A DNA stretch of 64,000 nt from Nitrosopumilus piranensis (GTDB lineage Archaea; Thermoproteota; Nitrososphaeria; Nitrososphaerales; Nitrosopumilaceae): positions 310,001 through 374,000 of the forward strand of contig NZ_CP010868.1 in assembly GCF_000875775.1 (NCBI RefSeq), written 5' to 3'. The notes below the pieces were generated by a model. That model did no database searches and had not been told where the DNA came from. It saw nothing but the letters and a program-made list of their open reading frames with translations. Made by a program: the position numbers and the translations under genes. How positions within the stretch are numbered: the first letter of the stretch is position 1; every line of letters begins with the position of its first letter. Below, one piece after another: positions 1 to 64,000 of this stretch.

Positions 1-414
1 TACATTACTGAAGGACAAATTGTACTTGGTAGAGATTTGTTCAGACAAGGAGTATATCCACCAGTAAACATCTTGATGAGCCTTTCAAGATTGATGAAAG
101 ACGGTATTGGTGAAGGAAGTACCAGAGCAGACCATGGTGAAATTTCTAATCAAGTTTATGACGCATATTCTAGAGCACAGGAAGTTAGAGCACTTGCAGG
201 TATTGTAGGTAAAGCAGGACTTACTGAAATTGATTTGAAATACATGGATGTTGGTGATGTCTTTGAAAATGAATTCCTCTCACAGGCAACTGATGAGAAT
301 AGAACCATTGAAGAGACACTTGGTGTATTATGGAAGATTGTATCTAAACTACCAAAGAACGAAATTACAAAAATCAAAGATAAATACGTAGATCAATATT
401 ACAAGGAAGAGTAG
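1..414 (+). CDS. atpB: A-type ATP synthase subunit B, C-terminal part
   Basis: This is the 3' end of the non-catalytic nucleotide-binding subunit of the archaeal A-type H+-ATP synthase. The frame is open from base 1, so the gene begins before the window. The visible 137 residues contain the family's C-terminal signature GVYPPVNILMSLSRLM followed by the helical region, and end in the charged tail VDQYYKEE. It lies 4 bp before atpD, as expected for an ATP synthase operon. The protein sits in the cytoplasmic A1 headpiece. The identification is firm; only the truncation by the window limits it. Confidence 0.95.
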   Translation, partial: YITEGQIVLGRDLFRQGVYPPVNILMSLSRLMKDGIGEGSTRADHGEISNQVYDAYSRAQEVRALAGIVGKAGLTEIDLKYMDVGDVFENEFLSQATDENRTIEETLGVLWKIVSKLPKNEITKIKDKYVDQYYKEE

Positions 415-418
415 CAAA

Positions 419-1048
419 ATGTCGTTTGGACAAAATGTTGCTGCCACAAAAATTGAACTTTTCAAATACAAAAAATCTAGCCAAGTAGCCGTAATGGTTC
501 AGAAAATTTTAGATGATAAACGTAAAGTTCTTCTAAAAAACATTGAGGAGATGATTGAGGAAGCCTCAAAAGCAAGAGGTGGAATCTGGGAACCACTCCA
601 AGACATCTATAGTTCTGTTAACGAGGCATATCTTGCATTAGGAACTTCAACTGTAGACTCTGTTTCTGAATCTACCCCTGCTGTCATGGAAGTAGATGTT
701 AATGTTCGAAGAGTAGTTGATGTAAAAATTCCTGCACTAACTGTAACTGAAAAAGATACAAAATCAATGCCATATGGATTTGCCGATACAAACTCCTCTA
801 TTGATAGAGCAGCAAAACAGATCAAAGAACTATTGCCAAAAATATGCAAAGCTGCAGAATATGAAAACTCTATCTTCAGTCTTGCAAAAGCATTAGAAAA
901 GACTCAGAAATTACTTAACGCCCTTGAAAATGTAATTATTCCTCAATATCAACAAAAGGTGAGATTCATTATTGCTACCCTTGAGGAAAGAGAAAGAGAG
1001 GAATTCGCAAAGTTAAAAAAAGTCAAGGCTAAGATGGAGAGCAGGTAA
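419..1048 (+). CDS. atpD: A-type ATP synthase subunit D (central stalk)
   Basis: A 209-residue protein of the V/A-type ATP synthase subunit D family, the coiled-coil rotor shaft that turns inside the A/B hexamer. The length is normal for the family. The N-terminal part (FGQNVAATKIELFKYKK) and the C-terminal helix rich in Glu, Arg and Lys (about residues 165-209, with LEEREREEFAKLKKVK) are the two long helices expected. It starts with ATG 4 bp after atpB and ends 1 bp before a small gene, so all are probably cotranscribed. Confidence 0.93.
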   Translation: MSFGQNVAATKIELFKYKKSSQVAVMVQKILDDKRKVLLKNIEEMIEEASKARGGIWEPLQDIYSSVNEAYLALGTSTVDSVSESTPAVMEVDVNVRRVVDVKIPALTVTEKDTKSMPYGFADTNSSIDRAAKQIKELLPKICKAAEYENSIFSLAKALEKTQKLLNALENVIIPQYQQKVRFIIATLEEREREEFAKLKKVKAKMESR

Positions 1049-1049
1049 A

Positions 1050-1181
1050 ATGGCAAAAGAAGAAATTAAAAAACTAGTTGAAAATTCAAAGAAGACATTA
1101 GATGCAGATTATGATAATTTTGTAAAATCTGTTAATGATGATTTGACTTCTTTCAAAAAGAAAACTTTAGATCGAATTTGA
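1050..1181 (+). CDS. 43-residue charged helical protein in the ATP synthase operon
   Basis: A short gene, ATG to TGA, starting one base after the atpD stop. The product begins MAKEEIKKLVENSKKTL and ends KKKTLDRI. It is about one third Lys/Asp/Glu, has no membrane segment or cysteine, and reads as a single amphipathic helix. The tight coupling to atpD and the lack of competing frames argue that it is translated. I do not recognise a family. A role as a small accessory or peripheral-stalk piece of the ATP synthase is inference from position only. Confidence 0.6.
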   Translation: MAKEEIKKLVENSKKTLDADYDNFVKSVNDDLTSFKKKTLDRI

Positions 1182-1200
1182 GAAAATTATCCCAACATGA

Positions 1201-1209
1201 TTTAAATAT
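1201..1209 (+). promoter_or_regulatory. TATA element of atpK
   Basis: TTTAAATAT is centred about 29 bp before the atpK ATG, the spacing expected for a leaderless archaeal transcript. It suggests that atpK has its own promoter besides any read-through from atpD, which would fit the need for many more c-ring subunits than other subunits. Confidence 0.5.
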
Positions 1210-1233
1210 GGACCCAGTGGAGCCACATCGTAA

Positions 1234-1539
1234 ATGAAAACTATCGTCATGTTACTTTTGGCAGCATCAGCAATTTCAATTCTAGGTTCAACTGGAGTTG
1301 CATTTGCAGCAGAAGATGGTGCATCTAGTGGCGACTCGATGAAACTCCTTGGTGCTGGTTTGGCCTTTGGTATTGCAGCAGGTGGAGCAGGCATTGGTCT
1401 TGGTCAAGTAGGTGCAGCAGGTCTTGCAGTCATTAGTGAAAACCCAGCTTTACAATCTAAGGTATTCATCTTCGTAGGTATGGTCGAATCAATCGCAATC
1501 TACGGTATAGTTATGATGTTTATCATCTTAGGACAATAG
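1234..1539 (+). CDS. atpK: A-type ATP synthase subunit K (c-ring proteolipid)
   Basis: A 101-residue proteolipid that forms the membrane rotor ring and carries the ions. It begins with a hydrophobic signal-like segment (residues 1-26, ending GVAFAAEDG), followed by two membrane helices. The first is Gly/Ala-rich (about 37-67, GIAAGGAGIGLGQVG) and the second (about 76-100) contains the carboxylate Glu85 in VGMVESIAIYG. The N-terminal extension looks cleavable, as in several archaeal c subunits. It follows the small gene after atpD and has a good TATA element of its own. Confidence 0.95.
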   Translation: MKTIVMLLLAASAISILGSTGVAFAAEDGASSGDSMKLLGAGLAFGIAAGGAGIGLGQVGAAGLAVISENPALQSKVFIFVGMVESIAIYGIVMMFIILGQ

Positions 1540-1553
1540 TCCTACTACACACA

Positions 1554-1576
1554 TTTTTCAATTTTTAAAATTTTTT
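1554..1576. terminator. T-rich terminator between convergent atpK and pyrI
   Basis: Several T runs (ATTTTTC, ATTTTTAAAA, TTTTTTAA) lie between the convergent ends of atpK and pyrI. Archaeal RNA polymerase terminates at such runs without a hairpin. The A runs could serve the opposite strand. Confidence 0.45.
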
Positions 1577-2036
1577 AATTATATTTTAGTTGGTTTACAT
1601 CCAGTACTCTTGCACAATATCTGCACTTGAGAACAGTTCCTTCTTTGTCAATTACATCCATGATTGACTCTATGTGCTCAGTACTGTTTGTAATACAGTC
1701 TGGATTTGAGCATCGAAATATCTTATCAATCTCATTTGGTAGTGATACTCTTCTCTTCTCAACTAACTTGTAGTCCTTGATCATGTTGATGGTTGCCTTT
1801 GGTGCAATTACTGCAATCTTGTTGGTATCATCATCTTTTAGAAACTTGTTTTCTACTTTGATGATATCTTTTTTCTTAAACTTGCCACTTGGGACATTCA
1901 AGGCAATGGTGATTAAACTACCATCTTTACCGTCTATTCTCAATGCATTGAGCACTTGAAGACCCTTACCCTCATCTATATGGTCAATTACAGTGCCTTC
2001 TTTGATTCGTCGAACCATAAGTTCGGACTGTTCCAT
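1575..2036 (-). CDS. pyrI: Aspartate carbamoyltransferase regulatory chain
   Basis: The allosteric, zinc-binding subunit that binds nucleotide effectors and joins the catalytic trimers of aspartate transcarbamoylase in pyrimidine synthesis. The N-terminal effector domain shows RRIKEGTVIDHIDEGKG; the C-terminal zinc domain has CSNPDC and, further on, CRYC. I take the ATG at 2036 (153 aa, MEQSELMVRRIK) instead of an in-frame GTG at 2057, because the homologous core begins just after it and a TATATAT element lies about 26 bp upstream. It is divergent from pyrB, whereas many archaea have pyrB-pyrI in one operon. Confidence 0.92.
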   Translation of the reverse strand: MEQSELMVRRIKEGTVIDHIDEGKGLQVLNALRIDGKDGSLITIALNVPSGKFKKKDIIKVENKFLKDDDTNKIAVIAPKATINMIKDYKLVEKRRVSLPNEIDKIFRCSNPDCITNSTEHIESIMDVIDKEGTVLKCRYCARVLDVNQLKYN

Positions 2037-2077
2037 CAGAATACTTTGTATACCCACCTGTATATATCATTGAGAGC
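2037..2077. promoter_or_regulatory. Divergent pyrI/pyrB promoter region
   Basis: The 41 bp between the two starts must hold both promoters. GTATAC (about 2048-2053) lies some 26 bp before the pyrB ATG, and TATATAT (about 2061-2067) lies some 26 bp before the pyrI ATG. Both genes therefore look leaderless, and the two promoters overlap so closely that they may compete. Confidence 0.5.
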
Positions 2078-3007
2078 ATGAACGAGTTCTACCAAAAAGA
2101 CATAATCTCAATTAAGGACTTTGGCAAGGATCAACTCGAAAAAATCTTTGCATCTACTGATAAAATAATGCAGCTGAGTCCCTCTGATAGAAGAGAGATT
2201 TGCAAGGGAAAGACATTGGCATATTTATTCTATGAACCAAGTACTAGAACTCGTCTAAGTTTTGACTCTGCAATGGCATCAGTTGGTGGAAATTCTTTAG
2301 GAATATCTGATACAAATTCTTCATCAACCCAGAAAGGTGAAAGCCTAGCTGATACCGTTAGAATAATGTCGATTTACTCTGATGTACTGGTCTTACGACA
2401 TACCCTTGATGGCTCTAGTAGATTTGCAGCTGAAGTTTCAGACAAACCTGTAATCAATGCTGGTAGTGGTACAGAAGAGCACCCAACTCAGGCAATTCAA
2501 GACTTGTTTACAATTAAAAAAGAAAAGAAAAAGATTGATGGACTAAAGATTGGAATTGTAGGTGACCTAAAGTATGGAAGAACAGTTTACTCTTTGCTAT
2601 ATGGACTTGGAAACTATGATGTTGATGTACACCTGATTTCTCCAGAATCATTAAGAATAAGATCTGATTCTACTTATGAAATCAAACAGAGATTAGACTA
2701 TAAAGAATCTACAAACATTGAAGAGCACATAGATGAATTAGATGTTCTTTATGTTACAAGAATTCAAAAGGAGAGGTTCCCTGATGAAGAAGAATATCTC
2801 AAGGTAAAGGGAAGTTATGTTGTGGGATTAGATTTGCTAAAACAAATGAAAGAAGACAGTATAATTTTACATCCACTTCCAAGAATTGATGAAATCTCAC
2901 CAGACATTGATAAGACAAAAAATGCAAAATACTTTGAGCAGGCCGAATATGGAAAACATACTCGTGCTGCTTTGTTAGGCTTGACATTAAATGAGAACGG
3001 TTTTTAA
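2078..3007 (+). CDS. pyrB: Aspartate carbamoyltransferase catalytic chain
   Basis: Catalyses carbamoyl phosphate plus L-aspartate to N-carbamoyl-L-aspartate, the first committed step of pyrimidine synthesis. The 309-residue length is normal. The carbamoyl-phosphate site YEPSTRTRLSFDSAM is near residue 52, EEHPTQAIQDLFTI follows near 137, and the substrate loop HPLPRIDEI is near 266. It begins with ATG just after a TATA element and is divergent from pyrI, its allosteric partner. Confidence 0.96.
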   Translation: MNEFYQKDIISIKDFGKDQLEKIFASTDKIMQLSPSDRREICKGKTLAYLFYEPSTRTRLSFDSAMASVGGNSLGISDTNSSSTQKGESLADTVRIMSIYSDVLVLRHTLDGSSRFAAEVSDKPVINAGSGTEEHPTQAIQDLFTIKKEKKKIDGLKIGIVGDLKYGRTVYSLLYGLGNYDVDVHLISPESLRIRSDSTYEIKQRLDYKESTNIEEHIDELDVLYVTRIQKERFPDEEEYLKVKGSYVVGLDLLKQMKEDSIILHPLPRIDEISPDIDKTKNAKYFEQAEYGKHTRAALLGLTLNENGF

Positions 3008-3057
3008 TTTTTAGAACATCCGTATTCCATATATCTAGAGACGTTTCAATATGATTA

Positions 3058-3768
3058 TTGACAGAAACTAAAACTATTCCGATATTTCCTCTTGATTTAG
3101 TCTTGTTTCCTAGACAAGAGTTGCCACTGCGAATATTTGAGCCTAGATACAAACAGTTAGTTGATGATTGCATGCTAGGCGATGGTCAGTTTGGTGTATG
3201 TCTAATTGATGAACAAAATTCTGTAAATGGCTGGAATGCTCCAAAGCAGATAGGAACAATTGCAAAAATCACAAAATGTGAAGATGTGGAAATTGATGGC
3301 TTACAACTGCACATTGAAACATTAGGACGAAATTCATTTAAAATTAAAAAAATTATTCCTCCAACAATTCCTCAACCTGAAAACTATGATCCACTCTCTG
3401 TTGAGGGTCATCAACAAATTTCTGAAATGCATGAAAAAATTGGAACTGAGGAAAAAATGTACATTCAAGCAGAAGTTGAAATGATTCCAGAAATCGATGA
3501 GAATATTTCTCTTGAACAGTGGGAGAAGCTTGTAGAGTTGTGGAAAAAGAAGATTGTAAAACAGGCATTGCCGCAGGTAGTTGAACCGCACTCACTTGAT
3601 CATGTTTTAGAACAGTACTATCTTACAACTGATACACCTACTATTGATTACATTTACTCGCTTTCTGCACTTGGAGCAAAGGATCCCAATGAATTACAGC
3701 CAATTTTGGAGTCAACAACAATGGATGAATTGATTCAAAAGGTTGAAGAATTGCTGACAATAAAATAA
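3058..3768 (+). CDS. Lon N-terminal (LON substrate-binding) domain protein
   Basis: A stand-alone protein of 236 residues with the LON substrate-binding fold. The opening TIPIFPLDLVLFPRQELPL and RIFEPRYKQLVDDCM are the classic signature. There is no AAA+ or protease domain, so it is not a Lon protease; such proteins are thought to bind peptides or act in quality control. The start is a TTG. The ATG at 3051 is out of frame and soon stops, and an ATATATCT TATA-like element lies about 26 bp before the TTG. Residues 125-236 are helical and without a recognised motif. Confidence 0.8.
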   Translation: MTETKTIPIFPLDLVLFPRQELPLRIFEPRYKQLVDDCMLGDGQFGVCLIDEQNSVNGWNAPKQIGTIAKITKCEDVEIDGLQLHIETLGRNSFKIKKIIPPTIPQPENYDPLSVEGHQQISEMHEKIGTEEKMYIQAEVEMIPEIDENISLEQWEKLVELWKKKIVKQALPQVVEPHSLDHVLEQYYLTTDTPTIDYIYSLSALGAKDPNELQPILESTTMDELIQKVEELLTIK

Positions 3769-3787
3769 CCCTTAGGTAGAATTTGAT

Positions 3788-5161
3788 ATGATGTCACTTA
3801 CAAAATTCGCAATCTTAGCATTAGCAGCATGTTTGCTATTTCCAGCCAACAGTGTTTACGGACATGGGTTGGGAATTGATACCATATCTTCAGTAAATGT
3901 TGCTGGCAAAAACATCTCAATATCAGTAGAGATGCCAATGTATTTTGAAAATGAACAAGAACAAATCACAATTACTGCAACAGAAACTAAAACAGGTGAC
4001 CCTGCAAAAAATGTCACATTTCTCATTGGATTATTCCATAGTAATGAAATGATTTTTAGAAATTACTTTTTTACAGAAAATGGTGTTTTACCAATTAAGA
4101 TTGCATCACAACCAGAACTTGATGATTTTGTAATTAATGGAGAACAAGATTCACTTCTTGGAGCATATCATGGAACAGAATCATCTCCAATTGAAATCGT
4201 TGGTCCAATTTTTGATTCAGGTGGATTATACACTTTTGAAATTGAAGTTAGAACTATTGATGAGCCCACTAACATCATAGAAAACTCTGGTGTGCATCGC
4301 GCTGATTTGAGTATTATTGAGACTAGTTCTCATCCTCAAAAAGATGCTGAAGGAAATGATGTGGAGTTTCGTCTAAAATCATATTTTGATCAAATCTCAA
4401 ATTTTGAGTATGATCCTGTGGCCAAACAAGTAACATTTGAGATGCCTTTTGACTGGAGTGAAAGTCACATGTCTCATGTTTCAGTTGTACATGAAGAGGT
4501 ACATTTTCCAAAAGATTTTGTTGAATTTTTGGCTCCAAGCTATTCAGGATATGCAAATGGAATAGAGTTATTCAAATCTTCAGTATCTGTTGATGACTAT
4601 ACTGAAGATCATGAAAGAATAGTTCATTTTGTTTTGTTACAGGATCATCTGAGATTTTTAAAAAATGAAATGAGAAAATCTGATGAACCACTACCTGACA
4701 ACATTGTATTTACTCTAGCTACTAGTGACAAACCCGCTTTTCCATTAGAGGCATACACAAAAAGTGAAGATTTCAAAGTTAATCTATCGTGGGATCCTGC
4801 AAATTTAGAACCAGGTGTTGATACTAATTTTGTTTTTACTATTAGAGATGGTAGAACAAATGATCCTCTTAGAAATTCTGATTACACATTTGTAATAATT
4901 CAAAGTGGAGAAGAGATTCATCGCGTATCAGGAACAGCACAAGTTGGTGGCGAATTTGAAAAATATACATTTGCAGAAGACCAAACAGGTCCTACAATAA
5001 TTAAATTTGAAAACATAAGAAACACAGGTCAGGAAACTGAATTTGGTATGGTAGTTGCACCAGAATTTGGTACCATTGCAATTATGATTCTTGTAGTTGC
5101 GTTAATTGGAATAATTGGTGTCAGTCGAAAGTATGCGACATTTTCTTTCACAAGGGTCTAA
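3788..5161 (+). CDS. Secreted surface protein with PEFG-type C-terminal sorting signal
   Basis: A 457-residue protein with a signal peptide (about 1-25, ending NSVYG) followed by HGLGIDTIS. The last about 35 residues form a PEFG-CTERM tripartite signal: VAPEFGTIAIMIL, a hydrophobic helix, then basic residues. Such signals are thought to be cut by an archaeosortase that anchors the protein outside the cell. The block EMPFDWSESHMSHVSVVHEE recurs in the products of 44324-46033 and 46276-47823, so this is one of three paralogues. The last extracellular domain (about 335-425) resembles that after the cupredoxin at 31494-32528. The molecular function is unknown. Confidence 0.8.
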   Translation: MMSLTKFAILALAACLLFPANSVYGHGLGIDTISSVNVAGKNISISVEMPMYFENEQEQITITATETKTGDPAKNVTFLIGLFHSNEMIFRNYFFTENGVLPIKIASQPELDDFVINGEQDSLLGAYHGTESSPIEIVGPIFDSGGLYTFEIEVRTIDEPTNIIENSGVHRADLSIIETSSHPQKDAEGNDVEFRLKSYFDQISNFEYDPVAKQVTFEMPFDWSESHMSHVSVVHEEVHFPKDFVEFLAPSYSGYANGIELFKSSVSVDDYTEDHERIVHFVLLQDHLRFLKNEMRKSDEPLPDNIVFTLATSDKPAFPLEAYTKSEDFKVNLSWDPANLEPGVDTNFVFTIRDGRTNDPLRNSDYTFVIIQSGEEIHRVSGTAQVGGEFEKYTFAEDQTGPTIIKFENIRNTGQETEFGMVVAPEFGTIAIMILVVALIGIIGVSRKYATFSFTRV

Positions 5162-5236
5162 TTTCTCTTAAAACCGTTTCAATCTAGGCACAAAAATCTA
5201 TCTAGTAATTATATATGAGTTTCTAGTGGAACTTTT

Positions 5237-6544
5237 GTGGACAAAAAAGAACTAGCAAAAATTGTAGGCGATGTACGTGCACAAAATTCCATATTCTCAG
5301 ACAAGTCATTTCTTGACAATTTAGCTGTTCCAAACTCCATTATTGGAAGGGAATCTGAATCAAAGAAACTCGTTAAATTTTTACTATCTTACGAAAAGGG
5401 TCTAGTTGTTCCCCTTGTCTCCATTTATGGAAGAAGCGGTTCAGGAAAATCAACTATAGTACAATTTGTCTGCAAAAACTTGGATGTGGACTTTTGTTAT
5501 GTTAATCTAAGAAAGGCAAAGACAGTTTTTGGATGCATAAATCTGATATTATCTGAACTGGGACATGAAAATCTCAAAAATGCTCAGGGAGTCAGTAATG
5601 CTTTTGTTATTCTTGAGAAATTAATTTTACAGACATTAGAAAAATCAAACAACTCTCTTTTTGTGTTGTGTCTTGATGAATTTGATACACTATTTTATGA
5701 TAAACGAGGCAAGCCCTCAGACTTTGTTTACAAGCTTGTTGTACTTGTTGAAAAACTTCGCGCACTAAAAAAACACATGTGCATTGTAACAATATCAAAC
5801 AAAGTGTTATCTGAATTTAATTTGGATGATCGAGTCATATCTAGAGTTGGAACTTCGGAGATTTACTTTGATTCTTATTCTCAAAGTGATGTGCTAAAGA
5901 TAATTCGTAATAGGGCAAAAAAATCATTTTTAAAAAAAATAGATGATGATGTTTTGCAGCATTGTGCTTATATTAGCTCTGAAGAGCACGGTGATGCAAG
6001 ACGTGCAATTGATCTTCTTAGGACTAGTGGCGAAATAGCTGGAATTGAAAACAAGAACATCTCAAAGAAGCATGTTGATGAAGCAGTTTCCCAACTACAA
6101 AAAAATCAGATAACTACCATAATCTCTGGTGGCTCGTATCATTTCAGGCTTGCATGTGCTGCACTATCCTGGCTCACATATGTCAACGATGAGGGATGGC
6201 ATAGCACATCTGAACTATTCAAACAGTATCAAAAAATTATCTCATCTGATACTAGGCAGATATCTTACAGACGATTCTCCGAAATGCTAGTTGAATTGGT
6301 AAACTCTGGCATTGCAGTATCTAAAACGGAATCCAAGGGACGACATGGATATGGCAGCCAATTCAAGCTTTCAGTTGATCCTGACTTGATTGGAAACTCT
6401 TGTTTTCCTGACTGGTGGCCTAGTGTTGTAGAATCAAAAAAGAGAAAAGATGATGCACTTCGAAGTATGAAAGCACTCAAGTCACTTTCTTTTGGAAGAC
6501 GCCGTTCCCGATTTGGTAATCTATATCGTAATCTTGGATTGTGA
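5237..6544 (+). CDS. cdc6: Orc1/Cdc6 replication initiator ATPase
   Basis: An archaeal Orc1/Cdc6 protein of 435 residues that binds the replication origin and helps load the MCM helicase. The Walker A motif GRSGSGKST lies at residues 65-73. Walker B is LCLDEFDTL near 150. The sensor 2 region GDARRAIDLLRTSGEIA lies near 253, followed by a winged helix (about 300-400). The start is GTG at 5237. The C-terminal residues RRRSRFGNLYRNLGL are basic. No clear origin recognition box is visible nearby, so an adjacent origin cannot be claimed. Confidence 0.92.
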   Translation: MDKKELAKIVGDVRAQNSIFSDKSFLDNLAVPNSIIGRESESKKLVKFLLSYEKGLVVPLVSIYGRSGSGKSTIVQFVCKNLDVDFCYVNLRKAKTVFGCINLILSELGHENLKNAQGVSNAFVILEKLILQTLEKSNNSLFVLCLDEFDTLFYDKRGKPSDFVYKLVVLVEKLRALKKHMCIVTISNKVLSEFNLDDRVISRVGTSEIYFDSYSQSDVLKIIRNRAKKSFLKKIDDDVLQHCAYISSEEHGDARRAIDLLRTSGEIAGIENKNISKKHVDEAVSQLQKNQITTIISGGSYHFRLACAALSWLTYVNDEGWHSTSELFKQYQKIISSDTRQISYRRFSEMLVELVNSGIAVSKTESKGRHGYGSQFKLSVDPDLIGNSCFPDWWPSVVESKKRKDDALRSMKALKSLSFGRRRSRFGNLYRNLGL

Positions 6545-6685
6545 AATGTACAATCCTAAATTAGGAAAAAGATGTAAATGTTAAAGTATGAACTAAAAAA
6601 AATTTCTTTTTAGAAAATACATCTCAAATATGGACTTTAGTATATTTTAAATAAAACCATTCTTAACTATTTTTTAGTAAAACAT

Positions 6686-6745
6686 GGCTATGACATTAGC
6701 CAAGGATTAAACCTGAACTGCTTCGTGCTAATAATGTCTACAGAA
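6686..6745 (+). promoter_or_regulatory. Fluoride riboswitch (crcB RNA motif)
   Basis: The leader of crcB folds like the fluoride aptamer. P1 is GGCT (6686-6689) with AGCC (6698-6701), closing the loop ATGACATT. The loop part GACATT (6692-6697) is exactly complementary to AATGTC (6733-6738), which makes the defining pseudoknot. AAAC (6709-6712) and GCTAATAATGTCTACAG line up with the conserved elements of the known aptamer. The P3 stem is weak by eye and 7 nt are added after P1. The gene directly downstream is a fluoride channel, which strongly supports the call. Confidence 0.72.
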
Positions 6746-6763
6746 CATTGGAAGTATGTAGAC

Positions 6764-7147
6764 ATGATAAAGATAATTGAACTAATATTTTTGGCAATTG
6801 GAGGAGCAGCAGGCGCAATATTACGTTTTAAGTTGATTGAATCTGAATTGATGTTTGGTTTTTTACCAATCAGTATCTTAGTTGCAAATATTGTGGGTTC
6901 ATTTGTTTTAGGGGCATTTATGATAATTTCTAATCAATGGCATTTGGATAGTCGATATACATTTTTAGTTGCATTTGGTTTTTGTGGCTCCTTAACAACA
7001 ATGTCTGCATTTGCTCTAGATTCTACTACTATGCTACAACAATCCCACATAGGATTTGCAATGATCAATATTTTGCTTAATGTAAGTCTGTCTCTAGGCT
7101 CAATCTTTGCTGGAAAAACCATCTTTTCCATGATTATTGAATCATAA
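6764..7147 (+). CDS. crcB: Fluoride channel (Fluc/CrcB)
   Basis: A small, four-helix membrane protein that exports fluoride as a dual-topology dimer. The motifs GGAAGAILRFK (about residues 10-20), LVANIVGSFVLGAF and GFCGSLTTMSAF are the family signatures. I choose ATG 6764 (127 aa, MIKIIELIFLAIGG). The in-frame GTG at 6725 and ATG at 6734 lie inside the riboswitch, the latter in its pseudoknot strand. Regulation is probably by the fluoride riboswitch upstream. Confidence 0.92.
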   Translation: MIKIIELIFLAIGGAAGAILRFKLIESELMFGFLPISILVANIVGSFVLGAFMIISNQWHLDSRYTFLVAFGFCGSLTTMSAFALDSTTMLQQSHIGFAMINILLNVSLSLGSIFAGKTIFSMIIES

Positions 7148-7356
7148 ATCAATTCAATGCATAACAAATTTCTAATATTTTTTTAATTTACATAAATTTA
7201 GATCATCATTGTGAATAATTGGTGGAACTTTGTGATGCTAACAAAGAGTAAGTTTTTTGAGTAAAATAACTGGTTGGTTTCTATGGATTTAGATCTTTTC
7301 TTCTTTATTGTTAAATATGAAATAATTTACTTTCAATTAAGTTGCAAATTTTGCTT

Positions 7357-7788
7357 TCACTCTAATTCTGAAACAAACTCTTTTACTTTTTGTTCAATTT
7401 GGTCACGAATCTCACGTACTTTCTCAATTGGTTTGTCTTTTGGATCCTCAATATTCCATTCTATCATTTTTGGAACCATTGATGTTGGACACATTCCTTT
7501 GTCCATACATCCCATGTTTACTGCTTTTTTGCTGGTTCTGATCATCTCTTCAGTTATTGCCTTTGCCTCATGCTTTGACATGTCAATTCCAACTTCGTTC
7601 ATTGCCTGAATTGCAAGCGGATTGACATATCCTTTGGGCTCTGTACCTCCACTGACTGCCTCGTATTCTTTTGGGGCATATTTTCTAAAAAAGGCTTCAG
7701 CCATCTGGCTTCTGCCCGAATTTTCAACACATGCAAACATTATCCTTGTTTTAGGTTTTGATTTTCCAAATAAACCCATTTCTATCAC
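7357..7788 (-). CDS. arsC: Arsenate reductase / low-molecular-weight phosphatase family
   Basis: A 143-residue protein of the thioredoxin-linked ArsC family, which reduces arsenate to arsenite. The active-site P-loop is ACVENSGRSQMAEAFF (about residues 19-34), with the nucleophilic Cys and Arg of the CX5R motif. Other cysteines occur in MGCMDKGMCPTS (about 93-105), where the resolving thiols are expected. It overlaps the upstream methyltransferase gene by 4 bp, so the two form one operon of arsenic detoxification. Confidence 0.9.
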   Translation of the reverse strand: MIEMGLFGKSKPKTRIMFACVENSGRSQMAEAFFRKYAPKEYEAVSGGTEPKGYVNPLAIQAMNEVGIDMSKHEAKAITEEMIRTSKKAVNMGCMDKGMCPTSMVPKMIEWNIEDPKDKPIEKVREIRDQIEQKVKEFVSELE

Positions 7789-8543
7789 TTTGTTGCCTTG
7801 ATTACAAGACTAGTAATCTTTCTACCATTGATTTTTTCTCCTTCCATGTATGCTCTTTCTTCTAAGACTTGAATTTTTTCAAATCCTGCTTGTCTCATAC
7901 ATGAAAGATAGTTTTCTTTTGTCAGTGCACCATCAATGCATTCACACCATTGATCTGAATTAACTTCCCCTGAAGGTAACTCCACATCTGTGATTAAATC
8001 TGAAATCACCATTCTTCCATTGCTTCTTAAAATTCTAAAGACTTCTTTGAATGCATTTGTTTTGTTTGTTGTAAGATTGATTACGCAATTGCTAATTACT
8101 GCGTCAACTGAGTTGTGATCCAACGGAATTGACTCTTCAATGTCTCCTTTTTTAAATTCAACATTAGAGTAATTTCCCTTTAGTGCATTTTCTCTGGCTT
8201 TCTCAAGCATTTGGTCTGTCATGTCAATTCCTATTGCTTTTCCAGAGTCCAATACTTTTTTTGCAGCTAAAAATATATCAATTCCAGCTCCTGAACCCAA
8301 ATCAACTACAATCTCACCTTCTTTTAGTTCTGCGTGATTAATTGGAGCACCACATCCAACACCTAAAATTGCTTCTTGTGGTATTGACTCGAGATCCTTT
8401 TGATCATAACCAATCAATTTTGTTGCGTCAACAAGAGAATCTCCAGTGGTACATTCTCCCGGCATACAACAACAGTCATCATTTCCAGACATTACTATCT
8501 TGGAATATCTTTTTTTGATATCTTCTTTAATTGAATTTTCCAT
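7785..8543 (-). CDS. arsM: Arsenite S-adenosylmethionine methyltransferase
   Basis: A class I methyltransferase of the ArsM family, which methylates As(III). The SAM motif [19 protein letters not shown] lies near residue 80. Cysteines that could bind arsenic are present: [10 protein letters not shown] near the N-terminus, [14 protein letters not shown] and WCECIDG. I start at ATG 8543 (252 aa, [11 protein letters not shown]). An in-frame start at 8642 would overlap the divergent regulator and lacks homology. The gene is followed by arsC with a 4-bp overlap and faces an HxlR-type regulator. Confidence 0.9.
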
Positions 8544-8549
8544 GCTATG

Positions 8550-8564
8550 GTTTACTAGGTAAAC
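8550..8564. promoter_or_regulatory. Candidate operator of the arsM/HxlR divergent region
   Basis: A perfect 6-bp inverted repeat, GTTTAC-TAG-GTAAAC, lies 6 bp upstream of the arsM ATG and 42 bp from the divergent regulator start. It is the only strong dyad in the 63-bp intergenic region, so it is a natural binding site for the HxlR-type protein. Confidence 0.5.
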
Positions 8565-8606
8565 TATTAAAGTTGTCAAGTTCAATCCAATACCGTTAGT
8601 GTAATT

Positions 8607-8984
8607 ATGGAAACTAAAGGAAAAAAACTGCCAATAATCCAAAACAAATGTGAGTTTACAGGCTATGACGCAACAAAACTATTGAAAGAGACAGCAACCA
8701 TCAGGGATCTTATTACAAAAAGGGCAACACTTGAGATTCTTTTTCCACTCTGTTGTACAACAGAACCAGTACGACACAAACAGTTCAAAGAATCACTCAA
8801 GGGAATTAGTAGCAAGACACTATCCACAAGGTTATCTGAACTTGTGTCTGAAGGAATATTGGAAAGAGAAACGTTTGCAGAAGTTCCACCACGTGTAGAA
8901 TACAAACTAACCAAAAAAGGTCAAGAACTGATTGAATCAATTACTGATTTACTTGAATGGATGAAAAAATGGTCAAAGAAATGA
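8607..8984 (+). CDS. HxlR-family winged-helix regulator
   Basis: A 125-residue HxlR-type DNA-binding protein. The typical opening RDLITKRATLEILFPL (about 32-47), the recognition segment FKESLKGISSKTLSTRLSEL and the wing ERETFAEVPPRVEYKLTKKG are all present. Paired cysteines in LCCTTEPVRH (about 48-49), just before the recognition helix, could sense arsenite or another thiol-reactive metal. It is divergent from arsM-arsC and probably controls them through the inverted repeat between the genes. Confidence 0.85.
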   Translation: METKGKKLPIIQNKCEFTGYDATKLLKETATIRDLITKRATLEILFPLCCTTEPVRHKQFKESLKGISSKTLSTRLSELVSEGILERETFAEVPPRVEYKLTKKGQELIESITDLLEWMKKWSKK

Positions 8985-9015
8985 CTTATTTTGGAAAACA
9001 ATAATTGATTTTAAA

Positions 9016-9345
9016 TTATTTCTTGTAATTTACACAGGAATAGATTCCATCTGCAATATCAGACAATATGTCGTCTCCTTGCTTGAGAAGCTTGACAACT
9101 CGCTTGTCTCCTATACTGTAAAACCTATTTTTGCCGTCTTTTCTAATCTTCACAAGCCCACATTCTAGTAAACATGATAGATGATTTGACACGTTTGATT
9201 GGCTTTGCTTTACTTTTTGAGAAATATCTGTGACTGTTTTTTCTTCATCTATGATGGATTCTAGTATGGATAGTCTTGTCATATCTCCAAAACCTCGAAA
9301 CAGTTTTGCTTTTAATTCAAGTTTGTCTGTCTCTTGTTTTAACAT
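9016..9345 (-). CDS. ArsR/SmtB-family metalloregulator
   Basis: A 109-residue winged-helix repressor: FGDMTRLSILESI, then the recognition helix QSNVSNHLSCLLECGLV with Cys residues that may bind metal, then the wing RKDGKNRFYSIGD, and a C-terminal helix. I take ATG 9345 because the upstream extension runs through the divergent gene and has no family match. It faces a broken cation-efflux gene, the usual partner of a Zn/Cd/Co-sensing ArsR protein. Its own start codon lies in a long inverted repeat. Confidence 0.88.
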   Translation of the reverse strand: MLKQETDKLELKAKLFRGFGDMTRLSILESIIDEEKTVTDISQKVKQSQSNVSNHLSCLLECGLVKIRKDGKNRFYSIGDKRVVKLLKQGDDILSDIADGIYSCVNYKK

Positions 9346-9367
9346 ATTATTAATTAATGATATGTTA
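9340..9367. promoter_or_regulatory. Candidate ArsR operator
   Basis: TAACATAT and ATATGTTA form a perfect 8-bp inverted repeat separated by 12 bp. It covers the ArsR start codon and lies upstream of the divergent efflux gene. Arm length and AT-rich character resemble ArsR/SmtB sites, so autoregulation and control of the efflux gene are likely. Confidence 0.5.
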
Positions 9368-9403
9368 TTATTTAACTCTAATTGAATTTGAGAGGTAAAG
9401 TTA

Positions 9404-10023
9404 ATGCCAGACGATGATGATTTACCAAAAGATCTAGCACATATCACACCTGCATACAAACGCGCATTATGGGTTGTCGTTTTAATCAATGTATGTTACG
9501 GGATTGTTGAAATGATTGGAGGATTCTTGCAGATTCTCAAGCACTCAAAGCTGACGCACTTGATTTTCTTGGTGATGGCTCAATCACATTCTTAGGACTA
9601 CTTGCAATAGGATGGGGTTTGAAATTACGTGCTCGCTCAGCTCTTCTACAGGGAATCTTTCTCGGTGCAATGGGAATAGCAGTACTTGGCTATACAATAT
9701 ATCGCACACAAGTTTTGCATGTTCCAGAAGCTGGAATGATGGGAGTCTTTGGCTTTGGTGCACTTTTGATAAACGTACTTGCAGTAATCATATTACTCCC
9801 ACATAGAAAAGGTGACGCCAACGTACGTGCAGTATGGCTCTTTAGTCGCAACGACGCACTAGGTAACATTTTGGTAATAGTTGGTGCAGGTTTTGTATTT
9901 TTGACAGGAACATCATACCCAGACCTTATAGTAGCTGGAATAATTGCGAGTCTCTTTTTGCAATCCTCGTTCTCAATCATTAAGGACGCTAGAAATGATC
10001 TAAAACAATCTGAATCAACGTAA
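9404..10023 (+). pseudogene. Cation diffusion facilitator (CDF) transporter, frameshifted
   Basis: Two overlapping frames together encode one CDF-type heavy-metal efflux protein of about 206 residues. The first frame starts at 9404 (MPDDDDLPKDLAHITPAYKR) and reaches EMIGGFL. The second continues as ADSQALKADALDFLGDGS, the conserved CDF metal-site helix, through GIFLGAMGI to a soluble end at 10023. Joining them needs one extra base after 9529, where TTGCAG would become TTGGCAG. No slippery sequence is visible, so this is a deletion or a sequencing error, not programmed shifting. It faces an ArsR regulator. Confidence 0.8.
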
Positions 10024-10115
10024 TCTGAATACTGTCTAAATTTTATTCCATTATATGAGAATCATCTATGAAAAACGATGTGTACTTTAAATTTAATAAA
10101 AACACTCAAAAAAAT

Positions 10116-11465
10116 ATGAAAAGTGCATTATTCTCTGTAATCTTAATTTTTGCTGTTGCTACAATTACCTTATCCTTACTTTCTGAACAAGTCATGGCTC
10201 AAACCATGATGACTCCTAGACAACAGATGATGATGGGAACAAATCCAAACCAAATCGTATGTGTTGATGGTAAGGTTCTCATGATAAAAAACATGGGAAT
10301 GCCTGCATGTGTTAATCCTAATAGCTATCTGAGATTGGCAGATAGAGGCTGGGGTAATTGGGATATGAACATGATGACAAACGACCCACAACAAATGCAA
10401 CGTGTAATGAATAGCATGCTAAGTAATCAACAAACTGGAAAACTTTGGTATGATACTATGGCAAATGATCCTCAACATTTGCAGACAATGACTGATCAAA
10501 TGAAAACAACTATGATGAACAATCCTCAGATGATGAGTCCTATGATGAACACAATGATGGATAATCCAGAACTTCGTCAACAAATGATGGATATGATGGC
10601 ACAACATCAACCAATGATGCAGACAATGCGAGGAAACAGTACAATGATGGATATGATGATGGGCGGTTCTATGAATCATGGAATGATGGGAATGATGAAT
10701 GATCCAGAACTAAGACAACAGATGATAGATATGATGATGAACAATCCTCAGATGATGCAAGACATGATGAACAATGGAATGATGATGAATATGATGAATG
10801 GTAAAATGATGAACAGTAATTGGACTATGAATAATCCACAAATGATGAACAATAACATGATGGGAAACAACATGATGAACAATAACATGATGGGAAACAA
10901 CATGATGAACAATAACATGATGGGAAACAACATGATGAACAATAACATGATGGGAAACAACATGATGAACAATAACATGATGGGCGGTTCTATGATGGGC
11001 AACATGATGGGAATGAATCATGGAATGATGTCAAATATGAATAACATGAGTGCTATGGGAACTGCAATGAATGATCCTGAACTAAGACAACAGATGATGT
11101 ATGACATAATGAATCATCCACAAATGATGTATGATATGATGAACAATAATCAAATGATGAACATGATGAATATGGAAACTATGATGAACAGTAATTGGAC
11201 TATGAATAATCCACAAATGATGAACAATATGATGAATCAAATGATGAATGATCCTCAAATAATGCAGAATATGCATGATATGATGTTAAACAATCCTTGG
11301 CACATGCAAGGAATGATGGGCAACATGATGAGTCCAATGATGAATGCCATGATGGATGATCCTAAATTACGTCAACAGATGATGGACAACATGATGATGC
11401 ACCCTCAGATGATGCAGAACATGATGAACAATCAACAATTTATGCAGACTCTAAATACGCCTTAG
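10116..11465 (+). CDS. Secreted Met/Asn-rich repeat protein
   Basis: About 449 residues, starting at MKSALFSVILIFAVATITL with a signal peptide ending at VMAQ. An in-frame ATG at 10068 would add 16 polar residues. A short Cys domain follows: VCVDGKVLMIKNMGMPACVNP and ADRGWGN. The rest is extremely rich in Met, Asn and Gln, built from two repeat types: DPELRQQMMD blocks with NNPQMMQ spacers (four copies), and a 10-residue MNNNMMGNNM unit. Met clusters of this kind can bind Cu(I) in the periplasm, which is inference here. A shorter relative is at 22892-23512. Confidence 0.8.
   Translation: MKSALFSVILIFAVATITLSLLSEQVMAQTMMTPRQQMMMGTNPNQIVCVDGKVLMIKNMGMPACVNPNSYLRLADRGWGNWDMNMMTNDPQQMQRVMNSMLSNQQTGKLWYDTMANDPQHLQTMTDQMKTTMMNNPQMMSPMMNTMMDNPELRQQMMDMMAQHQPMMQTMRGNSTMMDMMMGGSMNHGMMGMMNDPELRQQMIDMMMNNPQMMQDMMNNGMMMNMMNGKMMNSNWTMNNPQMMNNNMMGNNMMNNNMMGNNMMNNNMMGNNMMNNNMMGNNMMNNNMMGGSMMGNMMGMNHGMMSNMNNMSAMGTAMNDPELRQQMMYDIMNHPQMMYDMMNNNQMMNMMNMETMMNSNWTMNNPQMMNNMMNQMMNDPQIMQNMHDMMLNNPWHMQGMMGNMMSPMMNAMMDDPKLRQQMMDNMMMHPQMMQNMMNNQQFMQTLNTP
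10843..10984 (+). repeat. Perfect 30-bp tandem repeat within the Met-rich gene
   Basis: The unit begins ATGATGAACAATAACATG and is 30 bp long. Four identical full copies lie from 10843 to 10962, followed by a partial fifth. Identity at the DNA level, including silent sites, points to recent expansion by slippage or unequal recombination, so the copy number probably varies between strains. Confidence 0.92.
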
Positions 11466-11472
11466 AAATAAT

Positions 11473-11802
11473 TCATCTAGGAAAATAAAACATTACAGCA
11501 ACTCCAATCAAAACTATTACTGAACCTACTATCTCTGGTTTGTCTGGTTTTTTCTTGTCAATCCAAAATCCCCAAATTATTGAGGATACCACAAAGATTC
11601 CTCCATACGTTGCATACACTTTACCAAAATCTGCTGGTTGTAGAGTCATAACAATTCCATAAGAAAACAGAATCAACCCTCCAATCAAACCCAAAATTTT
11701 TCCCTTATGATCATGCAACCACTTCCATACAAGATACCCCCCACCAATCTCTAGCAGTGCAGCAAAAAAGAAAATGCCGATAGTTGATGTTACTTCGACC
11801 AA
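11473..11802 (-). CDS. YnfA/UPF0060-family four-helix membrane protein (copy 2)
   Basis: A 109-residue four-helix protein of the YnfA family, related to small multidrug resistance transporters. The motif LLEIGGGYLVWKWL is near the N-terminus and YATYGGIFVVSSIIWGFWID lies in the second half. The start is TTG at 11802, inside the end of the upstream paralogue (13 bp overlap). The pair may form a heterodimer, as some paired SMR proteins do; this is inference. The substrate is unknown. Confidence 0.82.
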   Translation of the reverse strand: MVEVTSTIGIFFFAALLEIGGGYLVWKWLHDHKGKILGLIGGLILFSYGIVMTLQPADFGKVYATYGGIFVVSSIIWGFWIDKKKPDKPEIVGSVIVLIGVAVMFYFPR

Positions 11803-12155
11803 ACCTTCTCTCCTTTTCTTGGATAGTAGAAAATTATCAAGACTCCAATTATTGCAATTATTGTTCCAATAATGTCATAGTTATCAGGAACCACTCCATC
11901 AATTAACCATCCCCAAAATACTGACATTACAATAAAGACTCCCCCATAAGCTGCATAGACTCTATGAAAGTGAGTTTTCTGAAATGTTGGAACTATTCCA
12001 TACAAAAATAACACAAATCCTCCGACTGCCCCTAACACAAAACCAAAGTCTTCACGTAGCCAAAGCCAAACTAGGTACCCACCACCAATCTCACAAAGCC
12101 CAGCTAGAAAGAATAACAAAATTGAAGTGAAAAAATTCTTTGGTTGTTCATTCAT
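11790..12155 (-). CDS. YnfA/UPF0060-family four-helix membrane protein (copy 1)
   Basis: A 121-residue paralogue of the gene directly downstream. It shares LCEIGGGYLVWLWL, YAAYGGVFIVMSVFWGWLID and an ending YYPRKG, and has four predicted membrane helices. It starts at ATG 12155 and overlaps the second copy by 13 bp, so both are translated from one transcript. No regulator or enzyme nearby indicates a substrate. Confidence 0.82.
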   Translation of the reverse strand: MNEQPKNFFTSILLFFLAGLCEIGGGYLVWLWLREDFGFVLGAVGGFVLFLYGIVPTFQKTHFHRVYAAYGGVFIVMSVFWGWLIDGVVPDNYDIIGTIIAIIGVLIIFYYPRKGEKVWSK

Positions 12156-12209
12156 TTAGTATCAAAATGGAATAAAGATTCTATATTATAACTAATTAAG
12201 ATAAGTTAG

Positions 12210-12320
12210 TTGGAATCAAAGAAAAAGCAGTTTTGTGGTTATTGTCCTGAAGACAAGTGTTTGTTAGATTGTAAAATATGTAATCCAAAGTTTGGTAAAG
12301 GATACAAGTGTGATTGTTAA
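12210..12320 (+). CDS. 36-residue Cys-rich protein
   Basis: A short TTG-started gene whose product begins MESKKKQFCGYC and ends GKGYKCDC, with seven cysteines in 36 residues (FCGYC, DKCLLDCKIC, KCDC). TATATTAT (12183-12190) lies about 25 bp before the TTG, as for leaderless archaeal genes. The Cys spacing suggests a tiny zinc- or metal-binding fold. It is transcribed against the genes on both sides. I know no family. Confidence 0.55.
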   Translation: MESKKKQFCGYCPEDKCLLDCKICNPKFGKGYKCDC

Positions 12321-12343
12321 ATTCAAGACCTTATGGATTCAGA

Positions 12344-12634
12344 TTAATAGTTATTTTTTTCAGGACTGATTTTTGTACGTTTTGCTTGATAAAATATTGC
12401 TATTCCTAATGCGATCAACACTATTGCAGTGAGTGGAAATTTTGTATCTCCTGGAAAAGTCAAGTATGTTACTGCAAATCCTATGGATGTAAATCCTTGA
12501 ACCATTAATTTGATCCATTTTGGAATTTTGAATAATCTGCTAATCACCTCTATTGTAAATAATGCAATTACTGGATAGATTGTAAATAACAGAAAATCAA
12601 TGACATCTACTCCTGTATGTGACAATTCAATCAC
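12344..12634 (-). CDS. Small membrane protein of unknown function
   Basis: A 96-residue protein with three hydrophobic segments (about 13-33, 43-62 and 66-83) and a basic tail ending AKRTKISPEKNNY. No motif is recognised. It lies 10 bp downstream of another small membrane-anchored gene on the same strand and is probably cotranscribed with it. Confidence 0.6.
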   Translation of the reverse strand: MIELSHTGVDVIDFLLFTIYPVIALFTIEVISRLFKIPKWIKLMVQGFTSIGFAVTYLTFPGDTKFPLTAIVLIALGIAIFYQAKRTKISPEKNNY

Positions 12635-12644
12635 TCATTCTAGA

Positions 12645-12929
12645 TCATGTTGTTGGGTTCATCAGTGCTCGTCTTTCTTTGATTTTTGCATCATAAGTTC
12701 CGATAATAAATTCTCCTGGTTCTGCATCACATGGTCCAATATTTACAGAAAAACCATCAGATGATTCAGCAATGCAACCATCGGGAGTATTTGCAATCAT
12801 TTTGACTCTTTCAGTCACTTCATCAGGTGCAACATACCAATTAAGATAAGCAAAAAGACCTCCTGCAATTACTATGATTGTAATTGTTATCTGAATAGTT
12901 GTTTTGTTATTTTTTGTAAGATTTGACAA
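12645..12929 (-). CDS. Small membrane-anchored extracytoplasmic protein
   Basis: A 94-residue protein with one N-terminal membrane helix (about 12-30) and an outer part that holds two cysteines (DGCIAESSDG and IGPCDAEPG), which could form a disulfide. It shares a transcript with the membrane gene at 12344-12634. No known family is recognised. Its promoter lies back to back with that of the divergent gene at 13002. Confidence 0.58.
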   Translation of the reverse strand: MSNLTKNNKTTIQITITIIVIAGGLFAYLNWYVAPDEVTERVKMIANTPDGCIAESSDGFSVNIGPCDAEPGEFIIGTYDAKIKERRALMNPTT

Positions 12930-12966
12930 TGATTATTTTCCCCAAATCATCCATAATACCTATGTG

Positions 12967-12987
12967 ATTGTTTGATAGTTATACCAA
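12967..12987 (-). promoter_or_regulatory. TATCAAACAA motif, copy 1
   Basis: The minus strand reads TTGGTATAACTATCAAACAA. It overlaps the likely TATA box of the membrane gene at 13002 (GTTATACC, about 26 bp before its ATG). Two further copies follow the adjacent regulator gene at 13919-13962. A recurring 20-bp element around a winged-helix gene suggests its operator. Confidence 0.5.
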
Positions 12988-13001
12988 TATTTTTTATTAT
13001 T

Positions 13002-13403
13002 ATGAATACAAATCAGATTATGCAGCAAATACATCTTGACAATAAAGGAAAATTCAAGATTCTTACAATAATTACAGGCATTTTAGTTGTAATAAGTGTC
13101 CCATTATTTTTACCTCATATTGAACATGGTCATGGCATTCACACTTTGATTCATGTGTCTGGAATAATTCTTGGAACGTTTCTTTCTGTTGTTGGGGCAA
13201 TAACATATCTAGAATACAAAACTCCTAGATTATTACTAGTGTTCTTAGCTTTTTTGGCAATAACAATAGGTGAGATATTGTCTGCTACAAACATGTTGTT
13301 TGTTTTCTGGCCTTCGTATTCTAGTATAGATTCTATGATTACCCATGGACTAATTCTAATGATGTTGACCTTCTTTTCATTTGGAATCTTTAGGAGAGAT
13401 TAA
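13002..13403 (+). CDS. Four-helix membrane protein paired with a winged-helix regulator (module 1)
   Basis: A 133-residue membrane protein with four hydrophobic segments and histidines near the membrane: LPHIEHGHGIHTLIHVSG at about 40-57. The homologue at 47888-48280 shares the layout PHLFHGYHLAHIFLHVGG and the ending GIFRRD/GVFRND. I choose ATG 13002 because the TATA-like element lies 26 bp upstream; an in-frame GTG at 12972 lies within that promoter. The next gene starts one base after the stop and encodes a DNA-binding protein, so the pair may be a membrane sensor and its regulator. The ligand is unknown. Confidence 0.62.
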   Translation: MNTNQIMQQIHLDNKGKFKILTIITGILVVISVPLFLPHIEHGHGIHTLIHVSGIILGTFLSVVGAITYLEYKTPRLLLVFLAFLAITIGEILSATNMLFVFWPSYSSIDSMITHGLILMMLTFFSFGIFRRD

Positions 13404-13404
13404 C

Positions 13405-13911
13405 ATGTTACGTGGAGTAAAAAAGAAACAAGCTATTCTAAGAGTGATTGAATCGAATCCAGGTACGGGATTTGTAGATATTCATAAACTAACTGGATTT
13501 GGTCACGGTGTTGTTAGTCATCACTTGAGTGTATTAGAAAAAGAAGGCTCTATTAGAATAAATCGTGAAAAACGAAATATCTGGGTATTTCAGTCATCAT
13601 TAGATCCTAACAATGATAGAATCATAATTGCATTAAGAAAAGAAACATGCAAAAACATTCTTGCATTCCTCTTAGATGTACATTCTGCAAATTTTGTACA
13701 AATACATAACACAATTAAAAAAAGCCCTGGAACCACTTCTGTCACTCTAAAAAAATTAGTTGAACTTGATGTAATCAAAATTATTCATGGATTCCCAAAA
13801 AAATATACTCTAAAAGATGAAATAAAAACCCGAAAATTATTTGATGCACTGATTGTGTCTTACACTGATGAACTCAAGGATAGATTTGCAGATACCTTCT
13901 CTTATCTCTAG
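13405..13911 (+). CDS. Tandem winged-helix transcriptional regulator (module 1)
   Basis: A 168-residue protein with two winged-helix domains. The first (about 1-65) reads KKKQAILRVIESNPGTGF then GHGVVSHHLSVLEKEG; the second (about 75-150) holds IALRKETCKNILAFLL and SPGTTSVTLKKLVELDV. Start is ATG 13405, one base after the membrane gene stop. The same two-domain protein, again next to a similar membrane protein, is encoded at 48273-48773. The TATCAAACAA motifs on both sides are candidate binding sites. Confidence 0.75.
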   Translation: MLRGVKKKQAILRVIESNPGTGFVDIHKLTGFGHGVVSHHLSVLEKEGSIRINREKRNIWVFQSSLDPNNDRIIIALRKETCKNILAFLLDVHSANFVQIHNTIKKSPGTTSVTLKKLVELDVIKIIHGFPKKYTLKDEIKTRKLFDALIVSYTDELKDRFADTFSYL

Positions 13912-13918
13912 TTTTGAA

Positions 13919-13962
13919 TTGGTATAATCATCAAACAAAAATTAGTATAACTATCAAACAAT
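13919..13962 (+). promoter_or_regulatory. TATCAAACAA motif, copies 2 and 3
   Basis: Two direct copies: TTGGTATAATCATCAAACAA from 13919 and GTATAACTATCAAACAAT (13945-13962). They match the inverted copy at 12967-12987 and lie upstream of the HTH gene at 14004. Their spacing is about 24 bp, a little over two helical turns. Confidence 0.52.
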
Positions 13963-14003
13963 AATACCCATTCATTAGTATCGAATTTCATTTTATTTAT
14001 CAG

Positions 14004-14270
14004 ATGAAATCTGAGAATCATTTTGATTATTGTAATGAAATATTATTGAATATACAAAAATTCCCAAAATCTGCCAAAGAAATATCTGCTGAAACCAAAA
14101 TCCCAATAACTACTGTTTACAAAATGATACGTCTTCTTGAAAGCCATGAATTGATTATGGCTTCGGGTATACTTCATAGATACGGAAAACGTCGTCTTTT
14201 TCAGTGTAATGGGGATTTCAAGTCTGCACATATCAAACTTCATAGAATTTTTCAAATTGAATTTGCTTGA
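14004..14270 (+). CDS. Small winged-helix protein
   Basis: An 88-residue protein consisting of one MarR/ArsR-like helix-turn-helix: KSAKEISAETKIPITTVYKMIRLLESHELI, then a wing with RYGKRRLFQCNG. It overlaps the EamA transporter gene by 4 bp (TTGA), so it probably controls its own operon. The TATCAAACAA motifs just upstream may be its target or that of the preceding regulator. Confidence 0.68.
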   Translation: MKSENHFDYCNEILLNIQKFPKSAKEISAETKIPITTVYKMIRLLESHELIMASGILHRYGKRRLFQCNGDFKSAHIKLHRIFQIEFA

Positions 14271-15148
14271 ATCTTTCAATAATTAGCCAAGCAAAGTTTG
14301 GGTATGTTTCAGCAGTATTGGCTGCTTTGTTGTTTGGTTCAGTATCTGCTGTTGCAAAACCATCACTAGTTACAATCCATCCAATACTTCTTGCATCACT
14401 TGTCTATTTGTTAGCATCCCTAGTTGCAACTCCTCTAATTTCAAAAAAGTCTTCATCAATTTCTTTTAAAGACAAATGGTTGTTGTTATCTATTGCACTT
14501 TCAGGTGCAGTAATTGGGCCAATATTATTTTTCATGGGGTTAGAAGAATCAAGTGCTTCTGATTCTGCATTGCTGCTTAATGGAGAAATAATTTTTTCAG
14601 TATTTCTTGCAATCTTGCTGTTTAGAGAAAAGATTTCAACAATTGGCTATCTTGCAGTTGCAATAGTGATTACAGGAGTAATCATAGTAACTACAGATTT
14701 GGAACTTTCTTATTCTGTATTTGACATTCAAAATCAAGGAAATCTTTTCATTCTTGGATCAACATTGTTTTGGGCTTTAGATAATAATCTGAGTAAAATT
14801 CTAAGTACAAGATTAGATGTTGCAAGAATTGTTCAATTAAAATCATTGATTGGAGGCTCTATTCTTTTGTTTTTTGTTTTTTTGTTACCAATTCCAATTA
14901 ATGTAGAGTTAGAACATGTTCCAAACATTCTGCTCTTAGGGATTGCAGGTTTTGGTGCATCCATCTTTCTTTTCTTACACAGCTTAAAGAGAATTGGAAC
15001 GGTAAAAACAATAATGATTTTTTCTACTTCTTCAGGTTTTGGTTTAATCTTTGCAGCAATATTTTTGCAAGAAGAGATTAGTTATTATCAAATAGTTGCA
15101 ATGGGAATAATCTTATCAGGAATTTACCTTTTATACAAAAAACAATAA
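14267..15148 (+). CDS. EamA/DMT-family membrane transporter
   Basis: A 293-residue protein with ten hydrophobic helices made of two EamA repeats. The first ends near FREKISTIGYLAVAIVITGV, the second near LQEEISYYQIVAMGIILSGI, the usual positions of the repeat ends. It starts with TTG overlapping the stop of the small HTH gene. The family exports metabolites; the substrate cannot be told from sequence. Confidence 0.85.
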   Translation: MNLSIISQAKFGYVSAVLAALLFGSVSAVAKPSLVTIHPILLASLVYLLASLVATPLISKKSSSISFKDKWLLLSIALSGAVIGPILFFMGLEESSASDSALLLNGEIIFSVFLAILLFREKISTIGYLAVAIVITGVIIVTTDLELSYSVFDIQNQGNLFILGSTLFWALDNNLSKILSTRLDVARIVQLKSLIGGSILLFFVFLLPIPINVELEHVPNILLLGIAGFGASIFLFLHSLKRIGTVKTIMIFSTSSGFGLIFAAIFLQEEISYYQIVAMGIILSGIYLLYKKQ

Positions 15149-15236
15149 TTTCAGCCTATTTGCTACCATTTGGGGTTTAAAATGTTAGCAAAGAACAAAA
15201 ATAAAACTGGTTTGATAGTGAGCATTAATTATATTA

Positions 15237-15252
15237 TTTTACAAATGTAAAA
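15237..15252. promoter_or_regulatory. Copper/thiol-island palindrome, site 1
   Basis: TTTTACAAATGTAAAA; centre about 45 bp before the GTG of the DsbA-like gene at 15290. A TATA-like GTTATTTA lies between site and start. Confidence 0.75.
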
Positions 15253-15289
15253 TTCTGTAGTTATTTACCACTCAATTAATATTTAATAT

Positions 15290-16039
15290 GTGCTAGCAAA
15301 AAATTTTGTAAAAAATAACTTCCTCCTTATTATCACATCAATAATGCTGATTGTATTTTTTCTAGAATATTTGGTTGGTGTAGAAGTTGGACAAGATAAT
15401 ATTAGAAAACAAGAGCTAGAAACTTTAGAACAAAGTCTAGATGATCTAAAAACTCCTGAAATTAGTCTCTTCTTTCAGATCTTAAAAGATGATGATCCTG
15501 TGTTAGGTGATCTTGATGCTTCTATATCCATTATTGAATTCTCAAACTTTCAATGCAAGTTTTGTCTTAGATTTTATTCTGATACCCTGCCATTACTAAA
15601 AACACAGTATATTGACACAGGAAAGGTAAATCTAGTCTATCGTGACTTTCCACTACCGCAAATTTATGCAAATTCAATGCCTGCAGCACTAGCTTCGGAA
15701 TGTGCTAATGAACAGGGTAAATTTTGGGAATATCATGATATGTTATTTGAAGATCAAAACTCCTGGAGACAAAATGATCCTGGTTTAGCTATTTCTACCT
15801 TCAAGCAGTTTGCAACAACACTTAATCTTGATCAAGAAAAATTTGACTCCTGCTTGGATTTAGGTAAATATTCTGATGAGATAAATTCTGATGTTGATGA
15901 TGGTCTTGACTATGTTGTCTCAGGAACCCCTACATTTTTTATTGGTAATGAAAAAATAGGATATTCCTCACTATTTGGAACCCAATCATTTTCAGATTTT
16001 CAAACTATAATTGATGAAAAATTATCCGATGACATGTAA
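15290..16039 (+). CDS. DsbA-like thiol oxidoreductase, membrane-anchored
   Basis: A 249-residue thioredoxin-fold protein of the DsbA type with an N-terminal membrane anchor (about 10-30) and a catalytic domain outside. The active site is FSNFQCKFCLRF (Cys89, Cys92), VYRDFPLP follows, and the cis-Pro loop is SGTPTFFIG. DsbA proteins oxidise or isomerise disulfides of exported proteins. The start is GTG with a palindromic site 45 bp upstream. It is one of four paralogues between 15 and 24.2 kb. Confidence 0.88.
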   Translation: MLAKNFVKNNFLLIITSIMLIVFFLEYLVGVEVGQDNIRKQELETLEQSLDDLKTPEISLFFQILKDDDPVLGDLDASISIIEFSNFQCKFCLRFYSDTLPLLKTQYIDTGKVNLVYRDFPLPQIYANSMPAALASECANEQGKFWEYHDMLFEDQNSWRQNDPGLAISTFKQFATTLNLDQEKFDSCLDLGKYSDEINSDVDDGLDYVVSGTPTFFIGNEKIGYSSLFGTQSFSDFQTIIDEKLSDDM

Positions 16040-16089
16040 GATAATTCCTTAGACATGTTCTATTTGCAATTAAATTTGATTGATTTATT

Positions 16090-16197
16090 CTATGTAAATG
16101 GAGTATCAATGACGCCTCTTGCAACTAGAATCATTAGTATTACAGGTATTCCCACTCCCACCAAAATTCCTGCAAAAACAAGATGATCTTTATCCAT
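16090..16197 (-). CDS. 35-residue single-helix membrane peptide
   Basis: A short minus-strand gene, ATG 16197 to TAG, encoding a peptide beginning MDKDHLVFAGILVGVG and ending VIDTPFT with one membrane helix (about 6-26). A regulon palindrome is centred 47 bp upstream of its ATG, the typical spacing for this island, which is the best argument that it is real. No family is known. Confidence 0.45.
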   Translation of the reverse strand: MDKDHLVFAGILVGVGIPVILMILVARGVIDTPFT

Positions 16198-16237
16198 ATT
16201 GTATAGAAATATCTTTTATCAGTTATTACTTTACATA

Positions 16238-16251
16238 TTTACAATTGTAAA
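16238..16251. promoter_or_regulatory. Copper/thiol-island palindrome, site 2
   Basis: TTTACAATTGTAAA; centred 47 bp before the small minus-strand gene at 16197 and 84 bp before the gene at 16329. It fits the minus-strand gene better. Confidence 0.72.
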
Positions 16252-16328
16252 ATTTTGAAATAAATTTAACAAAATTTTTACTTTTTAAATTTCGCTAAGT
16301 ACATTAAACTAATTTTAACATTATAATT

Positions 16329-16997
16329 ATGAAACTAATTTGGATAATCTTTCCATTAATTTTACTTCTAACAATTCCAACTGAAAAATCATTTGCAGAA
16401 GATTCCTCCAATCATGAAAAATGCATCAATACAAATAACACAAAAAATATAATATGTGATGAAACATTTAGGATCCAATCTGTAAATCTTTTTAGTGTTG
16501 TTGACAGCTCTGTTGGGATTTTTGAGGATCCTATTACCAAATTAACAATTGTGGATTTGGGAACATTTTATGGATTGGGGGGAAATGGAACAATTCCTGA
16601 TGAAATCAAAGTGTATAGAGATAATGTTCTATGGAAGACAACTACTAAAGAAACAGGTATTGCCCCTTCTACTTCTCACAGTGAATGGCAACTTCCACAG
16701 ACGTTCTTTTTTAATGAACTTCCAGGTAAGTACAAAATTGTTTTACTTACAAACAATATTGAAACACTAGTCTTTGAATTTTTAGTAATGCAAATTACTA
16801 GTGAATCACAAAAAAACAACGACTTGTTTAACTTGCCTCCTCTAAAACAAGTAAAAGATTATGCTATTGATCCTGGTCTTGTAAAATGTAACTTTGGATT
16901 GGATTTAATTTTCAAAAAAATTAATGGCTTACCTGCTTGTGTTTTTCCTAAAACTGTTGAAAAATTAATTGAACGCGGATGGGCAACTGTCATCTAA
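16329..16997 (+). CDS. Secreted protein with C-terminal GLPAC/RGW domain
   Basis: A 222-residue exported protein with signal peptide (1-23, ending KSFAED) and a beta-rich middle. The C-terminal 40 residues carry VKCNFGLDLIF, NGLPACVFP and LIERGWATVI. The same C-terminal pattern occurs in the proteins at 51823-52698 and, N-terminally, in the Met-rich protein at 10116. The two cysteines may form a disulfide that the neighbouring DsbA proteins make. Function is unknown. Confidence 0.65.
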   Translation: MKLIWIIFPLILLLTIPTEKSFAEDSSNHEKCINTNNTKNIICDETFRIQSVNLFSVVDSSVGIFEDPITKLTIVDLGTFYGLGGNGTIPDEIKVYRDNVLWKTTTKETGIAPSTSHSEWQLPQTFFFNELPGKYKIVLLTNNIETLVFEFLVMQITSESQKNNDLFNLPPLKQVKDYAIDPGLVKCNFGLDLIFKKINGLPACVFPKTVEKLIERGWATVI

Positions 16998-17023
16998 AAG
17001 AAATTTCCCTAACTCTAAAATTT

Positions 17024-17039
17024 CTTTACATTTGTAAAG
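17024..17039. promoter_or_regulatory. Copper/thiol-island palindrome, site 3
   Basis: CTTTACATTTGTAAAG; centre 44 bp before the GTG of the DsbA-like gene at 17076, with TATTATAT between. Confidence 0.75.
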
Positions 17040-17075
17040 ACCTGATATTATATTTCTTGAGAAATTATCTGTTGT

Positions 17076-17870
17076 GTGGAAGATTTTGAATTCATTGAGG
17101 ATAAAAAACTAGATAAACAAATTTCTGTAAACAAATCAACATTTAATCGACTCATTATTACAATTATCACAGTAGCTATTGTTTCTGCATTTTTAGGAGG
17201 TTATGTGATTGGTGGGGAAACTGCAGAACCAAAAGAAGTCATTGTAAGAGAAACTATTCAGAATCAAGCAATACAAACATCTCCACAACAAATTGGACCA
17301 CAAATTATTAGAAATATCTCGCTTGATGATGACCCTATGAAAGGAAATCCTGATGCACCAATTACTATAATTGAATTCTCTGATTTTCAATGTCCGTTTT
17401 GTGCAAAATTTCATGAGACAACACTTCCTCAGCTAGAACAAAACTATATCCAAACAGGCAAGGTAAATTTTGTTTACAGGGATTTCCCAATTCAAGGAAT
17501 TCATCCTAATGCTGCTCCTGCAGCACTAGCCTCTGAATGTGCAGATGATCAAGGAAGATTTTGGGAGATGCATGATATGATATTTGAAGGCCAACAAGTT
17601 TGGAAGGATCTACCAATTTCTCAGTCAGTTGCACTATACAAGCAATATGCTTTAGAACTTGGCCTTGACTCTAGTGAATTTGACTCATGTCTGGAATCGG
17701 GCAAACACATTGAAGAAATTCAAAATGATCTCAACGACGGTCGTATGTATGGTGTTTCTGGAACCCCTGGATTTTTTGTGGGAAACACAGATATTGGTTT
17801 CACTCCAATTACTGGAGCTCAACCATACTCTACATTTCAGAGAGTAATTGACAGTCAGTTAAACAGGTAA
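17076..17870 (+). CDS. DsbA-like thiol oxidoreductase, membrane-anchored
   Basis: A 264-residue member of the same family as 15290-16039. A membrane helix lies at about 26-48, then a linker rich in Gln, then the DsbA domain with FSDFQCPFCAKF (Cys106, Cys109), VNFVYRDFPIQG and the cis-Pro loop SGTPGFFVG. It has a leaderless GTG start, with TATTATAT 26 bp upstream preceded by a palindrome. The broken copper-oxidase gene follows after 4 bp. Confidence 0.9.
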   Translation: MEDFEFIEDKKLDKQISVNKSTFNRLIITIITVAIVSAFLGGYVIGGETAEPKEVIVRETIQNQAIQTSPQQIGPQIIRNISLDDDPMKGNPDAPITIIEFSDFQCPFCAKFHETTLPQLEQNYIQTGKVNFVYRDFPIQGIHPNAAPAALASECADDQGRFWEMHDMIFEGQQVWKDLPISQSVALYKQYALELGLDSSEFDSCLESGKHIEEIQNDLNDGRMYGVSGTPGFFVGNTDIGFTPITGAQPYSTFQRVIDSQLNR

Positions 17871-17874
17871 TAAA

Positions 17875-18254
17875 ATGAAATTTCTAAATTCTCTTGGAGG
17901 AAAAATTATTCTTGGCATAGCTTTTTTGTTTGTTTTATCTTTTTCAATAAACTATGCTTTTCCAACGCAAGACATTCAAACTCAAACATTGGTAACTAAT
18001 GTAAAAAATATTCAAACTACGGGAGATATAATCGATCCAATAAACTATGGCAATTTGTTTAATTATAATCCTGCAGTAACTCAAAATGAACACTCCTCGT
18101 TTACTGACGTGGTAACTATGTCTCAGGGTGATCGAGGAATAATTGAATTTGAGTACGACAATCCTGGAAAATACCTATTTCATGCCCATAAAACAGAATT
18201 ATCAGAAAAGGGTGGGTAGGCTCATTCGTGGTCAATGATTATTGTTTCTTATGA
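17875..18254 (+). pseudogene. Remnant of a multicopper oxidase
   Basis: A signal-peptide-like start (MKFLNSLGGKIILGIAFLF) is joined directly to the C-terminal end of a copper oxidase: NYGNLFNYNPAVTQ, VTMSQGDRGIIEFEYDNPGKY and LFHAHKTELSEKG. This matches the end of the oxidase at 33355-34419 (GIMEFEYEYPGKYLFHAHK). Most of the two cupredoxin domains is missing. One base is also missing after 18212; restoring it gives SEKG-WVGSFVVND and a stop at 18252. With only one copper ligand region it cannot be a working oxidase. Confidence 0.75.
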
Positions 18255-18270
18255 TTTTACAATTGTAAAG
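18255..18270. promoter_or_regulatory. Copper/thiol-island palindrome, site 4
   Basis: TTTTACAATTGTAAAG; centre 45 bp before the ATG of the AsnC-TRASH regulator gene, with ATAAATAT between. Suggests that the regulator acts on its own gene. Confidence 0.78.
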
Positions 18271-18307
18271 TTGGGTTCATAAATATGCAAAGTCTGTATC
18301 ATATTTC

Positions 18308-18751
18308 ATGCCTCATGAATTAGATGATGTTGATATTGGAATAGTGCAATCTCTTCAAGAAGATGGACGCAAGTCATTTAGACAAATAGCCAGAGAGCTT
18401 GATATCAGTACCCCCACAGTTCAAGCAAGATATCAAAGACTGGTAAATATTGGACTGATAAAATCAATTTCACCAATTATTGATTCATCAAATCTTGATC
18501 GTGAACATAAAGATAAAATTGAAACATGCGGTTGTCATTCTAATGGCTCTCATGATGTCTCTTTAGAATCTGGAATGTCTGTAAAACTAAAATGTGATTT
18601 ATGTGAAGGTCCAGTTGGAGATAAACCACATGTTTACAAATTTGCAAACTTTGAGAGATTTTTTTGTTGCAATACATGTAAAACTCAATACAAAGAAAAA
18701 AACAAAGGACGAATTCAATCTATTATAGAAAAAACAAGAGAAGAAAATTAA
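18308..18751 (+). CDS. AsnC/Lrp-type HTH regulator with TRASH metal-binding domain
   Basis: A 147-residue protein. Residues 5-65 are a Lrp/AsnC helix-turn-helix: LDDVDIGIVQSLQEDGR, FRQIARELDISTPTVQARYQ. The usual RAM domain is replaced by a TRASH-type zinc/copper-binding module (about 96-140): LKCDLCEGPV, then RFFCCNTCKTQYKEK. A further Cys pair in ETCGCHS precedes it. TRASH domains occur in archaeal copper regulators such as CopT of Sulfolobales. It is the only likely one-component metal regulator in the 15-31 kb island and is itself preceded by the island's palindrome. Confidence 0.85.
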   Translation: MPHELDDVDIGIVQSLQEDGRKSFRQIARELDISTPTVQARYQRLVNIGLIKSISPIIDSSNLDREHKDKIETCGCHSNGSHDVSLESGMSVKLKCDLCEGPVGDKPHVYKFANFERFFCCNTCKTQYKEKNKGRIQSIIEKTREEN

Positions 18752-18766
18752 TTTTACAATTGTAAG
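18752..18766. promoter_or_regulatory. Copper/thiol-island palindrome, site 5
   Basis: TTTTACAATTGTAAG; directly after the stop of the AsnC-TRASH gene and 53 bp (centre) before the GTG of the HtrA gene. Confidence 0.73.
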
Positions 18767-18811
18767 ATACTATTGTTATTTATCTCATAATTTATCTTCT
18801 ACTTGTATTAG

Positions 18812-19945
18812 GTGTATTTTTTGCTCAGAAATAATTCAAAAGTTTTGCTTGGAGGAGTAGTTTTTAGTGTTGTTTTGTTGTTAGGAGTGTCTGTTGCGTT
18901 TCTGTCCCCTGTTTTGGCACAAAACAATTCCTACTCCTCTGAGAACCTTCAGAATGATTTTGAATCCGCAAAAAACTTTTCACTTGTTGAAATTTTTGAA
19001 CGTTCAGAATTTGGTGTAGTTAGCATTGCCGTTGCAAAAACATCCCCTCATGGTGATTCTAATGGTGTTGGTTCTGGATTTGTTTTTGACAAGGAAGGCC
19101 ATATCATTACAAACAATCATGTAGTAAGAGATGCTAAAAAAATTGATATAACTTTTACTGATGGAACTTCATATAGAGCAAAAGTTGTAGGTACTGATCC
19201 ATATGCTGATATTGCAGTACTCAAAATTAATGTGAATTCTGAAAAACTTTATCCTTTACCAATAGGGAATTCCTCAAAACTCAAAGTTGGAGAACCGATA
19301 ACAGCCATTGGTAATCCGTTTGGATTATCAGGCTCTATGACCTCAGGTATTGTTAGTCAATTAGGAAGATTGCTTCCATCAGGGGTTGGATTTTCGATTC
19401 CTGACGTAATTCAAACAGATACTGCAATCAATCCTGGAAACTCTGGAGGACCATTGCTTAACATGATGGGAGAAGTAGTTGGAGTGAACACTGCAATTTA
19501 CTCAAGTGATGGCAGTTTTTCAGGGGTTGGATTTTCGATTCCCTCAAATGTGATTTTAAAAATTGTTCCTGTTTTGATCAAAGATGGTGAGTTCCATCAT
19601 CCTTGGGTTGGAATTTCTAGTGCGAACATCACACCTGATCTTGCAGAATTGTTGAATCTTAAAGATGCAAAAGGTGTTCAAATAATGACTGTTGTAAAAG
19701 ATAGCCCTGCTAACAAAGCAGGTCTTAAAGGCTCATCTGAAACTGCAGTGTATGATGAGGTTGAGTATACTGTAGGTGGAGATATCATTTTGTCAGTTGA
19801 TGGTAAGGAAGTAAGAAAAATTGATGATATTTTGACTCATCTACAACGTGAAAAAAATGTTGGTGATACATTGAATCTGGGAATTCTTAGGGATGGTAAA
19901 GCAATTAATGTTATCTTAACTCTTGAGCCAAGACCTGAATCATAA
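18812..19945 (+). CDS. HtrA/DegP-type serine protease, membrane-anchored
   Basis: A 377-residue trypsin-like protease with an N-terminal membrane segment (about 8-30). The catalytic triad is His in ITNNHVV, Asp in DPYADIAVLK and Ser in NPGNSGGPLL. One PDZ domain (about 270-370) contains SPANKAGLKG and GDIILSVDGKEV. HtrA proteases degrade or refold damaged proteins outside the cell membrane. Start is GTG, with an island palindrome upstream. Its place in the regulon suggests response to misfolding from copper or disulfide stress. Confidence 0.93.
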   Translation: MYFLLRNNSKVLLGGVVFSVVLLLGVSVAFLSPVLAQNNSYSSENLQNDFESAKNFSLVEIFERSEFGVVSIAVAKTSPHGDSNGVGSGFVFDKEGHIITNNHVVRDAKKIDITFTDGTSYRAKVVGTDPYADIAVLKINVNSEKLYPLPIGNSSKLKVGEPITAIGNPFGLSGSMTSGIVSQLGRLLPSGVGFSIPDVIQTDTAINPGNSGGPLLNMMGEVVGVNTAIYSSDGSFSGVGFSIPSNVILKIVPVLIKDGEFHHPWVGISSANITPDLAELLNLKDAKGVQIMTVVKDSPANKAGLKGSSETAVYDEVEYTVGGDIILSVDGKEVRKIDDILTHLQREKNVGDTLNLGILRDGKAINVILTLEPRPES

Positions 19946-20173
19946 TTATAAGATTTTTTCAAGCAGTTCGTGCTTTTTTGGAATTCCTGTGAATTCTAAT
20001 TTGTCATCAATAACTATTCCAGGTGCGGTAAATATTGGGTATTTTTCCAAGTATTCTGGTTTTTCTGTTACGTCTATTATTTGATAAGAGACATTCATGT
20101 CGTCTAACATTGCTTCTACCACTTTGCAATTTCCACAAGATGGTGTTGTTAGAATTTCTATCTTATGATTCAT
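19946..20173 (-). CDS. Small thioredoxin/glutaredoxin-like protein
   Basis: A 75-residue redox protein with the active site TTPSCGNCKVVEAM (CxxC near residue 12) and the cis-Pro region FTAPGIVIDDKLEF. I choose ATG 20173, as the upstream in-frame extension covers the YHS gene. It is the third gene of a ccdA-YHS-trx operon (11-bp overlap with the YHS gene), so it may exchange electrons with the membrane carrier CcdA or work on metal-bound thiols in the cytoplasm. Confidence 0.85.
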   Translation of the reverse strand: MNHKIEILTTPSCGNCKVVEAMLDDMNVSYQIIDVTEKPEYLEKYPIFTAPGIVIDDKLEFTGIPKKHELLEKIL

Positions 20174-20303
20174 TTTCAAATTGCTCTGGATTACTTTCAA
20201 ATGCCCATTTACAGCTGGCACAACAGAAACGATAATCTTTTCCATTATAAGACAACACTTCACCTTTTTCTCCAACTTCCATTCCGCATACAGGATCTTT
20301 CAT
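20163..20303 (-). CDS. YHS-domain metal-binding protein
   Basis: A 46-residue protein too short for usual gene finders. It begins MKDPVCGMEVGEKGEV and contains YRFCCASCKWAFE, the full YHS motif (DPVCGM ... FCC..C) known from copper-transporting ATPases and metal chaperones. Its ATG overlaps the CcdA stop (ATGA) and its end overlaps the thioredoxin-like gene, so it is the middle gene of a three-gene operon. Copper or another soft metal is the likely ligand. Confidence 0.82.
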   Translation of the reverse strand: MKDPVCGMEVGEKGEVLSYNGKDYRFCCASCKWAFESNPEQFENES

Positions 20304-21298
20304 GCATTCATCCCCCTGATTTTTCTAATTGAACGTATAAACAATGGACTCAATATCAGCACTGCTAACAAAGCAGTGTAAAATGTTTTGAAATCTGTTC
20401 CTTCATCATGTCTATGATCGTGCATATGTTCATCCATCTCAAATTCTGATGGGATTGGAGTCATCTCTATGAATTGGTTCCACCCTTGATGGATAAATGT
20501 CTCTTCATACCATTCATGTCCTTCTGGCAACCCATTGATTATCAAAAATGCTCCAATTATTATTAACAACCATCCAGATGCCCGTTCAATTGATTCTCTT
20601 TTTAGAGTAAGACTCTTTGTTGCATTGATTCCAATTACTGCAAGAACTGACATCAAAATTAATGGAATTGCTCTTCCTACTCCGTGAACTACTCCTAATG
20701 AGGCTCCCACTTCAATACTTCCTGTTCCTGCAATATAGATGAGGAGCCAATAAAATAGCGGATTGGGACATCCAACTCCTGCATTTCCTAGTAACAACCC
20801 CATGAAAAATGATTTTGTATACTCTCCTCTGTTTTGGATGAACTTTGGTGTTCCTGAATATGATGGAAGTTTTAATGAAATAATTTTTAATTGTGATAAT
20901 CCAAAAATAAATGCAGCAATTCCAGCAATTAAAAACATTATGGTTGATGCTTGATCTAGAGACGCACTTTGTCCTACTGCTGCAATTGCAATTCCATAAG
21001 ATGCTATTGTAATAGTTAACCCTAAACCAAAAAGCAATGCCATTGACAATCCTTTCTTGTATCCCTGTCCCATGCTTAATGGAACTATGATGAATACTAG
21101 TGGTAATGTACATGGCAAAACAATCATAGACAGTCCAGCAACATATGCAATTATAATCCATGAGAGATATGTTGTGTGCTCTTTTCCGTCAATCGTAAAA
21201 TTTGTTCCAAGTGAAAAAATTATCCCAAGAAAAATTAATGAAAATAATCCAAATGAAATTATGACCATTGATTTTTTTGCAATTACTACCGAAGACAT
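20300..21298 (-). CDS. ccdA: CcdA/DsbD-type thiol-disulfide electron carrier
   Basis: A 332-residue membrane protein of the CcdA family, which passes electrons from cytoplasmic thioredoxin to outer thiols. The two conserved membrane cysteines are visible in MIVLPCTLPLVF (about residue 62) and NAGVGCPNPLFYWLL (about 180). A His-rich outer loop, DEHMHDHRHDEG near 293-304, may bind metal. A palindrome lies 45 bp upstream. The YHS and thioredoxin-like genes follow in the same operon. It would supply reductant to the DsbA-like proteins nearby. Confidence 0.9.
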   Translation of the reverse strand: MSSVVIAKKSMVIISFGLFSLIFLGIIFSLGTNFTIDGKEHTTYLSWIIIAYVAGLSMIVLPCTLPLVFIIVPLSMGQGYKKGLSMALLFGLGLTITIASYGIAIAAVGQSASLDQASTIMFLIAGIAAFIFGLSQLKIISLKLPSYSGTPKFIQNRGEYTKSFFMGLLLGNAGVGCPNPLFYWLLIYIAGTGSIEVGASLGVVHGVGRAIPLILMSVLAVIGINATKSLTLKRESIERASGWLLIIIGAFLIINGLPEGHEWYEETFIHQGWNQFIEMTPIPSEFEMDEHMHDHRHDEGTDFKTFYTALLAVLILSPLFIRSIRKIRGMNA

Positions 21299-21335
21299 GC
21301 GATTCTACACTTAATTTTGATACTTAACAAGTAGG

Positions 21336-21350
21336 CTTTACAAATGTAAG
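21336..21350. promoter_or_regulatory. Copper/thiol-island palindrome, site 6
   Basis: CTTTACAAATGTAAG; centre 45 bp before the ATG of ccdA on the minus strand, with GTTAAGTA between. Confidence 0.75.
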
Positions 21351-21385
21351 ATAGTTTTTTCTTACCGTCATTAGAATTCTTTCTG

Positions 21386-22051
21386 TTATATCATTGACTC
21401 AATTATTTTCTCAAACACTGGATATGGTTGTGGCCCAACTATTTTTTCCTGTTCTCCATTTGGTCCTATGATGAAAAATGTAGGTGTGCCTGTAACCCCG
21501 TTTCTTTGTGCCTCGTTTGTGTTGAATTGGACTCTTTTTGAGTATTTTTCAGAATCAAGACAACTCACAAACATCTCCATATTTAGTCCAAGATTGTTTG
21601 CATATCCTTTCAAACTATCTGAATTGGCCCATCCATTATCAATTGATAGTTGATTTGAATACAAAAATCCATGATAGTCCCAATATCTGCCTTGATCTTC
21701 GGCACAATAAGTTGCAATTGATGCAGGACCTGAATCTTTTCCCAAGAATGCTATGTCTACAAATACTAAGTTGACTTTGCCTGTATCTATGTAGTTAGTC
21801 ACAATGTCTGGTTTTGTATTTAGAAACCATTTCTTACAGTTTGAACACTGGTAATCTCCAAATTCTATTATCGTAATGGGCGCATCAGATGTTCCCAACA
21901 TTGGAGAACCTAATGATGTGTCAACAGTACCAATCTTTCTATTTATGTCTAGATTAATTGATTCTGAATCAATTGATATTTGAGAAAAAATTATTCCTAA
22001 TGATATTACTCCTGCAGTCATCACTATCAAAGAAAAATATTTTGTTTTCAA
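21386..22051 (-). CDS. DsbA-like thiol oxidoreductase, membrane-anchored
   Basis: A 221-residue third member of the DsbA-like group: N-terminal membrane anchor (about 5-25), FGDYQCSNCKKWF (Cys69, Cys72), VNLVFVDIAFLG in place of the usual YRDFP, and the cis-Pro loop TGTPTFFIIGPNG. The site upstream is degenerate (half-sites at 22091 and 22124), so control may be weaker than for the paralogues. Upstream on the same strand is a cupredoxin gene. Confidence 0.87.
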   Translation of the reverse strand: MKTKYFSLIVMTAGVISLGIIFSQISIDSESINLDINRKIGTVDTSLGSPMLGTSDAPITIIEFGDYQCSNCKKWFLNTKPDIVTNYIDTGKVNLVFVDIAFLGKDSGPASIATYCAEDQGRYWDYHGFLYSNQLSIDNGWANSDSLKGYANNLGLNMEMFVSCLDSEKYSKRVQFNTNEAQRNGVTGTPTFFIIGPNGEQEKIVGPQPYPVFEKIIESMI

Positions 22052-22090
22052 TTGACTACTCCTGATTTTGAAATTCTATAAAACAATATT

Positions 22091-22138
22091 TTTTACAAAT
22101 AACTGACATACTTAATCCCTATACTTTACAAATGACAG
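22091..22138. promoter_or_regulatory. Degenerate island half-sites
   Basis: TTTTACAAAT (22091-22100) and CTTTACAAATGACAG (22124-22138) match half of the palindrome. The first lies about 40 bp before the DsbA-like gene at 22051. They may be weak sites. Confidence 0.35.
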
Positions 22139-22141
22139 TTT

Positions 22142-22603
22142 TTAGAATCGACTCTTCTCTACAGAAATTTTTCCTGTCATCCAAGGATGTGGTTGACAAT
22201 GATAAGGGACTTCTTGCTCTTCTGTAAATAAGAACTCATATGTGTCACCAGGTTTTAGAACTCCCACAGATCCAAATTCACCACTATATCCATCAGTCTG
22301 TCTATGATCAGGAGTCACAGTATGTGCAGTGTCATCATTATTTTTCCAAATTACTTTGTTGTTTATTGTAAGTAATGCTGTTGCCTTATTTGGAACATAG
22401 TTTTCATTTCCTTCTATTACTGCTCCAGGAACAATTTCAATAACTAATTCTTTTTCAGGGTTCAGTATGTGTTCAGAAACAGATGGTTTTGCTAATGATT
22501 CAGGAAGATAAAATGAAGTGTAAAAAACTACTGTGGCTGACATGCCGACAATTAATGCAATTAATCCAATTCCATAAGCATGACTAGATGTTGGAGTGCT
22601 CAA
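22142..22603 (-). CDS. Membrane-anchored cupredoxin (plastocyanin-like)
   Basis: A 153-residue blue-copper protein with one N-terminal membrane helix (about 9-32). The type 1 copper ligands are visible: His in DTAHTVTPDH and Cys-His-Met in PYHCQPHPWMTG. It probably carries electrons outside the membrane between respiratory or ammonia-oxidation complexes. Two island palindromes lie upstream (22641 and 22677), the nearer at the standard 45 bp spacing. Confidence 0.9.
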   Translation of the reverse strand: MSTPTSSHAYGIGLIALIVGMSATVVFYTSFYLPESLAKPSVSEHILNPEKELVIEIVPGAVIEGNENYVPNKATALLTINNKVIWKNNDDTAHTVTPDHRQTDGYSGEFGSVGVLKPGDTYEFLFTEEQEVPYHCQPHPWMTGKISVEKSRF

Positions 22604-22640
22604 TGTTTGAATTGTTGAAAATAGATATTTAATGAATATA

Positions 22641-22655
22641 CTTTACAAATGTAAG
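22641..22655. promoter_or_regulatory. Copper/thiol-island palindrome, site 7
   Basis: CTTTACAAATGTAAG; centre 45 bp before the cupredoxin ATG at 22603 on the minus strand. Confidence 0.75.
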
Positions 22656-22676
22656 ATTATGAAATACATTTTTTGC

Positions 22677-22690
22677 CTTACAAGTGTAAG
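22677..22690. promoter_or_regulatory. Copper/thiol-island palindrome, site 8
   Basis: CTTACAAGTGTAAG; a second site 35 bp (about 3.4 helical turns) beyond site 7. The pair is the only double site in the island. Confidence 0.65.
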
Positions 22691-22767
22691 CTATATTTGT
22701 TAAGTATCTACTTTGTTTATAGAATTCGTGCTTGTAGTTTGTTTCCGATCCAACACTATAGAGCAAT

Positions 22768-22807
22768 ATTTTGAAGGGGATAGGCCTCTCTAAATCTCCT
22801 TCAAAAT
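22768..22807 (+). ncRNA. Candidate small RNA 3' hairpin
   Basis: ATTTTGAAGGGGAT pairs with ATCTCCTTCAAAAT over 14 positions with a single G-U pair, around a 12-nt loop. A run of seven T follows. The 145 bp between sites 8 and 9 hold no gene, so this may be the end of a small RNA. The transcript start is not identifiable by eye. It could instead be only a structured terminator. Confidence 0.35.
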
Positions 22808-22835
22808 AATTTTTTTCACTTATTGTAGTTTTAGT

Positions 22836-22853
22836 ACTTTACAATTGTAAAGT
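22836..22853. promoter_or_regulatory. Copper/thiol-island palindrome, site 9
   Basis: ACTTTACAATTGTAAAGT, a perfect 18-bp palindrome; centre 47 bp before the ATG at 22892, with TTTTTTAATA between. Confidence 0.8.
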
Positions 22854-22891
22854 GCTCTTTTTTAATACACAACATCCTGATTAAATGTAGG

Positions 22892-23512
22892 ATGGCTAGC
22901 CAAACTTTGTGGATAGGAATTACTGTTGGAGTATTTTTTGTAGGATTACTTATAGGATTTACTGCATTTACAGGTTCGATGACTTTTGATAATATGTCAA
23001 TGCAGAATCAAATGATGAATGATAATCAAGCCATGAATCAATGGATAAACTCTATGACAAATGATCCACAAATGCAGCAACAGATAATGAATATGATGAT
23101 GCAAAATCCACAACAGATGCAACAAATGATTATGGATACAATGGATGATTCTGATCAAATGACAATGATGGAAGATATGATGGATGATATGATGCAAAGA
23201 ATGAAAACTGATCCTGAATTAGAAAAAGCAATGATGAAACATATGGCAAACATGAAAGCATCTAGAGATGCTATGATGGGAACGAATATGATGATGAATC
23301 AAGAAATGATGATACAATTGATGGACGATTCTGAAACTAGGGAAACAATGATTCAGATGATGTCAAAACATGTATCTGACATACAAGAATTATTGTCTTC
23401 TGATTTGACTGATGATGAATTTAATATGAAAATGACTGAACTAATGCACAAACATGTATCGGAAATGCAAGATTTTATGTCACATCAAACAACGATGCAA
23501 TCTATGAACTAG
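22892..23512 (+). CDS. Membrane-anchored Met-rich protein
   Basis: A 206-residue protein with one N-terminal membrane helix (about 5-28) and an outer part rich in Met, Gln and Asp: NDPQMQQQIMNMMMQNPQ, MMEDMMDDMMQRM. It is a shorter relative of the protein at 10116-11465, without the perfect tandem repeat. Methionine clusters fit Cu(I) binding. It lies 36 bp before a DsbA-like gene on the same strand, probably in one transcript driven by a perfect island palindrome. Confidence 0.75.
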   Translation: MASQTLWIGITVGVFFVGLLIGFTAFTGSMTFDNMSMQNQMMNDNQAMNQWINSMTNDPQMQQQIMNMMMQNPQQMQQMIMDTMDDSDQMTMMEDMMDDMMQRMKTDPELEKAMMKHMANMKASRDAMMGTNMMMNQEMMIQLMDDSETRETMIQMMSKHVSDIQELLSSDLTDDEFNMKMTELMHKHVSEMQDFMSHQTTMQSMN

Positions 23513-23548
23513 CGTTATGAAAAAAATAAAAAAATCTGTATTATTATA

Positions 23549-24202
23549 ATGTCAATTGTAATTATAGTTTTAATAGCCGCCTCCTTCTCTTTACAGAATT
23601 TTGACTCTGTCACCACTTTAGAAAATACACCTGACATTATTCTAACAAATGTTGATTATTTTGAAAGAATTCCTTCAGATTTACCAATAGTTGGAATCTC
23701 TGATGCTCCTGTAACAATTTTTGCATTTAATGATTATCAATGCCTATCTTGTAAATTTTGGTATGAAAAAGAATATCCCAAAATCTCAGAAAATCTCATC
23801 AAAACAAACAAAGCTAATATGGTATTTTTAGATGCACCTACATTTGGAAATGACTCAATTTTAATCTCCCAAGCTACATTTTGTGCAGATGAACAAGGGA
23901 AATACTCCGAATATCAAAAAACATTATTTTCAAAACAACAAGAGATTGATAGCTGGGCAAAATTACAACAACTAAAGGATTTTGCAATGGATTTGAATTT
24001 GAATATGGAAAAGTTTGCAAACTGTCTGGATTCAGGAAAATATGAAAAAGATGTACAAGCTAATATTGATTACACGACTAGTATGGGTGTTGAAAAAATT
24101 CCCTTGTTTAAAATCATCAATTTTGAAGGCAAAGAATTTGTACTAAAGGGTAGCATTCCAAGTACTTTGTTTGAAGAAACTGTCAATAGATTTCAAAATT
24201 AA
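23549..24202 (+). CDS. DsbA-like thiol oxidoreductase, divergent copy
   Basis: A 217-residue fourth DsbA-like protein with an N-terminal anchor (about 2-15), FNDYQCLSCKFWYEK (Cys65, Cys68) and the cis-Pro loop EKIPLFKII, less typical than SGTP in the paralogues. It has no palindrome of its own and likely shares the transcript of the Met-rich gene. The stop overlaps that of the convergent zinc-ribbon gene by 4 bp. Confidence 0.83.
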   Translation: MSIVIIVLIAASFSLQNFDSVTTLENTPDIILTNVDYFERIPSDLPIVGISDAPVTIFAFNDYQCLSCKFWYEKEYPKISENLIKTNKANMVFLDAPTFGNDSILISQATFCADEQGKYSEYQKTLFSKQQEIDSWAKLQQLKDFAMDLNLNMEKFANCLDSGKYEKDVQANIDYTTSMGVEKIPLFKIINFEGKEFVLKGSIPSTLFEETVNRFQN

Positions 24203-24420
24203 TACCAAACACAATTTCTCTTTATTTGGATCTCTTTTCTAGCCTTGTTTCCTCTTGGTGTGACTCTTAGTTTAACACTGCAACAAGGACATCTTGTACC
24301 TGCATATGACAAGAATTCTGAACAGACTGGACATCTCTTTTGTCCCTTTACATACCTGTGCTTCCCTTCGTAACCTTTAGCTTTGAATCTTACACATATG
24401 CCTTTACATATTGTTGCCAT
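24199..24420 (-). CDS. Small zinc-ribbon protein (copy 1)
   Basis: A 73-residue basic protein with ICKGICVRFKAKGYEG, GQKRCPVCSEFL and RCPCCSVKLR, that is, a likely four-Cys zinc ribbon plus an N-terminal Cys pair. A paralogue lies at 25524-25730 (NGVCQRYKAKK, GQKRCNICGVFM, FCPCCNMRIR). Both are preceded by island palindromes. The role is unknown; nucleic-acid binding or metal buffering are possible. Confidence 0.72.
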   Translation of the reverse strand: MATICKGICVRFKAKGYEGKHRYVKGQKRCPVCSEFLSYAGTRCPCCSVKLRVTPRGNKARKEIQIKRNCVWY

Positions 24421-24461
24421 CTTGATGTTGTGTGATTTTGTTGATACTTAACTTGTTGATA

Positions 24462-24475
24462 TTACAATTGTAAAG
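24462..24475. promoter_or_regulatory. Copper/thiol-island palindrome, site 10
   Basis: TTACAATTGTAAAG; shared by divergent genes: centre 48 bp before the start at 24420 (minus) and 43 bp before 24512 (plus). Confidence 0.75.
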
Positions 24476-24511
24476 TGACTTAAATTAATACAACTTGTTC
24501 TAGCTGTAATC

Positions 24512-24715
24512 ATGAAACTCAATAAAAAAACACAAATGTATATTTTACTTGCAGTAATCTGGTTTGTCATTTCATTACCATTGCCTTGGATAATTAACAA
24601 TCCTCTGGTTTCAGAGTCGTCATTTTTTACTATCTTGGGAATTATTGGAATAATGTCTATTCCATTTGTAATGTTAGGTGTGGCATGGAGCATAAAGCCT
24701 GAGCTTACTAGTTGA
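24512..24715 (+). CDS. Small two-helix membrane protein
   Basis: A 67-residue protein with two hydrophobic helices (about 9-28 and 38-60) and short basic ends. No family is recognised. The island palindrome lies 43 bp upstream with CTTAAATT in the TATA position, so it belongs to the regulon. Confidence 0.58.
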   Translation: MKLNKKTQMYILLAVIWFVISLPLPWIINNPLVSESSFFTILGIIGIMSIPFVMLGVAWSIKPELTS

Positions 24716-24719
24716 TTAA

Positions 24720-24733
24720 TTTACAATTGTAAA
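24720..24733. promoter_or_regulatory. Copper/thiol-island palindrome, site 11
   Basis: TTTACAATTGTAAA; 91 bp (centre) before the gene at 24818. A start of transcription near 24771 would leave a leader of about 47 nt with a 7-codon frame (MRISNIV). Confidence 0.7.
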
Positions 24734-24817
24734 CTAATATTATTAAGTATGTATTTGCATTTTTTCTAGTATGAGAATTTCAAACATTGTTTGAAATGTA
24801 TGTTGAGTTGATTCAAA

Positions 24818-25516
24818 ATGAATAAATTAAAAATTAAAAATAATATTGTAACTAGACATTTACTTGTATTTTCAATTGCACTATCGTTAACTTTTGTTTT
24901 TTGGTTGGCTCATTTTGAATGGGAAGATGAAATGCGATTATGGAGGGCATTTGGTGATTCTGGATATACTTTGCTGTTTGTAACTTTGATTATTGGACCA
25001 TTAAGTAAACTGTGGGGGCGTTCAACCTTTTTGCTTACATGGAGACGAGAGTTTGGAATTTGGTTTGCTGTAATGGCAGTCACTCATGGAATTCTGATTG
25101 CAAATGGATGGGCAAATTGGGATGTTGCCAAATTTTTTGGGTACGAATTTATTCCTCAATTGGGAAGAATGGTTAGGTTGGAGCCTGGATTTGGGCTTGC
25201 AAATACTCTGGGATTTGTAGCATTCTTATGGATTACAATTTTGGCCATAACTTCTTCTGATAGAGCAATGAAGTGGTTGGGGGCATCTCCTTGGAAGTGG
25301 ATTCACACTGGCTCTCACATTGTTTTCTATCTTGTAGCCATTCATACTTCATATTTTCTTTTTATTCATTATACAGAATCCTTTCACAAAACAGTACCTC
25401 CAGAAAGTACTTTCATAGTTCCATTTATTATGATGAGTGTGATGGTTCTCACCTTGCAAATATTGTCTTACATCAAAGTAGTAAGATCAAAAAACAAACG
25501 CATTGCTCAAAAGTAA
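24818..25516 (+). CDS. Ferric-reductase-like (MsrQ-type) heme membrane protein
   Basis: A 232-residue protein with about six membrane helices and the ferric reductase-like fold. Candidate heme ligands are in MAVTHGILI, WIHTGSHIVFY and VAIHTSYFLF. The family includes MsrQ, which feeds electrons to periplasmic methionine sulfoxide reductase. In this island of Met-rich and thiol proteins a repair or metal-reduction role is plausible, but no MsrP-like gene is adjacent. Confidence 0.78.
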   Translation: MNKLKIKNNIVTRHLLVFSIALSLTFVFWLAHFEWEDEMRLWRAFGDSGYTLLFVTLIIGPLSKLWGRSTFLLTWRREFGIWFAVMAVTHGILIANGWANWDVAKFFGYEFIPQLGRMVRLEPGFGLANTLGFVAFLWITILAITSSDRAMKWLGASPWKWIHTGSHIVFYLVAIHTSYFLFIHYTESFHKTVPPESTFIVPFIMMSVMVLTLQILSYIKVVRSKNKRIAQK

Positions 25517-25523
25517 AACATTC

Positions 25524-25730
25524 TTAAATTCTTTGGATTCTAAGATGCTTTTCTTTTAGTTTTGAATATCTAGATGAAACTCTAATTCTCATGTTGCAGC
25601 AGGGGCAAAACAATCCATCCCAATTCATAAACACCCCACAAATATTGCATCTCTTTTGTCCTGCTTCGTATCTACTTGTGCTTTTAGGTTTTTTTGCTTT
25701 GTATCTTTGGCATACTCCATTACAACTCAT
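25524..25730 (-). CDS. Small zinc-ribbon protein (copy 2)
   Basis: A 68-residue paralogue of 24199-24420: NGVCQRYKAKKPK, GQKRCNICGVFMNWDG, FCPCCNMRIRVSS. Both have an N-terminal C-x3-C followed by two CxxC pairs. It is convergent with the ferric-reductase-like gene and has an island palindrome 62 bp upstream. Confidence 0.72.
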   Translation of the reverse strand: MSCNGVCQRYKAKKPKSTSRYEAGQKRCNICGVFMNWDGLFCPCCNMRIRVSSRYSKLKEKHLRIQRI

Positions 25731-25784
25731 GAAAGTAATCTCATTTTCAATAATTGAAATACCTTTTGAAAATTATTGTCAATA

Positions 25785-25800
25785 TTTTACAATTGTAAAA
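25785..25800. promoter_or_regulatory. Copper/thiol-island palindrome, site 12
   Basis: TTTTACAATTGTAAAA, perfect; 62 bp before the zinc-ribbon gene (minus) and 49 bp before a possible mini-gene at 25842 (plus). Confidence 0.74.
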
Positions 25801-25841
25801 CTATACAATTATCTATCATAAATTTTTAACATGAAGTTCGT

Positions 25842-25931
25842 TTGAAATTACAATCTAACAGTAAATTTTCTTTATTGATAATAATTGGTGGAATAATATC
25901 TTATTTTTTACTTGTAAATATTATAAAATAA
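25842..25931 (+). CDS. Possible 29-residue membrane peptide
   Basis: A TTG-started frame encoding a peptide beginning MKLQSNSKFSLLIIIGG and ending LLVNIIK, a single membrane helix. The only support is its position 49 bp (centre) after an island palindrome, the normal spacing, and the good fit of charge before helix. The rest of the 309-bp gap 25731-26039 holds nothing I can name. Confidence 0.3.
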   Translation: MKLQSNSKFSLLIIIGGIISYFLLVNIIK

Positions 25932-26039
25932 TCTCTTTATATTTAATACAAGTTTACAAATCTAAATAGGATTAATACGGTTAATGAAATTAATTTTTTG
26001 TATTAATTTAATATTCTTCATAATGAAAAATTTTGAAAC

Positions 26040-26420
26040 TTAGTGTTGCAAGTTTTCTTCCCTATATTCTTTATTTACTGATATGTGGTGATCTGCAAAT
26101 ACTGTTACAGATTCCATTTTGTTGTCATTTGGAGGTGTAAGAATTATTCTATTCCTAACATCAAGTGTACCAAGTTCCATTTTTTTGCCTTCCCCAAAAT
26201 CTATTTTGATATCTGTCAGTGGTTTTGAACCTGTATTTTGTATTAGCACCTGTCCTATGGTACTATTTTTTTGATTATCAATTATTGCTTCAACATGAAG
26301 ATCATACTCTTGTAGACCCACAAACATTTTTGCCATGGGAAATCCCATTATCCCACCAATTACAACTACGATTAATATGCCAAAAACAATCATGATGTTG
26401 TATATTTTCAAAATCATCAA
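26040..26420 (-). CDS. Membrane-anchored extracytoplasmic protein
   Basis: A 126-residue protein with one N-terminal membrane helix (about 8-30) and a beta-rich outer domain: GQVLIQNTGSKPLTDIKIDFG resembles CARDB/Ig-like folds. A His pair lies near the end (ADHHISVN). No enzyme motif is seen. It is divergent from the multicopper oxidase; the palindrome at 26515 is about 100 bp from its start, so control is uncertain. Confidence 0.6.
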   Translation of the reverse strand: MMILKIYNIMIVFGILIVVVIGGIMGFPMAKMFVGLQEYDLHVEAIIDNQKNSTIGQVLIQNTGSKPLTDIKIDFGEGKKMELGTLDVRNRIILTPPNDNKMESVTVFADHHISVNKEYREENLQH

Positions 26421-26514
26421 AAGTTGTTATGACAATGATATTAACTATTAACATTAGAATCTTAATTACAAAATTTTACATCTAAAAATTAGTTTATCAT
26501 AATTAAACTAGTAT

Positions 26515-26529
26515 CTTTACAAGTGTAAA
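26515..26529. promoter_or_regulatory. Copper/thiol-island palindrome, site 13
   Basis: CTTTACAAGTGTAAA; 74 bp (centre) before the TTG of the multicopper oxidase, leaving room for a leader of about 28 nt. Confidence 0.68.
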
Positions 26530-26595
26530 TATTTGTATTTTGTATAATTGGAAAACATTTGATTATTATATTAAAAACAATTAAAAAAAATACAT

Positions 26596-28209
26596 TTGAA
26601 ACTTTATGCACTTTTAATTTTGTTTATTATTTTTTCCGGTAGTATTTTTCTGAATGGTATTGAAACCGCAGATGCAATAAAAGCTAAAGGTACTAAATCT
26701 CCAAAAAGTTTTGGAAAAGCAACTAGTGATATTGTCTGTGGAGATAAACTGTGCAGTGAAATATCTAAAAGTATTATTTCAGAGTATGGAGCAAAATTAA
26801 TTTCAACTGTACCTTCTGTATCTCTTTCAGATGGCGAATCGTTTAATCTTACAGCAAGTCAAATCACAAAAAATGTTGACGGCAAAACACTTCAAATGTT
26901 TGGCTATAATGGCCAGACTCCTGGTCCTTTATTACTTGTTTCACAAGGTAACGAAATAATTGTAAATTTTACTAACAATCTTGATTTTCCTACTACTGTT
27001 CATTGGCATGGATTAAGGCTTGATTATACTAGTGATGGCGTACCTGAAATTTCACAAGATCCAGTTCTTCCTGGAGAAACCTTTCAATATTTTTTAAAAT
27101 TTCCTGATACTGGAATTTTCATTTATCACCCTCATGTGAGAACTGAAATGCAAATGGAACTTGGATTATATGGAAATATTCTAGTTGAACCAAAAAATTC
27201 TGATATTATTCCGGTAGATTACCAAATTCCATTAATCATAGATGATATCTCTCTTACAGAAGATGGATTACAAGAGTTTGATCCTGAAATTGTAACTTAT
27301 ACTCTGATGGGGAGGTTTGGAAATACTATGTTGATTAATGGAGAAACTGATTTCTCACTTGAACTAAATCAAGGTGATATTGTAAGATTTTATCTTACCA
27401 ATACTGCAAATACAAGAACATTTGATTTTGGAATTGAACAACAAAAAATCAAATTAATTGCAGATGATGCAAGTAATTATGAAAGACAAGAATTAGTAGA
27501 TTCTGTGATTTTGGCGTCTTCTGAGCGAAGAACTGTTGATGTATTATTTGAGCAATCAGGGCAGTATGATATCACACATTCAACGCCTGATGAAACATAT
27601 GTTTTGGGAACAATATCTGTAACTCCTTCACCCAAACAACTTGATCCTGATTTTTATTCTCTAATGCAAAATGATGGTGTAATTCAAGAGATTGAATCTT
27701 TTAAAAAATTCTTTTCTGATACTCCTGATCTAGAAATTGAATTTGATGTTAAAATAATATCTATGGAAAGCAACAATTCAATGAATATGGAAATACACGA
27801 AAAAGTAATTGAAGAAATTGAATGGGAAGATGAAATGCCAAAAATGAATGCCATGTCTAATGAAGAAAATACAAAATGGATTCTACGTGATATGAATTCT
27901 GGAAAAGAAGGATTTGATATCAATTATCAAGTAAATGTTGGTGATGTTAAAAAAATTAGATTGTATAACAATCCTGAATCTGCCCATTCTATGCAACATC
28001 CAATACATATTCATGGCCAACGATTCTTGGTATTGTCTGAAGATGGCATCCCAAATGAAAATCTATCTTGGAAAGATTCTGTTTTAATTCCTACTGGAAA
28101 AACAGTAGACATACTAGTTGAATTCTCAAATCCTGGTAACTGGGCAATGCATTGTCATATTCTAGAACATGCTGAAGCAGGAATGATTACTGAATTTGTG
28201 GTCAATTAA
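26596..28209 (+). CDS. Secreted multicopper oxidase (laccase/CueO-like)
   Basis: A 537-residue exported oxidase with signal peptide (about 1-28). All four copper-binding motifs are present: VHWHGLRLD (136-139), FIYHPHVRTEM, HPIHIHGQRF and MHCHILEHAEAGMI, so type 1, 2 and 3 centres should be complete. Such enzymes oxidise Cu(I), metals or phenols and reduce O2. A Met/Glu-rich insert near residues 395-420 (MESNNSMNMEIHEK, MPKMNAMSNEEN) recalls the Met-rich loop of CueO, which binds Cu(I). Start TTG. An island palindrome lies upstream, and a membrane methyltransferase-like gene follows. Confidence 0.9.
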   Translation: MKLYALLILFIIFSGSIFLNGIETADAIKAKGTKSPKSFGKATSDIVCGDKLCSEISKSIISEYGAKLISTVPSVSLSDGESFNLTASQITKNVDGKTLQMFGYNGQTPGPLLLVSQGNEIIVNFTNNLDFPTTVHWHGLRLDYTSDGVPEISQDPVLPGETFQYFLKFPDTGIFIYHPHVRTEMQMELGLYGNILVEPKNSDIIPVDYQIPLIIDDISLTEDGLQEFDPEIVTYTLMGRFGNTMLINGETDFSLELNQGDIVRFYLTNTANTRTFDFGIEQQKIKLIADDASNYERQELVDSVILASSERRTVDVLFEQSGQYDITHSTPDETYVLGTISVTPSPKQLDPDFYSLMQNDGVIQEIESFKKFFSDTPDLEIEFDVKIISMESNNSMNMEIHEKVIEEIEWEDEMPKMNAMSNEENTKWILRDMNSGKEGFDINYQVNVGDVKKIRLYNNPESAHSMQHPIHIHGQRFLVLSEDGIPNENLSWKDSVLIPTGKTVDILVEFSNPGNWAMHCHILEHAEAGMITEFVVN

Positions 28210-28285
28210 TATACAGAGATTCTAAAACAATGAAATTCTCTCATTATCTTGATATGGAGTTTTGGCTAATGGGTTGCAAGTCACA

Positions 28286-29962
28286 ATGAGTACTGTATCT
28301 TATTCAAAATTGTCTCAAACTATGTTGTGGAAACTAAAAATTCTCACATTTACTTCTGGTGCTATTGTCATGGCTTTGGAAATTGCTACAAGTAGAATTC
28401 TAACTCCTGTTTTTGGTAGCACAATTTACACTTGGGGAAGTTTGATTGGTGTAATCTTAAGCGGTTTGAGTTTAGGTTATTTTTTGGGTGGACGTATAGC
28501 AGATAGTCATCCAAAATTTGACAAGATTTGTGGAATTGTTTTCTCAGTAGGATTATTCATTGTAGGAATTCCATTTTTTGCATCTTCTGTTATTGACTTT
28601 TCTCTTGCAATTATGCCAATTTCTCAATATACACCATTGCTTGCAACTTTTTTGTTGTTGATGCTTCCATCTGTGTTGCTTGGATTTGTATCTCCATATG
28701 CAATCAAACTTGGTGCCCATTCATTGCAAAAAGTTGGAAACATCTCAGGAAATCTTTATTCTATTGCCACTGTAGGTAGTATTTTTGGAACCTTTCTCAC
28801 TGTTTTTGTTTTAATTCCAAATGTTACAGTACATCAGATAATTTTTGGTTTGGGAATTGCACTAATTGGAAGTTCACTAGTAGGTCTCAAAGCTTCCCCC
28901 CAACTTATTGCTATTGCAATTGTCATAATTTTGGTTGTTCCGTGGTCTACTTTTTCTGTAAATACCATATCTCATAATGGACAATTAATTTTTGAAAAAG
29001 AAACCATGTTTAGCCACTTAGACATTATAGAATTTGGGGATAATCGAAGTCTGTATCTTGATGGTCTGAGGCATAGTTCTATGAACATGCGCGATCCCCT
29101 GGATTTGGTGATAGATTATACAGAATACTTTCATTTGGGGATGATGTTTAATCCTGCAGCTAAAGATATTTTGTTTGTTGGAGGGGGCGGTTTTTCAGGA
29201 CCAAAAAACTTTCTAGCCTTATATCCTGATGTCAAAATTGATGTGATAGAAATTGATTCTGATGTAATTGACGCTGCTAAGAATTATTTTAATCTAGAAT
29301 CAAATCCTAGATTACAGATATTCAATGATGATGCAAGAAAACATCTCTCAATGTTTGATAAGAAATATGATTTGATAATATTGGATGCATATGCCACAAA
29401 TTATGTTCCTTATCATTTGATGACTCATGAGTTTTTTCAAACACTTGAAAAAAGACTTGAACCAAATGGAGTTGTTGTATCTAATCTACTAGGCTCAATT
29501 GAAGGAAATAATTCCCCTTTAGTAAGATCTATCTATAAAACAATGAAAGAGACATTTCCTGTTTCATACATTTTTCCAACTGAGAGCGAACCTATATTTC
29601 TTCAAAATATCATGATTGTTTCATCAAACCAACCTTATGAGTTTGATAGATTGCAACTATTGGAAATTTCAAAAAACAGTCCTGCTGACTATTTGGTAGA
29701 TGAATTAAGTAAACACGAGCATCTTTACACTGGAATAGTTGAAACATCTGATGTGCCATTTTTGACTGATCAATACAACCCTTCTGAAGTCTTGATAAAC
29801 CCTATTACAAAAAAACCATACATGCAGGATCTTCAAGAAAAACAAATTGAAGAAAAACAACATCTTGAATATTCTATGAATCTGATATTGGGATTTGCTT
29901 TGGTTGCAGTATCTGCAATTTGGATATTCTATTTTAAAAAGAGAATTTGGAATTTTAATTAA
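28286..29962 (+). CDS. Membrane protein fused to a spermidine-synthase-like domain
   Basis: About 558 residues. The N-terminal half (about 15-215) has some seven helices, including LEIATSRILTPVFGS and GYFLGGRIAD, typical of the spermine/spermidine synthase family membrane part. The C-terminal half holds a Rossmann-type aminopropyl/methyltransferase domain: ILFVGGGGFSGPKNFLALYP, DVIEIDSDVIDAAKNYF, NDDARKHL, LIILDAY. One more helix closes the chain. An in-frame TTG at 28262 is possible but ATG 28286 fits better. Substrate unknown; it follows the oxidase by 76 bp and may be cotranscribed. Confidence 0.78.
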   Translation: MSTVSYSKLSQTMLWKLKILTFTSGAIVMALEIATSRILTPVFGSTIYTWGSLIGVILSGLSLGYFLGGRIADSHPKFDKICGIVFSVGLFIVGIPFFASSVIDFSLAIMPISQYTPLLATFLLLMLPSVLLGFVSPYAIKLGAHSLQKVGNISGNLYSIATVGSIFGTFLTVFVLIPNVTVHQIIFGLGIALIGSSLVGLKASPQLIAIAIVIILVVPWSTFSVNTISHNGQLIFEKETMFSHLDIIEFGDNRSLYLDGLRHSSMNMRDPLDLVIDYTEYFHLGMMFNPAAKDILFVGGGGFSGPKNFLALYPDVKIDVIEIDSDVIDAAKNYFNLESNPRLQIFNDDARKHLSMFDKKYDLIILDAYATNYVPYHLMTHEFFQTLEKRLEPNGVVVSNLLGSIEGNNSPLVRSIYKTMKETFPVSYIFPTESEPIFLQNIMIVSSNQPYEFDRLQLLEISKNSPADYLVDELSKHEHLYTGIVETSDVPFLTDQYNPSEVLINPITKKPYMQDLQEKQIEEKQHLEYSMNLILGFALVAVSAIWIFYFKKRIWNFN

Positions 29963-29970
29963 ATTTTGTC

Positions 29971-30993
29971 CTAGTGAAAACTATGTTGAATTTTAGATCT
30001 TGTTATCAAAATTAATGTGATCATTGAAATCCCTAAAATCATAATTGCTAAAATTCCAAATTCTGGAATGATTGTATTGTGATATTTTTCAGTAATTGCA
30101 CTAAAACTAAAACCTGGAGCCACTCCTCCGCCAATGAGATATATGCTGTTCCCTACAGTTGATGATGCCAAACCATGCCTTGGAATTGGCATTGGTTGTT
30201 GTATTAACCACCCTTCGCCTGGAATGTATGCTTCATTCTCTTCAAATGTTTTCAACGAATTTTCACCACCAAAAACAAAAATTGCTCCATTAAGAGTTGA
30301 TGCAGTTAATCCACTTCTTGCTGTTGGAAGTGGCTCTAACACTTCCCACGTATCTGTGGCATGATCATACATTTCGTTTGCATCTGAATTTATCTGTCCT
30401 GCTCTCCCTCCAACAACATACAATTTTCCATCTAATACTGCTGATGTAAGATGTTCTCTGGCTGTAGGCATTGGAGATTTTGGCTCCCATGAATTTGTTA
30501 TAGGATCATAAACTTCATTTTCAGTACGAGAATTCTCATTAAATCCACCAATTGCGTATAGTTTACCCTCTACAAATTCTGTAGTCAATGCACCACGAGC
30601 AGTTGGCATATCTGAACCTTGACTCCAAATGTCTCTGTAAGAATCATAAATTAGTAATGCACTTGATGGATTCCATCCTTTCGTGTATCCTCCAACAACA
30701 TACAGTTTTCCATCATTAGATGCAGTTCCTGTATGATGTAATTCTAAAGGCATAGGTGTTCCCATACTCCATGATTCCTCTTTAGTGTCAAAAATAAAAA
30801 CAGAATCTGAAATACGATTTGTATTGGTTATGCCTCCAACAACATAGATTTTCTCATCAATTATATCTGACTCCATCTCTGATCTTGCTTCTGGCATATC
30901 TATCAGTCTCTCCCATCTTTCTGAATCTCCTTCTGCAAAAATATTTTGAAAAGGAAACAACAATAAAATTAATAAAAATAATATTTTCTTCAT
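29971..30993 (-). CDS. Secreted Kelch-repeat protein with PEFG-type sorting signal
   Basis: A 340-residue protein with signal peptide (1-20), about six Kelch repeats with the recurrent KLYVVGGYTKG, KLYAIGGFNEN, KLYVVGGRAGQ, IFVFGGENS and SIYLIGGG strands, and a C-terminal IIPEFGILAIMILGIS signal followed by a basic end. It should form a beta-propeller on the cell surface. Its 3' end lies 9 bp from the convergent spermidine-synthase-like gene. Confidence 0.85.
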   Translation of the reverse strand: MKKILFLLILLLFPFQNIFAEGDSERWERLIDMPEARSEMESDIIDEKIYVVGGITNTNRISDSVFIFDTKEESWSMGTPMPLELHHTGTASNDGKLYVVGGYTKGWNPSSALLIYDSYRDIWSQGSDMPTARGALTTEFVEGKLYAIGGFNENSRTENEVYDPITNSWEPKSPMPTAREHLTSAVLDGKLYVVGGRAGQINSDANEMYDHATDTWEVLEPLPTARSGLTASTLNGAIFVFGGENSLKTFEENEAYIPGEGWLIQQPMPIPRHGLASSTVGNSIYLIGGGVAPGFSFSAITEKYHNTIIPEFGILAIMILGISMITLILITRSKIQHSFH

Positions 30994-31046
30994 CTAATCT
31001 CTATTCTTTTAATTTCATTAAAGAATTACTTTTGACACAAATCTTA

Positions 31047-31061
31047 CTTTACAATTGTAAA
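31047..31061. promoter_or_regulatory. Copper/thiol-island palindrome, site 14
   Basis: CTTTACAATTGTAAA; between the divergent Kelch gene (61 bp) and the small His-rich gene (50 bp to its TTG). It is the last site in the window. Confidence 0.75.
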
Positions 31062-31103
31062 TACATTTCATAATCTATATGGAATTTAAAAGTTAAAATG
31101 TAA

Positions 31104-31337
31104 TTGAGAAAGAAAAAACTCATGAATTATTTGACAATCTTTGGATTTTTGTTTCTTATGGCATTTGTTATAGGATTTATTTCTCCAGCTGAAGCTCACC
31201 CACATGCAACCCTCGAACTAATGGAGTCCCATTCACATATTTTTGCAGAAGAGAAATTTCATGATAATTTTATAATTCATACATTTGATCAGGTTATTTT
31301 TTCAATAACTGATTTTCTCAACAATCTTTTGTCTTGA
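31104..31337 (+). CDS. Small secreted His-rich protein
   Basis: A 77-residue (TTG start) or 71-residue (ATG 31122) protein with signal peptide ending at AEAHPH. The mature part has clustered histidines: AHPHATLELMESHSHIF, EKFHDNFIIH. This pattern fits binding of Cu or Zn outside the cell. An island palindrome is centred 50 bp before the TTG. No family known. Confidence 0.6.
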   Translation: MRKKKLMNYLTIFGFLFLMAFVIGFISPAEAHPHATLELMESHSHIFAEEKFHDNFIIHTFDQVIFSITDFLNNLLS

Positions 31338-31442
31338 TAAATTTGTACCTAAATAGATCTAAATTAGAATCTAAAATGGATGTTCAGTTGGTTTTTGCAA
31401 TGTTTAATTTTGAATTAATTCGATTTTAAATTGTTTGGAATA

Positions 31443-31460
31443 ATGGTAAAACAATACCAT
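31443..31460. promoter_or_regulatory. Inverted repeat before the two-domain cupredoxin gene
   Basis: ATGGTA-AAACAA-TACCAT lies just upstream of an AT-rich TATA region (about 31467-31474) that is some 26 bp before ATG 31494. It differs from the island palindrome and may bind another regulator. Confidence 0.4.
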
Positions 31461-31493
31461 CATTAATTAATATAATATGACATTTTTTCATTG

Positions 31494-32528
31494 ATGATAA
31501 TTCTTGAGAATGTCCCTAGAATTTATTCAAGAATAATCATCATTGGAATATTTGCTTTAGTTGTGCTTTTTAATATTGATCAATCTTATGCTGAAGAATA
31601 TACAATTAGTATACCTTATGGAGCATTTAATCCAGAACTAAACACTCCTGCTGAAGTTTGGTATGATCCTCCTGAATTAATTGTTCAAGTTGGTGATACT
31701 GTGACATGGACTAATGATGACAGAGAAGGACATACTGTTACTAGTGGAGATGGTGCAGGAAGATTTGATTGGATGGGTTCTAAAAATTTGGGGGAGTCTG
31801 ATGGGATTTTTGATAGCAAAAGATTCATGCCTGAGGAGTCTTGGTCATATACTTTTGAGGAAGCAGGATCATTCAATTACTTTTGTGTAATTCATCCTTG
31901 GATGGAAGGAATTGTCTTTGTTGAACCATCAATTCCTGATTATCCTCATGATGCTACAGGAAAACCAGTAGAATTCCCAATACTATTGATAACTCCCGAT
32001 AACTCTGTTGAGATAAATTTCTCTTGGGAACCTAAAATAATTAAAACACATGAAAAAGTGAATTTCATCTATAGATTTTATGATGCTACAACTGATCAAC
32101 CCTTAAGAAAATTACAATATGATATTGCAATTATTCAAAACGGCATTGAATTGTATCGAGACAAAAATGCTGTATCACAAGCAGGTGGTGATTATAGACA
32201 ATGGATTTTTGAAGAACCAGGTTCAGTACTTATAAAATTTAGAGATATAAGGTCATTTGGAAAAGTTGCAGAAACTAATATTGATCTTTCTGGAAGCTCT
32301 GTAGCTAGACTCGGCGATTTTAGTGCAGTAGTTTATGAAAATACTGAGAAAATTAAAACTGTAGATGAAATTGTGCAGCCAAGGCAAACTGTTCAATTCT
32401 ATTATGAAATTGCAGTTGCAATAATTGTGGTTCCAGCAATCATGTTACTCATAGTTGTAATATTTATGAAAAATAAAGGACCTCAAACACCAATCAATCA
32501 AGGAGGAAGGAAGTCAAGTCCTATCTAA
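31494..32528 (+). CDS. Secreted cupredoxin with C-terminal Ig-like domain and membrane anchor
   Basis: A 344-residue protein with signal peptide (about 1-35), a plastocyanin-like domain with ligands in DREGHTVTSGDG and FNYFCVIHPWMEG, and a second beta domain (about 165-255: FIYRFYDATTDQPLRKLQYD) related to the last domain of the paralogues at 3788 and 44324. A membrane helix (about 300-325) with a basic tail anchors it. ATG 31494 is preferred over the TTG one codon before. Probably an electron carrier fixed to the membrane. Confidence 0.88.
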   Translation: MIILENVPRIYSRIIIIGIFALVVLFNIDQSYAEEYTISIPYGAFNPELNTPAEVWYDPPELIVQVGDTVTWTNDDREGHTVTSGDGAGRFDWMGSKNLGESDGIFDSKRFMPEESWSYTFEEAGSFNYFCVIHPWMEGIVFVEPSIPDYPHDATGKPVEFPILLITPDNSVEINFSWEPKIIKTHEKVNFIYRFYDATTDQPLRKLQYDIAIIQNGIELYRDKNAVSQAGGDYRQWIFEEPGSVLIKFRDIRSFGKVAETNIDLSGSSVARLGDFSAVVYENTEKIKTVDEIVQPRQTVQFYYEIAVAIIVVPAIMLLIVVIFMKNKGPQTPINQGGRKSSPI

Positions 32529-32562
32529 ACATGGAACTAAAAAAAGAACAACAAGTATTCGA

Positions 32563-32751
32563 TTGGCAAGGGTTAATTCATATGAAATAGTAACCTATGA
32601 CTCTGATGGCGCAATAATTCCATTAGATGGTCTGAGAATTAGCTTCAGAAACAATGATTTTGGATGGTGTTTCATGAAAGAATACAAGAGTTTGTATCCG
32701 TTTTATGATTTTGGTTTGGTATCAATTGGAAATGCACAAGTAAACCTATAA
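32563..32751 (+). CDS. Hypothetical 62-residue protein
   Basis: A short frame from TTG 32563 with a plausible globular sequence (NSYEIVTYDSDGAIIPLDGL, DFGWCFMKEYKSLYPFYDFG). The frame is open further upstream to 32476 but without ATG. No family is recognised and no promoter is clear. It may be a small gene or the end of a decayed one. Confidence 0.35.
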   Translation: MARVNSYEIVTYDSDGAIIPLDGLRISFRNNDFGWCFMKEYKSLYPFYDFGLVSIGNAQVNL

Positions 32752-32783
32752 TGATAAAATACTTGTAAGTTTTCTAATAAAAC

Positions 32784-33263
32784 GTGTCAAAAACCACATC
32801 TGAAAAAAATACAAAACGATTGGAATCAATCAAGAAGGCACACAGCCAAAAAAATTCATTTACGACTAGAATGGAGGATTATCTTGAGGTAATCTCTGAG
32901 CTCGTAGAACTCAAAGGATATGCTTCCCCAACTGACATTTCAAATTACATGCATGTTAGTCCTCCTAGTGTAACTAAGATGCTTCGAAAACTTGATTCTG
33001 ATGAATATCTGGAATATACAAAATATCGTGGGTTAAAGTTGACCTCAAGAGGCAAAACCATTGCAAATGACATTCGTCAAAAACACAGTGTTTTGTTAGA
33101 GTTTTTTCAACTAATTGGCATTGAATCTGATGTGGCAAATAAAGACGTAGAAGGTATTGAACATCATTTAAACCCAAAAACTATGAAACAATTGAGAAAA
33201 TTCACAACTTTTCTAAAATCTAGTCCTGACCATCTCCAATCATTTAATCCTAAGAATAACTGA
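32784..33263 (+). CDS. DtxR/MntR-family metal-dependent repressor
   Basis: A 159-residue protein with the DtxR N-terminal winged helix (RMEDYLEVISELVELKGYAS, DISNYMHVSPPSVTKMLRKL) and dimerisation/metal domain (RQKHSVLLEFFQLIGIESDVA, VEGIEHHLNP). Metal ligands expected in the family (Glu, His of EGIEHHL and His of RQKH) are present. There is no SH3-like third domain, so it is MntR-like. Start GTG. The next promoter contains a perfect palindrome that should be its operator. Confidence 0.9.
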   Translation: MSKTTSEKNTKRLESIKKAHSQKNSFTTRMEDYLEVISELVELKGYASPTDISNYMHVSPPSVTKMLRKLDSDEYLEYTKYRGLKLTSRGKTIANDIRQKHSVLLEFFQLIGIESDVANKDVEGIEHHLNPKTMKQLRKFTTFLKSSPDHLQSFNPKNN

Positions 33264-33311
33264 CTGCATTATTCCTAATTATTTTATTTAGAAAAGTTGC
33301 ATTACACTAAC

Positions 33312-33333
33312 AAAGTTAGCCTAGGCTAACTTT
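33312..33333. promoter_or_regulatory. Perfect palindromic operator, DtxR/MntR type
   Basis: A 22-bp perfect palindrome with core GTTAGCCTAGGCTAAC. The core resembles the DtxR consensus TTAGGTTAGCCTAACCTAA. It abuts the TATA element (TTTATATT, 33331-33338) of the NirK-like gene, so binding would block TBP/TFB and repress the oxidase-ZIP operon when metal is plentiful. Confidence 0.75.
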
Positions 33334-33354
33334 ATATTGCCCAAACTTTTGTGT

Positions 33355-34419
33355 ATGGTATTCATTATGAAATCACGTTCTGGAATTATGTTGATATTTT
33401 TGGTTGCAATTGCAACAGTTTCTGTTTTCTACACAGCACTTCCTGAAGGAATTAATGCACAACAGGAAGAAAAAACATTTGTCACTCATACTGGTGCTGT
33501 GGTAACAACAACTGGTGAAGTATTAGATCCACTATACACTAGTGCAACAGTGGAATTTGATCCAATGGAATACTTGCGTGATTTCAATTATGGTCGTGTT
33601 TCACAATTGTCTGATGGAACAACTGTACGTGAATTTACAATTATTGCTAATGATGATGAAATAATGGAGGTATCTCCTGGAATATTTTTCAATGTATGGA
33701 CATTTAATGGAACAGTTCCAGGACCAACAATTAGGGCAACCGAAGGAGATATTGTACGAGTCAAGTTCATCAACAATGGTGAAAAAGAACACACAATGCA
33801 CTTTCATGGGATTCATCCTGCAGGAATGGATGGAGTCTTTGAACCTGTAGGTGGTAACGGCGGACAATTTGTTTATGAATTTGAAGCTGGTCCTGTAGGT
33901 GTTCATCCATACCACTGTCATGTTATGCCACTTGAAGAACATATTGTACGTGGTCTGTATGGTGTTTTCATAGTTGATCCAAAAGAAGAACGTCCACCAG
34001 CTGATGAAATGGTTATGGTGTTAAACGGCTTGGATATGGACTTTGATGGAGAAAATAATTTCTATGCTGCAAACACGATTCCATTTTATTATCAACACCA
34101 TCCAATTCAAATTAACACCGACGAATTGATTCGAGTTTATGTTGTAAATATGGTGGAATTTGATCCAATAAACAACCTTCACTTACATGGCAATTTGTAC
34201 AATTACTATCCAACTGGAACTGATATTGTTCCTTCAGCTTATACTGATATGATTACCCTTTCTCAAACCGAGCGAGGCATAATGGAGTTTGAATATGAGT
34301 ATCCTGGAAAATATCTTTTCCATGCACACAAGGTAGAGTTTTCTGAAAAAGGCTGGGTAGGAATATTCCTAGTAAATGAAAATGAAAATGCTGTAGAGTC
34401 AAAAGAATATGGAACTTAG
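33355..34419 (+). CDS. nirK: Two-domain multicopper oxidase / NirK-like nitrite reductase
   Basis: About 354 residues with signal peptide (ending PEGINAQ). Domain 1 holds MHFHGIHPAGMDG and HPYHCHVMPLEEH, giving type 1 Cys and Met ligands and type 2 His; domain 2 ends with DPINNLHLHGNLYNYY and LFHAHKVEFSEKG. This is the layout of thaumarchaeal NirK-like proteins, but two-domain laccases look similar, so the reaction (NO2- to NO, or oxidation of another donor) is not proven. Start ATG 33355 or 33367; the TTG at 33337 lies within the TATA box. The ZIP gene overlaps by 11 bp. Confidence 0.82.
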   Translation: MVFIMKSRSGIMLIFLVAIATVSVFYTALPEGINAQQEEKTFVTHTGAVVTTTGEVLDPLYTSATVEFDPMEYLRDFNYGRVSQLSDGTTVREFTIIANDDEIMEVSPGIFFNVWTFNGTVPGPTIRATEGDIVRVKFINNGEKEHTMHFHGIHPAGMDGVFEPVGGNGGQFVYEFEAGPVGVHPYHCHVMPLEEHIVRGLYGVFIVDPKEERPPADEMVMVLNGLDMDFDGENNFYAANTIPFYYQHHPIQINTDELIRVYVVNMVEFDPINNLHLHGNLYNYYPTGTDIVPSAYTDMITLSQTERGIMEFEYEYPGKYLFHAHKVEFSEKGWVGIFLVNENENAVESKEYGT

Positions 34420-35587
34420 TAACAAATCATCAAAAGGAAAAATGATTGCAAGTGGTATCATTCCATTTGTATTTTTAGTAATTATGATGGCATACATTTT
34501 TGGTCCTGGTGCAGATCTTCTTGATTTAGGAATTCCATTACCTGAAATTACGATGGAAAAAGTAGACTTTGTAGATTCTGAAATCCAAGTCATTGTAAGG
34601 AACACTGGACCTATACCAGTTGAAGTTGCAATGGCAGACATTAACGATAGAATTCAACCTGCTGCAGTAGAACCTGATAGATATTTGAACCGGTATGAAA
34701 CAGCTTTAGTAAGAATTCCATTTGAATGGAATGAAGCAGAACCATACATAATTGGAATCACAATTGAAGATGGAACACGTTTTGAAAAAGAAATAGAAGC
34801 TGCAGCTCCTGCATTAGAACCTACACTTGAACTTGCAGCATTCTTTGCTATTATCGGCACTTATGTGGGAATCATACCTGTGATGATTGGCTTGCTTTGG
34901 TTACCCTTTATCAAAAAAATTAGTAAACAAAAATACCATTTCTTTTTGGCATTAACTGCAGGATTGTTATTATTTTTGGGAATTGATTCTATTGAAGAAG
35001 CAATAGAAGTTTCTGAAGAAAATCTTGCTGGAAGTTTTAATGGAGTATTGCTTGTTGCCACTGTTATCACATTTTCATTTCTTGGATTGTATTACACTGG
35101 CGAAAAATTAGTTAGCAAAGCAGGGTCTTCTAGATTTACAAAACCCGTGGCCATAGCTTTGATGATTGCAATTGGTATCGGATTGCATAATTTTGGAGAA
35201 GGATTGGCTATTGGTGCTGCGGTAGGTCTTGGTTCTATTGCATTTAGCACATTTTTAATCGTAGGATTTGCTCTGCATAATACTACAGAAGGAATAGCTA
35301 TAGCTGCACCGATGTCTAGAGGAAAAACAATGATTGGAAAACTTGCTGCTTTGGGATTGATTGCAGGTGCGCCTGCTATTTTTGGTGGTTGGGTCGGTGG
35401 TTTTGTGTATTCTCCATTTACTTCTGTAATCTTTCTATCCATTGGGGCAGGTGCAATATTTCAAGTAATCATCACTATCCTAAAATGGATTCGAGAGGAA
35501 GGTGACAAAAATCTCTCAAGTGCTGCAGTAGCCTCTGGGTTCGCTATTGGTATGCTAGTCATGTATCTTACCAGCATTTTTGTATAA
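34409..35587 (+). CDS. ZIP-family metal transporter with extracytoplasmic domain
   Basis: A 392-residue protein: one membrane helix (about 12-32), an outer beta domain (about 45-135), then a ZIP transporter core of eight helices. The metal-binding motifs are GIGLHNFGEGLAIGAA (about 260) and FALHNTTEGIAIAAP (about 290). It overlaps the NirK-like gene by 11 bp. Shared control by the DtxR-type palindrome suggests import of Mn, Fe, Zn or Cu needed by the enzyme or the cell. Confidence 0.9.
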   Translation: MELSNKSSKGKMIASGIIPFVFLVIMMAYIFGPGADLLDLGIPLPEITMEKVDFVDSEIQVIVRNTGPIPVEVAMADINDRIQPAAVEPDRYLNRYETALVRIPFEWNEAEPYIIGITIEDGTRFEKEIEAAAPALEPTLELAAFFAIIGTYVGIIPVMIGLLWLPFIKKISKQKYHFFLALTAGLLLFLGIDSIEEAIEVSEENLAGSFNGVLLVATVITFSFLGLYYTGEKLVSKAGSSRFTKPVAIALMIAIGIGLHNFGEGLAIGAAVGLGSIAFSTFLIVGFALHNTTEGIAIAAPMSRGKTMIGKLAALGLIAGAPAIFGGWVGGFVYSPFTSVIFLSIGAGAIFQVIITILKWIREEGDKNLSSAAVASGFAIGMLVMYLTSIFV

Positions 35588-35850
35588 CAACAAATTTCCT
35601 AACCTTTTAATTTTTTTATATTTTTCTACTTGATCAATATTTGGATGTCTTTTCTGCTATACCGTATTTCTCCATGTAGTAATCAAAATCATTGTCATAT
35701 TGTGGTAATGATATACATGATTCACAAAAACTTGAATGTATAATCGACTGACAAAGATAGTTCTATTTTTGTAATCTCATCTTTTGCTCAAATAGTTCTT
35801 TAAACAACTAATTTTCTAATACTTATTACCTCTCAAAATATTGTAAATCT

Positions 35851-35973
35851 ATGATACACTCTGATGATGATGTACAAATGCATATGGTCAAAGAATATGT
35901 GAATAATGCCAAGAAATTCTATGATCATCTAGAAACTTGTGAAAATTGTAGAAAAAAATGGCAGACATCATGA
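35851..35973 (+). CDS. Small 40-residue protein with CxxC
   Basis: ATG to TGA, beginning MIHSDDDVQMHMVKEYVNN and ending ENCRKKWQTS, with the pair TCENC. TAATACTTATTA lies about 26 bp upstream, as expected for a leaderless gene. Family unknown. The remainder of the gap 35588-36069 shows only a start-less coding-like fragment on the minus strand (about 35634-35762, with EKYGIAEKTSKY). Confidence 0.45.
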   Translation: MIHSDDDVQMHMVKEYVNNAKKFYDHLETCENCRKKWQTS

Positions 35974-36069
35974 AACACGTTTACATTTCGTAATTCATGT
36001 ATTAATTTTGTACCTAAATGGGGCTAAAATAAAGATACAAATGATTGATTGTTAGTAAACTCGTTAAGT

Positions 36070-36453
36070 TTAGATTGCAACAAGTCTAACGGTATCCATG
36101 TTCTTGTTTGTCTGAAAATCTTTTGTCATGGTAGAAACTTTTTCAGCATCTCCATCAATTACAAAAAGCTCCATACATTTTTCTTTGTCAATTTTACTGT
36201 GAAGATGTGTTGTAATCAAGTCCTCAAAGTTATGAGTAATTCCTGATACAACATGATCAAACTCATCATTGTGTACTACCAAAAGAATTGCATGAATATT
36301 ACCTGACAAATCTGACTTTTGTTTTTCTTCAGAAACAAATGCTCTAATTCCTGCCCTGATGGCCTCAGACCTACCTGAAAATCCCATGCTTGATTGTAAT
36401 TTGTCTAATTCAGATAGTATTTCATCATTTAGTGAGATTGAAACTATTGGCAT
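36070..36453 (-). CDS. NikR-like ribbon-helix-helix metalloregulator
   Basis: A 127-residue protein with the RHH domain (VSISLNDEILSELDKLQ, SGRSEAIRAGIRAFV) and the NikR-type ACT-like metal domain: HAILLVVHNDEFDHV, TTHLHSKIDKEKCMELFVIDGD, in which the His and Cys ligands of NikR are recognisable. NikR normally senses nickel. Here the divergent operon is a ZnuACB-type importer, so zinc, or uptake of another divalent metal, is the likelier cue. Confidence 0.85.
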   Translation of the reverse strand: MPIVSISLNDEILSELDKLQSSMGFSGRSEAIRAGIRAFVSEEKQKSDLSGNIHAILLVVHNDEFDHVVSGITHNFEDLITTHLHSKIDKEKCMELFVIDGDAEKVSTMTKDFQTNKNMDTVRLVAI

Positions 36454-36492
36454 ACGCCTAATGTTATTAATTATCTTATAAGTTTAGCAATT

Positions 36493-36507
36493 AATCTTAT
36501 TAAGATT
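36493..36507. promoter_or_regulatory. Candidate operator between NikR-like and znuA genes
   Basis: AATCTTA-T-TAAGATT is a perfect palindrome 25 bp before the znuA GTG, overlapping its TATA region. A partial copy (ATCTTATAAG) lies about 24 bp further toward the regulator. Both could bind the NikR-like protein. Confidence 0.48.
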
Positions 36508-36531
36508 TTATAGATTTATTAATAAAATTTA

Positions 36532-37473
36532 GTGAACCGTTGCATGAATACTCAAACTAAGACGGCAATAATTGCAATTGTAATAGTAATTCCTTTTACA
36601 TCATACTATGTTTGGCAAGATGATTCTACAAATGATTTTCAAACTTTAGCAACTAGTGAAAAACTTGCTGTCGTGACATCATTTTATCCAATGTATGAAT
36701 TTACAAAAGAAATTGGAGGAGACAAAGTATCTCTCTCTCTTTTGATTCCTCCTGGAATGGAACCTCATGATTGGGAACCTACAGTAAAAGACATCCAACA
36801 AATACAACAATCAGACATGATTGTTATCAATGGATTAGGGTTTGAGCGATGGGTTGATGATATAGACAATATTAATTCTGAGATACAAATAGTTGATACT
36901 AGTTTTGGTATAACTCCAATTAGAAATAATGATGAACATAAAGAATATGTCATGGGGGACATAGACTATGATCCTCACATATGGCTTAATCCAAATACAA
37001 TAAAAATTCAAGTTCAAAATATTGCTGGAAATTTAAAGGAGCATGACCCTGAAAATGCAGAATACTATACAAGAAATACACAAGAATATTTACAAAAAAT
37101 AGAATTACTTGATAAAAAAATAAGAAATGATATATCTGAATGCTCGAAAAGAGATTTCATTGCTTTTCATGATGCATTTAGTTATTTTGCAAAAGAGTAT
37201 GAATTAAATCAGCATACTGTATTAAAGACATCAGCAGTGTATGAAGAGGCAACTGCACAATCACTTGAAAATATCATCAATCTAGCACGAGAATTAGATA
37301 TTAAAATTATTTTTACAGAAGAATTTTCCAATTCAAAACTAACTCAAGTGATTGCAAATGAATTAGGTGGTAAAGTTCTAGTATTAGATCCATTAGAAAT
37401 AGAAAAAAAAGGATACACATTTCTTGACAGGTTAGAGACTAATGTAGAAAATCTAAAGGAGGCATTATGTTGA
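36532..37473 (+). CDS. znuA: Zinc/manganese ABC transporter substrate-binding protein
   Basis: A 313-residue lipoprotein-like or membrane-anchored binding protein of the ZnuA/TroA family. The N-terminal helix (about 7-23) is followed by the metal site: GMEPHDWEPTVKD (His), YDPHIWLNP (His), FIAFHDAFSYFA (His) and ITEEFSN-type acidic end (FTEEFSNS). It begins with GTG and overlaps znuC by 7 bp. The outer protein delivers metal to the ZnuB channel. Confidence 0.9.
   Translation: MNRCMNTQTKTAIIAIVIVIPFTSYYVWQDDSTNDFQTLATSEKLAVVTSFYPMYEFTKEIGGDKVSLSLLIPPGMEPHDWEPTVKDIQQIQQSDMIVINGLGFERWVDDIDNINSEIQIVDTSFGITPIRNNDEHKEYVMGDIDYDPHIWLNPNTIKIQVQNIAGNLKEHDPENAEYYTRNTQEYLQKIELLDKKIRNDISECSKRDFIAFHDAFSYFAKEYELNQHTVLKTSAVYEEATAQSLENIINLARELDIKIIFTEEFSNSKLTQVIANELGGKVLVLDPLEIEKKGYTFLDRLETNVENLKEALC
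37455..37462 (+). promoter_or_regulatory. Ribosome binding site of znuC
   Basis: AAAGGAGG is 4 bp before the ATG of znuC, inside the end of znuA. It is one of the few clear Shine-Dalgarno sequences in the window, consistent with an internal operon gene while first genes are leaderless. Confidence 0.7.
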
Positions 37474-38189
37474 AGGCCGTTGAAATTAGTAACCTAACAG
37501 TTCATTATCCTGATGTAAAGGCTCTTGATGATGTGAGTTTTGTGGTAAATGAGGGTGATTTTTTAGGTATAATTGGTCCAAATGGTGCTGGAAAATCTAC
37601 TCTTTTTGATTGCATGCTTGGACTCAATACAAAATACAAAGGAACAATCAATTTTTTTGGTAAAGACATTAGGCAATCAAAAAATTTCCTTAAAGAAATT
37701 GGATATGTCCCTCAAAAACCAATTTTTGAAAAAAATTTTCCGGCAACTGTTAGTGATGTTGTCAGAATGGGACTGCGAAATGAGTCTGATGAAAATAAAA
37801 TCAATGAAATCTTACAACAATTATGGATTCATGAACTTCAAAATAGAAGAATAGGTGAATTATCCGGCGGACAATTACAACGAGTCTTTATTGCAAAAGC
37901 TTTGGTAAATAACCCTAAAGTTTTGATTTTAGATGAGCCAGTCACTGGAATTGATCAGCAAAGCATAGAATTGTTCTATAGTATTTTGCGTGAATTAAAC
38001 TCTAAACAAAAAATCACAATTATTTGGTCATCTCATGATCTAGATGCAGTAAATCAATTGGCAAATCATGTTGCTTGTCTGAATAGAACTTTATTTTTCC
38101 ATGGGGAATCTGAAAAATTCTTTTCTGATGATGAACTTGTTAAACAATACTCTGAGGCATCGATGCAGGAGCATATGCATCACCATTAG
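37467..38189 (+). CDS. znuC: Zinc/manganese ABC transporter ATPase
   Basis: A 240-residue ABC ATPase. Walker A GPNGAGKST (about 37-45), the signature ELSGGQLQRVFIAKAL, Walker B VLILDEPVTGID and the switch SSHDLDAV are intact. The last residues MQEHMHHH are His-rich and could bind metal. Overlaps znuA and lies 2 bp before znuB. Confidence 0.95.
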   Translation: MLKAVEISNLTVHYPDVKALDDVSFVVNEGDFLGIIGPNGAGKSTLFDCMLGLNTKYKGTINFFGKDIRQSKNFLKEIGYVPQKPIFEKNFPATVSDVVRMGLRNESDENKINEILQQLWIHELQNRRIGELSGGQLQRVFIAKALVNNPKVLILDEPVTGIDQQSIELFYSILRELNSKQKITIIWSSHDLDAVNQLANHVACLNRTLFFHGESEKFFSDDELVKQYSEASMQEHMHHH

Positions 38190-38191
38190 CC

Positions 38192-39010
38192 ATGTCTTTT
38201 GAAATTCTAACTTACAGTTTTATGCATAGAGCACTAATCTCTGGAATTGCCATTGCAATTCTTTGCTCTGTTGTAGGATTGTTTTTGGTTCTTAGACGAT
38301 ACTCTTTGTTTGGCGATGCAATAGCACATTCATCTTTTGGTGGTATTGCTATAGGTCTTTTGGCAGGAGTCTATCCATTATGGACTGCTTATGGTGTATC
38401 AATAGTTAGTGCATTAATCATTACAAGAATAAAAGATAGATTCAATATTTCTGGAGATGCCTCAATTGCAGTACTTTTATCCTCAGGCATAGCAGTTGGA
38501 CTCGTAATTATTGGATTATCCGGCGGATTTACCATTGATATCTTTAGTTTTCTCTTTGGAAGTATTCTTCTAGTCAGCGTTGATGATACAGTTTTGATAC
38601 TTAGCCTTACTGGCACAATTCTAATTGTGATACTGGTATTGTATAGGCAGATTCTCTATTCTACATTTAATGAGGAGCAAGCTAAAGTTAGTGGCATTCC
38701 TGTAGAAAAAATAAACTATCTAATAGTGTTTATGGCTGGAATTACAGTTGTCACCTCAATACAACTTGTTGGTGTCTTGTTAATTTCTGCCTTATTTGTA
38801 ATTCCTAATGTGTCTGCAATAATGTATGGTAAGGGATTCAAACACACCGCAATTATTTCTATGAGCTTTTCAATTTTTTCAGTTGTAACTGGAATCTTAA
38901 TTTCTTACGTCTTTGATATTACTCCTGCAGGAACAATTGTTTTAATTTCAATTGGGTTACTTGCAGGAACAATGGGAATAAAATCTGCGGGTATGCTTTC
39001 TAAGAACTGA
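38192..39010 (+). CDS. znuB: Zinc/manganese ABC transporter permease
   Basis: A 272-residue membrane protein of the ABC-3 family, with about eight helices and the typical RRYSLFGDAIAHSSFGGIA and QLVGVLLISALFVIPN. Third gene of znuACB. Its 3' end overlaps by 11 bp the convergent CopC-CopD gene. Confidence 0.93.
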   Translation: MSFEILTYSFMHRALISGIAIAILCSVVGLFLVLRRYSLFGDAIAHSSFGGIAIGLLAGVYPLWTAYGVSIVSALIITRIKDRFNISGDASIAVLLSSGIAVGLVIIGLSGGFTIDIFSFLFGSILLVSVDDTVLILSLTGTILIVILVLYRQILYSTFNEEQAKVSGIPVEKINYLIVFMAGITVVTSIQLVGVLLISALFVIPNVSAIMYGKGFKHTAIISMSFSIFSVVTGILISYVFDITPAGTIVLISIGLLAGTMGIKSAGMLSKN

Positions 39011-41783
39011 TTAAATCATTTAGTCTTCTTTTATCATGAATACTCTTTACATAAAATAGAGATGTTGCAATAATTCCTAATGCAATTAATGGTGATGCAA
39101 GTTCTGTATACTTTAACTCAAATTCATTTGATGATTGATCTTGTGGGGCAATAACAGGAATTTCAGTTATCTTTACTGTTCCAATTTTGTTTGCTTGCTG
39201 TTCAACAAACCAAACATTATCATCTCCATCTGATGTCATGAATTGTATAAAAGATGTCTCAGAAGGAACAGGAACTTCAATCAAATTATTGTTGTCAGGA
39301 TCATATGCTCCAATATTATCTATGGTATGCTGTGCAAACCAAATATTTCCATATCTATCAAACGTCATTCCAAATGGTAATGCCTCATCATTAGGCACAG
39401 AAATTCTCTCAAATGTCTCAAAGATTAAATTAAATTTTGTAATTGCCAGGCCTGTATGCTCTGCAATCCAGAGATCTCCCTCATCATCAAACAGTAATGC
39501 TTCAGGTCCTTGTAGTGGTGGTTCACTTGAAAATTGAGTTATGTGATTGTCTTTTGGATCAATAAACCCAATATTGCCTGCACCTGTTGTAGTAAACCAG
39601 ATTTTTCCCTCTTCATCAATTTCTAATGCAAATGGTAAATTCTCTTTTCCTGGCAAAATAATTTCTTCAAATTTATTATCTTCAGGTATGTATTTTACAA
39701 TTCTATCTTTATTGATAATTGTAATCCAAATATTTCCTTCAAAATCTGCTTTTATGAAAAGAGGTGTATTGTCTGAAATAACAGGATCAAATTTTGGAAT
39801 TGTTTTTGTTGTAATCTCTTTTGTTTGAGGGTCTATGAATCCAATTTGATTTCTGGGCGTATCTGTAAACCAAATATTTCCATCTCTATCTTGAGTTAGA
39901 AATGTTGTAGTTTGTCCATCAAATGAATATGGTGTGAACTCTTGTGTTTGAAGCGAAAACTCCCACAAACGCGGAGCAGACGCATCACTTATCCAAAGTG
40001 AATTTCGTCCATCATATAATGGGAATAATGGCTTTGCATCTTCTGGTAATTCATATTCTATAACTTCTGTTTGAATATCTTTTAGTTTTGGTTTTACTAG
40101 TAAATTCAAAAGCTTGGATTCATTTGCATTCTCAGTTCTTTGTGCTTCAACTTCAACTAACCACTCCCCTGAAAATCCAAATGTTAATTCACCTTGAAAC
40201 TCTATTGGTTTATTTTCTTCTTGTTTGATTATCTCCATTGGGATTTCAATTGGTGAAATGCTCTTTGATGGATTTGATATTTTGACTTTGAGCTGGTTTG
40301 AATCATAAAGTGGATTTCCCTCAAAGTCACTAACCTTGACTAGAATTGTGTTTGAACCACTAGCAAATGGTGAAATATCAATATCAAATTTTGTGTTCTC
40401 TGTAAATTCTATAGTTTTAAAACCATAAACAATTTCTTGTGCATCAATTTTTTGTATTTCACCTGCAGGCAGTGTTCCGTTAATCAAGAGTGAAACAACT
40501 CCTAAAAGCATTATTCCTAACACTGCATCAACTTTGAGTGATTTTTTTAATTTTTTATGTATTGAAATTTTTCCTGATTGAAGCTCTTTTTCTGCATTCT
40601 TTTGTAATTTTAATTGGAAAAATCCTCCAAATCCAATTATTACTGATGCAATGGCAATCTTTAGAATAATTAGTTGACCGTAAATTGATTCAGTAATTAA
40701 TCCAATGTCGCTTTCTAGGAACCACATCAATGTTGGGCCTGTAATTATAACAACTCCTACAGAAATTATGAATGCAATTGAGAATCGTGGGATCATCACC
40801 AAACTCATCTTTTCTCGCTGTGATTCTTTTAATTGTGAGAATGTTGGCAATAAAGTGAAAACAAAATAAATAATTCCACCAATCCAAACTCCTGAAACTA
40901 AGTTGTGAATATAATCAAGTATTAATGCTGGCGTATGACCACTAGCTGCTCCGTGACCAATCAAACTTGATGTTGCAATTAATGCAAGCATTGCTCCTAA
41001 CATTGGAATTTGATTCTTTTTTGATAGAGACCTGCTTCTATCAAGCCAAAACCAAATACCTAGTAAGATTATCGTAATACTCATTCTCATTACCCATGTT
41101 ATTCCAAAATCCGTTTGAATTGCATCAAGTGGAGAAACCCCGAGTCGTACACTTTGTACTGCAATCATCAAAATGTTTGAGATGAAAATTAATACTAGTC
41201 CAATCCCTGTAATTGACATAAACTTTCCATGATGGAACTTTTCTATTTTATCTAGTTCTTCTCTAATCAATTGTTTGTTTTGTGTTCCCCAAATTATCAA
41301 TGATGCAATTACTGCTCCTAAGACAATTGTTTGACCAACTAGTCCTGGAAATCTTGCACCAGCTTCAGGTAAAAATACTAACTCTGAGGGTTGTTTTACA
41401 TCTAACAAAGATGGATCAATTACAACATCTCCTACTGCAAACAAGAATGCATCTGGAACAAGATGTCCATCAACTTTAGAGAGAACTTTTGTTGATGCTG
41501 TATAAACTCCATCTTCTAATGGAGGTGTTGTAACAATAAGAGATAATTCCCCTTCATAGTAACTAGTATCTTTATTGTCTATTTGATTTCCATTGGTATC
41601 AAATACTCTGAGTTCACTAAAGTTAATGTCAATAGGTTCTGAAAAGTATACAATTACTTCTGTGGTACCTGCAGGTGCATTAGATGTTAAACTTGGAATA
41701 GTTTCTTCAGTAAATGGATGTGCTGCTGCAAATGGAACTGAAAAAAATGATATTATCAATATGGCAATGAGAAACTTTTGCAT
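39000..41783 (-). CDS. CopC-CopD-beta-propeller fusion protein
   Basis: A 927-residue protein with three known modules. After a signal peptide (about 1-20) comes a CopC domain (AHPFTEETIPSLTSNAPAG, DGVYTASTKVLSKVDGHLV). Next are about eight to nine helices of CopD type (about 145-465), including GHGAASGHTPALILDYIH. Then follow a linker beta domain and a Vgb-like propeller (about 600-890) with repeated DGNIWFTDTPRNQIGF, EGKIWFTTTGAGNIGF and YGNIWFAQHTIDNIGA units. A last helix (about 895-915) ends the chain. CopC/CopD bind and move copper. The propeller fusion is unusual. Confidence 0.85.
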   Translation of the reverse strand: MQKFLIAILIISFFSVPFAAAHPFTEETIPSLTSNAPAGTTEVIVYFSEPIDINFSELRVFDTNGNQIDNKDTSYYEGELSLIVTTPPLEDGVYTASTKVLSKVDGHLVPDAFLFAVGDVVIDPSLLDVKQPSELVFLPEAGARFPGLVGQTIVLGAVIASLIIWGTQNKQLIREELDKIEKFHHGKFMSITGIGLVLIFISNILMIAVQSVRLGVSPLDAIQTDFGITWVMRMSITIILLGIWFWLDRSRSLSKKNQIPMLGAMLALIATSSLIGHGAASGHTPALILDYIHNLVSGVWIGGIIYFVFTLLPTFSQLKESQREKMSLVMIPRFSIAFIISVGVVIITGPTLMWFLESDIGLITESIYGQLIILKIAIASVIIGFGGFFQLKLQKNAEKELQSGKISIHKKLKKSLKVDAVLGIMLLGVVSLLINGTLPAGEIQKIDAQEIVYGFKTIEFTENTKFDIDISPFASGSNTILVKVSDFEGNPLYDSNQLKVKISNPSKSISPIEIPMEIIKQEENKPIEFQGELTFGFSGEWLVEVEAQRTENANESKLLNLLVKPKLKDIQTEVIEYELPEDAKPLFPLYDGRNSLWISDASAPRLWEFSLQTQEFTPYSFDGQTTTFLTQDRDGNIWFTDTPRNQIGFIDPQTKEITTKTIPKFDPVISDNTPLFIKADFEGNIWITIINKDRIVKYIPEDNKFEEIILPGKENLPFALEIDEEGKIWFTTTGAGNIGFIDPKDNHITQFSSEPPLQGPEALLFDDEGDLWIAEHTGLAITKFNLIFETFERISVPNDEALPFGMTFDRYGNIWFAQHTIDNIGAYDPDNNNLIEVPVPSETSFIQFMTSDGDDNVWFVEQQANKIGTVKITEIPVIAPQDQSSNEFELKYTELASPLIALGIIATSLFYVKSIHDKRRLNDLISS

Positions 41784-41885
41784 TTACTCTTAAGATCATT
41801 ATTGATAATTTAAACAGTTTTTATGAATTCGATCTTTGTACCAATTCACGTAAAGATAATAACATGTAATTGTGAAATGATCACA

Positions 41886-42515
41886 ATGAAAATCGTAGTT
41901 TTTGGTATTATTGGCTTATTATTTTCGATTGGAATGATTGCACCTTCATTTGCACATACAACTGTTCATGTTGAGCAATATGAAATTGAAGCAGGTTGGG
42001 GAATTGAACCTCCAGTTGTAGGAATTAGAAATGAATTCATGCTAAAAATTATTGAACGTGGAGAAAAAGAGGGTACTTTTTCAGGAGTTACAAGTGCTTT
42101 CAAAAATGTTGATGTAACTGCTATGTTTGGTGGTGCAACAAAGAAAATTGATATTAATTCTGATCCTAGACCAGGATACTACTTTTCACCAGTTATTCCT
42201 ACTAAAACTGGAACATACATGATAGAACTAAAAGGAGAAATCCGTGGAGTTCCAGTTGATATTAAAATCCCAATTGAGGATGTAGAACCTACTGCAGTCT
42301 TAGATTTTCCTCCTTCAAAAGGTGAGGGAGCTGCAGATGTGGCCTCTTTAAAAACCGCAGTTTCATCATTACAACAAGATGTTTCTAAACTAAAGTCTGG
42401 TGAAACTGAAGTTGCATCTGATGGTGGAGCAGCTTATGACTTTGCAATATTTGGATTATCAATTGCTGCAGCCGCAATAATCTTGTCAATAATTGCCTTA
42501 GTAAAAAGAAAATAA
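41886..42515 (+). CDS. Secreted membrane-anchored protein
   Basis: A 209-residue protein with signal peptide (ending IAPSFAH), a beta domain with AHTTVHVEQYEIEAGWG and PVVGIRNEFMLKIIE, then a coiled segment (SLKTAVSSLQQDVSKLKSG, about 155-175) and a C-terminal helix with KRK. I choose ATG 41886 since it begins the signal peptide; an upstream start at 41823 adds an unrelated stretch. N-terminal His residues after cleavage (HTTVH) recall copper-binding proteins. It may work with the divergent CopC-CopD gene. Confidence 0.68.
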   Translation: MKIVVFGIIGLLFSIGMIAPSFAHTTVHVEQYEIEAGWGIEPPVVGIRNEFMLKIIERGEKEGTFSGVTSAFKNVDVTAMFGGATKKIDINSDPRPGYYFSPVIPTKTGTYMIELKGEIRGVPVDIKIPIEDVEPTAVLDFPPSKGEGAADVASLKTAVSSLQQDVSKLKSGETEVASDGGAAYDFAIFGLSIAAAAIILSIIALVKRK

Positions 42516-42528
42516 AGAAAGAGGATTC

Positions 42529-43332
42529 CTAAAATCTTGGAATAACTCTAGATTTTGCAGTAACTGCTACAATGCTTATGATTGCAACAGCTAATACCAT
42601 CATTGCAATTGTACCAAATTCTGGAACAACTTTAGCAGTTGCAACTACACCTGTTGGTCCAGTCCAATCTGCTTCAGCACCTGGTGCTCCAACTCCTAGA
42701 GAAACTATTTCAACATCTATTGGATTGTCATCAGAACCAACTGCATCGATTTGATGAGTTGCTGTAGATTCCATTGCATGTTGTCCTGTTTCTTGTAGGA
42801 CTATTTCGCCACCTTGTGTTGCAGTAATGTCATAGTTGACGTGTAATTCGCTGAATGTAAGTTCAATTTGAGTTCCACCCATTACTTGTGAATCTGCAAT
42901 TGATACCATTAATTCACCACTATCACCGCCAGCTCCTTCAGCTTCTGCTATTATCGTACCTTGCATCCAAGGATGTACCATACAGAAGTAAGGATATTCA
43001 CCTGCTTCAGTTGGACTCCATTCAAATGAACTTCCAGCCATTAATAGACTAGTGTCAAAGACACCATCAGGTCCATCATCTGGAGTTCCAGAAGTGTATG
43101 TGTGTGCTGCAGTGTCAGTGTTTGACATTATTACAGTACCTCCAACGGCAACTGTTGCAGTACTTGGAATGTAACATCCGTCTACAGTTTCTTCACAACC
43201 TGGTGCACCAGAACCTGCTGCTGGCACGATTGTGACTTCTGGATGATCTGCAAAAGCAGCTGGTGTTGTTGCAACTAATCCAGCTACCATGGCAAATAGT
43301 ACGAAGAAAGAGCAAATTGCTATAGTCTTCAT
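42529..43332 (-). CDS. Secreted cupredoxin with PEFG-type sorting signal
   Basis: A 267-residue protein with signal peptide (1-28), plastocyanin domain with ligands in TDTAAHTYTSGTPDD and YPYFCMVHPWMQG, a second beta domain, and the C-terminal signal VVPEFGTIAMMVLAVAII followed by basic residues. Two further cysteines (GCEETVDGCY) probably form a disulfide. It should be an electron carrier attached to the cell surface. Confidence 0.9.
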   Translation of the reverse strand: MKTIAICSFFVLFAMVAGLVATTPAAFADHPEVTIVPAAGSGAPGCEETVDGCYIPSTATVAVGGTVIMSNTDTAAHTYTSGTPDDGPDGVFDTSLLMAGSSFEWSPTEAGEYPYFCMVHPWMQGTIIAEAEGAGGDSGELMVSIADSQVMGGTQIELTFSELHVNYDITATQGGEIVLQETGQHAMESTATHQIDAVGSDDNPIDVEIVSLGVGAPGAEADWTGPTGVVATAKVVPEFGTIAMMVLAVAIISIVAVTAKSRVIPRF

Positions 43333-43392
43333 TAAACAATTTACCTGTCCAGATACATAAAAACCTCACTAGAATTTCCAGAAGTTGAATCT

Positions 43393-44214
43393 CTAGTTTT
43401 TTCTAAACTGGTACAATTTTAGAATTCCAAACAAAGGAATTCCAATATACATTCCAACATTTAGTAGTACTATGGAGATACCATACCCTAACATCTCTTG
43501 CTCTGAATCAATATCTGCATAATCTAGCAGTGATAATGATGATAGCATTGGAGTGAGTGTTACCTTCATAATTTCTTTGAATAATGGCTGCTCTCTTTCA
43601 AAGTCTGCAACAACTGGTGAAAATGAATAATAGAATTGATTAAAAGTTGTCATAAATGCCATTCCTGAATTTGTTTTTAGAATTGTATTGTCTCTAAGCT
43701 CTCTTAGTTGTTGAACTTGTGGTGCAAGTTCTGAACCAAATGTTGCAGTTGCAATAAGACATCCACCATTTTCTCCGTCTGGTTTTTCATCATCAGGTGT
43801 TGGAATTGGTTGTGCATTTGCCTCGCCTACTAGAATGTCAAAAGAGACTGTTTCTTTTGGAATTGGTTGAAATAATATTCCTTCAACTTCAAAGTCCATA
43901 GAGTATATTCCTTCACCAAGATTGAACTCTATTGGAATTTTTACAGAGCCAACAGATGTATGTGTGAGTGGAATTGGGCCAAATACTGTTTCACCATCTT
44001 TTGATACAGCTACAGTATAGTCAATGTGTTCTTGAACTTTTTGAGTTTGAGGATTGATAAAATCTATGTTAATTTTAGTTTGCACACCTGGTTCAATTGT
44101 ATCGTATGTTAATTTAACATCCAAAGTGTTCTTATCAGTTGGTAATGTCTGAGTTTCAGCAAAAGCTGGAAACATCATTAATGGTACAAGTAATAATACA
44201 AAAAGAACTTTCAT
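43393..44214 (-). CDS. Secreted protein with Cys-type C-terminal anchor domain
   Basis: A 273-residue protein with signal peptide (1-18), an Ig-like domain (about 25-130), and a C-terminal region starting CLIATATFGSELAPQVQ, LRELRDNTIL, which resembles the CFI-box-type C-terminal domain of archaeal and bacterial surface proteins. A membrane helix (about 243-262) and basic end RKN follow. It is located 60 bp after the cupredoxin start on the same strand. Function unknown. Confidence 0.68.
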   Translation of the reverse strand: MKVLFVLLLVPLMMFPAFAETQTLPTDKNTLDVKLTYDTIEPGVQTKINIDFINPQTQKVQEHIDYTVAVSKDGETVFGPIPLTHTSVGSVKIPIEFNLGEGIYSMDFEVEGILFQPIPKETVSFDILVGEANAQPIPTPDDEKPDGENGGCLIATATFGSELAPQVQQLRELRDNTILKTNSGMAFMTTFNQFYYSFSPVVADFEREQPLFKEIMKVTLTPMLSSLSLLDYADIDSEQEMLGYGISIVLLNVGMYIGIPLFGILKLYQFRKN

Positions 44215-44272
44215 ACTTTATTTCTAAAAATGATAAATAAAAATCGTACTACAAATTCTCAAAAAATATCAC

Positions 44273-44299
44273 GCATAGAAATGCTATGCCAGCTTTAAA
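44273..44299 (+). promoter_or_regulatory. Promoter and inverted repeat of the 44324 gene
   Basis: GCATAG-AAATG-CTATGC (44273-44289) sits directly before TTTAAATA (44293-44300), a TATA element about 27 bp before the TTG start. The dyad occupies the place of a regulator binding next to BRE. Confidence 0.45.
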
Positions 44300-44323
44300 T
44301 ATGGAATTAACATAATTTCATCA

Positions 44324-46033
44324 TTGCACAACAAGTTTGCATTATTCATTACGATAATTGGAATTTTCACAATACCTGCATTAATCCCTGATGTCTTTGG
44401 ACATGGTTTGGGTGGAGATCAAGCAGAACCATTATCATTTGGTGGTATGGAAGTAACTGTTAGAACAGAACTAACCCCGTCAGACATCACAGTAGGTGAA
44501 GTAGATTCTGCTAATATGCAAATACGATTCTTTGATACATTAACTGACACTAATCTGGATAAAGTCACATACAGAGTTGAAGTTTGGCAAAGTGGTGAAC
44601 TTTTAGCTAGGAATATGTTTTATGATTTAGATGGAAGATTGGATGTTGAAATCAAACCAAAACCTGGATGTGAAAAAGATAATCTTTGGCAATGTACCGT
44701 TTATGGTGGCTCTGAGCACGTTAGTGCACCTGAAGCATTATTTGTTCATGGAGAAGCCTGTAATGATAATAATTTAGATACTTGTGCCAGACCCACAATT
44801 ACTGGTCCAATCTTTACAAAAGGTGGATTGTATAATGTTAAAGTAGACATTGAAGGTGCCACAAGTCCTAGAACTGTGGTTGCAGATCGTTTAACTTATG
44901 ATACTTTCATCAGCGTTGCACAGGAGCAAAACTTTTTCATTCAAACTGCAAATGCTGAAGAAATTCCAGTTATTGTGAAAACGTACTATGATGATGTAGA
45001 TAATTTCAAGTTTGATAAATCAGACAATTCTATCTCATTTGATATGCCATTTGATTGGAGTCCAGACTATGTTGATTTAGTTCAAGTGGTCCATGAAGAG
45101 GTTCGAGTTCCAAAAACATTTTCTCCTTATTCAGAGGGTAAGCAATTCAAAGGATATGTTAATGGTGTAGAAATTGATCAAAGAGCATTACTCAACGATC
45201 CTTATTCATACGATGACACCAACATTGTTCACTTTTTAATTACAAATGCTGAATTAAAGAAAATCAATGAAGCATTAGGTCCAAGTAATTATGATAATAA
45301 AAAAATGGATTTGAAATTAGTGCCACTAGATGAAATCACAAAGAGTTCCACTGAATTCTATCTTGTCGATACTACAAACTATGAACCAGTTCCAACAACT
45401 GTAAACATTTCATGGGATGGAAATTATGGTGCAGGAGATTATGTGCCTTTTGAGATTGCCTTCTTTGATGAAAACAGGGAACTTATCCGTGATATGAGGT
45501 ATGTTGTATCTTTTATTGATTCAAATGATAAAGTCATAGAGACATTTTTGGGTGATGATCCACAAATGCCTGGAATCATATCTACTGAAGGAATTGACGT
45601 TCAAAAAATCTACATACCATCTCAAGGAACTTACAGGATTGATGTTAGAGCATTAGGTACTGGATTAACCTATGATGAAACTTATGCAGGAATTGGTTCA
45701 GGAATTATTGAATTAGGTCCAAGTCTGATAAAATCTACATCAGAGGCAAAACAACCTACGGCAATTCCAGCTTGGATTAAGAACAACGCAGAGTGGTGGG
45801 CAGCAGGACAAATCGATGATGGATCATTTGTTCAAGGAATTCAATATCTGGTTAAAGAAAATATTCTAAAGATTCCACCAACATCACAGGGACAAGGTAC
45901 AGGTTCTAATGAAATTCCAGCATGGATTAAGAACAATGCTGGTTGGTGGGCAGAAGGTGCAATTGATGATGACTCTTTCATTCAAGGAATTCAATTCCTA
46001 ATTAAAGAAGGAATCATAAGAGTTCAATCATAG
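44324..46033 (+). CDS. Secreted surface protein with two WIKNNA-type repeats
   Basis: A 569-residue paralogue of 3788-5161: signal peptide (ending DVFG), [15 protein letters not shown], and [20 protein letters not shown]. Instead of a PEFG signal the end carries two 35-40-residue repeats, [20 protein letters not shown] and [20 protein letters not shown], each followed by FxQGIQ(Y/F)LxKE and separated by a short linker. TTG start with TATA 27 bp before, so leaderless. Function unknown. Confidence 0.75.
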
Positions 46034-46067
46034 GTTTTTAAATAAATTCAGTAAAGTGACTAGTGTA

Positions 46068-46274
46068 ATGAAAGACATCAATGATATCATGCCAAAAATT
46101 CCCAACATGAAATGGGGTGCGTTGATGAACAAACCACCTACTAATGATAAAGTTGAAGAGATGAACAAAATTTTTCCAAGTAATGGTAAATGGCATACTA
46201 TCTTTGAAGAAAAAGATTCAGTTACAATTGATGGAAAAGAAATACGAAAAAAAGATCCAACCAAGTGGACGTAA
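46068..46274 (+). CDS. Hypothetical 68-residue protein
   Basis: A small hydrophilic protein, MKDINDIMPKIPNMKWG to KKDPTKWT, from ATG 46068; TTTTAAATAAA lies about 26 bp upstream. The repeated Met-Pro-Lys segments have no known family. It ends one base before the start of the next secreted protein gene, so the two form an operon. Confidence 0.55.
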   Translation: MKDINDIMPKIPNMKWGALMNKPPTNDKVEEMNKIFPSNGKWHTIFEEKDSVTIDGKEIRKKDPTKWT

Positions 46275-46275
46275 C

Positions 46276-47823
46276 TTGAAAAATCTATTCCTATTACTTT
46301 TACTCCCACTGTTGTTTGTGTTTAGTTTTGATAGTGCTTTTGGTCATGGAGTTGGTAGTGAAACATTCCCACCTGTAGATCTTAATGAAAGACAAGTTAC
46401 ACTGGAAGTCTCTTCATCACAAAGTGATCCTACAAAAAGTGATGATCAACAAATATCAATTTCCCTTATTGACTTTGAGTCTAAAATTACATTACGTGAT
46501 GTCACTTTTCAAATAAAATCTGAAAAAGGAGATCAATTTCTTTTTGAACAAGAATTCAAAGCTGATAATGGATTTTTAGTATTTAATTTTGTTTCAGATG
46601 ATACAGATTCAATAATTTTGGAAGAAGAAACTGGAAATAATCTTTTTGGCTCATTACTAGGCTTGGATAGCAGACTAATTCATGTAAAGGGGCCTAAACT
46701 TAGTGAAGGAGGATTATACAAATTTGATATTAGTATACCTGCTGCTGAAGGATATTCAAATACACTTGATGAACCGCTAGTATTCAATGCAGGAATATCA
46801 ATTGCTCAGACATCTAAACATGATTTTGTTGATCCAAATTTTGGTAAACAAAATATTCATGTAGTTACTTACTATGACGAAATTTCTGATTTTGAATATG
46901 ATCCTGATTTAAAAGAAATTAAATTTTCTATGCCTTTTGAATGGAGTTATTCAAACATAAATCAAACATCTGTAGTGCATGAAGAATTAATTATTCCAAA
47001 AACATTTGGTGACTTGCTTGTATCTGGTTTTACCATGTATGTTAATGGTGTAAAACTTTCTGAAGATGTGGCAACAATAGATGACTTTTTTTCTGATGGA
47101 CGTATAGTTCATTTTATTATTTATCAAAAGGAGTTACTCAAGGTTCTTGAAAATGGTTCAAATGATAATGGAATGAATTTTGTGATTAAACCAGACAGAA
47201 ATTATACACATCTGAGTTCAGTTACTGAAAATGGACAATTTAGAATTCTTGTATCTTGGGAACCAGAAAATCTGAAATCTAATTCCAACGCAAAAATAAT
47301 CTTTGATGTAACTGATGTATTCTTAAAAAATAAACCTGTGTCAACGAATTATGAATTTTCTGTCACACAAAATAACAGAATAATTTTTGAACAAAATGGA
47401 ATTAGTACAGATTCAAGAGAAGAACACAATATAGCAGAATTTATGATTCCACAAGATGTAACAGGAATTATAAATCTAAATTTTAAAAATTTAGATAATA
47501 ATGATCTTGCTAGAACAACTATTCCGATTATTATTGATAGGGTAACCAATCAAAAAGAAATCACAATTCCTGATTGGATTAGAAACAATGCATTATGGTG
47601 GTCAGAAGAGCAAATTGATGATAACACGTTTGTTCAAGGAATTGAATATCTGATCAAAAATCAAATCCTTGTTATACCTTCAACTCAAGAAACTTCCAAA
47701 TCTCAAGAGATTCCATCATGGATAAGAAACAATGCTGCGTGGTGGGCAACAGGACAAATTGATGATAATACGTTTGTACAGGGGTTAGAATTCTTAATTC
47801 AAAGAGGAATCATTAGTGTTTGA
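46276..47823 (+). CDS. Secreted surface protein with two WIRNNA-type repeats
   Basis: A 515-residue third paralogue: signal peptide with MKNLFLLLLLPLLFVF-like helix after a TTG start, FGHGVGSETFPPVD, and SMPFEWSYSNINQTSVVHEE. The C-terminus carries IPDWIRNNALWWSEEQIDDN and IPSWIRNNAAWWATGQIDDN repeats. An upstream in-frame start at 46183 would overlap the small gene and spoil the signal peptide, so TTG 46276 is preferred. Sequence divergence from the sister gene shows an old duplication. Confidence 0.73.
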   Translation: MKNLFLLLLLPLLFVFSFDSAFGHGVGSETFPPVDLNERQVTLEVSSSQSDPTKSDDQQISISLIDFESKITLRDVTFQIKSEKGDQFLFEQEFKADNGFLVFNFVSDDTDSIILEEETGNNLFGSLLGLDSRLIHVKGPKLSEGGLYKFDISIPAAEGYSNTLDEPLVFNAGISIAQTSKHDFVDPNFGKQNIHVVTYYDEISDFEYDPDLKEIKFSMPFEWSYSNINQTSVVHEELIIPKTFGDLLVSGFTMYVNGVKLSEDVATIDDFFSDGRIVHFIIYQKELLKVLENGSNDNGMNFVIKPDRNYTHLSSVTENGQFRILVSWEPENLKSNSNAKIIFDVTDVFLKNKPVSTNYEFSVTQNNRIIFEQNGISTDSREEHNIAEFMIPQDVTGIINLNFKNLDNNDLARTTIPIIIDRVTNQKEITIPDWIRNNALWWSEEQIDDNTFVQGIEYLIKNQILVIPSTQETSKSQEIPSWIRNNAAWWATGQIDDNTFVQGLEFLIQRGIISV

Positions 47824-47887
47824 TCGATACTAATTCGAGGGATGAACCAGTCGCTTTAAATGAATAATTAAGAAAATTACATTTACC

Positions 47888-48280
47888 TTGTTTAGACCTG
47901 AACGAATAGTTGAAAGAAAGTCTACACTATTTTCTATTGTAGTTACTGGTATTGTTGCAATTCTTGCTTTGCCAATTATAGTTCCTCATCTCTTTCATGG
48001 TTACCATTTAGCACACATCTTTTTGCATGTTGGAGGAATTTCTTTGGCTGTATTCATTACAGTTCTTGCAGTATTTGCTTATCATAAATTAAAAACAAAA
48101 CGACTTTTACTTAGTGCAATAGCATTTGCAAATTTTATTGGGGCAGAAATTATTCTACTAGTTGATGCAACATGGCCTACTGTTTATGATTTTGATATAA
48201 TGTCTATTGCAGAGATAGGACATTTATTGACCTTTGTCACATTAGGACTGTTAGCTTTAGGAGTGTTTAGAAATGACTGA
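47888..48280 (+). CDS. Four-helix membrane protein paired with a winged-helix regulator (module 2)
   Basis: A 130-residue homologue of 13002-13403 with four helices and the His-rich segment VPHLFHGYHLAHIFLHVGG. Start TTG 47888, with GCTTTAAAT about 30 bp upstream. It overlaps the regulator gene by 8 bp. The conserved histidines near the outer membrane face suggest metal or heme sensing, but this is inference. Confidence 0.65.
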   Translation: MFRPERIVERKSTLFSIVVTGIVAILALPIIVPHLFHGYHLAHIFLHVGGISLAVFITVLAVFAYHKLKTKRLLLSAIAFANFIGAEIILLVDATWPTVYDFDIMSIAEIGHLLTFVTLGLLALGVFRND

Positions 48281-48773
48281 AAGAGATTCACAAATTCAAA
48301 AAATCATTGAAAAGAATCCTGGAATTCAATTTCGTGAAATAATGCGTTTTTCTGGATTAAAAAATGGTGTATTAAGTCACTATTTAGATAAATTAGAAAG
48401 AAATGGAATTATCAAAGCTAATCGTGGACCACGTCAAGTTAGATTTTACTCTCCACAAATCACAGAAGATGAATCAATTGTTATCAAAGCACTAAGAAAA
48501 CAAACCCCGCGTGATCTTTTACTTGCACTAATCAAAGAAGATGGATTAGAATTCTCTCAATTAGTTAAAGAAGTTAAAAAATCATCCTCAACTGTCTCAT
48601 TATATCTATCTCAACTAGTTGATGATGGACTGGTAGAAATAAAATTTGTTCAACTCAAAAAAAGATATCATATTAAAGTCAGAGATCTTGTAAATAAATT
48701 AATTGAAGATTATAGACCAAGCTTACTTGAAAAACCAACATCTGGATTCGAAGACATCATCAACTCTTTCTAG
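48273..48773 (+). CDS. Tandem winged-helix transcriptional regulator (module 2)
   Basis: A 166-residue homologue of 13405-13911 with two winged helices: SQIQKIIEKNPGIQFREIMR, GLKNGVLSHYLDKLERNG, then LRKQTPRDLLLALI and KKSSSTVSLYLSQLVDDG. It overlaps the membrane protein gene and is followed one base later by a secreted protein gene, so membrane protein, regulator and surface protein form one operon. It may bind the TGGTACATTT motifs at 50-53 kb. Confidence 0.77.
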   Translation: MTERDSQIQKIIEKNPGIQFREIMRFSGLKNGVLSHYLDKLERNGIIKANRGPRQVRFYSPQITEDESIVIKALRKQTPRDLLLALIKEDGLEFSQLVKEVKKSSSTVSLYLSQLVDDGLVEIKFVQLKKRYHIKVRDLVNKLIEDYRPSLLEKPTSGFEDIINSF

Positions 48774-48774
48774 A

Positions 48775-49995
48775 GTGTTTCAGGCACGAATTCTCATATT
48801 CGGATTATTACTTGTTACAATATTTGGTTCACAACTAGCATTTGCGGATGTATTTGTCCCGCTTCATGAATATCTGGGATATTTTGATTCAAATGGAGTA
48901 TATACTGTTGTAGGAAATGTCAAAAATGAAAATAATTTTGCAGTAATTCCCACCATTACTGTATCAGTAATTGATGACTCAAAAACAATTTCAAAAACAA
49001 TTGAACATGTCCCAATAGCTTCTGTAAAAGAAATTCCATTTAAGATAAAATTTCCTGAAATAAAATCAAATATCCCTGTTCTAATTAATCCTGAATTAAC
49101 ATTTGAAAAAACAATTACTAATGAAGTTCCAATTCAAATAATTTATGATAAAACCCTAGTCAAGCATGATGACGGTCATATTTCAGGAAGAATTCAAAAT
49201 ACTGGAAATGAAACAGTATACTTTCCAAAAATTTTTGCAGTTGTTCATGGTTATGAAAATGTTCTAGATATTACTCAAAATGTAGAATATATTGAAAAAA
49301 TTGAACCCGGAGAAATTCTAGATTTTACAATGTATCCTGATCCTTCAATAACTGAAGACGTGTTTTACTATAGTTGTTTTGCACCAGTTGATACTACTGT
49401 AATTCCTGTAACTGCAAAGAAAAATGGTGGTGATTTTGATTTTAGATATGATTCAGGCGCATGGTATTCAGCTGCAAAGTTTGATGAATCTGGTACAACA
49501 ATGACTATGAGAGGTTACAACAGTTATCCATTAGAGACATATGCAAACTTTGAGTTTGCTCCAATCTCTGGAAATGAAAAATTTTCTGTTACCATTAATG
49601 ATAAACCTATAGAGTTTATCCAAAGCATTGATGAGATGGGATTTTGGCACGTTGCATTTACAGTTGGACCTCAATCTCAAGGTATTTTGAAAATTTCAGG
49701 CTTTGAGAAAGGATTACCACCTGAATTACCCACAATTCCTGTATGGATAAAACAAAATGCAGACTGGTGGTCAACTAAACAAATTACAGATTCAGAATTT
49801 CTTGAAGGGATTGATTTTCTTTTTGAAAAACAAATTTTGTCTGTTCCAACACGTGATGTAATTTCTGAATCACAATGGAGAATTCCTTCATGGGTACAAA
49901 CTCCTGCAAGTTGGTGGTATGAGGAAAAAATTTCAGATGAACAATTCTTGAATATAATTGAGAATTTAGTTAAACGAGAAATCATTTTGGTATAA
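48775..49995 (+). CDS. Secreted protein with two WIKQNA/WVQTPA repeats
   Basis: A 406-residue protein from GTG 48775, one base after the regulator stop. The signal peptide ends at SQLAFA, followed by DVFVPLHEYLGYFDSNGVYT. Several beta domains follow, then two C-terminal repeats, IPVWIKQNADWWSTKQITDS and IPSWVQTPASWWYEEKISDE, of the same type as in the two proteins upstream. It has no other recognised domain. Confidence 0.7.
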   Translation: MFQARILIFGLLLVTIFGSQLAFADVFVPLHEYLGYFDSNGVYTVVGNVKNENNFAVIPTITVSVIDDSKTISKTIEHVPIASVKEIPFKIKFPEIKSNIPVLINPELTFEKTITNEVPIQIIYDKTLVKHDDGHISGRIQNTGNETVYFPKIFAVVHGYENVLDITQNVEYIEKIEPGEILDFTMYPDPSITEDVFYYSCFAPVDTTVIPVTAKKNGGDFDFRYDSGAWYSAAKFDESGTTMTMRGYNSYPLETYANFEFAPISGNEKFSVTINDKPIEFIQSIDEMGFWHVAFTVGPQSQGILKISGFEKGLPPELPTIPVWIKQNADWWSTKQITDSEFLEGIDFLFEKQILSVPTRDVISESQWRIPSWVQTPASWWYEEKISDEQFLNIIENLVKREIILV

Positions 49996-50020
49996 CTGGT
50001 ATATTCGATAAATGAGCCAG
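49995..50020. promoter_or_regulatory. TGGTA...GAACCA-type motif, site A
   Basis: ACTGGTATATT-CGAT-AAATGAGCCAG is an imperfect inverted repeat 34 bp before the ATG at 50054, directly after the previous stop codon. It matches the sites at 51741 and 52815. Confidence 0.5.
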
Positions 50021-50053
50021 ATTTGTTTAATAGAAAAATACAATATTTTTTTT

Positions 50054-50677
50054 ATGAAACAAAGTAACACTGTCTTTGGACTATCTATTGGAGCAATTTT
50101 TGCAATTAGTGTAATTACAATATCTGTAATGCCAACAGCTATGGCAAAATCAGATGCAACTGGTCAACCAGATTTGATTGCAATTTTAACTGCCATTGAT
50201 GGTTCTAGTAGTGATCCAAAAGGAAAAGCAATGTTTTGGTTTGATGATGATTCAAATCCTACATCTATTAGATATCAAATTGTTCTAAACAAAATTGATG
50301 TCAGTGGTAATGATGGTAAGGGACTAACTGAATCATTAGAAAAAGTCCATGTTCATTATGCTCCAGAAGGAGTACATAATGCAATGCATCTTTACAACGT
50401 TTTAGGTCCTGCAGATGACATTAATGATGGAAAAACTGCTGGGAATACTCTCTCAGGAGTATGGGATGAGGCTGATGTTTGGCCAAACTGGGATGAGCAT
50501 GGAATGCCGATGCACCATTCATCAAAACCATTAACTGCAGTAAATCCTAATGGAAACACAATTCTTAAAAATTTGTGTACTGGAAACACTGATGTAAATG
50601 TCCATCTTCATGGTGATGTTCCATACATTAGAGGAATTATTGAAACAAACTCTGATGCATGCACAAATCTTGGATAA
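50054..50677 (+). CDS. Secreted CHRD-like domain protein
   Basis: A 207-residue protein with signal peptide (ending PTAMA) and a CHRD-like fold: KVHVHYAPEGVHNAMHLYN and DVNVHLHGDVPYIRGIIE near the end. Histidines are frequent. CHRD domains occur in extracellular proteins, some thought to bind metal. I choose ATG 50054 as the start of the signal peptide. Confidence 0.72.
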   Translation: MKQSNTVFGLSIGAIFAISVITISVMPTAMAKSDATGQPDLIAILTAIDGSSSDPKGKAMFWFDDDSNPTSIRYQIVLNKIDVSGNDGKGLTESLEKVHVHYAPEGVHNAMHLYNVLGPADDINDGKTAGNTLSGVWDEADVWPNWDEHGMPMHHSSKPLTAVNPNGNTILKNLCTGNTDVNVHLHGDVPYIRGIIETNSDACTNLG

Positions 50678-50772
50678 TAAATCCATTTTTTCTTTTATTT
50701 CTGAGAATTCAATAATGACTGTTCAAAATTGAAAAATCTTATTATAGAAATTTTATTCAAGCTAAACGACTA

Positions 50773-51531
50773 ATGCTACCATTAAGAGATGAAAATCCAC
50801 ATCCGCCAGGATTCAAACCAAAAATTACAATTGGATTGATTATTCTTAATGTTGCAGTATTCATATATGAAATAGCTTTTACTGGCCAATTTTGGGAGTT
50901 TTCTAACTCTAGAGCTGCTTTGATGTTCTTTGAGTGGGGTGCAGTTCCTAGCTGTGTTACTGGTTTTTCATCAATGATTCAACCAGGAATTTCATGTCCT
51001 GATACTCCATACTTTTCATTATTTAGTTCAATGTTCATGCATGGTGGTCTGATGCACTTGGGTGGTAACATGTTATTCTTGTGGATATTTGGTGACAACA
51101 TTGAACTAAAGTTTGGCAAAGCAAAATTCCTCTTAATCTATCTTGCATGGGGAGTTGGTGCAGGTCTAGCTCACATTGTAATTGATCCTACAAGTTCTAT
51201 TCCTGCAGTTGGTGCATCAGGAGCCATATCTGGTATACTTGGTGCATACTTGGCAATGTTCCCTAGAGTTAGAATTACTACTTTTCTTATGTTGGGATTT
51301 TTCTGGAGAATGATGCACATTCAAGCAAAATGGTTCTTGCCATTTTGGTTAGTCTTTCAGAATCTCTTACCATTTTTCATAGGTGGTTTTGGTGTTGCAG
51401 GTGGTGGTGTTGCATATATGGCACACATTGGAGGATTTGCAATTGGATTTGCAACTGGATATCTCTACAAAAAAACACACAGCTCTGAGTATACTTATGG
51501 TACAAGATACGGATACAGACCAGATTATTGA
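50773..51531 (+). CDS. Rhomboid-family intramembrane serine protease
   Basis: A 252-residue protein with six to seven helices. Catalytic elements: MHGGLMHLGGNMLFLWIFGD (HxxGN), the active Ser in VGASGAISGILGAYLA, and His in YMAHIGGFAIGFATG. These proteases cut membrane-anchored proteins; here surface proteins may be substrates. No operon partners. Confidence 0.9.
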   Translation: MLPLRDENPHPPGFKPKITIGLIILNVAVFIYEIAFTGQFWEFSNSRAALMFFEWGAVPSCVTGFSSMIQPGISCPDTPYFSLFSSMFMHGGLMHLGGNMLFLWIFGDNIELKFGKAKFLLIYLAWGVGAGLAHIVIDPTSSIPAVGASGAISGILGAYLAMFPRVRITTFLMLGFFWRMMHIQAKWFLPFWLVFQNLLPFFIGGFGVAGGGVAYMAHIGGFAIGFATGYLYKKTHSSEYTYGTRYGYRPDY

Positions 51532-51564
51532 AAGCATAAATTCCAGAATCTAGTTTAAGTCTTC

Positions 51565-51741
51565 ATGCCGTTGATTACAGTATCAATGTATCCTGGACGT
51601 TCTCAGGAACAAAAAGATGAGTACGCAAAAGCAATCACAAAATCAGCTGTAGAGATTCTAAAAACAAAAGAGAATCATGTTATTGTTGTTTTTGAAGACA
51701 ATCCCAAAGAAAATTGGTTTTTGGCAGGAAAGCAATTGTAA
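51565..51741 (+). CDS. 4-Oxalocrotonate tautomerase-like protein
   Basis: A 58-residue protein beginning MPLITVSMYPGRSQEQKDEY, with the catalytic Pro as the first residue after Met removal and a typical C-terminal ENHVIVVFEDNPKENW. The length is normal for the family. It is too short for common length cut-offs. The native substrate is unknown. Confidence 0.82.
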   Translation: MPLITVSMYPGRSQEQKDEYAKAITKSAVEILKTKENHVIVVFEDNPKENWFLAGKQL

Positions 51742-51787
51742 CTGGTACATTTCTAAAATGAACCAGTACATTTGTCAGATGAACCAA
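51741..51787. promoter_or_regulatory. TGGTACATTT...AATGAACCA motif, double site B
   Basis: ACTGGTACATTT-CTA-AAATGAACCAGT forms an imperfect dyad, and GTACATTT-N5-ATGAACCA repeats once more immediately after. The pair ends 36 bp before the ATG at 51823, where a regulator would sit upstream of BRE/TATA. Confidence 0.55.
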
Positions 51788-51822
51788 TTCCTTTTTCACA
51801 TTTTTTGAATTTTTGAAATATA

Positions 51823-52698
51823 ATGACAAGAAGAAACATCTTAATGGTTCTGCCCATCATGTTTGGCATTTTGTTAATTCCAAGTATTGGAATGTCTTTT
51901 GCATCTCATGGTGATGATGAATCAAGCAGTGGTGGTGGTTGTGACGGTGATTGTACTCATCCAACATTAGGGAAAGATAGTTCTGGTATAGTTTTTGTTG
52001 AAGGTGGTTTTACAATCAATGGAAAAACATATGATGTAGAAAACTTTGAACAAACTATTCCTACACAGATAATAAAAACTGGTGAACCTGTAGAAATATC
52101 TCTTAAAATATTTGATAACAGTGGACCACAATATCTTAAACATGTAGAATTAGTACTTGGGAATGAACACGTTTTTGATTCATATGTATGGAGACAAATG
52201 CCTATTGCTGACATTGCATGGTCCCAAACATTTGATGGAATTGAGTCAGTTGAAATAACAAATACTGAAAATCTAATTACTGATGTCAGTGTTGAGGCTA
52301 AAATAGATGGAGCGTTTAACGTTCTAAAATTCCAATTTACTCCTACAACAACATTTGATACAAGTCATATCATGGTAAAAATGTGGGATCAAAATAGAAG
52401 TTATTGGTTAAATAATTTCTATGATGCCTTGGAAATTAGTACAAATCCATTTGTTGGAGATTATGCTAAAGAAGAAATTCTTTCAACAGAGTCTGAAATT
52501 CATCAAATAACATCTGAAGAATTAGATGAAGAATCAGTTCATGAAGATGAACATAAATCTCATGACGACCACACAGAAGATCTACATTGTAGTGATGGCT
52601 ATACAGCTATTTTAGATAATAGATTTGGAAGTGCTTATTGTACTCTTGATAACTTTGCAATTGCATTGATTGAATCTGGACTAGCAACTACCATCTAA
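51823..52698 (+). CDS. Secreted protein with C-terminal Cys domain
   Basis: A 291-residue protein with signal peptide (ending SFASHGDD), a Gly/Cys patch (GGGCDGDCTHPT), a beta domain (about 50-215) and an acidic His-rich linker (HEDEHKSHDDHTEDLH). It ends with HCSDGYTAIL, GSAYCTLDNF and LIESGLATTI, the same end domain as in 16329-16997. The His/Asp linker could hold metal. Confidence 0.68.
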   Translation: MTRRNILMVLPIMFGILLIPSIGMSFASHGDDESSSGGGCDGDCTHPTLGKDSSGIVFVEGGFTINGKTYDVENFEQTIPTQIIKTGEPVEISLKIFDNSGPQYLKHVELVLGNEHVFDSYVWRQMPIADIAWSQTFDGIESVEITNTENLITDVSVEAKIDGAFNVLKFQFTPTTTFDTSHIMVKMWDQNRSYWLNNFYDALEISTNPFVGDYAKEEILSTESEIHQITSEELDEESVHEDEHKSHDDHTEDLHCSDGYTAILDNRFGSAYCTLDNFAIALIESGLATTI

Positions 52699-52713
52699 TT
52701 TTTTCTTTTTTTT
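52699..52713 (+). terminator. T-run terminator
   Basis: TTTTTTCTTTTTTTT directly after the stop of the gene at 51823, followed by a hairpin-capable GACTGG...CCAGTC. A typical archaeal intrinsic terminator. Confidence 0.6.
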
Positions 52714-52814
52714 AAATTAAAAAAGACTGGAATGACTCCTGTCCAGTCACAGGTATGACATACACACTATGGTCGGTTTAATTTCTATTAAAACAACTTT
52801 GGATAATAACAAAA

Positions 52815-52837
52815 TGGTACATTTTGCGATTGTACCA
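52815..52837. promoter_or_regulatory. TGGTACA...TGTACCA motif, site C
   Basis: TGGTACA-TTTTGCGAT-TGTACCA, a perfect 7-bp dyad, 40 bp before the nitrilase ATG. It resembles sites A and B, though its right half is TTGTACCAA. Confidence 0.5.
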
Positions 52838-52877
52838 ACCGTTTATCCTTTTATTGTCATATTACTAATGATTCTCA

Positions 52878-53684
52878 ATGAAAGTTGCAGTTGTACAATT
52901 CAAAGCATCAACTAACAAAGAAACCAATCTAAAAAAAATTATCTCCTACATCAAAAAGGCAGCTTCAAAAAATGCAACTCTTTGTGCGTTTCCAGAATTT
53001 ATGATGTTTTACACAAATTCTACTCAAACACCAAAGCAACTTGCTAGTTTAGCTGAAACCATTAATGGAAACTTTGTAAAAACTATTGCAAAGGCTGCAA
53101 AAGAAAACCAAATCCAAGTTGTTGGTTCGTTTTATGAAAAGAGCAGAAAAAAAGACAAAGTCTACGACACTTCGTTTGTAATTGATAAATCTTGCAAGGT
53201 GATCTCTATTTATCGAAAGATTCACCTCTATGATGCATTAGGTTTTAGAGAATCAGACAAGATGGCATCAGGCTCAAAGATTGCAAAGCCTGTAAAGACT
53301 ACATTGGGAAAAGTTGGAATGATGATATGCTATGACTTACGTTTTCCAGAAATGTCACGTTCACTTGCAGCAGCTGGCTCTGAGATATTGATTGCCCCAT
53401 CAGCTTGGGTCAAAGGTAATATGAAAGAAGAACATTGGATTACAATTAACAAAACACGTGCAATTGAAAATGGATGCTATGTTATTGCACCTGATCAAGT
53501 TGGCAATATCTATTGTGGAAGAAGTCTGGTTGTAGATCCATATGGAAAAGTTTTGCTTGACATGAAAAAGAAACAAGGAATAGGTTATGTCAATATAGAT
53601 CTCAAAAAGGTAAAACAAACACGCAAAGTACTACCGTTATTAAAAAACAGAAGAACAGATGTTTATCCTACTTTGAAGGCCTGA
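52878..53684 (+). CDS. Carbon-nitrogen hydrolase (nitrilase/omega-amidase type)
   Basis: A 268-residue enzyme of the nitrilase superfamily. The Glu-Lys-Cys triad is visible: CAFPEFMMF (Glu, about 43), IYRKIHLYDA (Lys, about 115) and GMMICYDLRFPE (Cys, about 152). The closest pattern is omega-amidase/Nit2-like, but the substrate is not fixed by sequence. The 3' end overlaps the convergent zinc-finger gene by 17 bp. Confidence 0.9.
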   Translation: MKVAVVQFKASTNKETNLKKIISYIKKAASKNATLCAFPEFMMFYTNSTQTPKQLASLAETINGNFVKTIAKAAKENQIQVVGSFYEKSRKKDKVYDTSFVIDKSCKVISIYRKIHLYDALGFRESDKMASGSKIAKPVKTTLGKVGMMICYDLRFPEMSRSLAAAGSEILIAPSAWVKGNMKEEHWITINKTRAIENGCYVIAPDQVGNIYCGRSLVVDPYGKVLLDMKKKQGIGYVNIDLKKVKQTRKVLPLLKNRRTDVYPTLKA

Positions 53685-54126
53685 CTCTACTTTTACAATT
53701 AAAATTTGAACATTGTTTTGTCCACTTTTGTTTTCTAGAGTAACGAAAAATTATCATTGGCCATTTGCATACATCACAAGGACTCTTTATTGCTCTAAGC
53801 TTTGCCTTTTGTAGTAAGGGTGATGATGCTTTACATCCTCCATAAAAGTTAGAACAACCCATGAAGCGCTTTCTTGTTGTTCTAGAACGAATTACCATTA
53901 ATTCCCCAAGTTTGCATTGAGGACATGGAACTAGTCCGTTTTTTGGAGAATTTGTTCCAAGAATCATGTATTTCTTGTCTTTTGAGGACCAAGAAAGATA
54001 CCCGTTACTATCTAGATATTGAATTATTTCTTTTTTGAAGATGCTAGTTTTTGACTTTGTAGTTTTGACTGAATGTCTAATAACAGTCTTTTTGATCTGA
54101 ATTGTCTGAAGTTTCTTTGGTGGCAT
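53668..54126 (-). CDS. Protein with topoisomerase-I-type zinc fingers
   Basis: A 152-residue basic protein. The C-terminal two thirds contain two C4 fingers: VPCPQCKLGELMVIRSR with MGCSNFYGGCKAS, and SPCDVCKWPMIIF with KQCSNFNCKSR, as found at the end of topoisomerase I. It has no catalytic part. Nucleic-acid binding is likely; the partner is unknown. Confidence 0.8.
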   Translation of the reverse strand: MPPKKLQTIQIKKTVIRHSVKTTKSKTSIFKKEIIQYLDSNGYLSWSSKDKKYMILGTNSPKNGLVPCPQCKLGELMVIRSRTTRKRFMGCSNFYGGCKASSPLLQKAKLRAIKSPCDVCKWPMIIFRYSRKQKWTKQCSNFNCKSRVRPSK

Positions 54127-54173
54127 GTTTTATGATTAATTTACTAAAACGATTTTTATAGGGACTTGGGTCA

Positions 54174-55337
54174 GTGACATTTGTGGAAAAGGTTTGTGTT
54201 CTTGGCGCAGGCAGCACTAAATATGGAAAATTAGCCGATAGTATTGCAGATATCACTACTCAGGCATCAGTTTCAGCCATAGAGAGTGCAGGAATTTCAC
54301 CTAAAGATATCAAAGCATCCTATATCTCAAATGTATTTGGCGTTGCAGACAAGCAGGTACACATTGGCCCTGTCTTGATGAGTAGATTAGGAATACCAGA
54401 TAAGCCATCATTAACAATAGAGTCTGCCTGTGGCAGTGGCTCTGTATCATTTAGAGAAGCCTATGCAAATGTTGCAGCAGGATTCTATGATTGTCTTTTA
54501 GTTACTGGTGTTGAAAAAGTAACACATACAGGAACTGAATGGACTACAACTTACTTTGCATATTGTTCAGACTTTTTCTATGAAGGCCAAGCTGGTGCAT
54601 CATTTCCAGGATTGTTTGCATCAATGGCAAGAGCTTACATGACAGAGTTCAATACAACTGAAGAAGACTTTGCAAGAGTTGCAGTAAAGAATCATGATAA
54701 TGGTGTGTTAAATCCAAAAGCTCACATGCAGAAAAAAATTACCATTGAAGATGTAATGAACTCTGCAGTAGTTGCAAGTCCCCTAAAACTTTATGATTGC
54801 TGTCCATTCTCTGATGGCGCAAGTTCTGTAATTTTATGTTCTGAAAAGTTTGCAAAAGAACACGGCGGTGATTATATTGAAGTAATTGGTTCAGGCCGTG
54901 GTGGTTCACCAGCTGCATTACAAGGACGTGAACACATGACAACAATTCCTAGTACAAAACTTGCAGCAGCTGATGCATACAAGATGGCAGGCATTACTGC
55001 AAAAGATGTAGACTTTGCAGAAGTACATGATTGCTTTACAATTGCAGAAGTTGTTGATACTGAAGACTTGGGTTTCTTTGAAAAAGGACAAGGTGTTCAA
55101 GCAGTTCGTGAAGGTAGAACCTCACTAAATTCTGATATTTCTATTAATCCATCAGGTGGTCTTAAATCAAAAGGACATCCAATTGGTGCTACTGGTGTTG
55201 GACAAGTAGTTGAAGTATATGATCAATTAACTGGAAGAGCTGGTGCAAGAACCGTTAAAGATGCAAAGATTGGATTAACTCATAACTTTGGTGCAACTGG
55301 TGCAAGTTGTGCTGTTCATGTATTCCAGAGTGTGTAA
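54174..55337 (+). CDS. Thiolase (acetyl-CoA C-acetyltransferase, archaeal SCP-x-like)
   Basis: A 387-residue thiolase with the catalytic Cys in TIESACGSGSVSFREA (about 86), the His motif EVHDCFTIAE and the C-terminal GGLKSKGHPIGATGVGQ. GTG start. In ammonia-oxidising archaea such a thiolase splits acetoacetyl-CoA to acetyl-CoA at the end of the 3-hydroxypropionate/4-hydroxybutyrate cycle; a mevalonate role is also possible. It is paired with a DUF35 gene one base downstream, the usual archaeal partner. Confidence 0.88.
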   Translation: MTFVEKVCVLGAGSTKYGKLADSIADITTQASVSAIESAGISPKDIKASYISNVFGVADKQVHIGPVLMSRLGIPDKPSLTIESACGSGSVSFREAYANVAAGFYDCLLVTGVEKVTHTGTEWTTTYFAYCSDFFYEGQAGASFPGLFASMARAYMTEFNTTEEDFARVAVKNHDNGVLNPKAHMQKKITIEDVMNSAVVASPLKLYDCCPFSDGASSVILCSEKFAKEHGGDYIEVIGSGRGGSPAALQGREHMTTIPSTKLAAADAYKMAGITAKDVDFAEVHDCFTIAEVVDTEDLGFFEKGQGVQAVREGRTSLNSDISINPSGGLKSKGHPIGATGVGQVVEVYDQLTGRAGARTVKDAKIGLTHNFGATGASCAVHVFQSV

Positions 55338-55338
55338 A

Positions 55339-55704
55339 ATGTCAGTTGAAGAACAAGTAATTGAAAATGCAAAAAATGGCAAACTTTTAACTCACAAATG
55401 TACTGATTGTGGATTCCTTCATCTATCTACTGCATATTTTTGTCTAAAATGTGGAAGTAAGGGCTTTGAGGATGTGCTCTTGGAGGGTACAGGCCAGGTT
55501 GCAACTTATACCATAATTACCGTGGCTCCTGCAGGCTTTGAGAAATATACCCCATATGCCTTTGTTGTGCTTAAATTAGACAATTCAGATTTGAGGATTT
55601 CAGGATTTATGGCAGGAATTGCCAACCCTGCTGATCTGCCCGTTGGAACCAGAGCAAGAATCACTGGTTTTGATGAAAGAGGAATTATCATCGAAAAGCA
55701 GTAA
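55339..55704 (+). CDS. DUF35 OB-fold/zinc-ribbon protein (thiolase partner)
   Basis: A 121-residue protein of the DUF35 family: N-terminal rubredoxin-like zinc ribbon (HKCTDCGFLHL, YFCLKCGSKGF) and an OB-fold (GTGQVATYTIITVAPAGF, ARITGFDERG). In archaea this protein forms a complex with thiolase and HMG-CoA synthase and passes intermediates. ATG 55339 follows the thiolase stop by one base. An in-frame start within the thiolase gene is rejected. Confidence 0.9.
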   Translation: MSVEEQVIENAKNGKLLTHKCTDCGFLHLSTAYFCLKCGSKGFEDVLLEGTGQVATYTIITVAPAGFEKYTPYAFVVLKLDNSDLRISGFMAGIANPADLPVGTRARITGFDERGIIIEKQ

Positions 55705-55774
55705 AAATATTTGTTTGAATTATTAAAAAAAATCAAAATCGATTCTTAATTATTTTGCATCACTGATCGTTATC

Positions 55775-55936
55775 ATGTCAGTAGAAGTTACATGTGGAAA
55801 ATGTGGTGAAAAGATCACAAACATGAAGATGTTAAAATCTCTAAAAGATGTAATGAATCCTTATAGTGGAAAATGTCCGTCATGTGGACAAAAACTCTCT
55901 ACATCCGAGTTTTCATTAGATGTTCAAGAAAAATGA
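55775..55936 (+). CDS. Small zinc-ribbon protein
   Basis: A 53-residue protein, MSVEVTCGKCGEKITNM, with a second pair in GKCPSCGQKLS; a classic four-Cys zinc ribbon. ATG start. It is too short for usual cut-offs but clearly coding. Its role is unknown; it lies between the DUF35 gene and the NrdD-like regulator. Confidence 0.75.
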   Translation: MSVEVTCGKCGEKITNMKMLKSLKDVMNPYSGKCPSCGQKLSTSEFSLDVQEK

Positions 55937-56007
55937 TCTAATCATATTTGATCTTTTTTTACAATTTTTAAAAATTAGATCTCAAATCTTTGTATACATT
56001 TAGAAAA

Positions 56008-56024
56008 ATGATCAAAAATGATCC
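56008..56024. promoter_or_regulatory. GATC-box before the NrdD-like gene
   Basis: ATGATCAAAAATGATCC, a repeated TGATC element about 55 bp before ATG 56075. Related TGATC/GATCA boxes lie at 58266-58290 before the ribonucleotide reductase gene. They may be a common regulator site. Confidence 0.38.
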
Positions 56025-56074
56025 AAAGTCATACTGTCATAAGTCTTAATTAGTGCGTTTTTTTAGAAAAGTAC

Positions 56075-58240
56075 ATGAAAATGAGTGATGAGGAATTAGA
56101 ATTAGATCTTGAGGGTGATCTAGATGTTGAAGATAATGATCTAGATGTCGACTTAGATGACGATTCAGATTCATCAAAACGAGGAGGCATTTTACAATCT
56201 ACCTCAAAACGTGTCAGAATGATCTTCTCTGTAATGGCAAGCCCTAACAGAATCGACATTCTCAGAATCTTAAACTCAAAAGGACCTTTAACTTATTCAG
56301 AATTAAAATCACTAGCTGGTTTCAAATCCAAAAAAGAAAGTGGCAAATTTGCATATCACTTGAGAAAATTACTTAGACAATCACTTGTTGCATTAAACAA
56401 ATCTGAAAGACGTTACACAATCACAAATCTTGGAAAATTGGTCTTAAGCTTAGCAAGACAGATTGAAGAAAGATCAATTATTGAAAGTGGAAAGATGTAT
56501 GTCAGAACATCACATGAGTCCATTGAAGAATTTAATTCTCATAAAATTATTCAATCACTTGTTCGTGAGGGTAGCCTCCCACTGGAACTTGCCCAAAAAA
56601 TTACTGAAGAAGTTGAAAATAGAATTTACAAGTATCAAACTACCTATCTTACAGGCTCGCTTATCAGAGAAATGGTAAATTCTGTGCTCTTAGAGCATGG
56701 CCATGAAGAATATCGTAACAAACTAGCACGTCTAGGCTTGCCAGTTTATGATGTTCAAGAGATGATTACTAATTTAGACAATGTAGATAATGGTGCTGAA
56801 GGTCTTTTGTTTAGAACAGGACAAAGAGTTTTTGCTGAACATCTTCTTACAAACATTTTACCAAAAGATGTAGCTGACTCTCATCTTTCTGGTGATCTAC
56901 ATATTGCAAATCCTGGAATTTGGTCAATGATTCCTGATACAATATTTGTTAATGTTAAAGAATTAATTGAAGATGGAATTGATCTTGGTGGAAAATATCT
57001 TGATGTTTCAAGAATTCCTGCATCAAAACAATTAGATGAAATTACAAGTGCATTGTCTGTTGTAATCTCTCTTCTTTCAAAAGAAGCTTCACAAGAAATT
57101 GTACTTGATGGATTTGTTCAATTGTTCTCAAAACATTCCAAGTCACTTTCAGAGCTAGAACAAAAATTAACTGCAGCATTTGCAACTGCATCTACAACTT
57201 CTAAATACAACAAATCAAGTACCAATGTTTCAATTAGACTACAGTTAGGTTCTGATACAAAAATAATTAATTCAATAATTTCTGCATACAAAAACTATAC
57301 AAAGATTACACCAATTCCAAAAATTGGTCTAATAATTGACAATGACAAAGGAAAGATCACTGATGTATCTGCAGATGTTGCAGAAATAATTTCTATTGGT
57401 GGCAAAGTAATGTTTGCTAAAGGACAAACATCAAGTTCTGGAGTTACAAATGGATCAACTAAAAATTCTGGTCCACTATCAATTATGCTCCAATCAGTAT
57501 CAATTAATCTACCAAGGTTAGCATTTGAATCAAACAAAGATGAAACTTACTTTAGAGCAAGATTAGCATTGTTGATGAAGCCAGCTTTATCATCTATGGC
57601 TCTAAGAAAGAAAGACATCTCTGATTTGACTAGACGTGGATTGAATCCAATCTTAGCCAAGAATACTCAATACATGCAGCGAAGTACTGTTTCACTAGTT
57701 GTTAATTTAGTGGGCCTCAAAGAGGCAGTCTTTAACATCCTTGGATTCCAGGATAATAAGGAAGGGCGTGAAATCCTTCATAAGGTAATTGAGACTGCAG
57801 TTGATGTAGGTGCCAAAAAAGGTAAGGAATTAGGCGATCCTGTGGCTATTTGCATGACTGAAACTGAGAGTTCCACCCGCTTTGCAACCCTAGATGGTGA
57901 GAAATATGGTAAAAATTCATCTCTAAACTCCATGGAAGGGGATTCCTACTCTGAAGGAATCAAAATTGACGCATCTGTAATATCTGATTATACCAATAAG
58001 AGTGAGTCAATCTCTGAATGCAACAAACTCTCAAAGTTACTCAACGGAGGTCTGTTTGTTACGCTGAACATTGATAAAAACGCAAAGCCTGCAGAAATCA
58101 AAAAAGCAATTGAGAAGACAGCAGACCTTACAACTTCTTTCAAGCCTGTTCAAGATATTGCAATATGTGGTGAGTGTGGATTTAAGGACGAGCCATTTGA
58201 AGACAAGTGTCCAAAGTGTAAGTCTCCATATGTTGTCTGA
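56075..58240 (+). CDS. HTH-ATP-cone-NrdD-like protein, possible regulator of ribonucleotide reductase
   Basis: A 721-residue protein with an acidic N-terminus (about 1-38), a winged helix (about 45-125: MASPNRIDILRILNSKGPLT, KFAYHLRKLLRQSLVAL), an ATP-cone (about 140-235) and a long domain like class III reductase NrdD (GDLHIANPGIWSMIPDTIF). A zinc ribbon (AICGECGFKD, CPKCKSPYVV) closes it. The glycyl-radical segment normally near the NrdD C-terminus is not visible, so it is probably not an active reductase. It lies 203 bp before a class II reductase gene on the same strand. A dATP-sensing repressor role is inference. Confidence 0.75.
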   Translation: MKMSDEELELDLEGDLDVEDNDLDVDLDDDSDSSKRGGILQSTSKRVRMIFSVMASPNRIDILRILNSKGPLTYSELKSLAGFKSKKESGKFAYHLRKLLRQSLVALNKSERRYTITNLGKLVLSLARQIEERSIIESGKMYVRTSHESIEEFNSHKIIQSLVREGSLPLELAQKITEEVENRIYKYQTTYLTGSLIREMVNSVLLEHGHEEYRNKLARLGLPVYDVQEMITNLDNVDNGAEGLLFRTGQRVFAEHLLTNILPKDVADSHLSGDLHIANPGIWSMIPDTIFVNVKELIEDGIDLGGKYLDVSRIPASKQLDEITSALSVVISLLSKEASQEIVLDGFVQLFSKHSKSLSELEQKLTAAFATASTTSKYNKSSTNVSIRLQLGSDTKIINSIISAYKNYTKITPIPKIGLIIDNDKGKITDVSADVAEIISIGGKVMFAKGQTSSSGVTNGSTKNSGPLSIMLQSVSINLPRLAFESNKDETYFRARLALLMKPALSSMALRKKDISDLTRRGLNPILAKNTQYMQRSTVSLVVNLVGLKEAVFNILGFQDNKEGREILHKVIETAVDVGAKKGKELGDPVAICMTETESSTRFATLDGEKYGKNSSLNSMEGDSYSEGIKIDASVISDYTNKSESISECNKLSKLLNGGLFVTLNIDKNAKPAEIKKAIEKTADLTTSFKPVQDIAICGECGFKDEPFEDKCPKCKSPYVV

Positions 58241-58265
58241 AATTCATAAATGAAAAACTAGTTAC

Positions 58266-58290
58266 GATCATTTTTGAAAACTTTTTGATC
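58266..58290. promoter_or_regulatory. GATC-boxes before nrdJ
   Basis: GATCATTTTTGA (58266-58277) and TTTTTGATC (58282-58290) recall the box at 56008. They are about 155 bp before the nrdJ start, just after the upstream stop codon. A TATA-like TTTATACC (58403-58410) and a GGGGAG Shine-Dalgarno-like element (58434-58439) lie nearer the gene. Confidence 0.35.
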
Positions 58291-58443
58291 TGTTTCAGAC
58301 AGCGATTTTCGTTAACTAATTGTAGTAATTATGCCAGTATGAAGTTCATAGTAGTGGTGTCAATATTTTTGAACTGAACTTGAAGAAAAAATTGCAGAAT
58401 CATTTATACCCATATTGATCATAACCCTTGCGGGGAGATTATA

Positions 58444-61095
58444 ATGGATAATTCACAAATAGAAAATACGATCAATGAGATCCGTAAGCGCAGTGGTGCA
58501 GTAACGGCTTTCAATAAAGATAAAATTTCAAATGCCATATTCAGGGCATTGGCTGCCACCTCTAAAGCCGACCGTGGTCTAGCCGATCAGTTAGCAGATA
58601 ATGTTGTTAACAAATTAGTAGAACAAGGATTTACTAGCTCTAGAACTCCGACAGTTGAGGATATTCAAGATATTGTAGAATCTACTTTAATTGATAGTGG
58701 TAATAGCGATATTGCAAAAGCCTACATTGTTTACAGACATGAGAGAAGAAAACTAAGAGACGAAAAAATGAAGGTCTTGAATATAAAGGCCTTGGATCCA
58801 GTTTCCAAAAAGTTTGACTTGAATTGTCTAAGAGTCTTGGCATCAAGATATCTCTTTAGAAATGGAAAAAATGAGATTATTGAATCTCCAACTCAAATGT
58901 TTGAGCGAGTTGCAATTCTAGTTGGAATTGGTGATATGTTATATGATGCACAAGTCTTTGACAAATCTGGAAACACTACTCAGGATGTAGAGGAAGCAAA
59001 ATCTTATCTTGAAAAATTGGATGCCTTTGATTATAAATTCAAAGTTGGAGATTACTTTTTCAACAAATGGCATTTCAGATCCCTGATCAATCACTATGTA
59101 ACTCTTGCAAGCAAAGGTCAGATGAAGGTAAGCTTCAAAGAACTTTTGACACTACTTGCAGCAAAAAAACTAGATAGTTATGCAGACAAAATTACAGAAT
59201 ACTTTGATCTGATGGTTGCACAAGACTTTTTGCCAAATTCACCAACAATGATGAATGCAGGTGGAAGACTAGGCCAGCTTTCTGCATGCTTTGTCCTTGG
59301 AATGAATGATGGTATGGAAGAAATCATGAAATCAACTTCTGATGCTGCATTAATCTTCAAATCAGGTGGCGGAGTTGGAATCAACTACTCTGATCTTCGT
59401 GAAGAAGGTGATATTGTAGCCTCAACATCAGGCGTTGCATCAGGTCCAGTGTCTTTTATGAACATCATTAACACTGTAACTGAAGTTGTAAAACAAGGTG
59501 GAAAGAGACGTGGTGCTAATATGGGAATTATTGAAGCATGGCATCCAGATGTTGAAAAATTTATCACAAACAAAACAGAACCTGGAGTTTTAGAAAACTT
59601 TAACGTCAGTGTAGGTATTTGGGAAGACTTTTGGCATGCACTTGTAAACACAAGTGACGGAAACTATGTCTTACGTAGTCCACGTGACAAAAAACCAGTT
59701 AAAGAAATCAATGCACATCAATTAATTGATTTGATTGCACTATCTGCATGGAAGAGTGCAGAACCTGGGTTGATCTTCTTTGATCAAATTAACAAATACA
59801 ATGTATTTGCAAAAGCAAGACAAGCACCATTACGTGCAACAAATCCATGTGGTGAACAAAGTCTTTACCCATACGAATCATGCAATCTAGGTTCAATCAA
59901 TTTGGTAAATCTTGTAAAGAGACAAGCAGATGGAACCTATGAATTTGATTGGCAAAGATATGAGGAAACAATCAGAAAAACTACTAGATTCCTTGATAAC
60001 ATCATAGATGTTAATCACTATCCAGTTCCAGAGATTAATGTAGCATCAAAAGAATCTCGAAGAATTGGTTTAGGTGTAATGGGAGTAGCTGATCTCTTGT
60101 ACAAACTAAGAATTCCATACAACTCTAAAGAGGGATATGAACTACAATCCAAACTATCTGAAGCTTTGACATATTATTCCATGGAAGAAAGTGTTGCACT
60201 TGCAAAATCTCGCGGTGAATTCCCACTATGCTCCAAGACTGAATATCCTGAAGGAAAGATTCCTGTTGCAGGATACTATGAAAAACCAAAAGAATCTCAC
60301 TCCTATGAATGGGGTGCCCTAATTGAGAAGATAAAGCAATACGGAATTAGAAACGTCTTGACAACAACAGTAGCCCCAACAGGTACTCTGTCAATGATTG
60401 CAGACTGTTCAAATGGAATGGAACCTGCATTTGCATTGGTATTTGAAAAACGAGTTACTGTAGGAAGATTCTTCTACACAAACAAAATTGTTGAACAAGT
60501 CCTAAAAGAAAATAATCTGTACACAGACGAAATTCTTGCAAAGATTGCAGACAACTATGGTTCACTAAAAGGAATTGAAGAGATTCCTCAATGGATGCAA
60601 GATGTCTTTGTAACTGCAATGGATATTCACTGGGCTGATCACTTGATGGCCCAAGGTGTATGGCAAGACTGGATTGGAAACGCAATTGCAAAAACAATCA
60701 ACATGCCATATGATGTTACCGCTGAAGATGTAAAGTCTGCATATCTATTGGCACACGAAATTGGACTCAAGGGCATTACAGTTTACCGTGATGGCTCTAG
60801 ACATAAACAAGTTCTTCACATGACAAGTGATAATGCAGAAAAAATATTTGATGTTACTCCAAGTGAGCATGTAACAGAATATGTTACAAAAAACATCACA
60901 AATCCATACATCAAATCACAAGTTAATGCAGCACTTGCATTAAAAGTACATGATGAAGAAATAAAAGCTGAACCAATCCAACAAGAGGAAGTTTCAGAAG
61001 ATCGTCTATGTCCAACATGTAAGAACAACCTTGTATTTGTGGAAGGTTGTAGTATCTGTATTGAATGTGGATTTAGTGGTTGTACTTCTGGATAG
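58444..61095 (+). CDS. nrdJ: Adenosylcobalamin-dependent (class II) ribonucleotide reductase
   Basis: An 883-residue enzyme that makes deoxyribonucleotides with coenzyme B12. It has an N-terminal ATP-cone (about 12-100: KRSGAVTAFNKDKISNAIF) and a ten-stranded barrel: SPTMMNAGGRLGQLSACFV with the first redox Cys, NPCGEQSLYPYESCNLGSI with the thiyl-radical Cys and Glu, and APTGTLSMIADCSNGMEP. The C-terminal redox/zinc part is LCPTCKNNLV and CIECGFSGC. The length and lack of a separate small subunit fit class II. It needs cobalamin, which these archaea make. Confidence 0.95.
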   Translation: MDNSQIENTINEIRKRSGAVTAFNKDKISNAIFRALAATSKADRGLADQLADNVVNKLVEQGFTSSRTPTVEDIQDIVESTLIDSGNSDIAKAYIVYRHERRKLRDEKMKVLNIKALDPVSKKFDLNCLRVLASRYLFRNGKNEIIESPTQMFERVAILVGIGDMLYDAQVFDKSGNTTQDVEEAKSYLEKLDAFDYKFKVGDYFFNKWHFRSLINHYVTLASKGQMKVSFKELLTLLAAKKLDSYADKITEYFDLMVAQDFLPNSPTMMNAGGRLGQLSACFVLGMNDGMEEIMKSTSDAALIFKSGGGVGINYSDLREEGDIVASTSGVASGPVSFMNIINTVTEVVKQGGKRRGANMGIIEAWHPDVEKFITNKTEPGVLENFNVSVGIWEDFWHALVNTSDGNYVLRSPRDKKPVKEINAHQLIDLIALSAWKSAEPGLIFFDQINKYNVFAKARQAPLRATNPCGEQSLYPYESCNLGSINLVNLVKRQADGTYEFDWQRYEETIRKTTRFLDNIIDVNHYPVPEINVASKESRRIGLGVMGVADLLYKLRIPYNSKEGYELQSKLSEALTYYSMEESVALAKSRGEFPLCSKTEYPEGKIPVAGYYEKPKESHSYEWGALIEKIKQYGIRNVLTTTVAPTGTLSMIADCSNGMEPAFALVFEKRVTVGRFFYTNKIVEQVLKENNLYTDEILAKIADNYGSLKGIEEIPQWMQDVFVTAMDIHWADHLMAQGVWQDWIGNAIAKTINMPYDVTAEDVKSAYLLAHEIGLKGITVYRDGSRHKQVLHMTSDNAEKIFDVTPSEHVTEYVTKNITNPYIKSQVNAALALKVHDEEIKAEPIQQEEVSEDRLCPTCKNNLVFVEGCSICIECGFSGCTSG

Positions 61096-61141
61096 ATAAC
61101 AGAATCACAACTTTTTTACTTTCTTTTCTTTTTGGGTTAGT

Positions 61142-62257
61142 ATGAATAAGAAGATTCTAGGCGTAGGTATAGGCATAGCTGTAATTATAGCAATATCAGC
61201 TGGAGTCTTGAGTATTCCTAGTTCTGAAGTCACTCCTCAAAAGACTAATGAAAAAATTGGATTAGTAATTAATTCCCCTAATCAGGCTACAACATTACAA
61301 GAGTTAGATGAGATTTATTCTACTGCATCTGAATCTGGAATTGGAAGAAGTAATGTCTATCTTTTTTGGAATCTGATTGAACCAGAACGTGGAGAATTCA
61401 ATTGGCAGTACTCAGATGCACTAATGAGCTTTAACAAAAAAAATAATCTTAAAGTTACACTTTACTTTTCAATAATTAATGGGGAGACTTTAGGTCCTTT
61501 CCCAAACTGGATTGGAAAACCCCCAATCCAATCTCTTGGAGAAGATAGAGTGGTAAGTGTACTTGATGCAATTTTATCACGATACAACATTATTGATACT
61601 GTAATTCTTGCAGGACAAACAGAATCCCAATTTCGATATCATGAGCAAAATATCCCTGCTTACAAAGAATTATTCACAGGAGTATATGATGAAATTAAAG
61701 AAAAACATCCTGATGTAAAAATTGGAAATTCATTTGCCTTGCATCAGGTTTTAAATAAAAATTTGAAATATATCGTAACTGATTTGGCCATAGGTGATTT
61801 TGTGGCATTTTCTTATTTTCCTGTTGATACTTTATATGAAATGGTAAAGACTCCCCAACAAGCAAAAGACGAACTAACAGAAATTTTTGATTTGGCAGGA
61901 GATAAGAAAGCTGGAATTTTTGAGATCAGTTGGAGCACGTCTGACTTTGTTGGTGGAAATCAAGACTCTCAGCTTGAATTTTTAGAAAAATCTTTTGAAT
62001 TTTATACAGAAAATGAATCAGAATTAGAGTTTTTCACCTGGTACAGGCAAAATGACAAGCCTGAAGGAACCTGCACATTTGAAGTACAAGATATTGGAGA
62101 AAGTAAACTTGAGGTTGAGGGTTCTGGTTTTGGAAGTAGTGAACATGTAATTGAGAGATTAAATCATTATGTTTGTAGTGCTGGCTTGTTTGATGAGAAT
62201 GGTAATCCTAAACCAAGTTGGAGTGAATTTAAAAATCAAATTCAAATGATAAACTAA
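61142..62257 (+). CDS. Membrane-anchored TIM-barrel protein (glycoside-hydrolase-like)
   Basis: A 371-residue protein with one N-terminal helix (about 5-25) and an outer domain that recalls glycoside hydrolase TIM barrels: SNVYLFWNLIEPERGEFNW near 75-93 is the common beta-galactosidase/GH-type motif, and GIFEISWSTSDF near 260 lies where the nucleophile Glu is expected. I cannot assign a GH family or substrate. The Nep1 gene begins 1 bp after its stop. Confidence 0.62.
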   Translation: MNKKILGVGIGIAVIIAISAGVLSIPSSEVTPQKTNEKIGLVINSPNQATTLQELDEIYSTASESGIGRSNVYLFWNLIEPERGEFNWQYSDALMSFNKKNNLKVTLYFSIINGETLGPFPNWIGKPPIQSLGEDRVVSVLDAILSRYNIIDTVILAGQTESQFRYHEQNIPAYKELFTGVYDEIKEKHPDVKIGNSFALHQVLNKNLKYIVTDLAIGDFVAFSYFPVDTLYEMVKTPQQAKDELTEIFDLAGDKKAGIFEISWSTSDFVGGNQDSQLEFLEKSFEFYTENESELEFFTWYRQNDKPEGTCTFEVQDIGESKLEVEGSGFGSSEHVIERLNHYVCSAGLFDENGNPKPSWSEFKNQIQMIN

Positions 62258-62258
62258 A

Positions 62259-62927
62259 ATGATTTCTTTAATTTTAGCTGAATCGGCATTAGAGCTTATC
62301 CCCTCTGAATTAAAACACCATCCATCAGTAATTTCACATGCACAAAAATTAGGAAAACTCTCATCTGAAATTCTATTAGATAATTCATGGCACTTTGCAG
62401 CTATGAAAGGAATTGATAATGAGTTAAAAAGAGGACGCCCAGATCTTGTACATTTTTCAATACTTGAAGCTACAACCATTCCACTTTATACCAAAAACAA
62501 ACTCAAATTTTATGTTCATACAGTTGATGATAAGGTAATTTCCTTTGGTCCAAATGTACATGTGGCAAAGTCTTATCATAGATTTGCAGGATTGATTGAA
62601 AAATTATACAAAGAAAAACAGATAACTGCAAATAACGAAGTTCTTCTTGAAATCAAAGACAAGACATTTTCAGAACTAGTTGATGAAATTAATCCATCCA
62701 AAGTACTTGGATTTTCAACTAAAGGTAACCTGAATTCATATGAAAAAATTGCCACAGAGATTTCAAATGATTCTTGTCTAGTATTTGGAGGATTTCAAAA
62801 GGGACACTTTTCAGACATGATTGAAAAAAAATTCACTACAATGTATTCTGTTGGTGATGAATCCTTTGAAGGTCATACTGTGGTTGCCAGAATGCTCTAT
62901 GAGTATGAAAAAACCATTTTTATGTAG
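62259..62927 (+). CDS. nep1: rRNA (pseudouridine-N1) methyltransferase Nep1/Emg1
   Basis: A 222-residue SPOUT methyltransferase that methylates N1 of a pseudouridine in 16S/18S rRNA and helps small-subunit assembly. The family motifs are MISLILAESALELIP, KRGRPDLVHFSILEAT and the knot region VFGGFQKGHFSDMIE. The length is normal. It starts one base after the upstream gene. Confidence 0.93.
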   Translation: MISLILAESALELIPSELKHHPSVISHAQKLGKLSSEILLDNSWHFAAMKGIDNELKRGRPDLVHFSILEATTIPLYTKNKLKFYVHTVDDKVISFGPNVHVAKSYHRFAGLIEKLYKEKQITANNEVLLEIKDKTFSELVDEINPSKVLGFSTKGNLNSYEKIATEISNDSCLVFGGFQKGHFSDMIEKKFTTMYSVGDESFEGHTVVARMLYEYEKTIFM

Positions 62928-62949
62928 GCACAAAAATTTGCACTCTGTT

Positions 62950-63023
62950 GCAGTCATAGTATAGCCTGGTTAGTATTCGGGGTTTCCAACCCTGTGACGC
63001 GGGTTCGAATCCCGCTGACTGCA
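62950..63023 (+). tRNA. trnG: tRNA-Gly (anticodon TCC)
   Basis: A complete 74-nt cloverleaf. The acceptor stem is GCAGTCA / TGACTGC with discriminator A; the D arm has TAGTATAGCCTGG; the anticodon stem CGGGG / CCCTG closes the loop TTTCCAA, which puts TCC at 62985-62987; the T arm is GCGGGTTCGAATCCCGC. It has no intron and no encoded CCA. Anticodon TCC reads GGA/GGG glycine codons. Confidence 0.95.
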
Positions 63024-63063
63024 TTTCTTTGATTCTAATAAGAAGTAATTTTTAGGTGTAACT

Positions 63064-63378
63064 TTGGAAATTATTGTGAAACCTGCAGTAAGAAAACTTG
63101 CAATGGAGAGAATGCACATTCTAATTAAAAATGCAATCAGTAATGCAAAAACAGATCCCAAATTATCTCAGCACCAAGCACTACTTGCTCGTAGGATTAG
63201 TACTAGACATAAAATTCGAATGCCTTATGAACTTAGAATGGTTTTTTGCAAAAAATGTAAATCGTTTATTGCTCCTGGAGTAAATTCTAGAATCCGTTTG
63301 GGCAGATCATCTGTCAAGGCAGTTAGAATATCTTGCTACTTGTGTGGACATACTTATCGCAAAATAATATCTAACTAG
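63064..63378 (+). CDS. rnp4: RNase P protein component 4 (Rpr2/Rpp21 family)
   Basis: A 104-residue protein of archaeal RNase P, which trims tRNA 5' ends. It has two N-terminal helices (MERMHILIKNAISNAK, ALLARRISTRHKIRMP) and a zinc ribbon: MVFCKKCKSFIAPG and SCYLCGHTYRK. It starts with TTG, as no upstream ATG exists in frame. It lies next to a tRNA gene and Nep1, a natural RNA-processing neighbourhood. Confidence 0.93.
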   Translation: MEIIVKPAVRKLAMERMHILIKNAISNAKTDPKLSQHQALLARRISTRHKIRMPYELRMVFCKKCKSFIAPGVNSRIRLGRSSVKAVRISCYLCGHTYRKIISN

Positions 63379-63448
63379 TCCTTTAATCTCTTTGAATTGT
63401 ATCTTGTCTTAACTATTTGAGATAAAGTTTTCAGATAATGCCGTCTTA

Positions 63449-64000
63449 CTATGGATTTTGTATAATTATATTTAGAGGTGCACCTGTTTTGCCTGCAAAT
63501 ACATTCAAACTTGCTGAAGCATCTGCATCAATTGAAGTGATTTTACCTTGTGGTATTTGGGTATACAATCATTCTATCACCTGGGTTGAGTGCAACTGGT
63601 GCTGAAGCTTGCATAAGACATAATGTTTCTTTTGTTCCTACATCACCAAAATCAATCTCTAATGTTGTGTTATCTGGAGTTGTACATGATATTGTTACAG
63701 AATCACCTGTATCCAGAGTATCTTTCATTAATGTACCTGCTCCACTTGTTCCAGTATGTTCATACAAACCCTGGAAGTTAATTACAGATACTCTAGTTTG
63801 ATCCTTATCAAAATACCAATTTGATAACGGTACTGTAACACCTCTAACTTGAATGGTCTCTATTGAAACAATTTTTTTACCATTGTTTCTGACTCCAGCT
63901 GTTCCCCATGCATCACCCAATGAATCAGTAGCATTTACCCACAAATTCATTCCTAAGACTACTATGCTGTCTTGTTGTACTGAAGTCTGAAACAGACTAG
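63449..64000 (-). pseudogene. Secreted pilin/archaellin-like protein, frameshifted and cut by the window end
   Basis: The minus strand is open from the window end: SLFQTSVQQDSIVVLGMNLW, then GTAGVRNNGKKIVSIETIQV and so on to RMIVYPNTTR-stop at 63543. In another frame the coding character goes on as QIPQGKITSIDADASASL and IIIQNP-stop at 63449. Removing one base from the GGG run at 63559-63561 (CCC on the coding strand) joins both. Extracellular beta-sandwich character suggests an archaellin or pilin-like surface protein. The 5' end lies beyond the window. It is either a pseudogene or carries a sequencing error. Confidence 0.55.

Follow-up and report, generated by a model that had tools for sequence, protein, structure and literature searches.

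Archaeal ammonia oxidation relies on copper enzymes, and to our knowledge the control of copper in ammonia-oxidizing archaea (AOA) is still unexplained. A 64,000-nucleotide stretch of the Nitrosopumilus piranensis genome (NZ_CP010868.1, positions 310,001 to 374,000; hereafter the window) brings this question down to a single locus, where a gene for a small helix-turn-helix (HTH) protein is flanked on both sides by the palindrome ACTTTACAATTGTAAAGT, centred about 45 bp upstream of its ATG and found again after its stop. A sequence-only reading had cast this protein as the likely master regulator of the surrounding island and of itself, sensing copper or thiol state. What does the protein sense, which genes does it act on and with which sign? 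We consider it likely that it represents the ammonia-oxidizer branch of the CopR/CopT regulators, a Cu(I)-sensing and activating factor that would control its own gene and a copper/disulfide island. Judging from the sequences compared here it very probably detects copper and, via one palindrome, switches on its own gene and some dozen others nearby.

The Pfam matches of the 147-aa regulator comprise an AsnC-type HTH (PF13404, residues 5-45, E 1.1e-13, above the curated cut-off) and an Arc_trans_TRASH domain (PF08394, residues 94-132, E 7e-8, 32.9 bits against a cut-off of 27); the scan gave no match to the RAM domain (AsnC_trans_reg, PF01037), in agreement with the earlier proposal of an Lrp/AsnC HTH with TRASH in place of RAM. 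An AlphaFold model built with 38 homologues (mean pLDDT 75.6) predicts the HTH (residues 5-52) and the TRASH module (residues 94-132; two strands, a helix and a C-terminal helix) with confidence, and between them a low-confidence, disordered linker of about residues 53-90 in which residues 73-85 fall below a pLDDT of 50. The cysteine motifs LKCDLC, FFCCNTC and CGC (residues 74-76) are all present as first read, but only C96, C99, C120, C121 and C124 are invariant in the TRASH core of the 38 sequences compared; the idea that CGC forms a third, indispensable metal site was rejected, since the motif is lost in one close relative and absent beyond the close clade. An N-terminal AsnC/Lrp HTH followed by a C-terminal TRASH domain is likewise the layout of Pyrococcus furiosus CopR (PF0739) and of CopR/CopT (Sulfolobus solfataricus SSO2652 and its relatives), from which the present regulator differs in having a linker that leaves no room for a RAM domain and no His-rich C-terminal tail, its sequence ending in ...RIQSIIEKTREEN. 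Such a tail is a feature of Thermococcales and does not define the family (PMC7830388). The Lrp/AsnC (feast/famine) regulators similarly combine an N-terminal winged HTH with a compact palindromic operator, the RAM domain being absent here. Since L086 (genome G142), a relative that belongs to a different family within the order, is still HTH-RAM-TRASH, with PF01037 present, the RAM domain was probably lost in the lineage of the regulator, and the L086 arrangement would be the ancestral form.

The palindrome is concentrated around this gene. The window contains 27 matches with at most two mismatches compared with 12.7 +/- 3.9 in shuffles, and pattern searches of the complete 1.71-Mb genome found 23 perfect copies of TTACANNTGTAA against 10 of the reversed pattern. 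Fourteen of the 23 lie within 15.8 kb (window 15239-31060) and nine in the other 1.7 Mb, a clustering with a Poisson P of ~1e-26 when the expectation is taken from the density outside the island. The copy before the regulator is where it had been described, its centre 45.5 bp upstream of the ATG. The copy behind the stop is also in the expected position, but the idea that it gives the regulator a second operator was rejected: it occupies the promoter of the HtrA-like gene, to which we reassign it, and it is kept at that place in 10 distinct sister loci.

Table 1. Palindromes and genes of the island (window coordinates; offsets count from the palindrome core)
Feature	Position	Strand	Remarks
DsbA-gene palindrome	15238..15251		DsbA-like gene start GTG 15290, 39 bp past core
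DsbA-like thioredoxin (Thioredoxin_4)	15290..16039	+	Pfam; matched in 12/13 sister islands
Palindrome	16238..16251		Upstream of 16329-16997 (222 aa, no Pfam); start 78 bp off, TATA less clear
Palindrome	17025..17038		DsbA gene start GTG 17076, 38 bp past core
DsbA-like thioredoxin	17076..17870	+	Pfam; followed by Cu-oxidase_2 fragment ORF 17875-18219
Autoregulatory palindrome TTTACAATTGTAAA (putative)	18256..18269		TATA-like ATAAATAT 10 bp past core; ATG 39 bp past core (probably leaderless)
CopR/CopT-like regulator gene	18308..18751	+	ATG start, 147 aa; Pfam, AlphaFold model, invariant Cys
Palindrome TTTACAATTGTAAG	18753..18766		One change relative to TTTACAATTGTAAA; 1 base past regulator stop; promoter site of HtrA-like gene
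HtrA/DegP-like secreted protease (Trypsin_2 + PDZ)	18812..19945	+	Pfam
Thioredoxin/glutaredoxin-domain ORF	19946-20275	-	Pfam; downstream of DsbD
YHS mini-protein, 46 aa, MKDPVCGMEV...FCCASCK	20163-20303	-	Pfam; absent from the ORF list; between DsbD and thioredoxin gene, DsbD operon
DsbD-like transmembrane protein	20300..21298	-	Pfam
Palindrome	21337..21350		DsbD gene (-) start 39 bp past core; TATA TTAAGTAT at +10
DsbA-like thioredoxin	21386..22051	-	Pfam; upstream only degenerate half-matching site CTTTACAAATGACAG near 22126
Plastocyanin/azurin-family copper protein	22142..22603	-	Pfam
Palindrome	22642..22655		Plastocyanin-like gene (-); TATA TTAAATAT at +10; TTG start at +39
Palindrome CTTACAAGTGTAAG	22677..22690		TATA TTAAGTAT at +10; no protein gene, would drive candidate small RNA
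Candidate copper-regulon small RNA, ~95 nt	22728..22820	+	Two hairpins and U-tract; under palindrome promoter 22677
Palindrome	22838..22851		Met-rich secreted protein, ATG at +41
Met-rich membrane-anchored protein	22892..23512	+	Followed by DsbA-like gene 23549-24202
Palindrome	24461..24474		Between divergent small genes of 67 aa (+, 24512-24715) and 73 aa (-, 24199-24420)
Palindrome	24720..24733		Upstream of ferric-reductase-like membrane protein 24818-25516 (Pfam)
Palindrome	25786..25799		No assigned target gene; further degenerate copies near 25905 and 25953
Palindrome	26516..26529		Upstream of multicopper oxidase 26596-28209 (CueO/CopA-MCO-like)
Palindrome	31048..31061		Between kelch-repeat gene (29971-30993, -) and His-rich secreted 77-aa ORF (~31104-31337, +)

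The extent of the island was judged by comparing the genes at 12972-31491 with 13 sister islands. The regulator and the small thioredoxin (19946) are matched in all 13, DsbD and the first DsbA in 12, and the genes before 15238 in none; the conserved island therefore starts at about 15238. The comparison also bears on the identity of the DNA-binding protein, as the genome encodes several other AsnC/HTH proteins, one of them at 13381-13911, and the HTH-TRASH gene might be a mere target of a palindrome recognised by another factor. We regard this as very improbable: the gene at 13381, like its neighbours, is missing from all the sister islands that keep the TRASH gene and was rejected as the true binder, throughout the order the site is found together with the TRASH gene, and the number of motifs tracks the gene. 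The role of master regulator first proposed holds for the island with its 14 sites. Among the small proteins encoded there, the 73-aa product is Cys-rich, basic and conserved (MATICKGICVRF...CPVCSEF...CPCCSVKLR); it lies under a palindrome in ~10 loci and belongs to no Pfam family.

The co-occurrence of protein and motif across genomes was a check that could have failed, and palindrome counts do track the regulator gene. Eleven of 80 genomes surveyed in the genus, many related genomes being draft metagenome bins, encode a close orthologue (at least 75% identity) and three a more distant one. The strand-counts of the palindrome range from 13 to 52 (median 31) in the 11 genomes with a close orthologue against a median of 6 in the 66 without, about a fivefold difference (Mann-Whitney P 1e-7), and G031 has two copies of the regulator gene and two clusters of sites. 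Genomes that keep the motif and lack the protein, named beforehand as the observation that would speak against the pairing, were sought by counts only; the highest count was 20, in G041, whose sites are scattered over eight contigs with no cluster, and it was rejected as a motif-rich counterexample. Homologues of 76-82% identity on contigs labelled Phycisphaerae, Saprospiraceae, Amylibacter and Planctomycetota (L121, L123, L124 and L135) all come from OFTM bins and most likely reflect Nitrosopumilus contigs that were wrongly assigned to bacterial MAGs.

Control of its own gene, the other half of the original proposal, draws support from the upstream sequences of the family. A genome scan yielded 80 named homologue loci, corresponding to 78 distinct genes with readable upstream DNA, and a perfect TTTACANNTGTAAA lies within 100 bp upstream of 48 of them (51 when one mismatch is allowed), mostly 31-43 bp before the start, compared with 0.03% and 0.13%, respectively, in shuffled upstream DNA. 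In a maximum-likelihood tree the self-site occurs in every deep clade, and its distribution takes 7 changes against 22.7 for shuffled labels. It is absent from 27 of the 79 tree members, among them a paralogous clade with a KKHFHV linker (L021, L022, L060, L074-L077, L081 and L092) and a few other homologues. The Nitrososphaera homologues read have no upstream self-site, though in Nitrososphaera genomes with the KKHFHV type the palindrome still precedes copA and YHS genes.

The palindromes share a strict promoter geometry. When sites were aligned in an orientation set by the nearest ORF alone, the only feature standing out was a TATA-like TTAAATAT at 10-17 bp past the 12-bp core; in an orientation-free TATA test on 415 oriented sites from all loci, a good TATA 8-mer sits at an offset of exactly +10 in 104, compared with ~4 at a typical other offset. 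Start codons follow ~38 bp past the core, at 38-39 bp in all 22 distinct DsbD orthologues, for which starts near 38 bp had been chosen; the regulator starts, set by homology, still fall mostly 31-43 bp past the site. Because only ~26-28 bp separate TATA and start codon, the mRNAs from these promoters would mostly be leaderless.

A possible mechanism is suggested by P. furiosus CopR, whose binding site TTNNCAWWWTGNNAA lies immediately before the BRE; the protein stays on this site whether or not copper is present, activates copA and requires TRASH for its metal sensitivity (PMC7830388). Its operator shares with TTTACA-NN-TGTAAA the half-site TTnnCA and the position upstream of the BRE, and differs in a centre of 3 bp rather than the 2 bp found here. 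From this match we infer dimer binding, Cu(I) as effector and activation as the sign of regulation, with a permanently bound dimer that would respond to copper. The AsnC-type HTH dimer would occupy ACTTTACA-WW-TGTAAAGT, abutting the BRE and exactly 10 bp upstream of TATA; Cu(I) bound by the TRASH cysteines (CxxC...FCCxxC) would alter the contacts of the bound protein with TBP/TFB, and in the presence of copper the dimer would help these factors, such that transcription starting ~38 bp past the site increases. The regulon would comprise the regulator's own gene and those for DsbA, DsbD, HtrA, the cupredoxin, the multicopper oxidase, the Met-rich protein and the small RNA.

The sign of this regulation is where the main rival arises, because the Thermococcus onnurineus CopR has been reported to act as a repressor, as discussed in PMC7830388. 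The same protein could block TFB/TBP at the BRE until Cu(I) releases it, a reading to which the abutment of the site on the BRE lends itself; P. furiosus CopR, moreover, represses its own promoter (PMC7830388), and the high conservation of the autoregulatory site suits negative feedback. Against copper-relieved repression, the rigid 10-bp spacing from TATA and a site that lies upstream of, rather than overlapping, the promoter elements are an activator geometry, and mutants of S. solfataricus, Halobacterium and P. furiosus show positive control of copA (PMC7830388). The regulator is probably an activator, and we hold repression to be the less likely, though still sizeable, alternative.

Evidence on the effector comes from other genera and the genes that this palindrome precedes there: 37 distinct P1B-ATPases, which carry a CPC copper motif and have HMA or YHS at the N-terminus, and 15 metallochaperone-type YHS mini-proteins, together 52 and the commonest non-self targets across AOA. 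Further proteins assigned by Pfam are 22 DsbD, 20 DsbA-like, DoxX, Met-rich and rhodanese proteins. In L132, L134, L145 and L173 (Nitrosotenuis- and Nitrosotalea-type loci) one palindrome is common to a divergently transcribed regulator and copA, the copR/copA arrangement of P. furiosus (PMC7830388). The proposal of copper or thiol sensing is thereby favoured in its copper half, and thiol state finds no specific support. The island does hold four DsbA-like genes, DsbD, a thioredoxin and HtrA, and the TRASH cysteines could be oxidized; a disulfide-stress regulon, or a response to another soft metal (Ag, Hg, Zn), is nonetheless improbable given the copper ATPases and YHS proteins among the targets and the plastocyanin-like protein, CueO-like oxidase and Met-rich protein of the island itself.

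The genome of the window departs from its relatives in this respect, as a search at E<=1e-20 found no copper P1B-ATPase (copA) in it, an absence that stands out beside its many copper proteins. CopR/CopT regulators are linked to, or control, CopA and a metallochaperone, an association seen in the relatives; here a YHS mini-protein lies in the DsbD operon, and the predicted targets encode secreted Dsb proteins, a cupredoxin and an oxidase, as well as the putative small RNA. CopA is likewise missing at this threshold from the island carriers G078, G058 and G052, and a match is present in G013, G031, G046 and G064. The clustering of several targets in one genomic region is a trait held in common with CopR/CopT.

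One palindrome faces no protein gene and would instead drive a small RNA. Counterparts in the corresponding position exist in five further genomes (six Nitrosopumilus genomes in all), divergent from the plastocyanin-like gene wherever the neighbour was read, with MFE z-scores of -3.1 to -7.0. RNAalifold finds two-sided changes in 4 of 16 pairs among the six sequences, and the covariation score of a 21-pair structure was reached by 4 of 500 shuffles, slid controls being lower. Coming from six related sequences, these results are suggestive, not proof, of a structured RNA. An Rfam scan of the island, the candidate included, gave no match, and a leaderless mini-ORF was rejected as its reading frame is not kept among the six genomes. 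The small RNA is probably its own unit, because the next gene differs in G052 and G031.

Other copper systems help to place the circuit. The cop box of the Firmicutes regulator CopY, TACAnnTGTA, looks identical to the core palindrome; the regulator families are unrelated and the likeness is presumably convergent. In Nitrososphaera viennensis, of the same order, NVIE_012920 and two further genes encode SSO2652-like regulators called CopT that adjoin CopZ and CopA2 (PMC7785015), and HTH-TRASH copper regulators as such are known; we found no report of an operator for these CopT genes in the open-licence literature. The Cu-limitation motif of N. viennensis, TTCSGSMTTTGWACYANT (PMC7785015), is a different sequence unrelated to the palindrome and was rejected as a match. 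Points that weigh against placing the regulator in the CopR branch are the 2-bp instead of 3-bp spacer, the missing copA in the genome of the window, the 27 of 79 homologues without self-site, the lack of RAM as a dimerization surface and the repressor role of the T. onnurineus protein.

New findings are the operator and the strict geometry of its promoters, the conservation of this operator throughout the order, a shared regulon of copA, YHS and Dsb genes, the absence of copA from part of the marine carriers and, probably, a small RNA. We see about an even chance that AOA inherited one ancestral CopR-palindrome circuit, with the site 10 bp from TATA and leaderless transcripts, and that some marine Nitrosopumilus rewired it in the absence of copA to an extracytoplasmic copper/disulfide module (DsbA/DsbD/HtrA, cupredoxin, multicopper oxidase and Met-rich protein) and to a new copper-controlled small RNA of ~95 nt. 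With a regulator, an exact operator, a promoter geometry and an order-wide list of targets in hand, the question of copper control becomes directly testable, the materials being a single purified protein and an oligonucleotide of 18 bp. The findings suggest that genomes in which no copper-export ATPase was detected follow an extracytoplasmic copper strategy, and they point to a small RNA that is probably regulated by copper.
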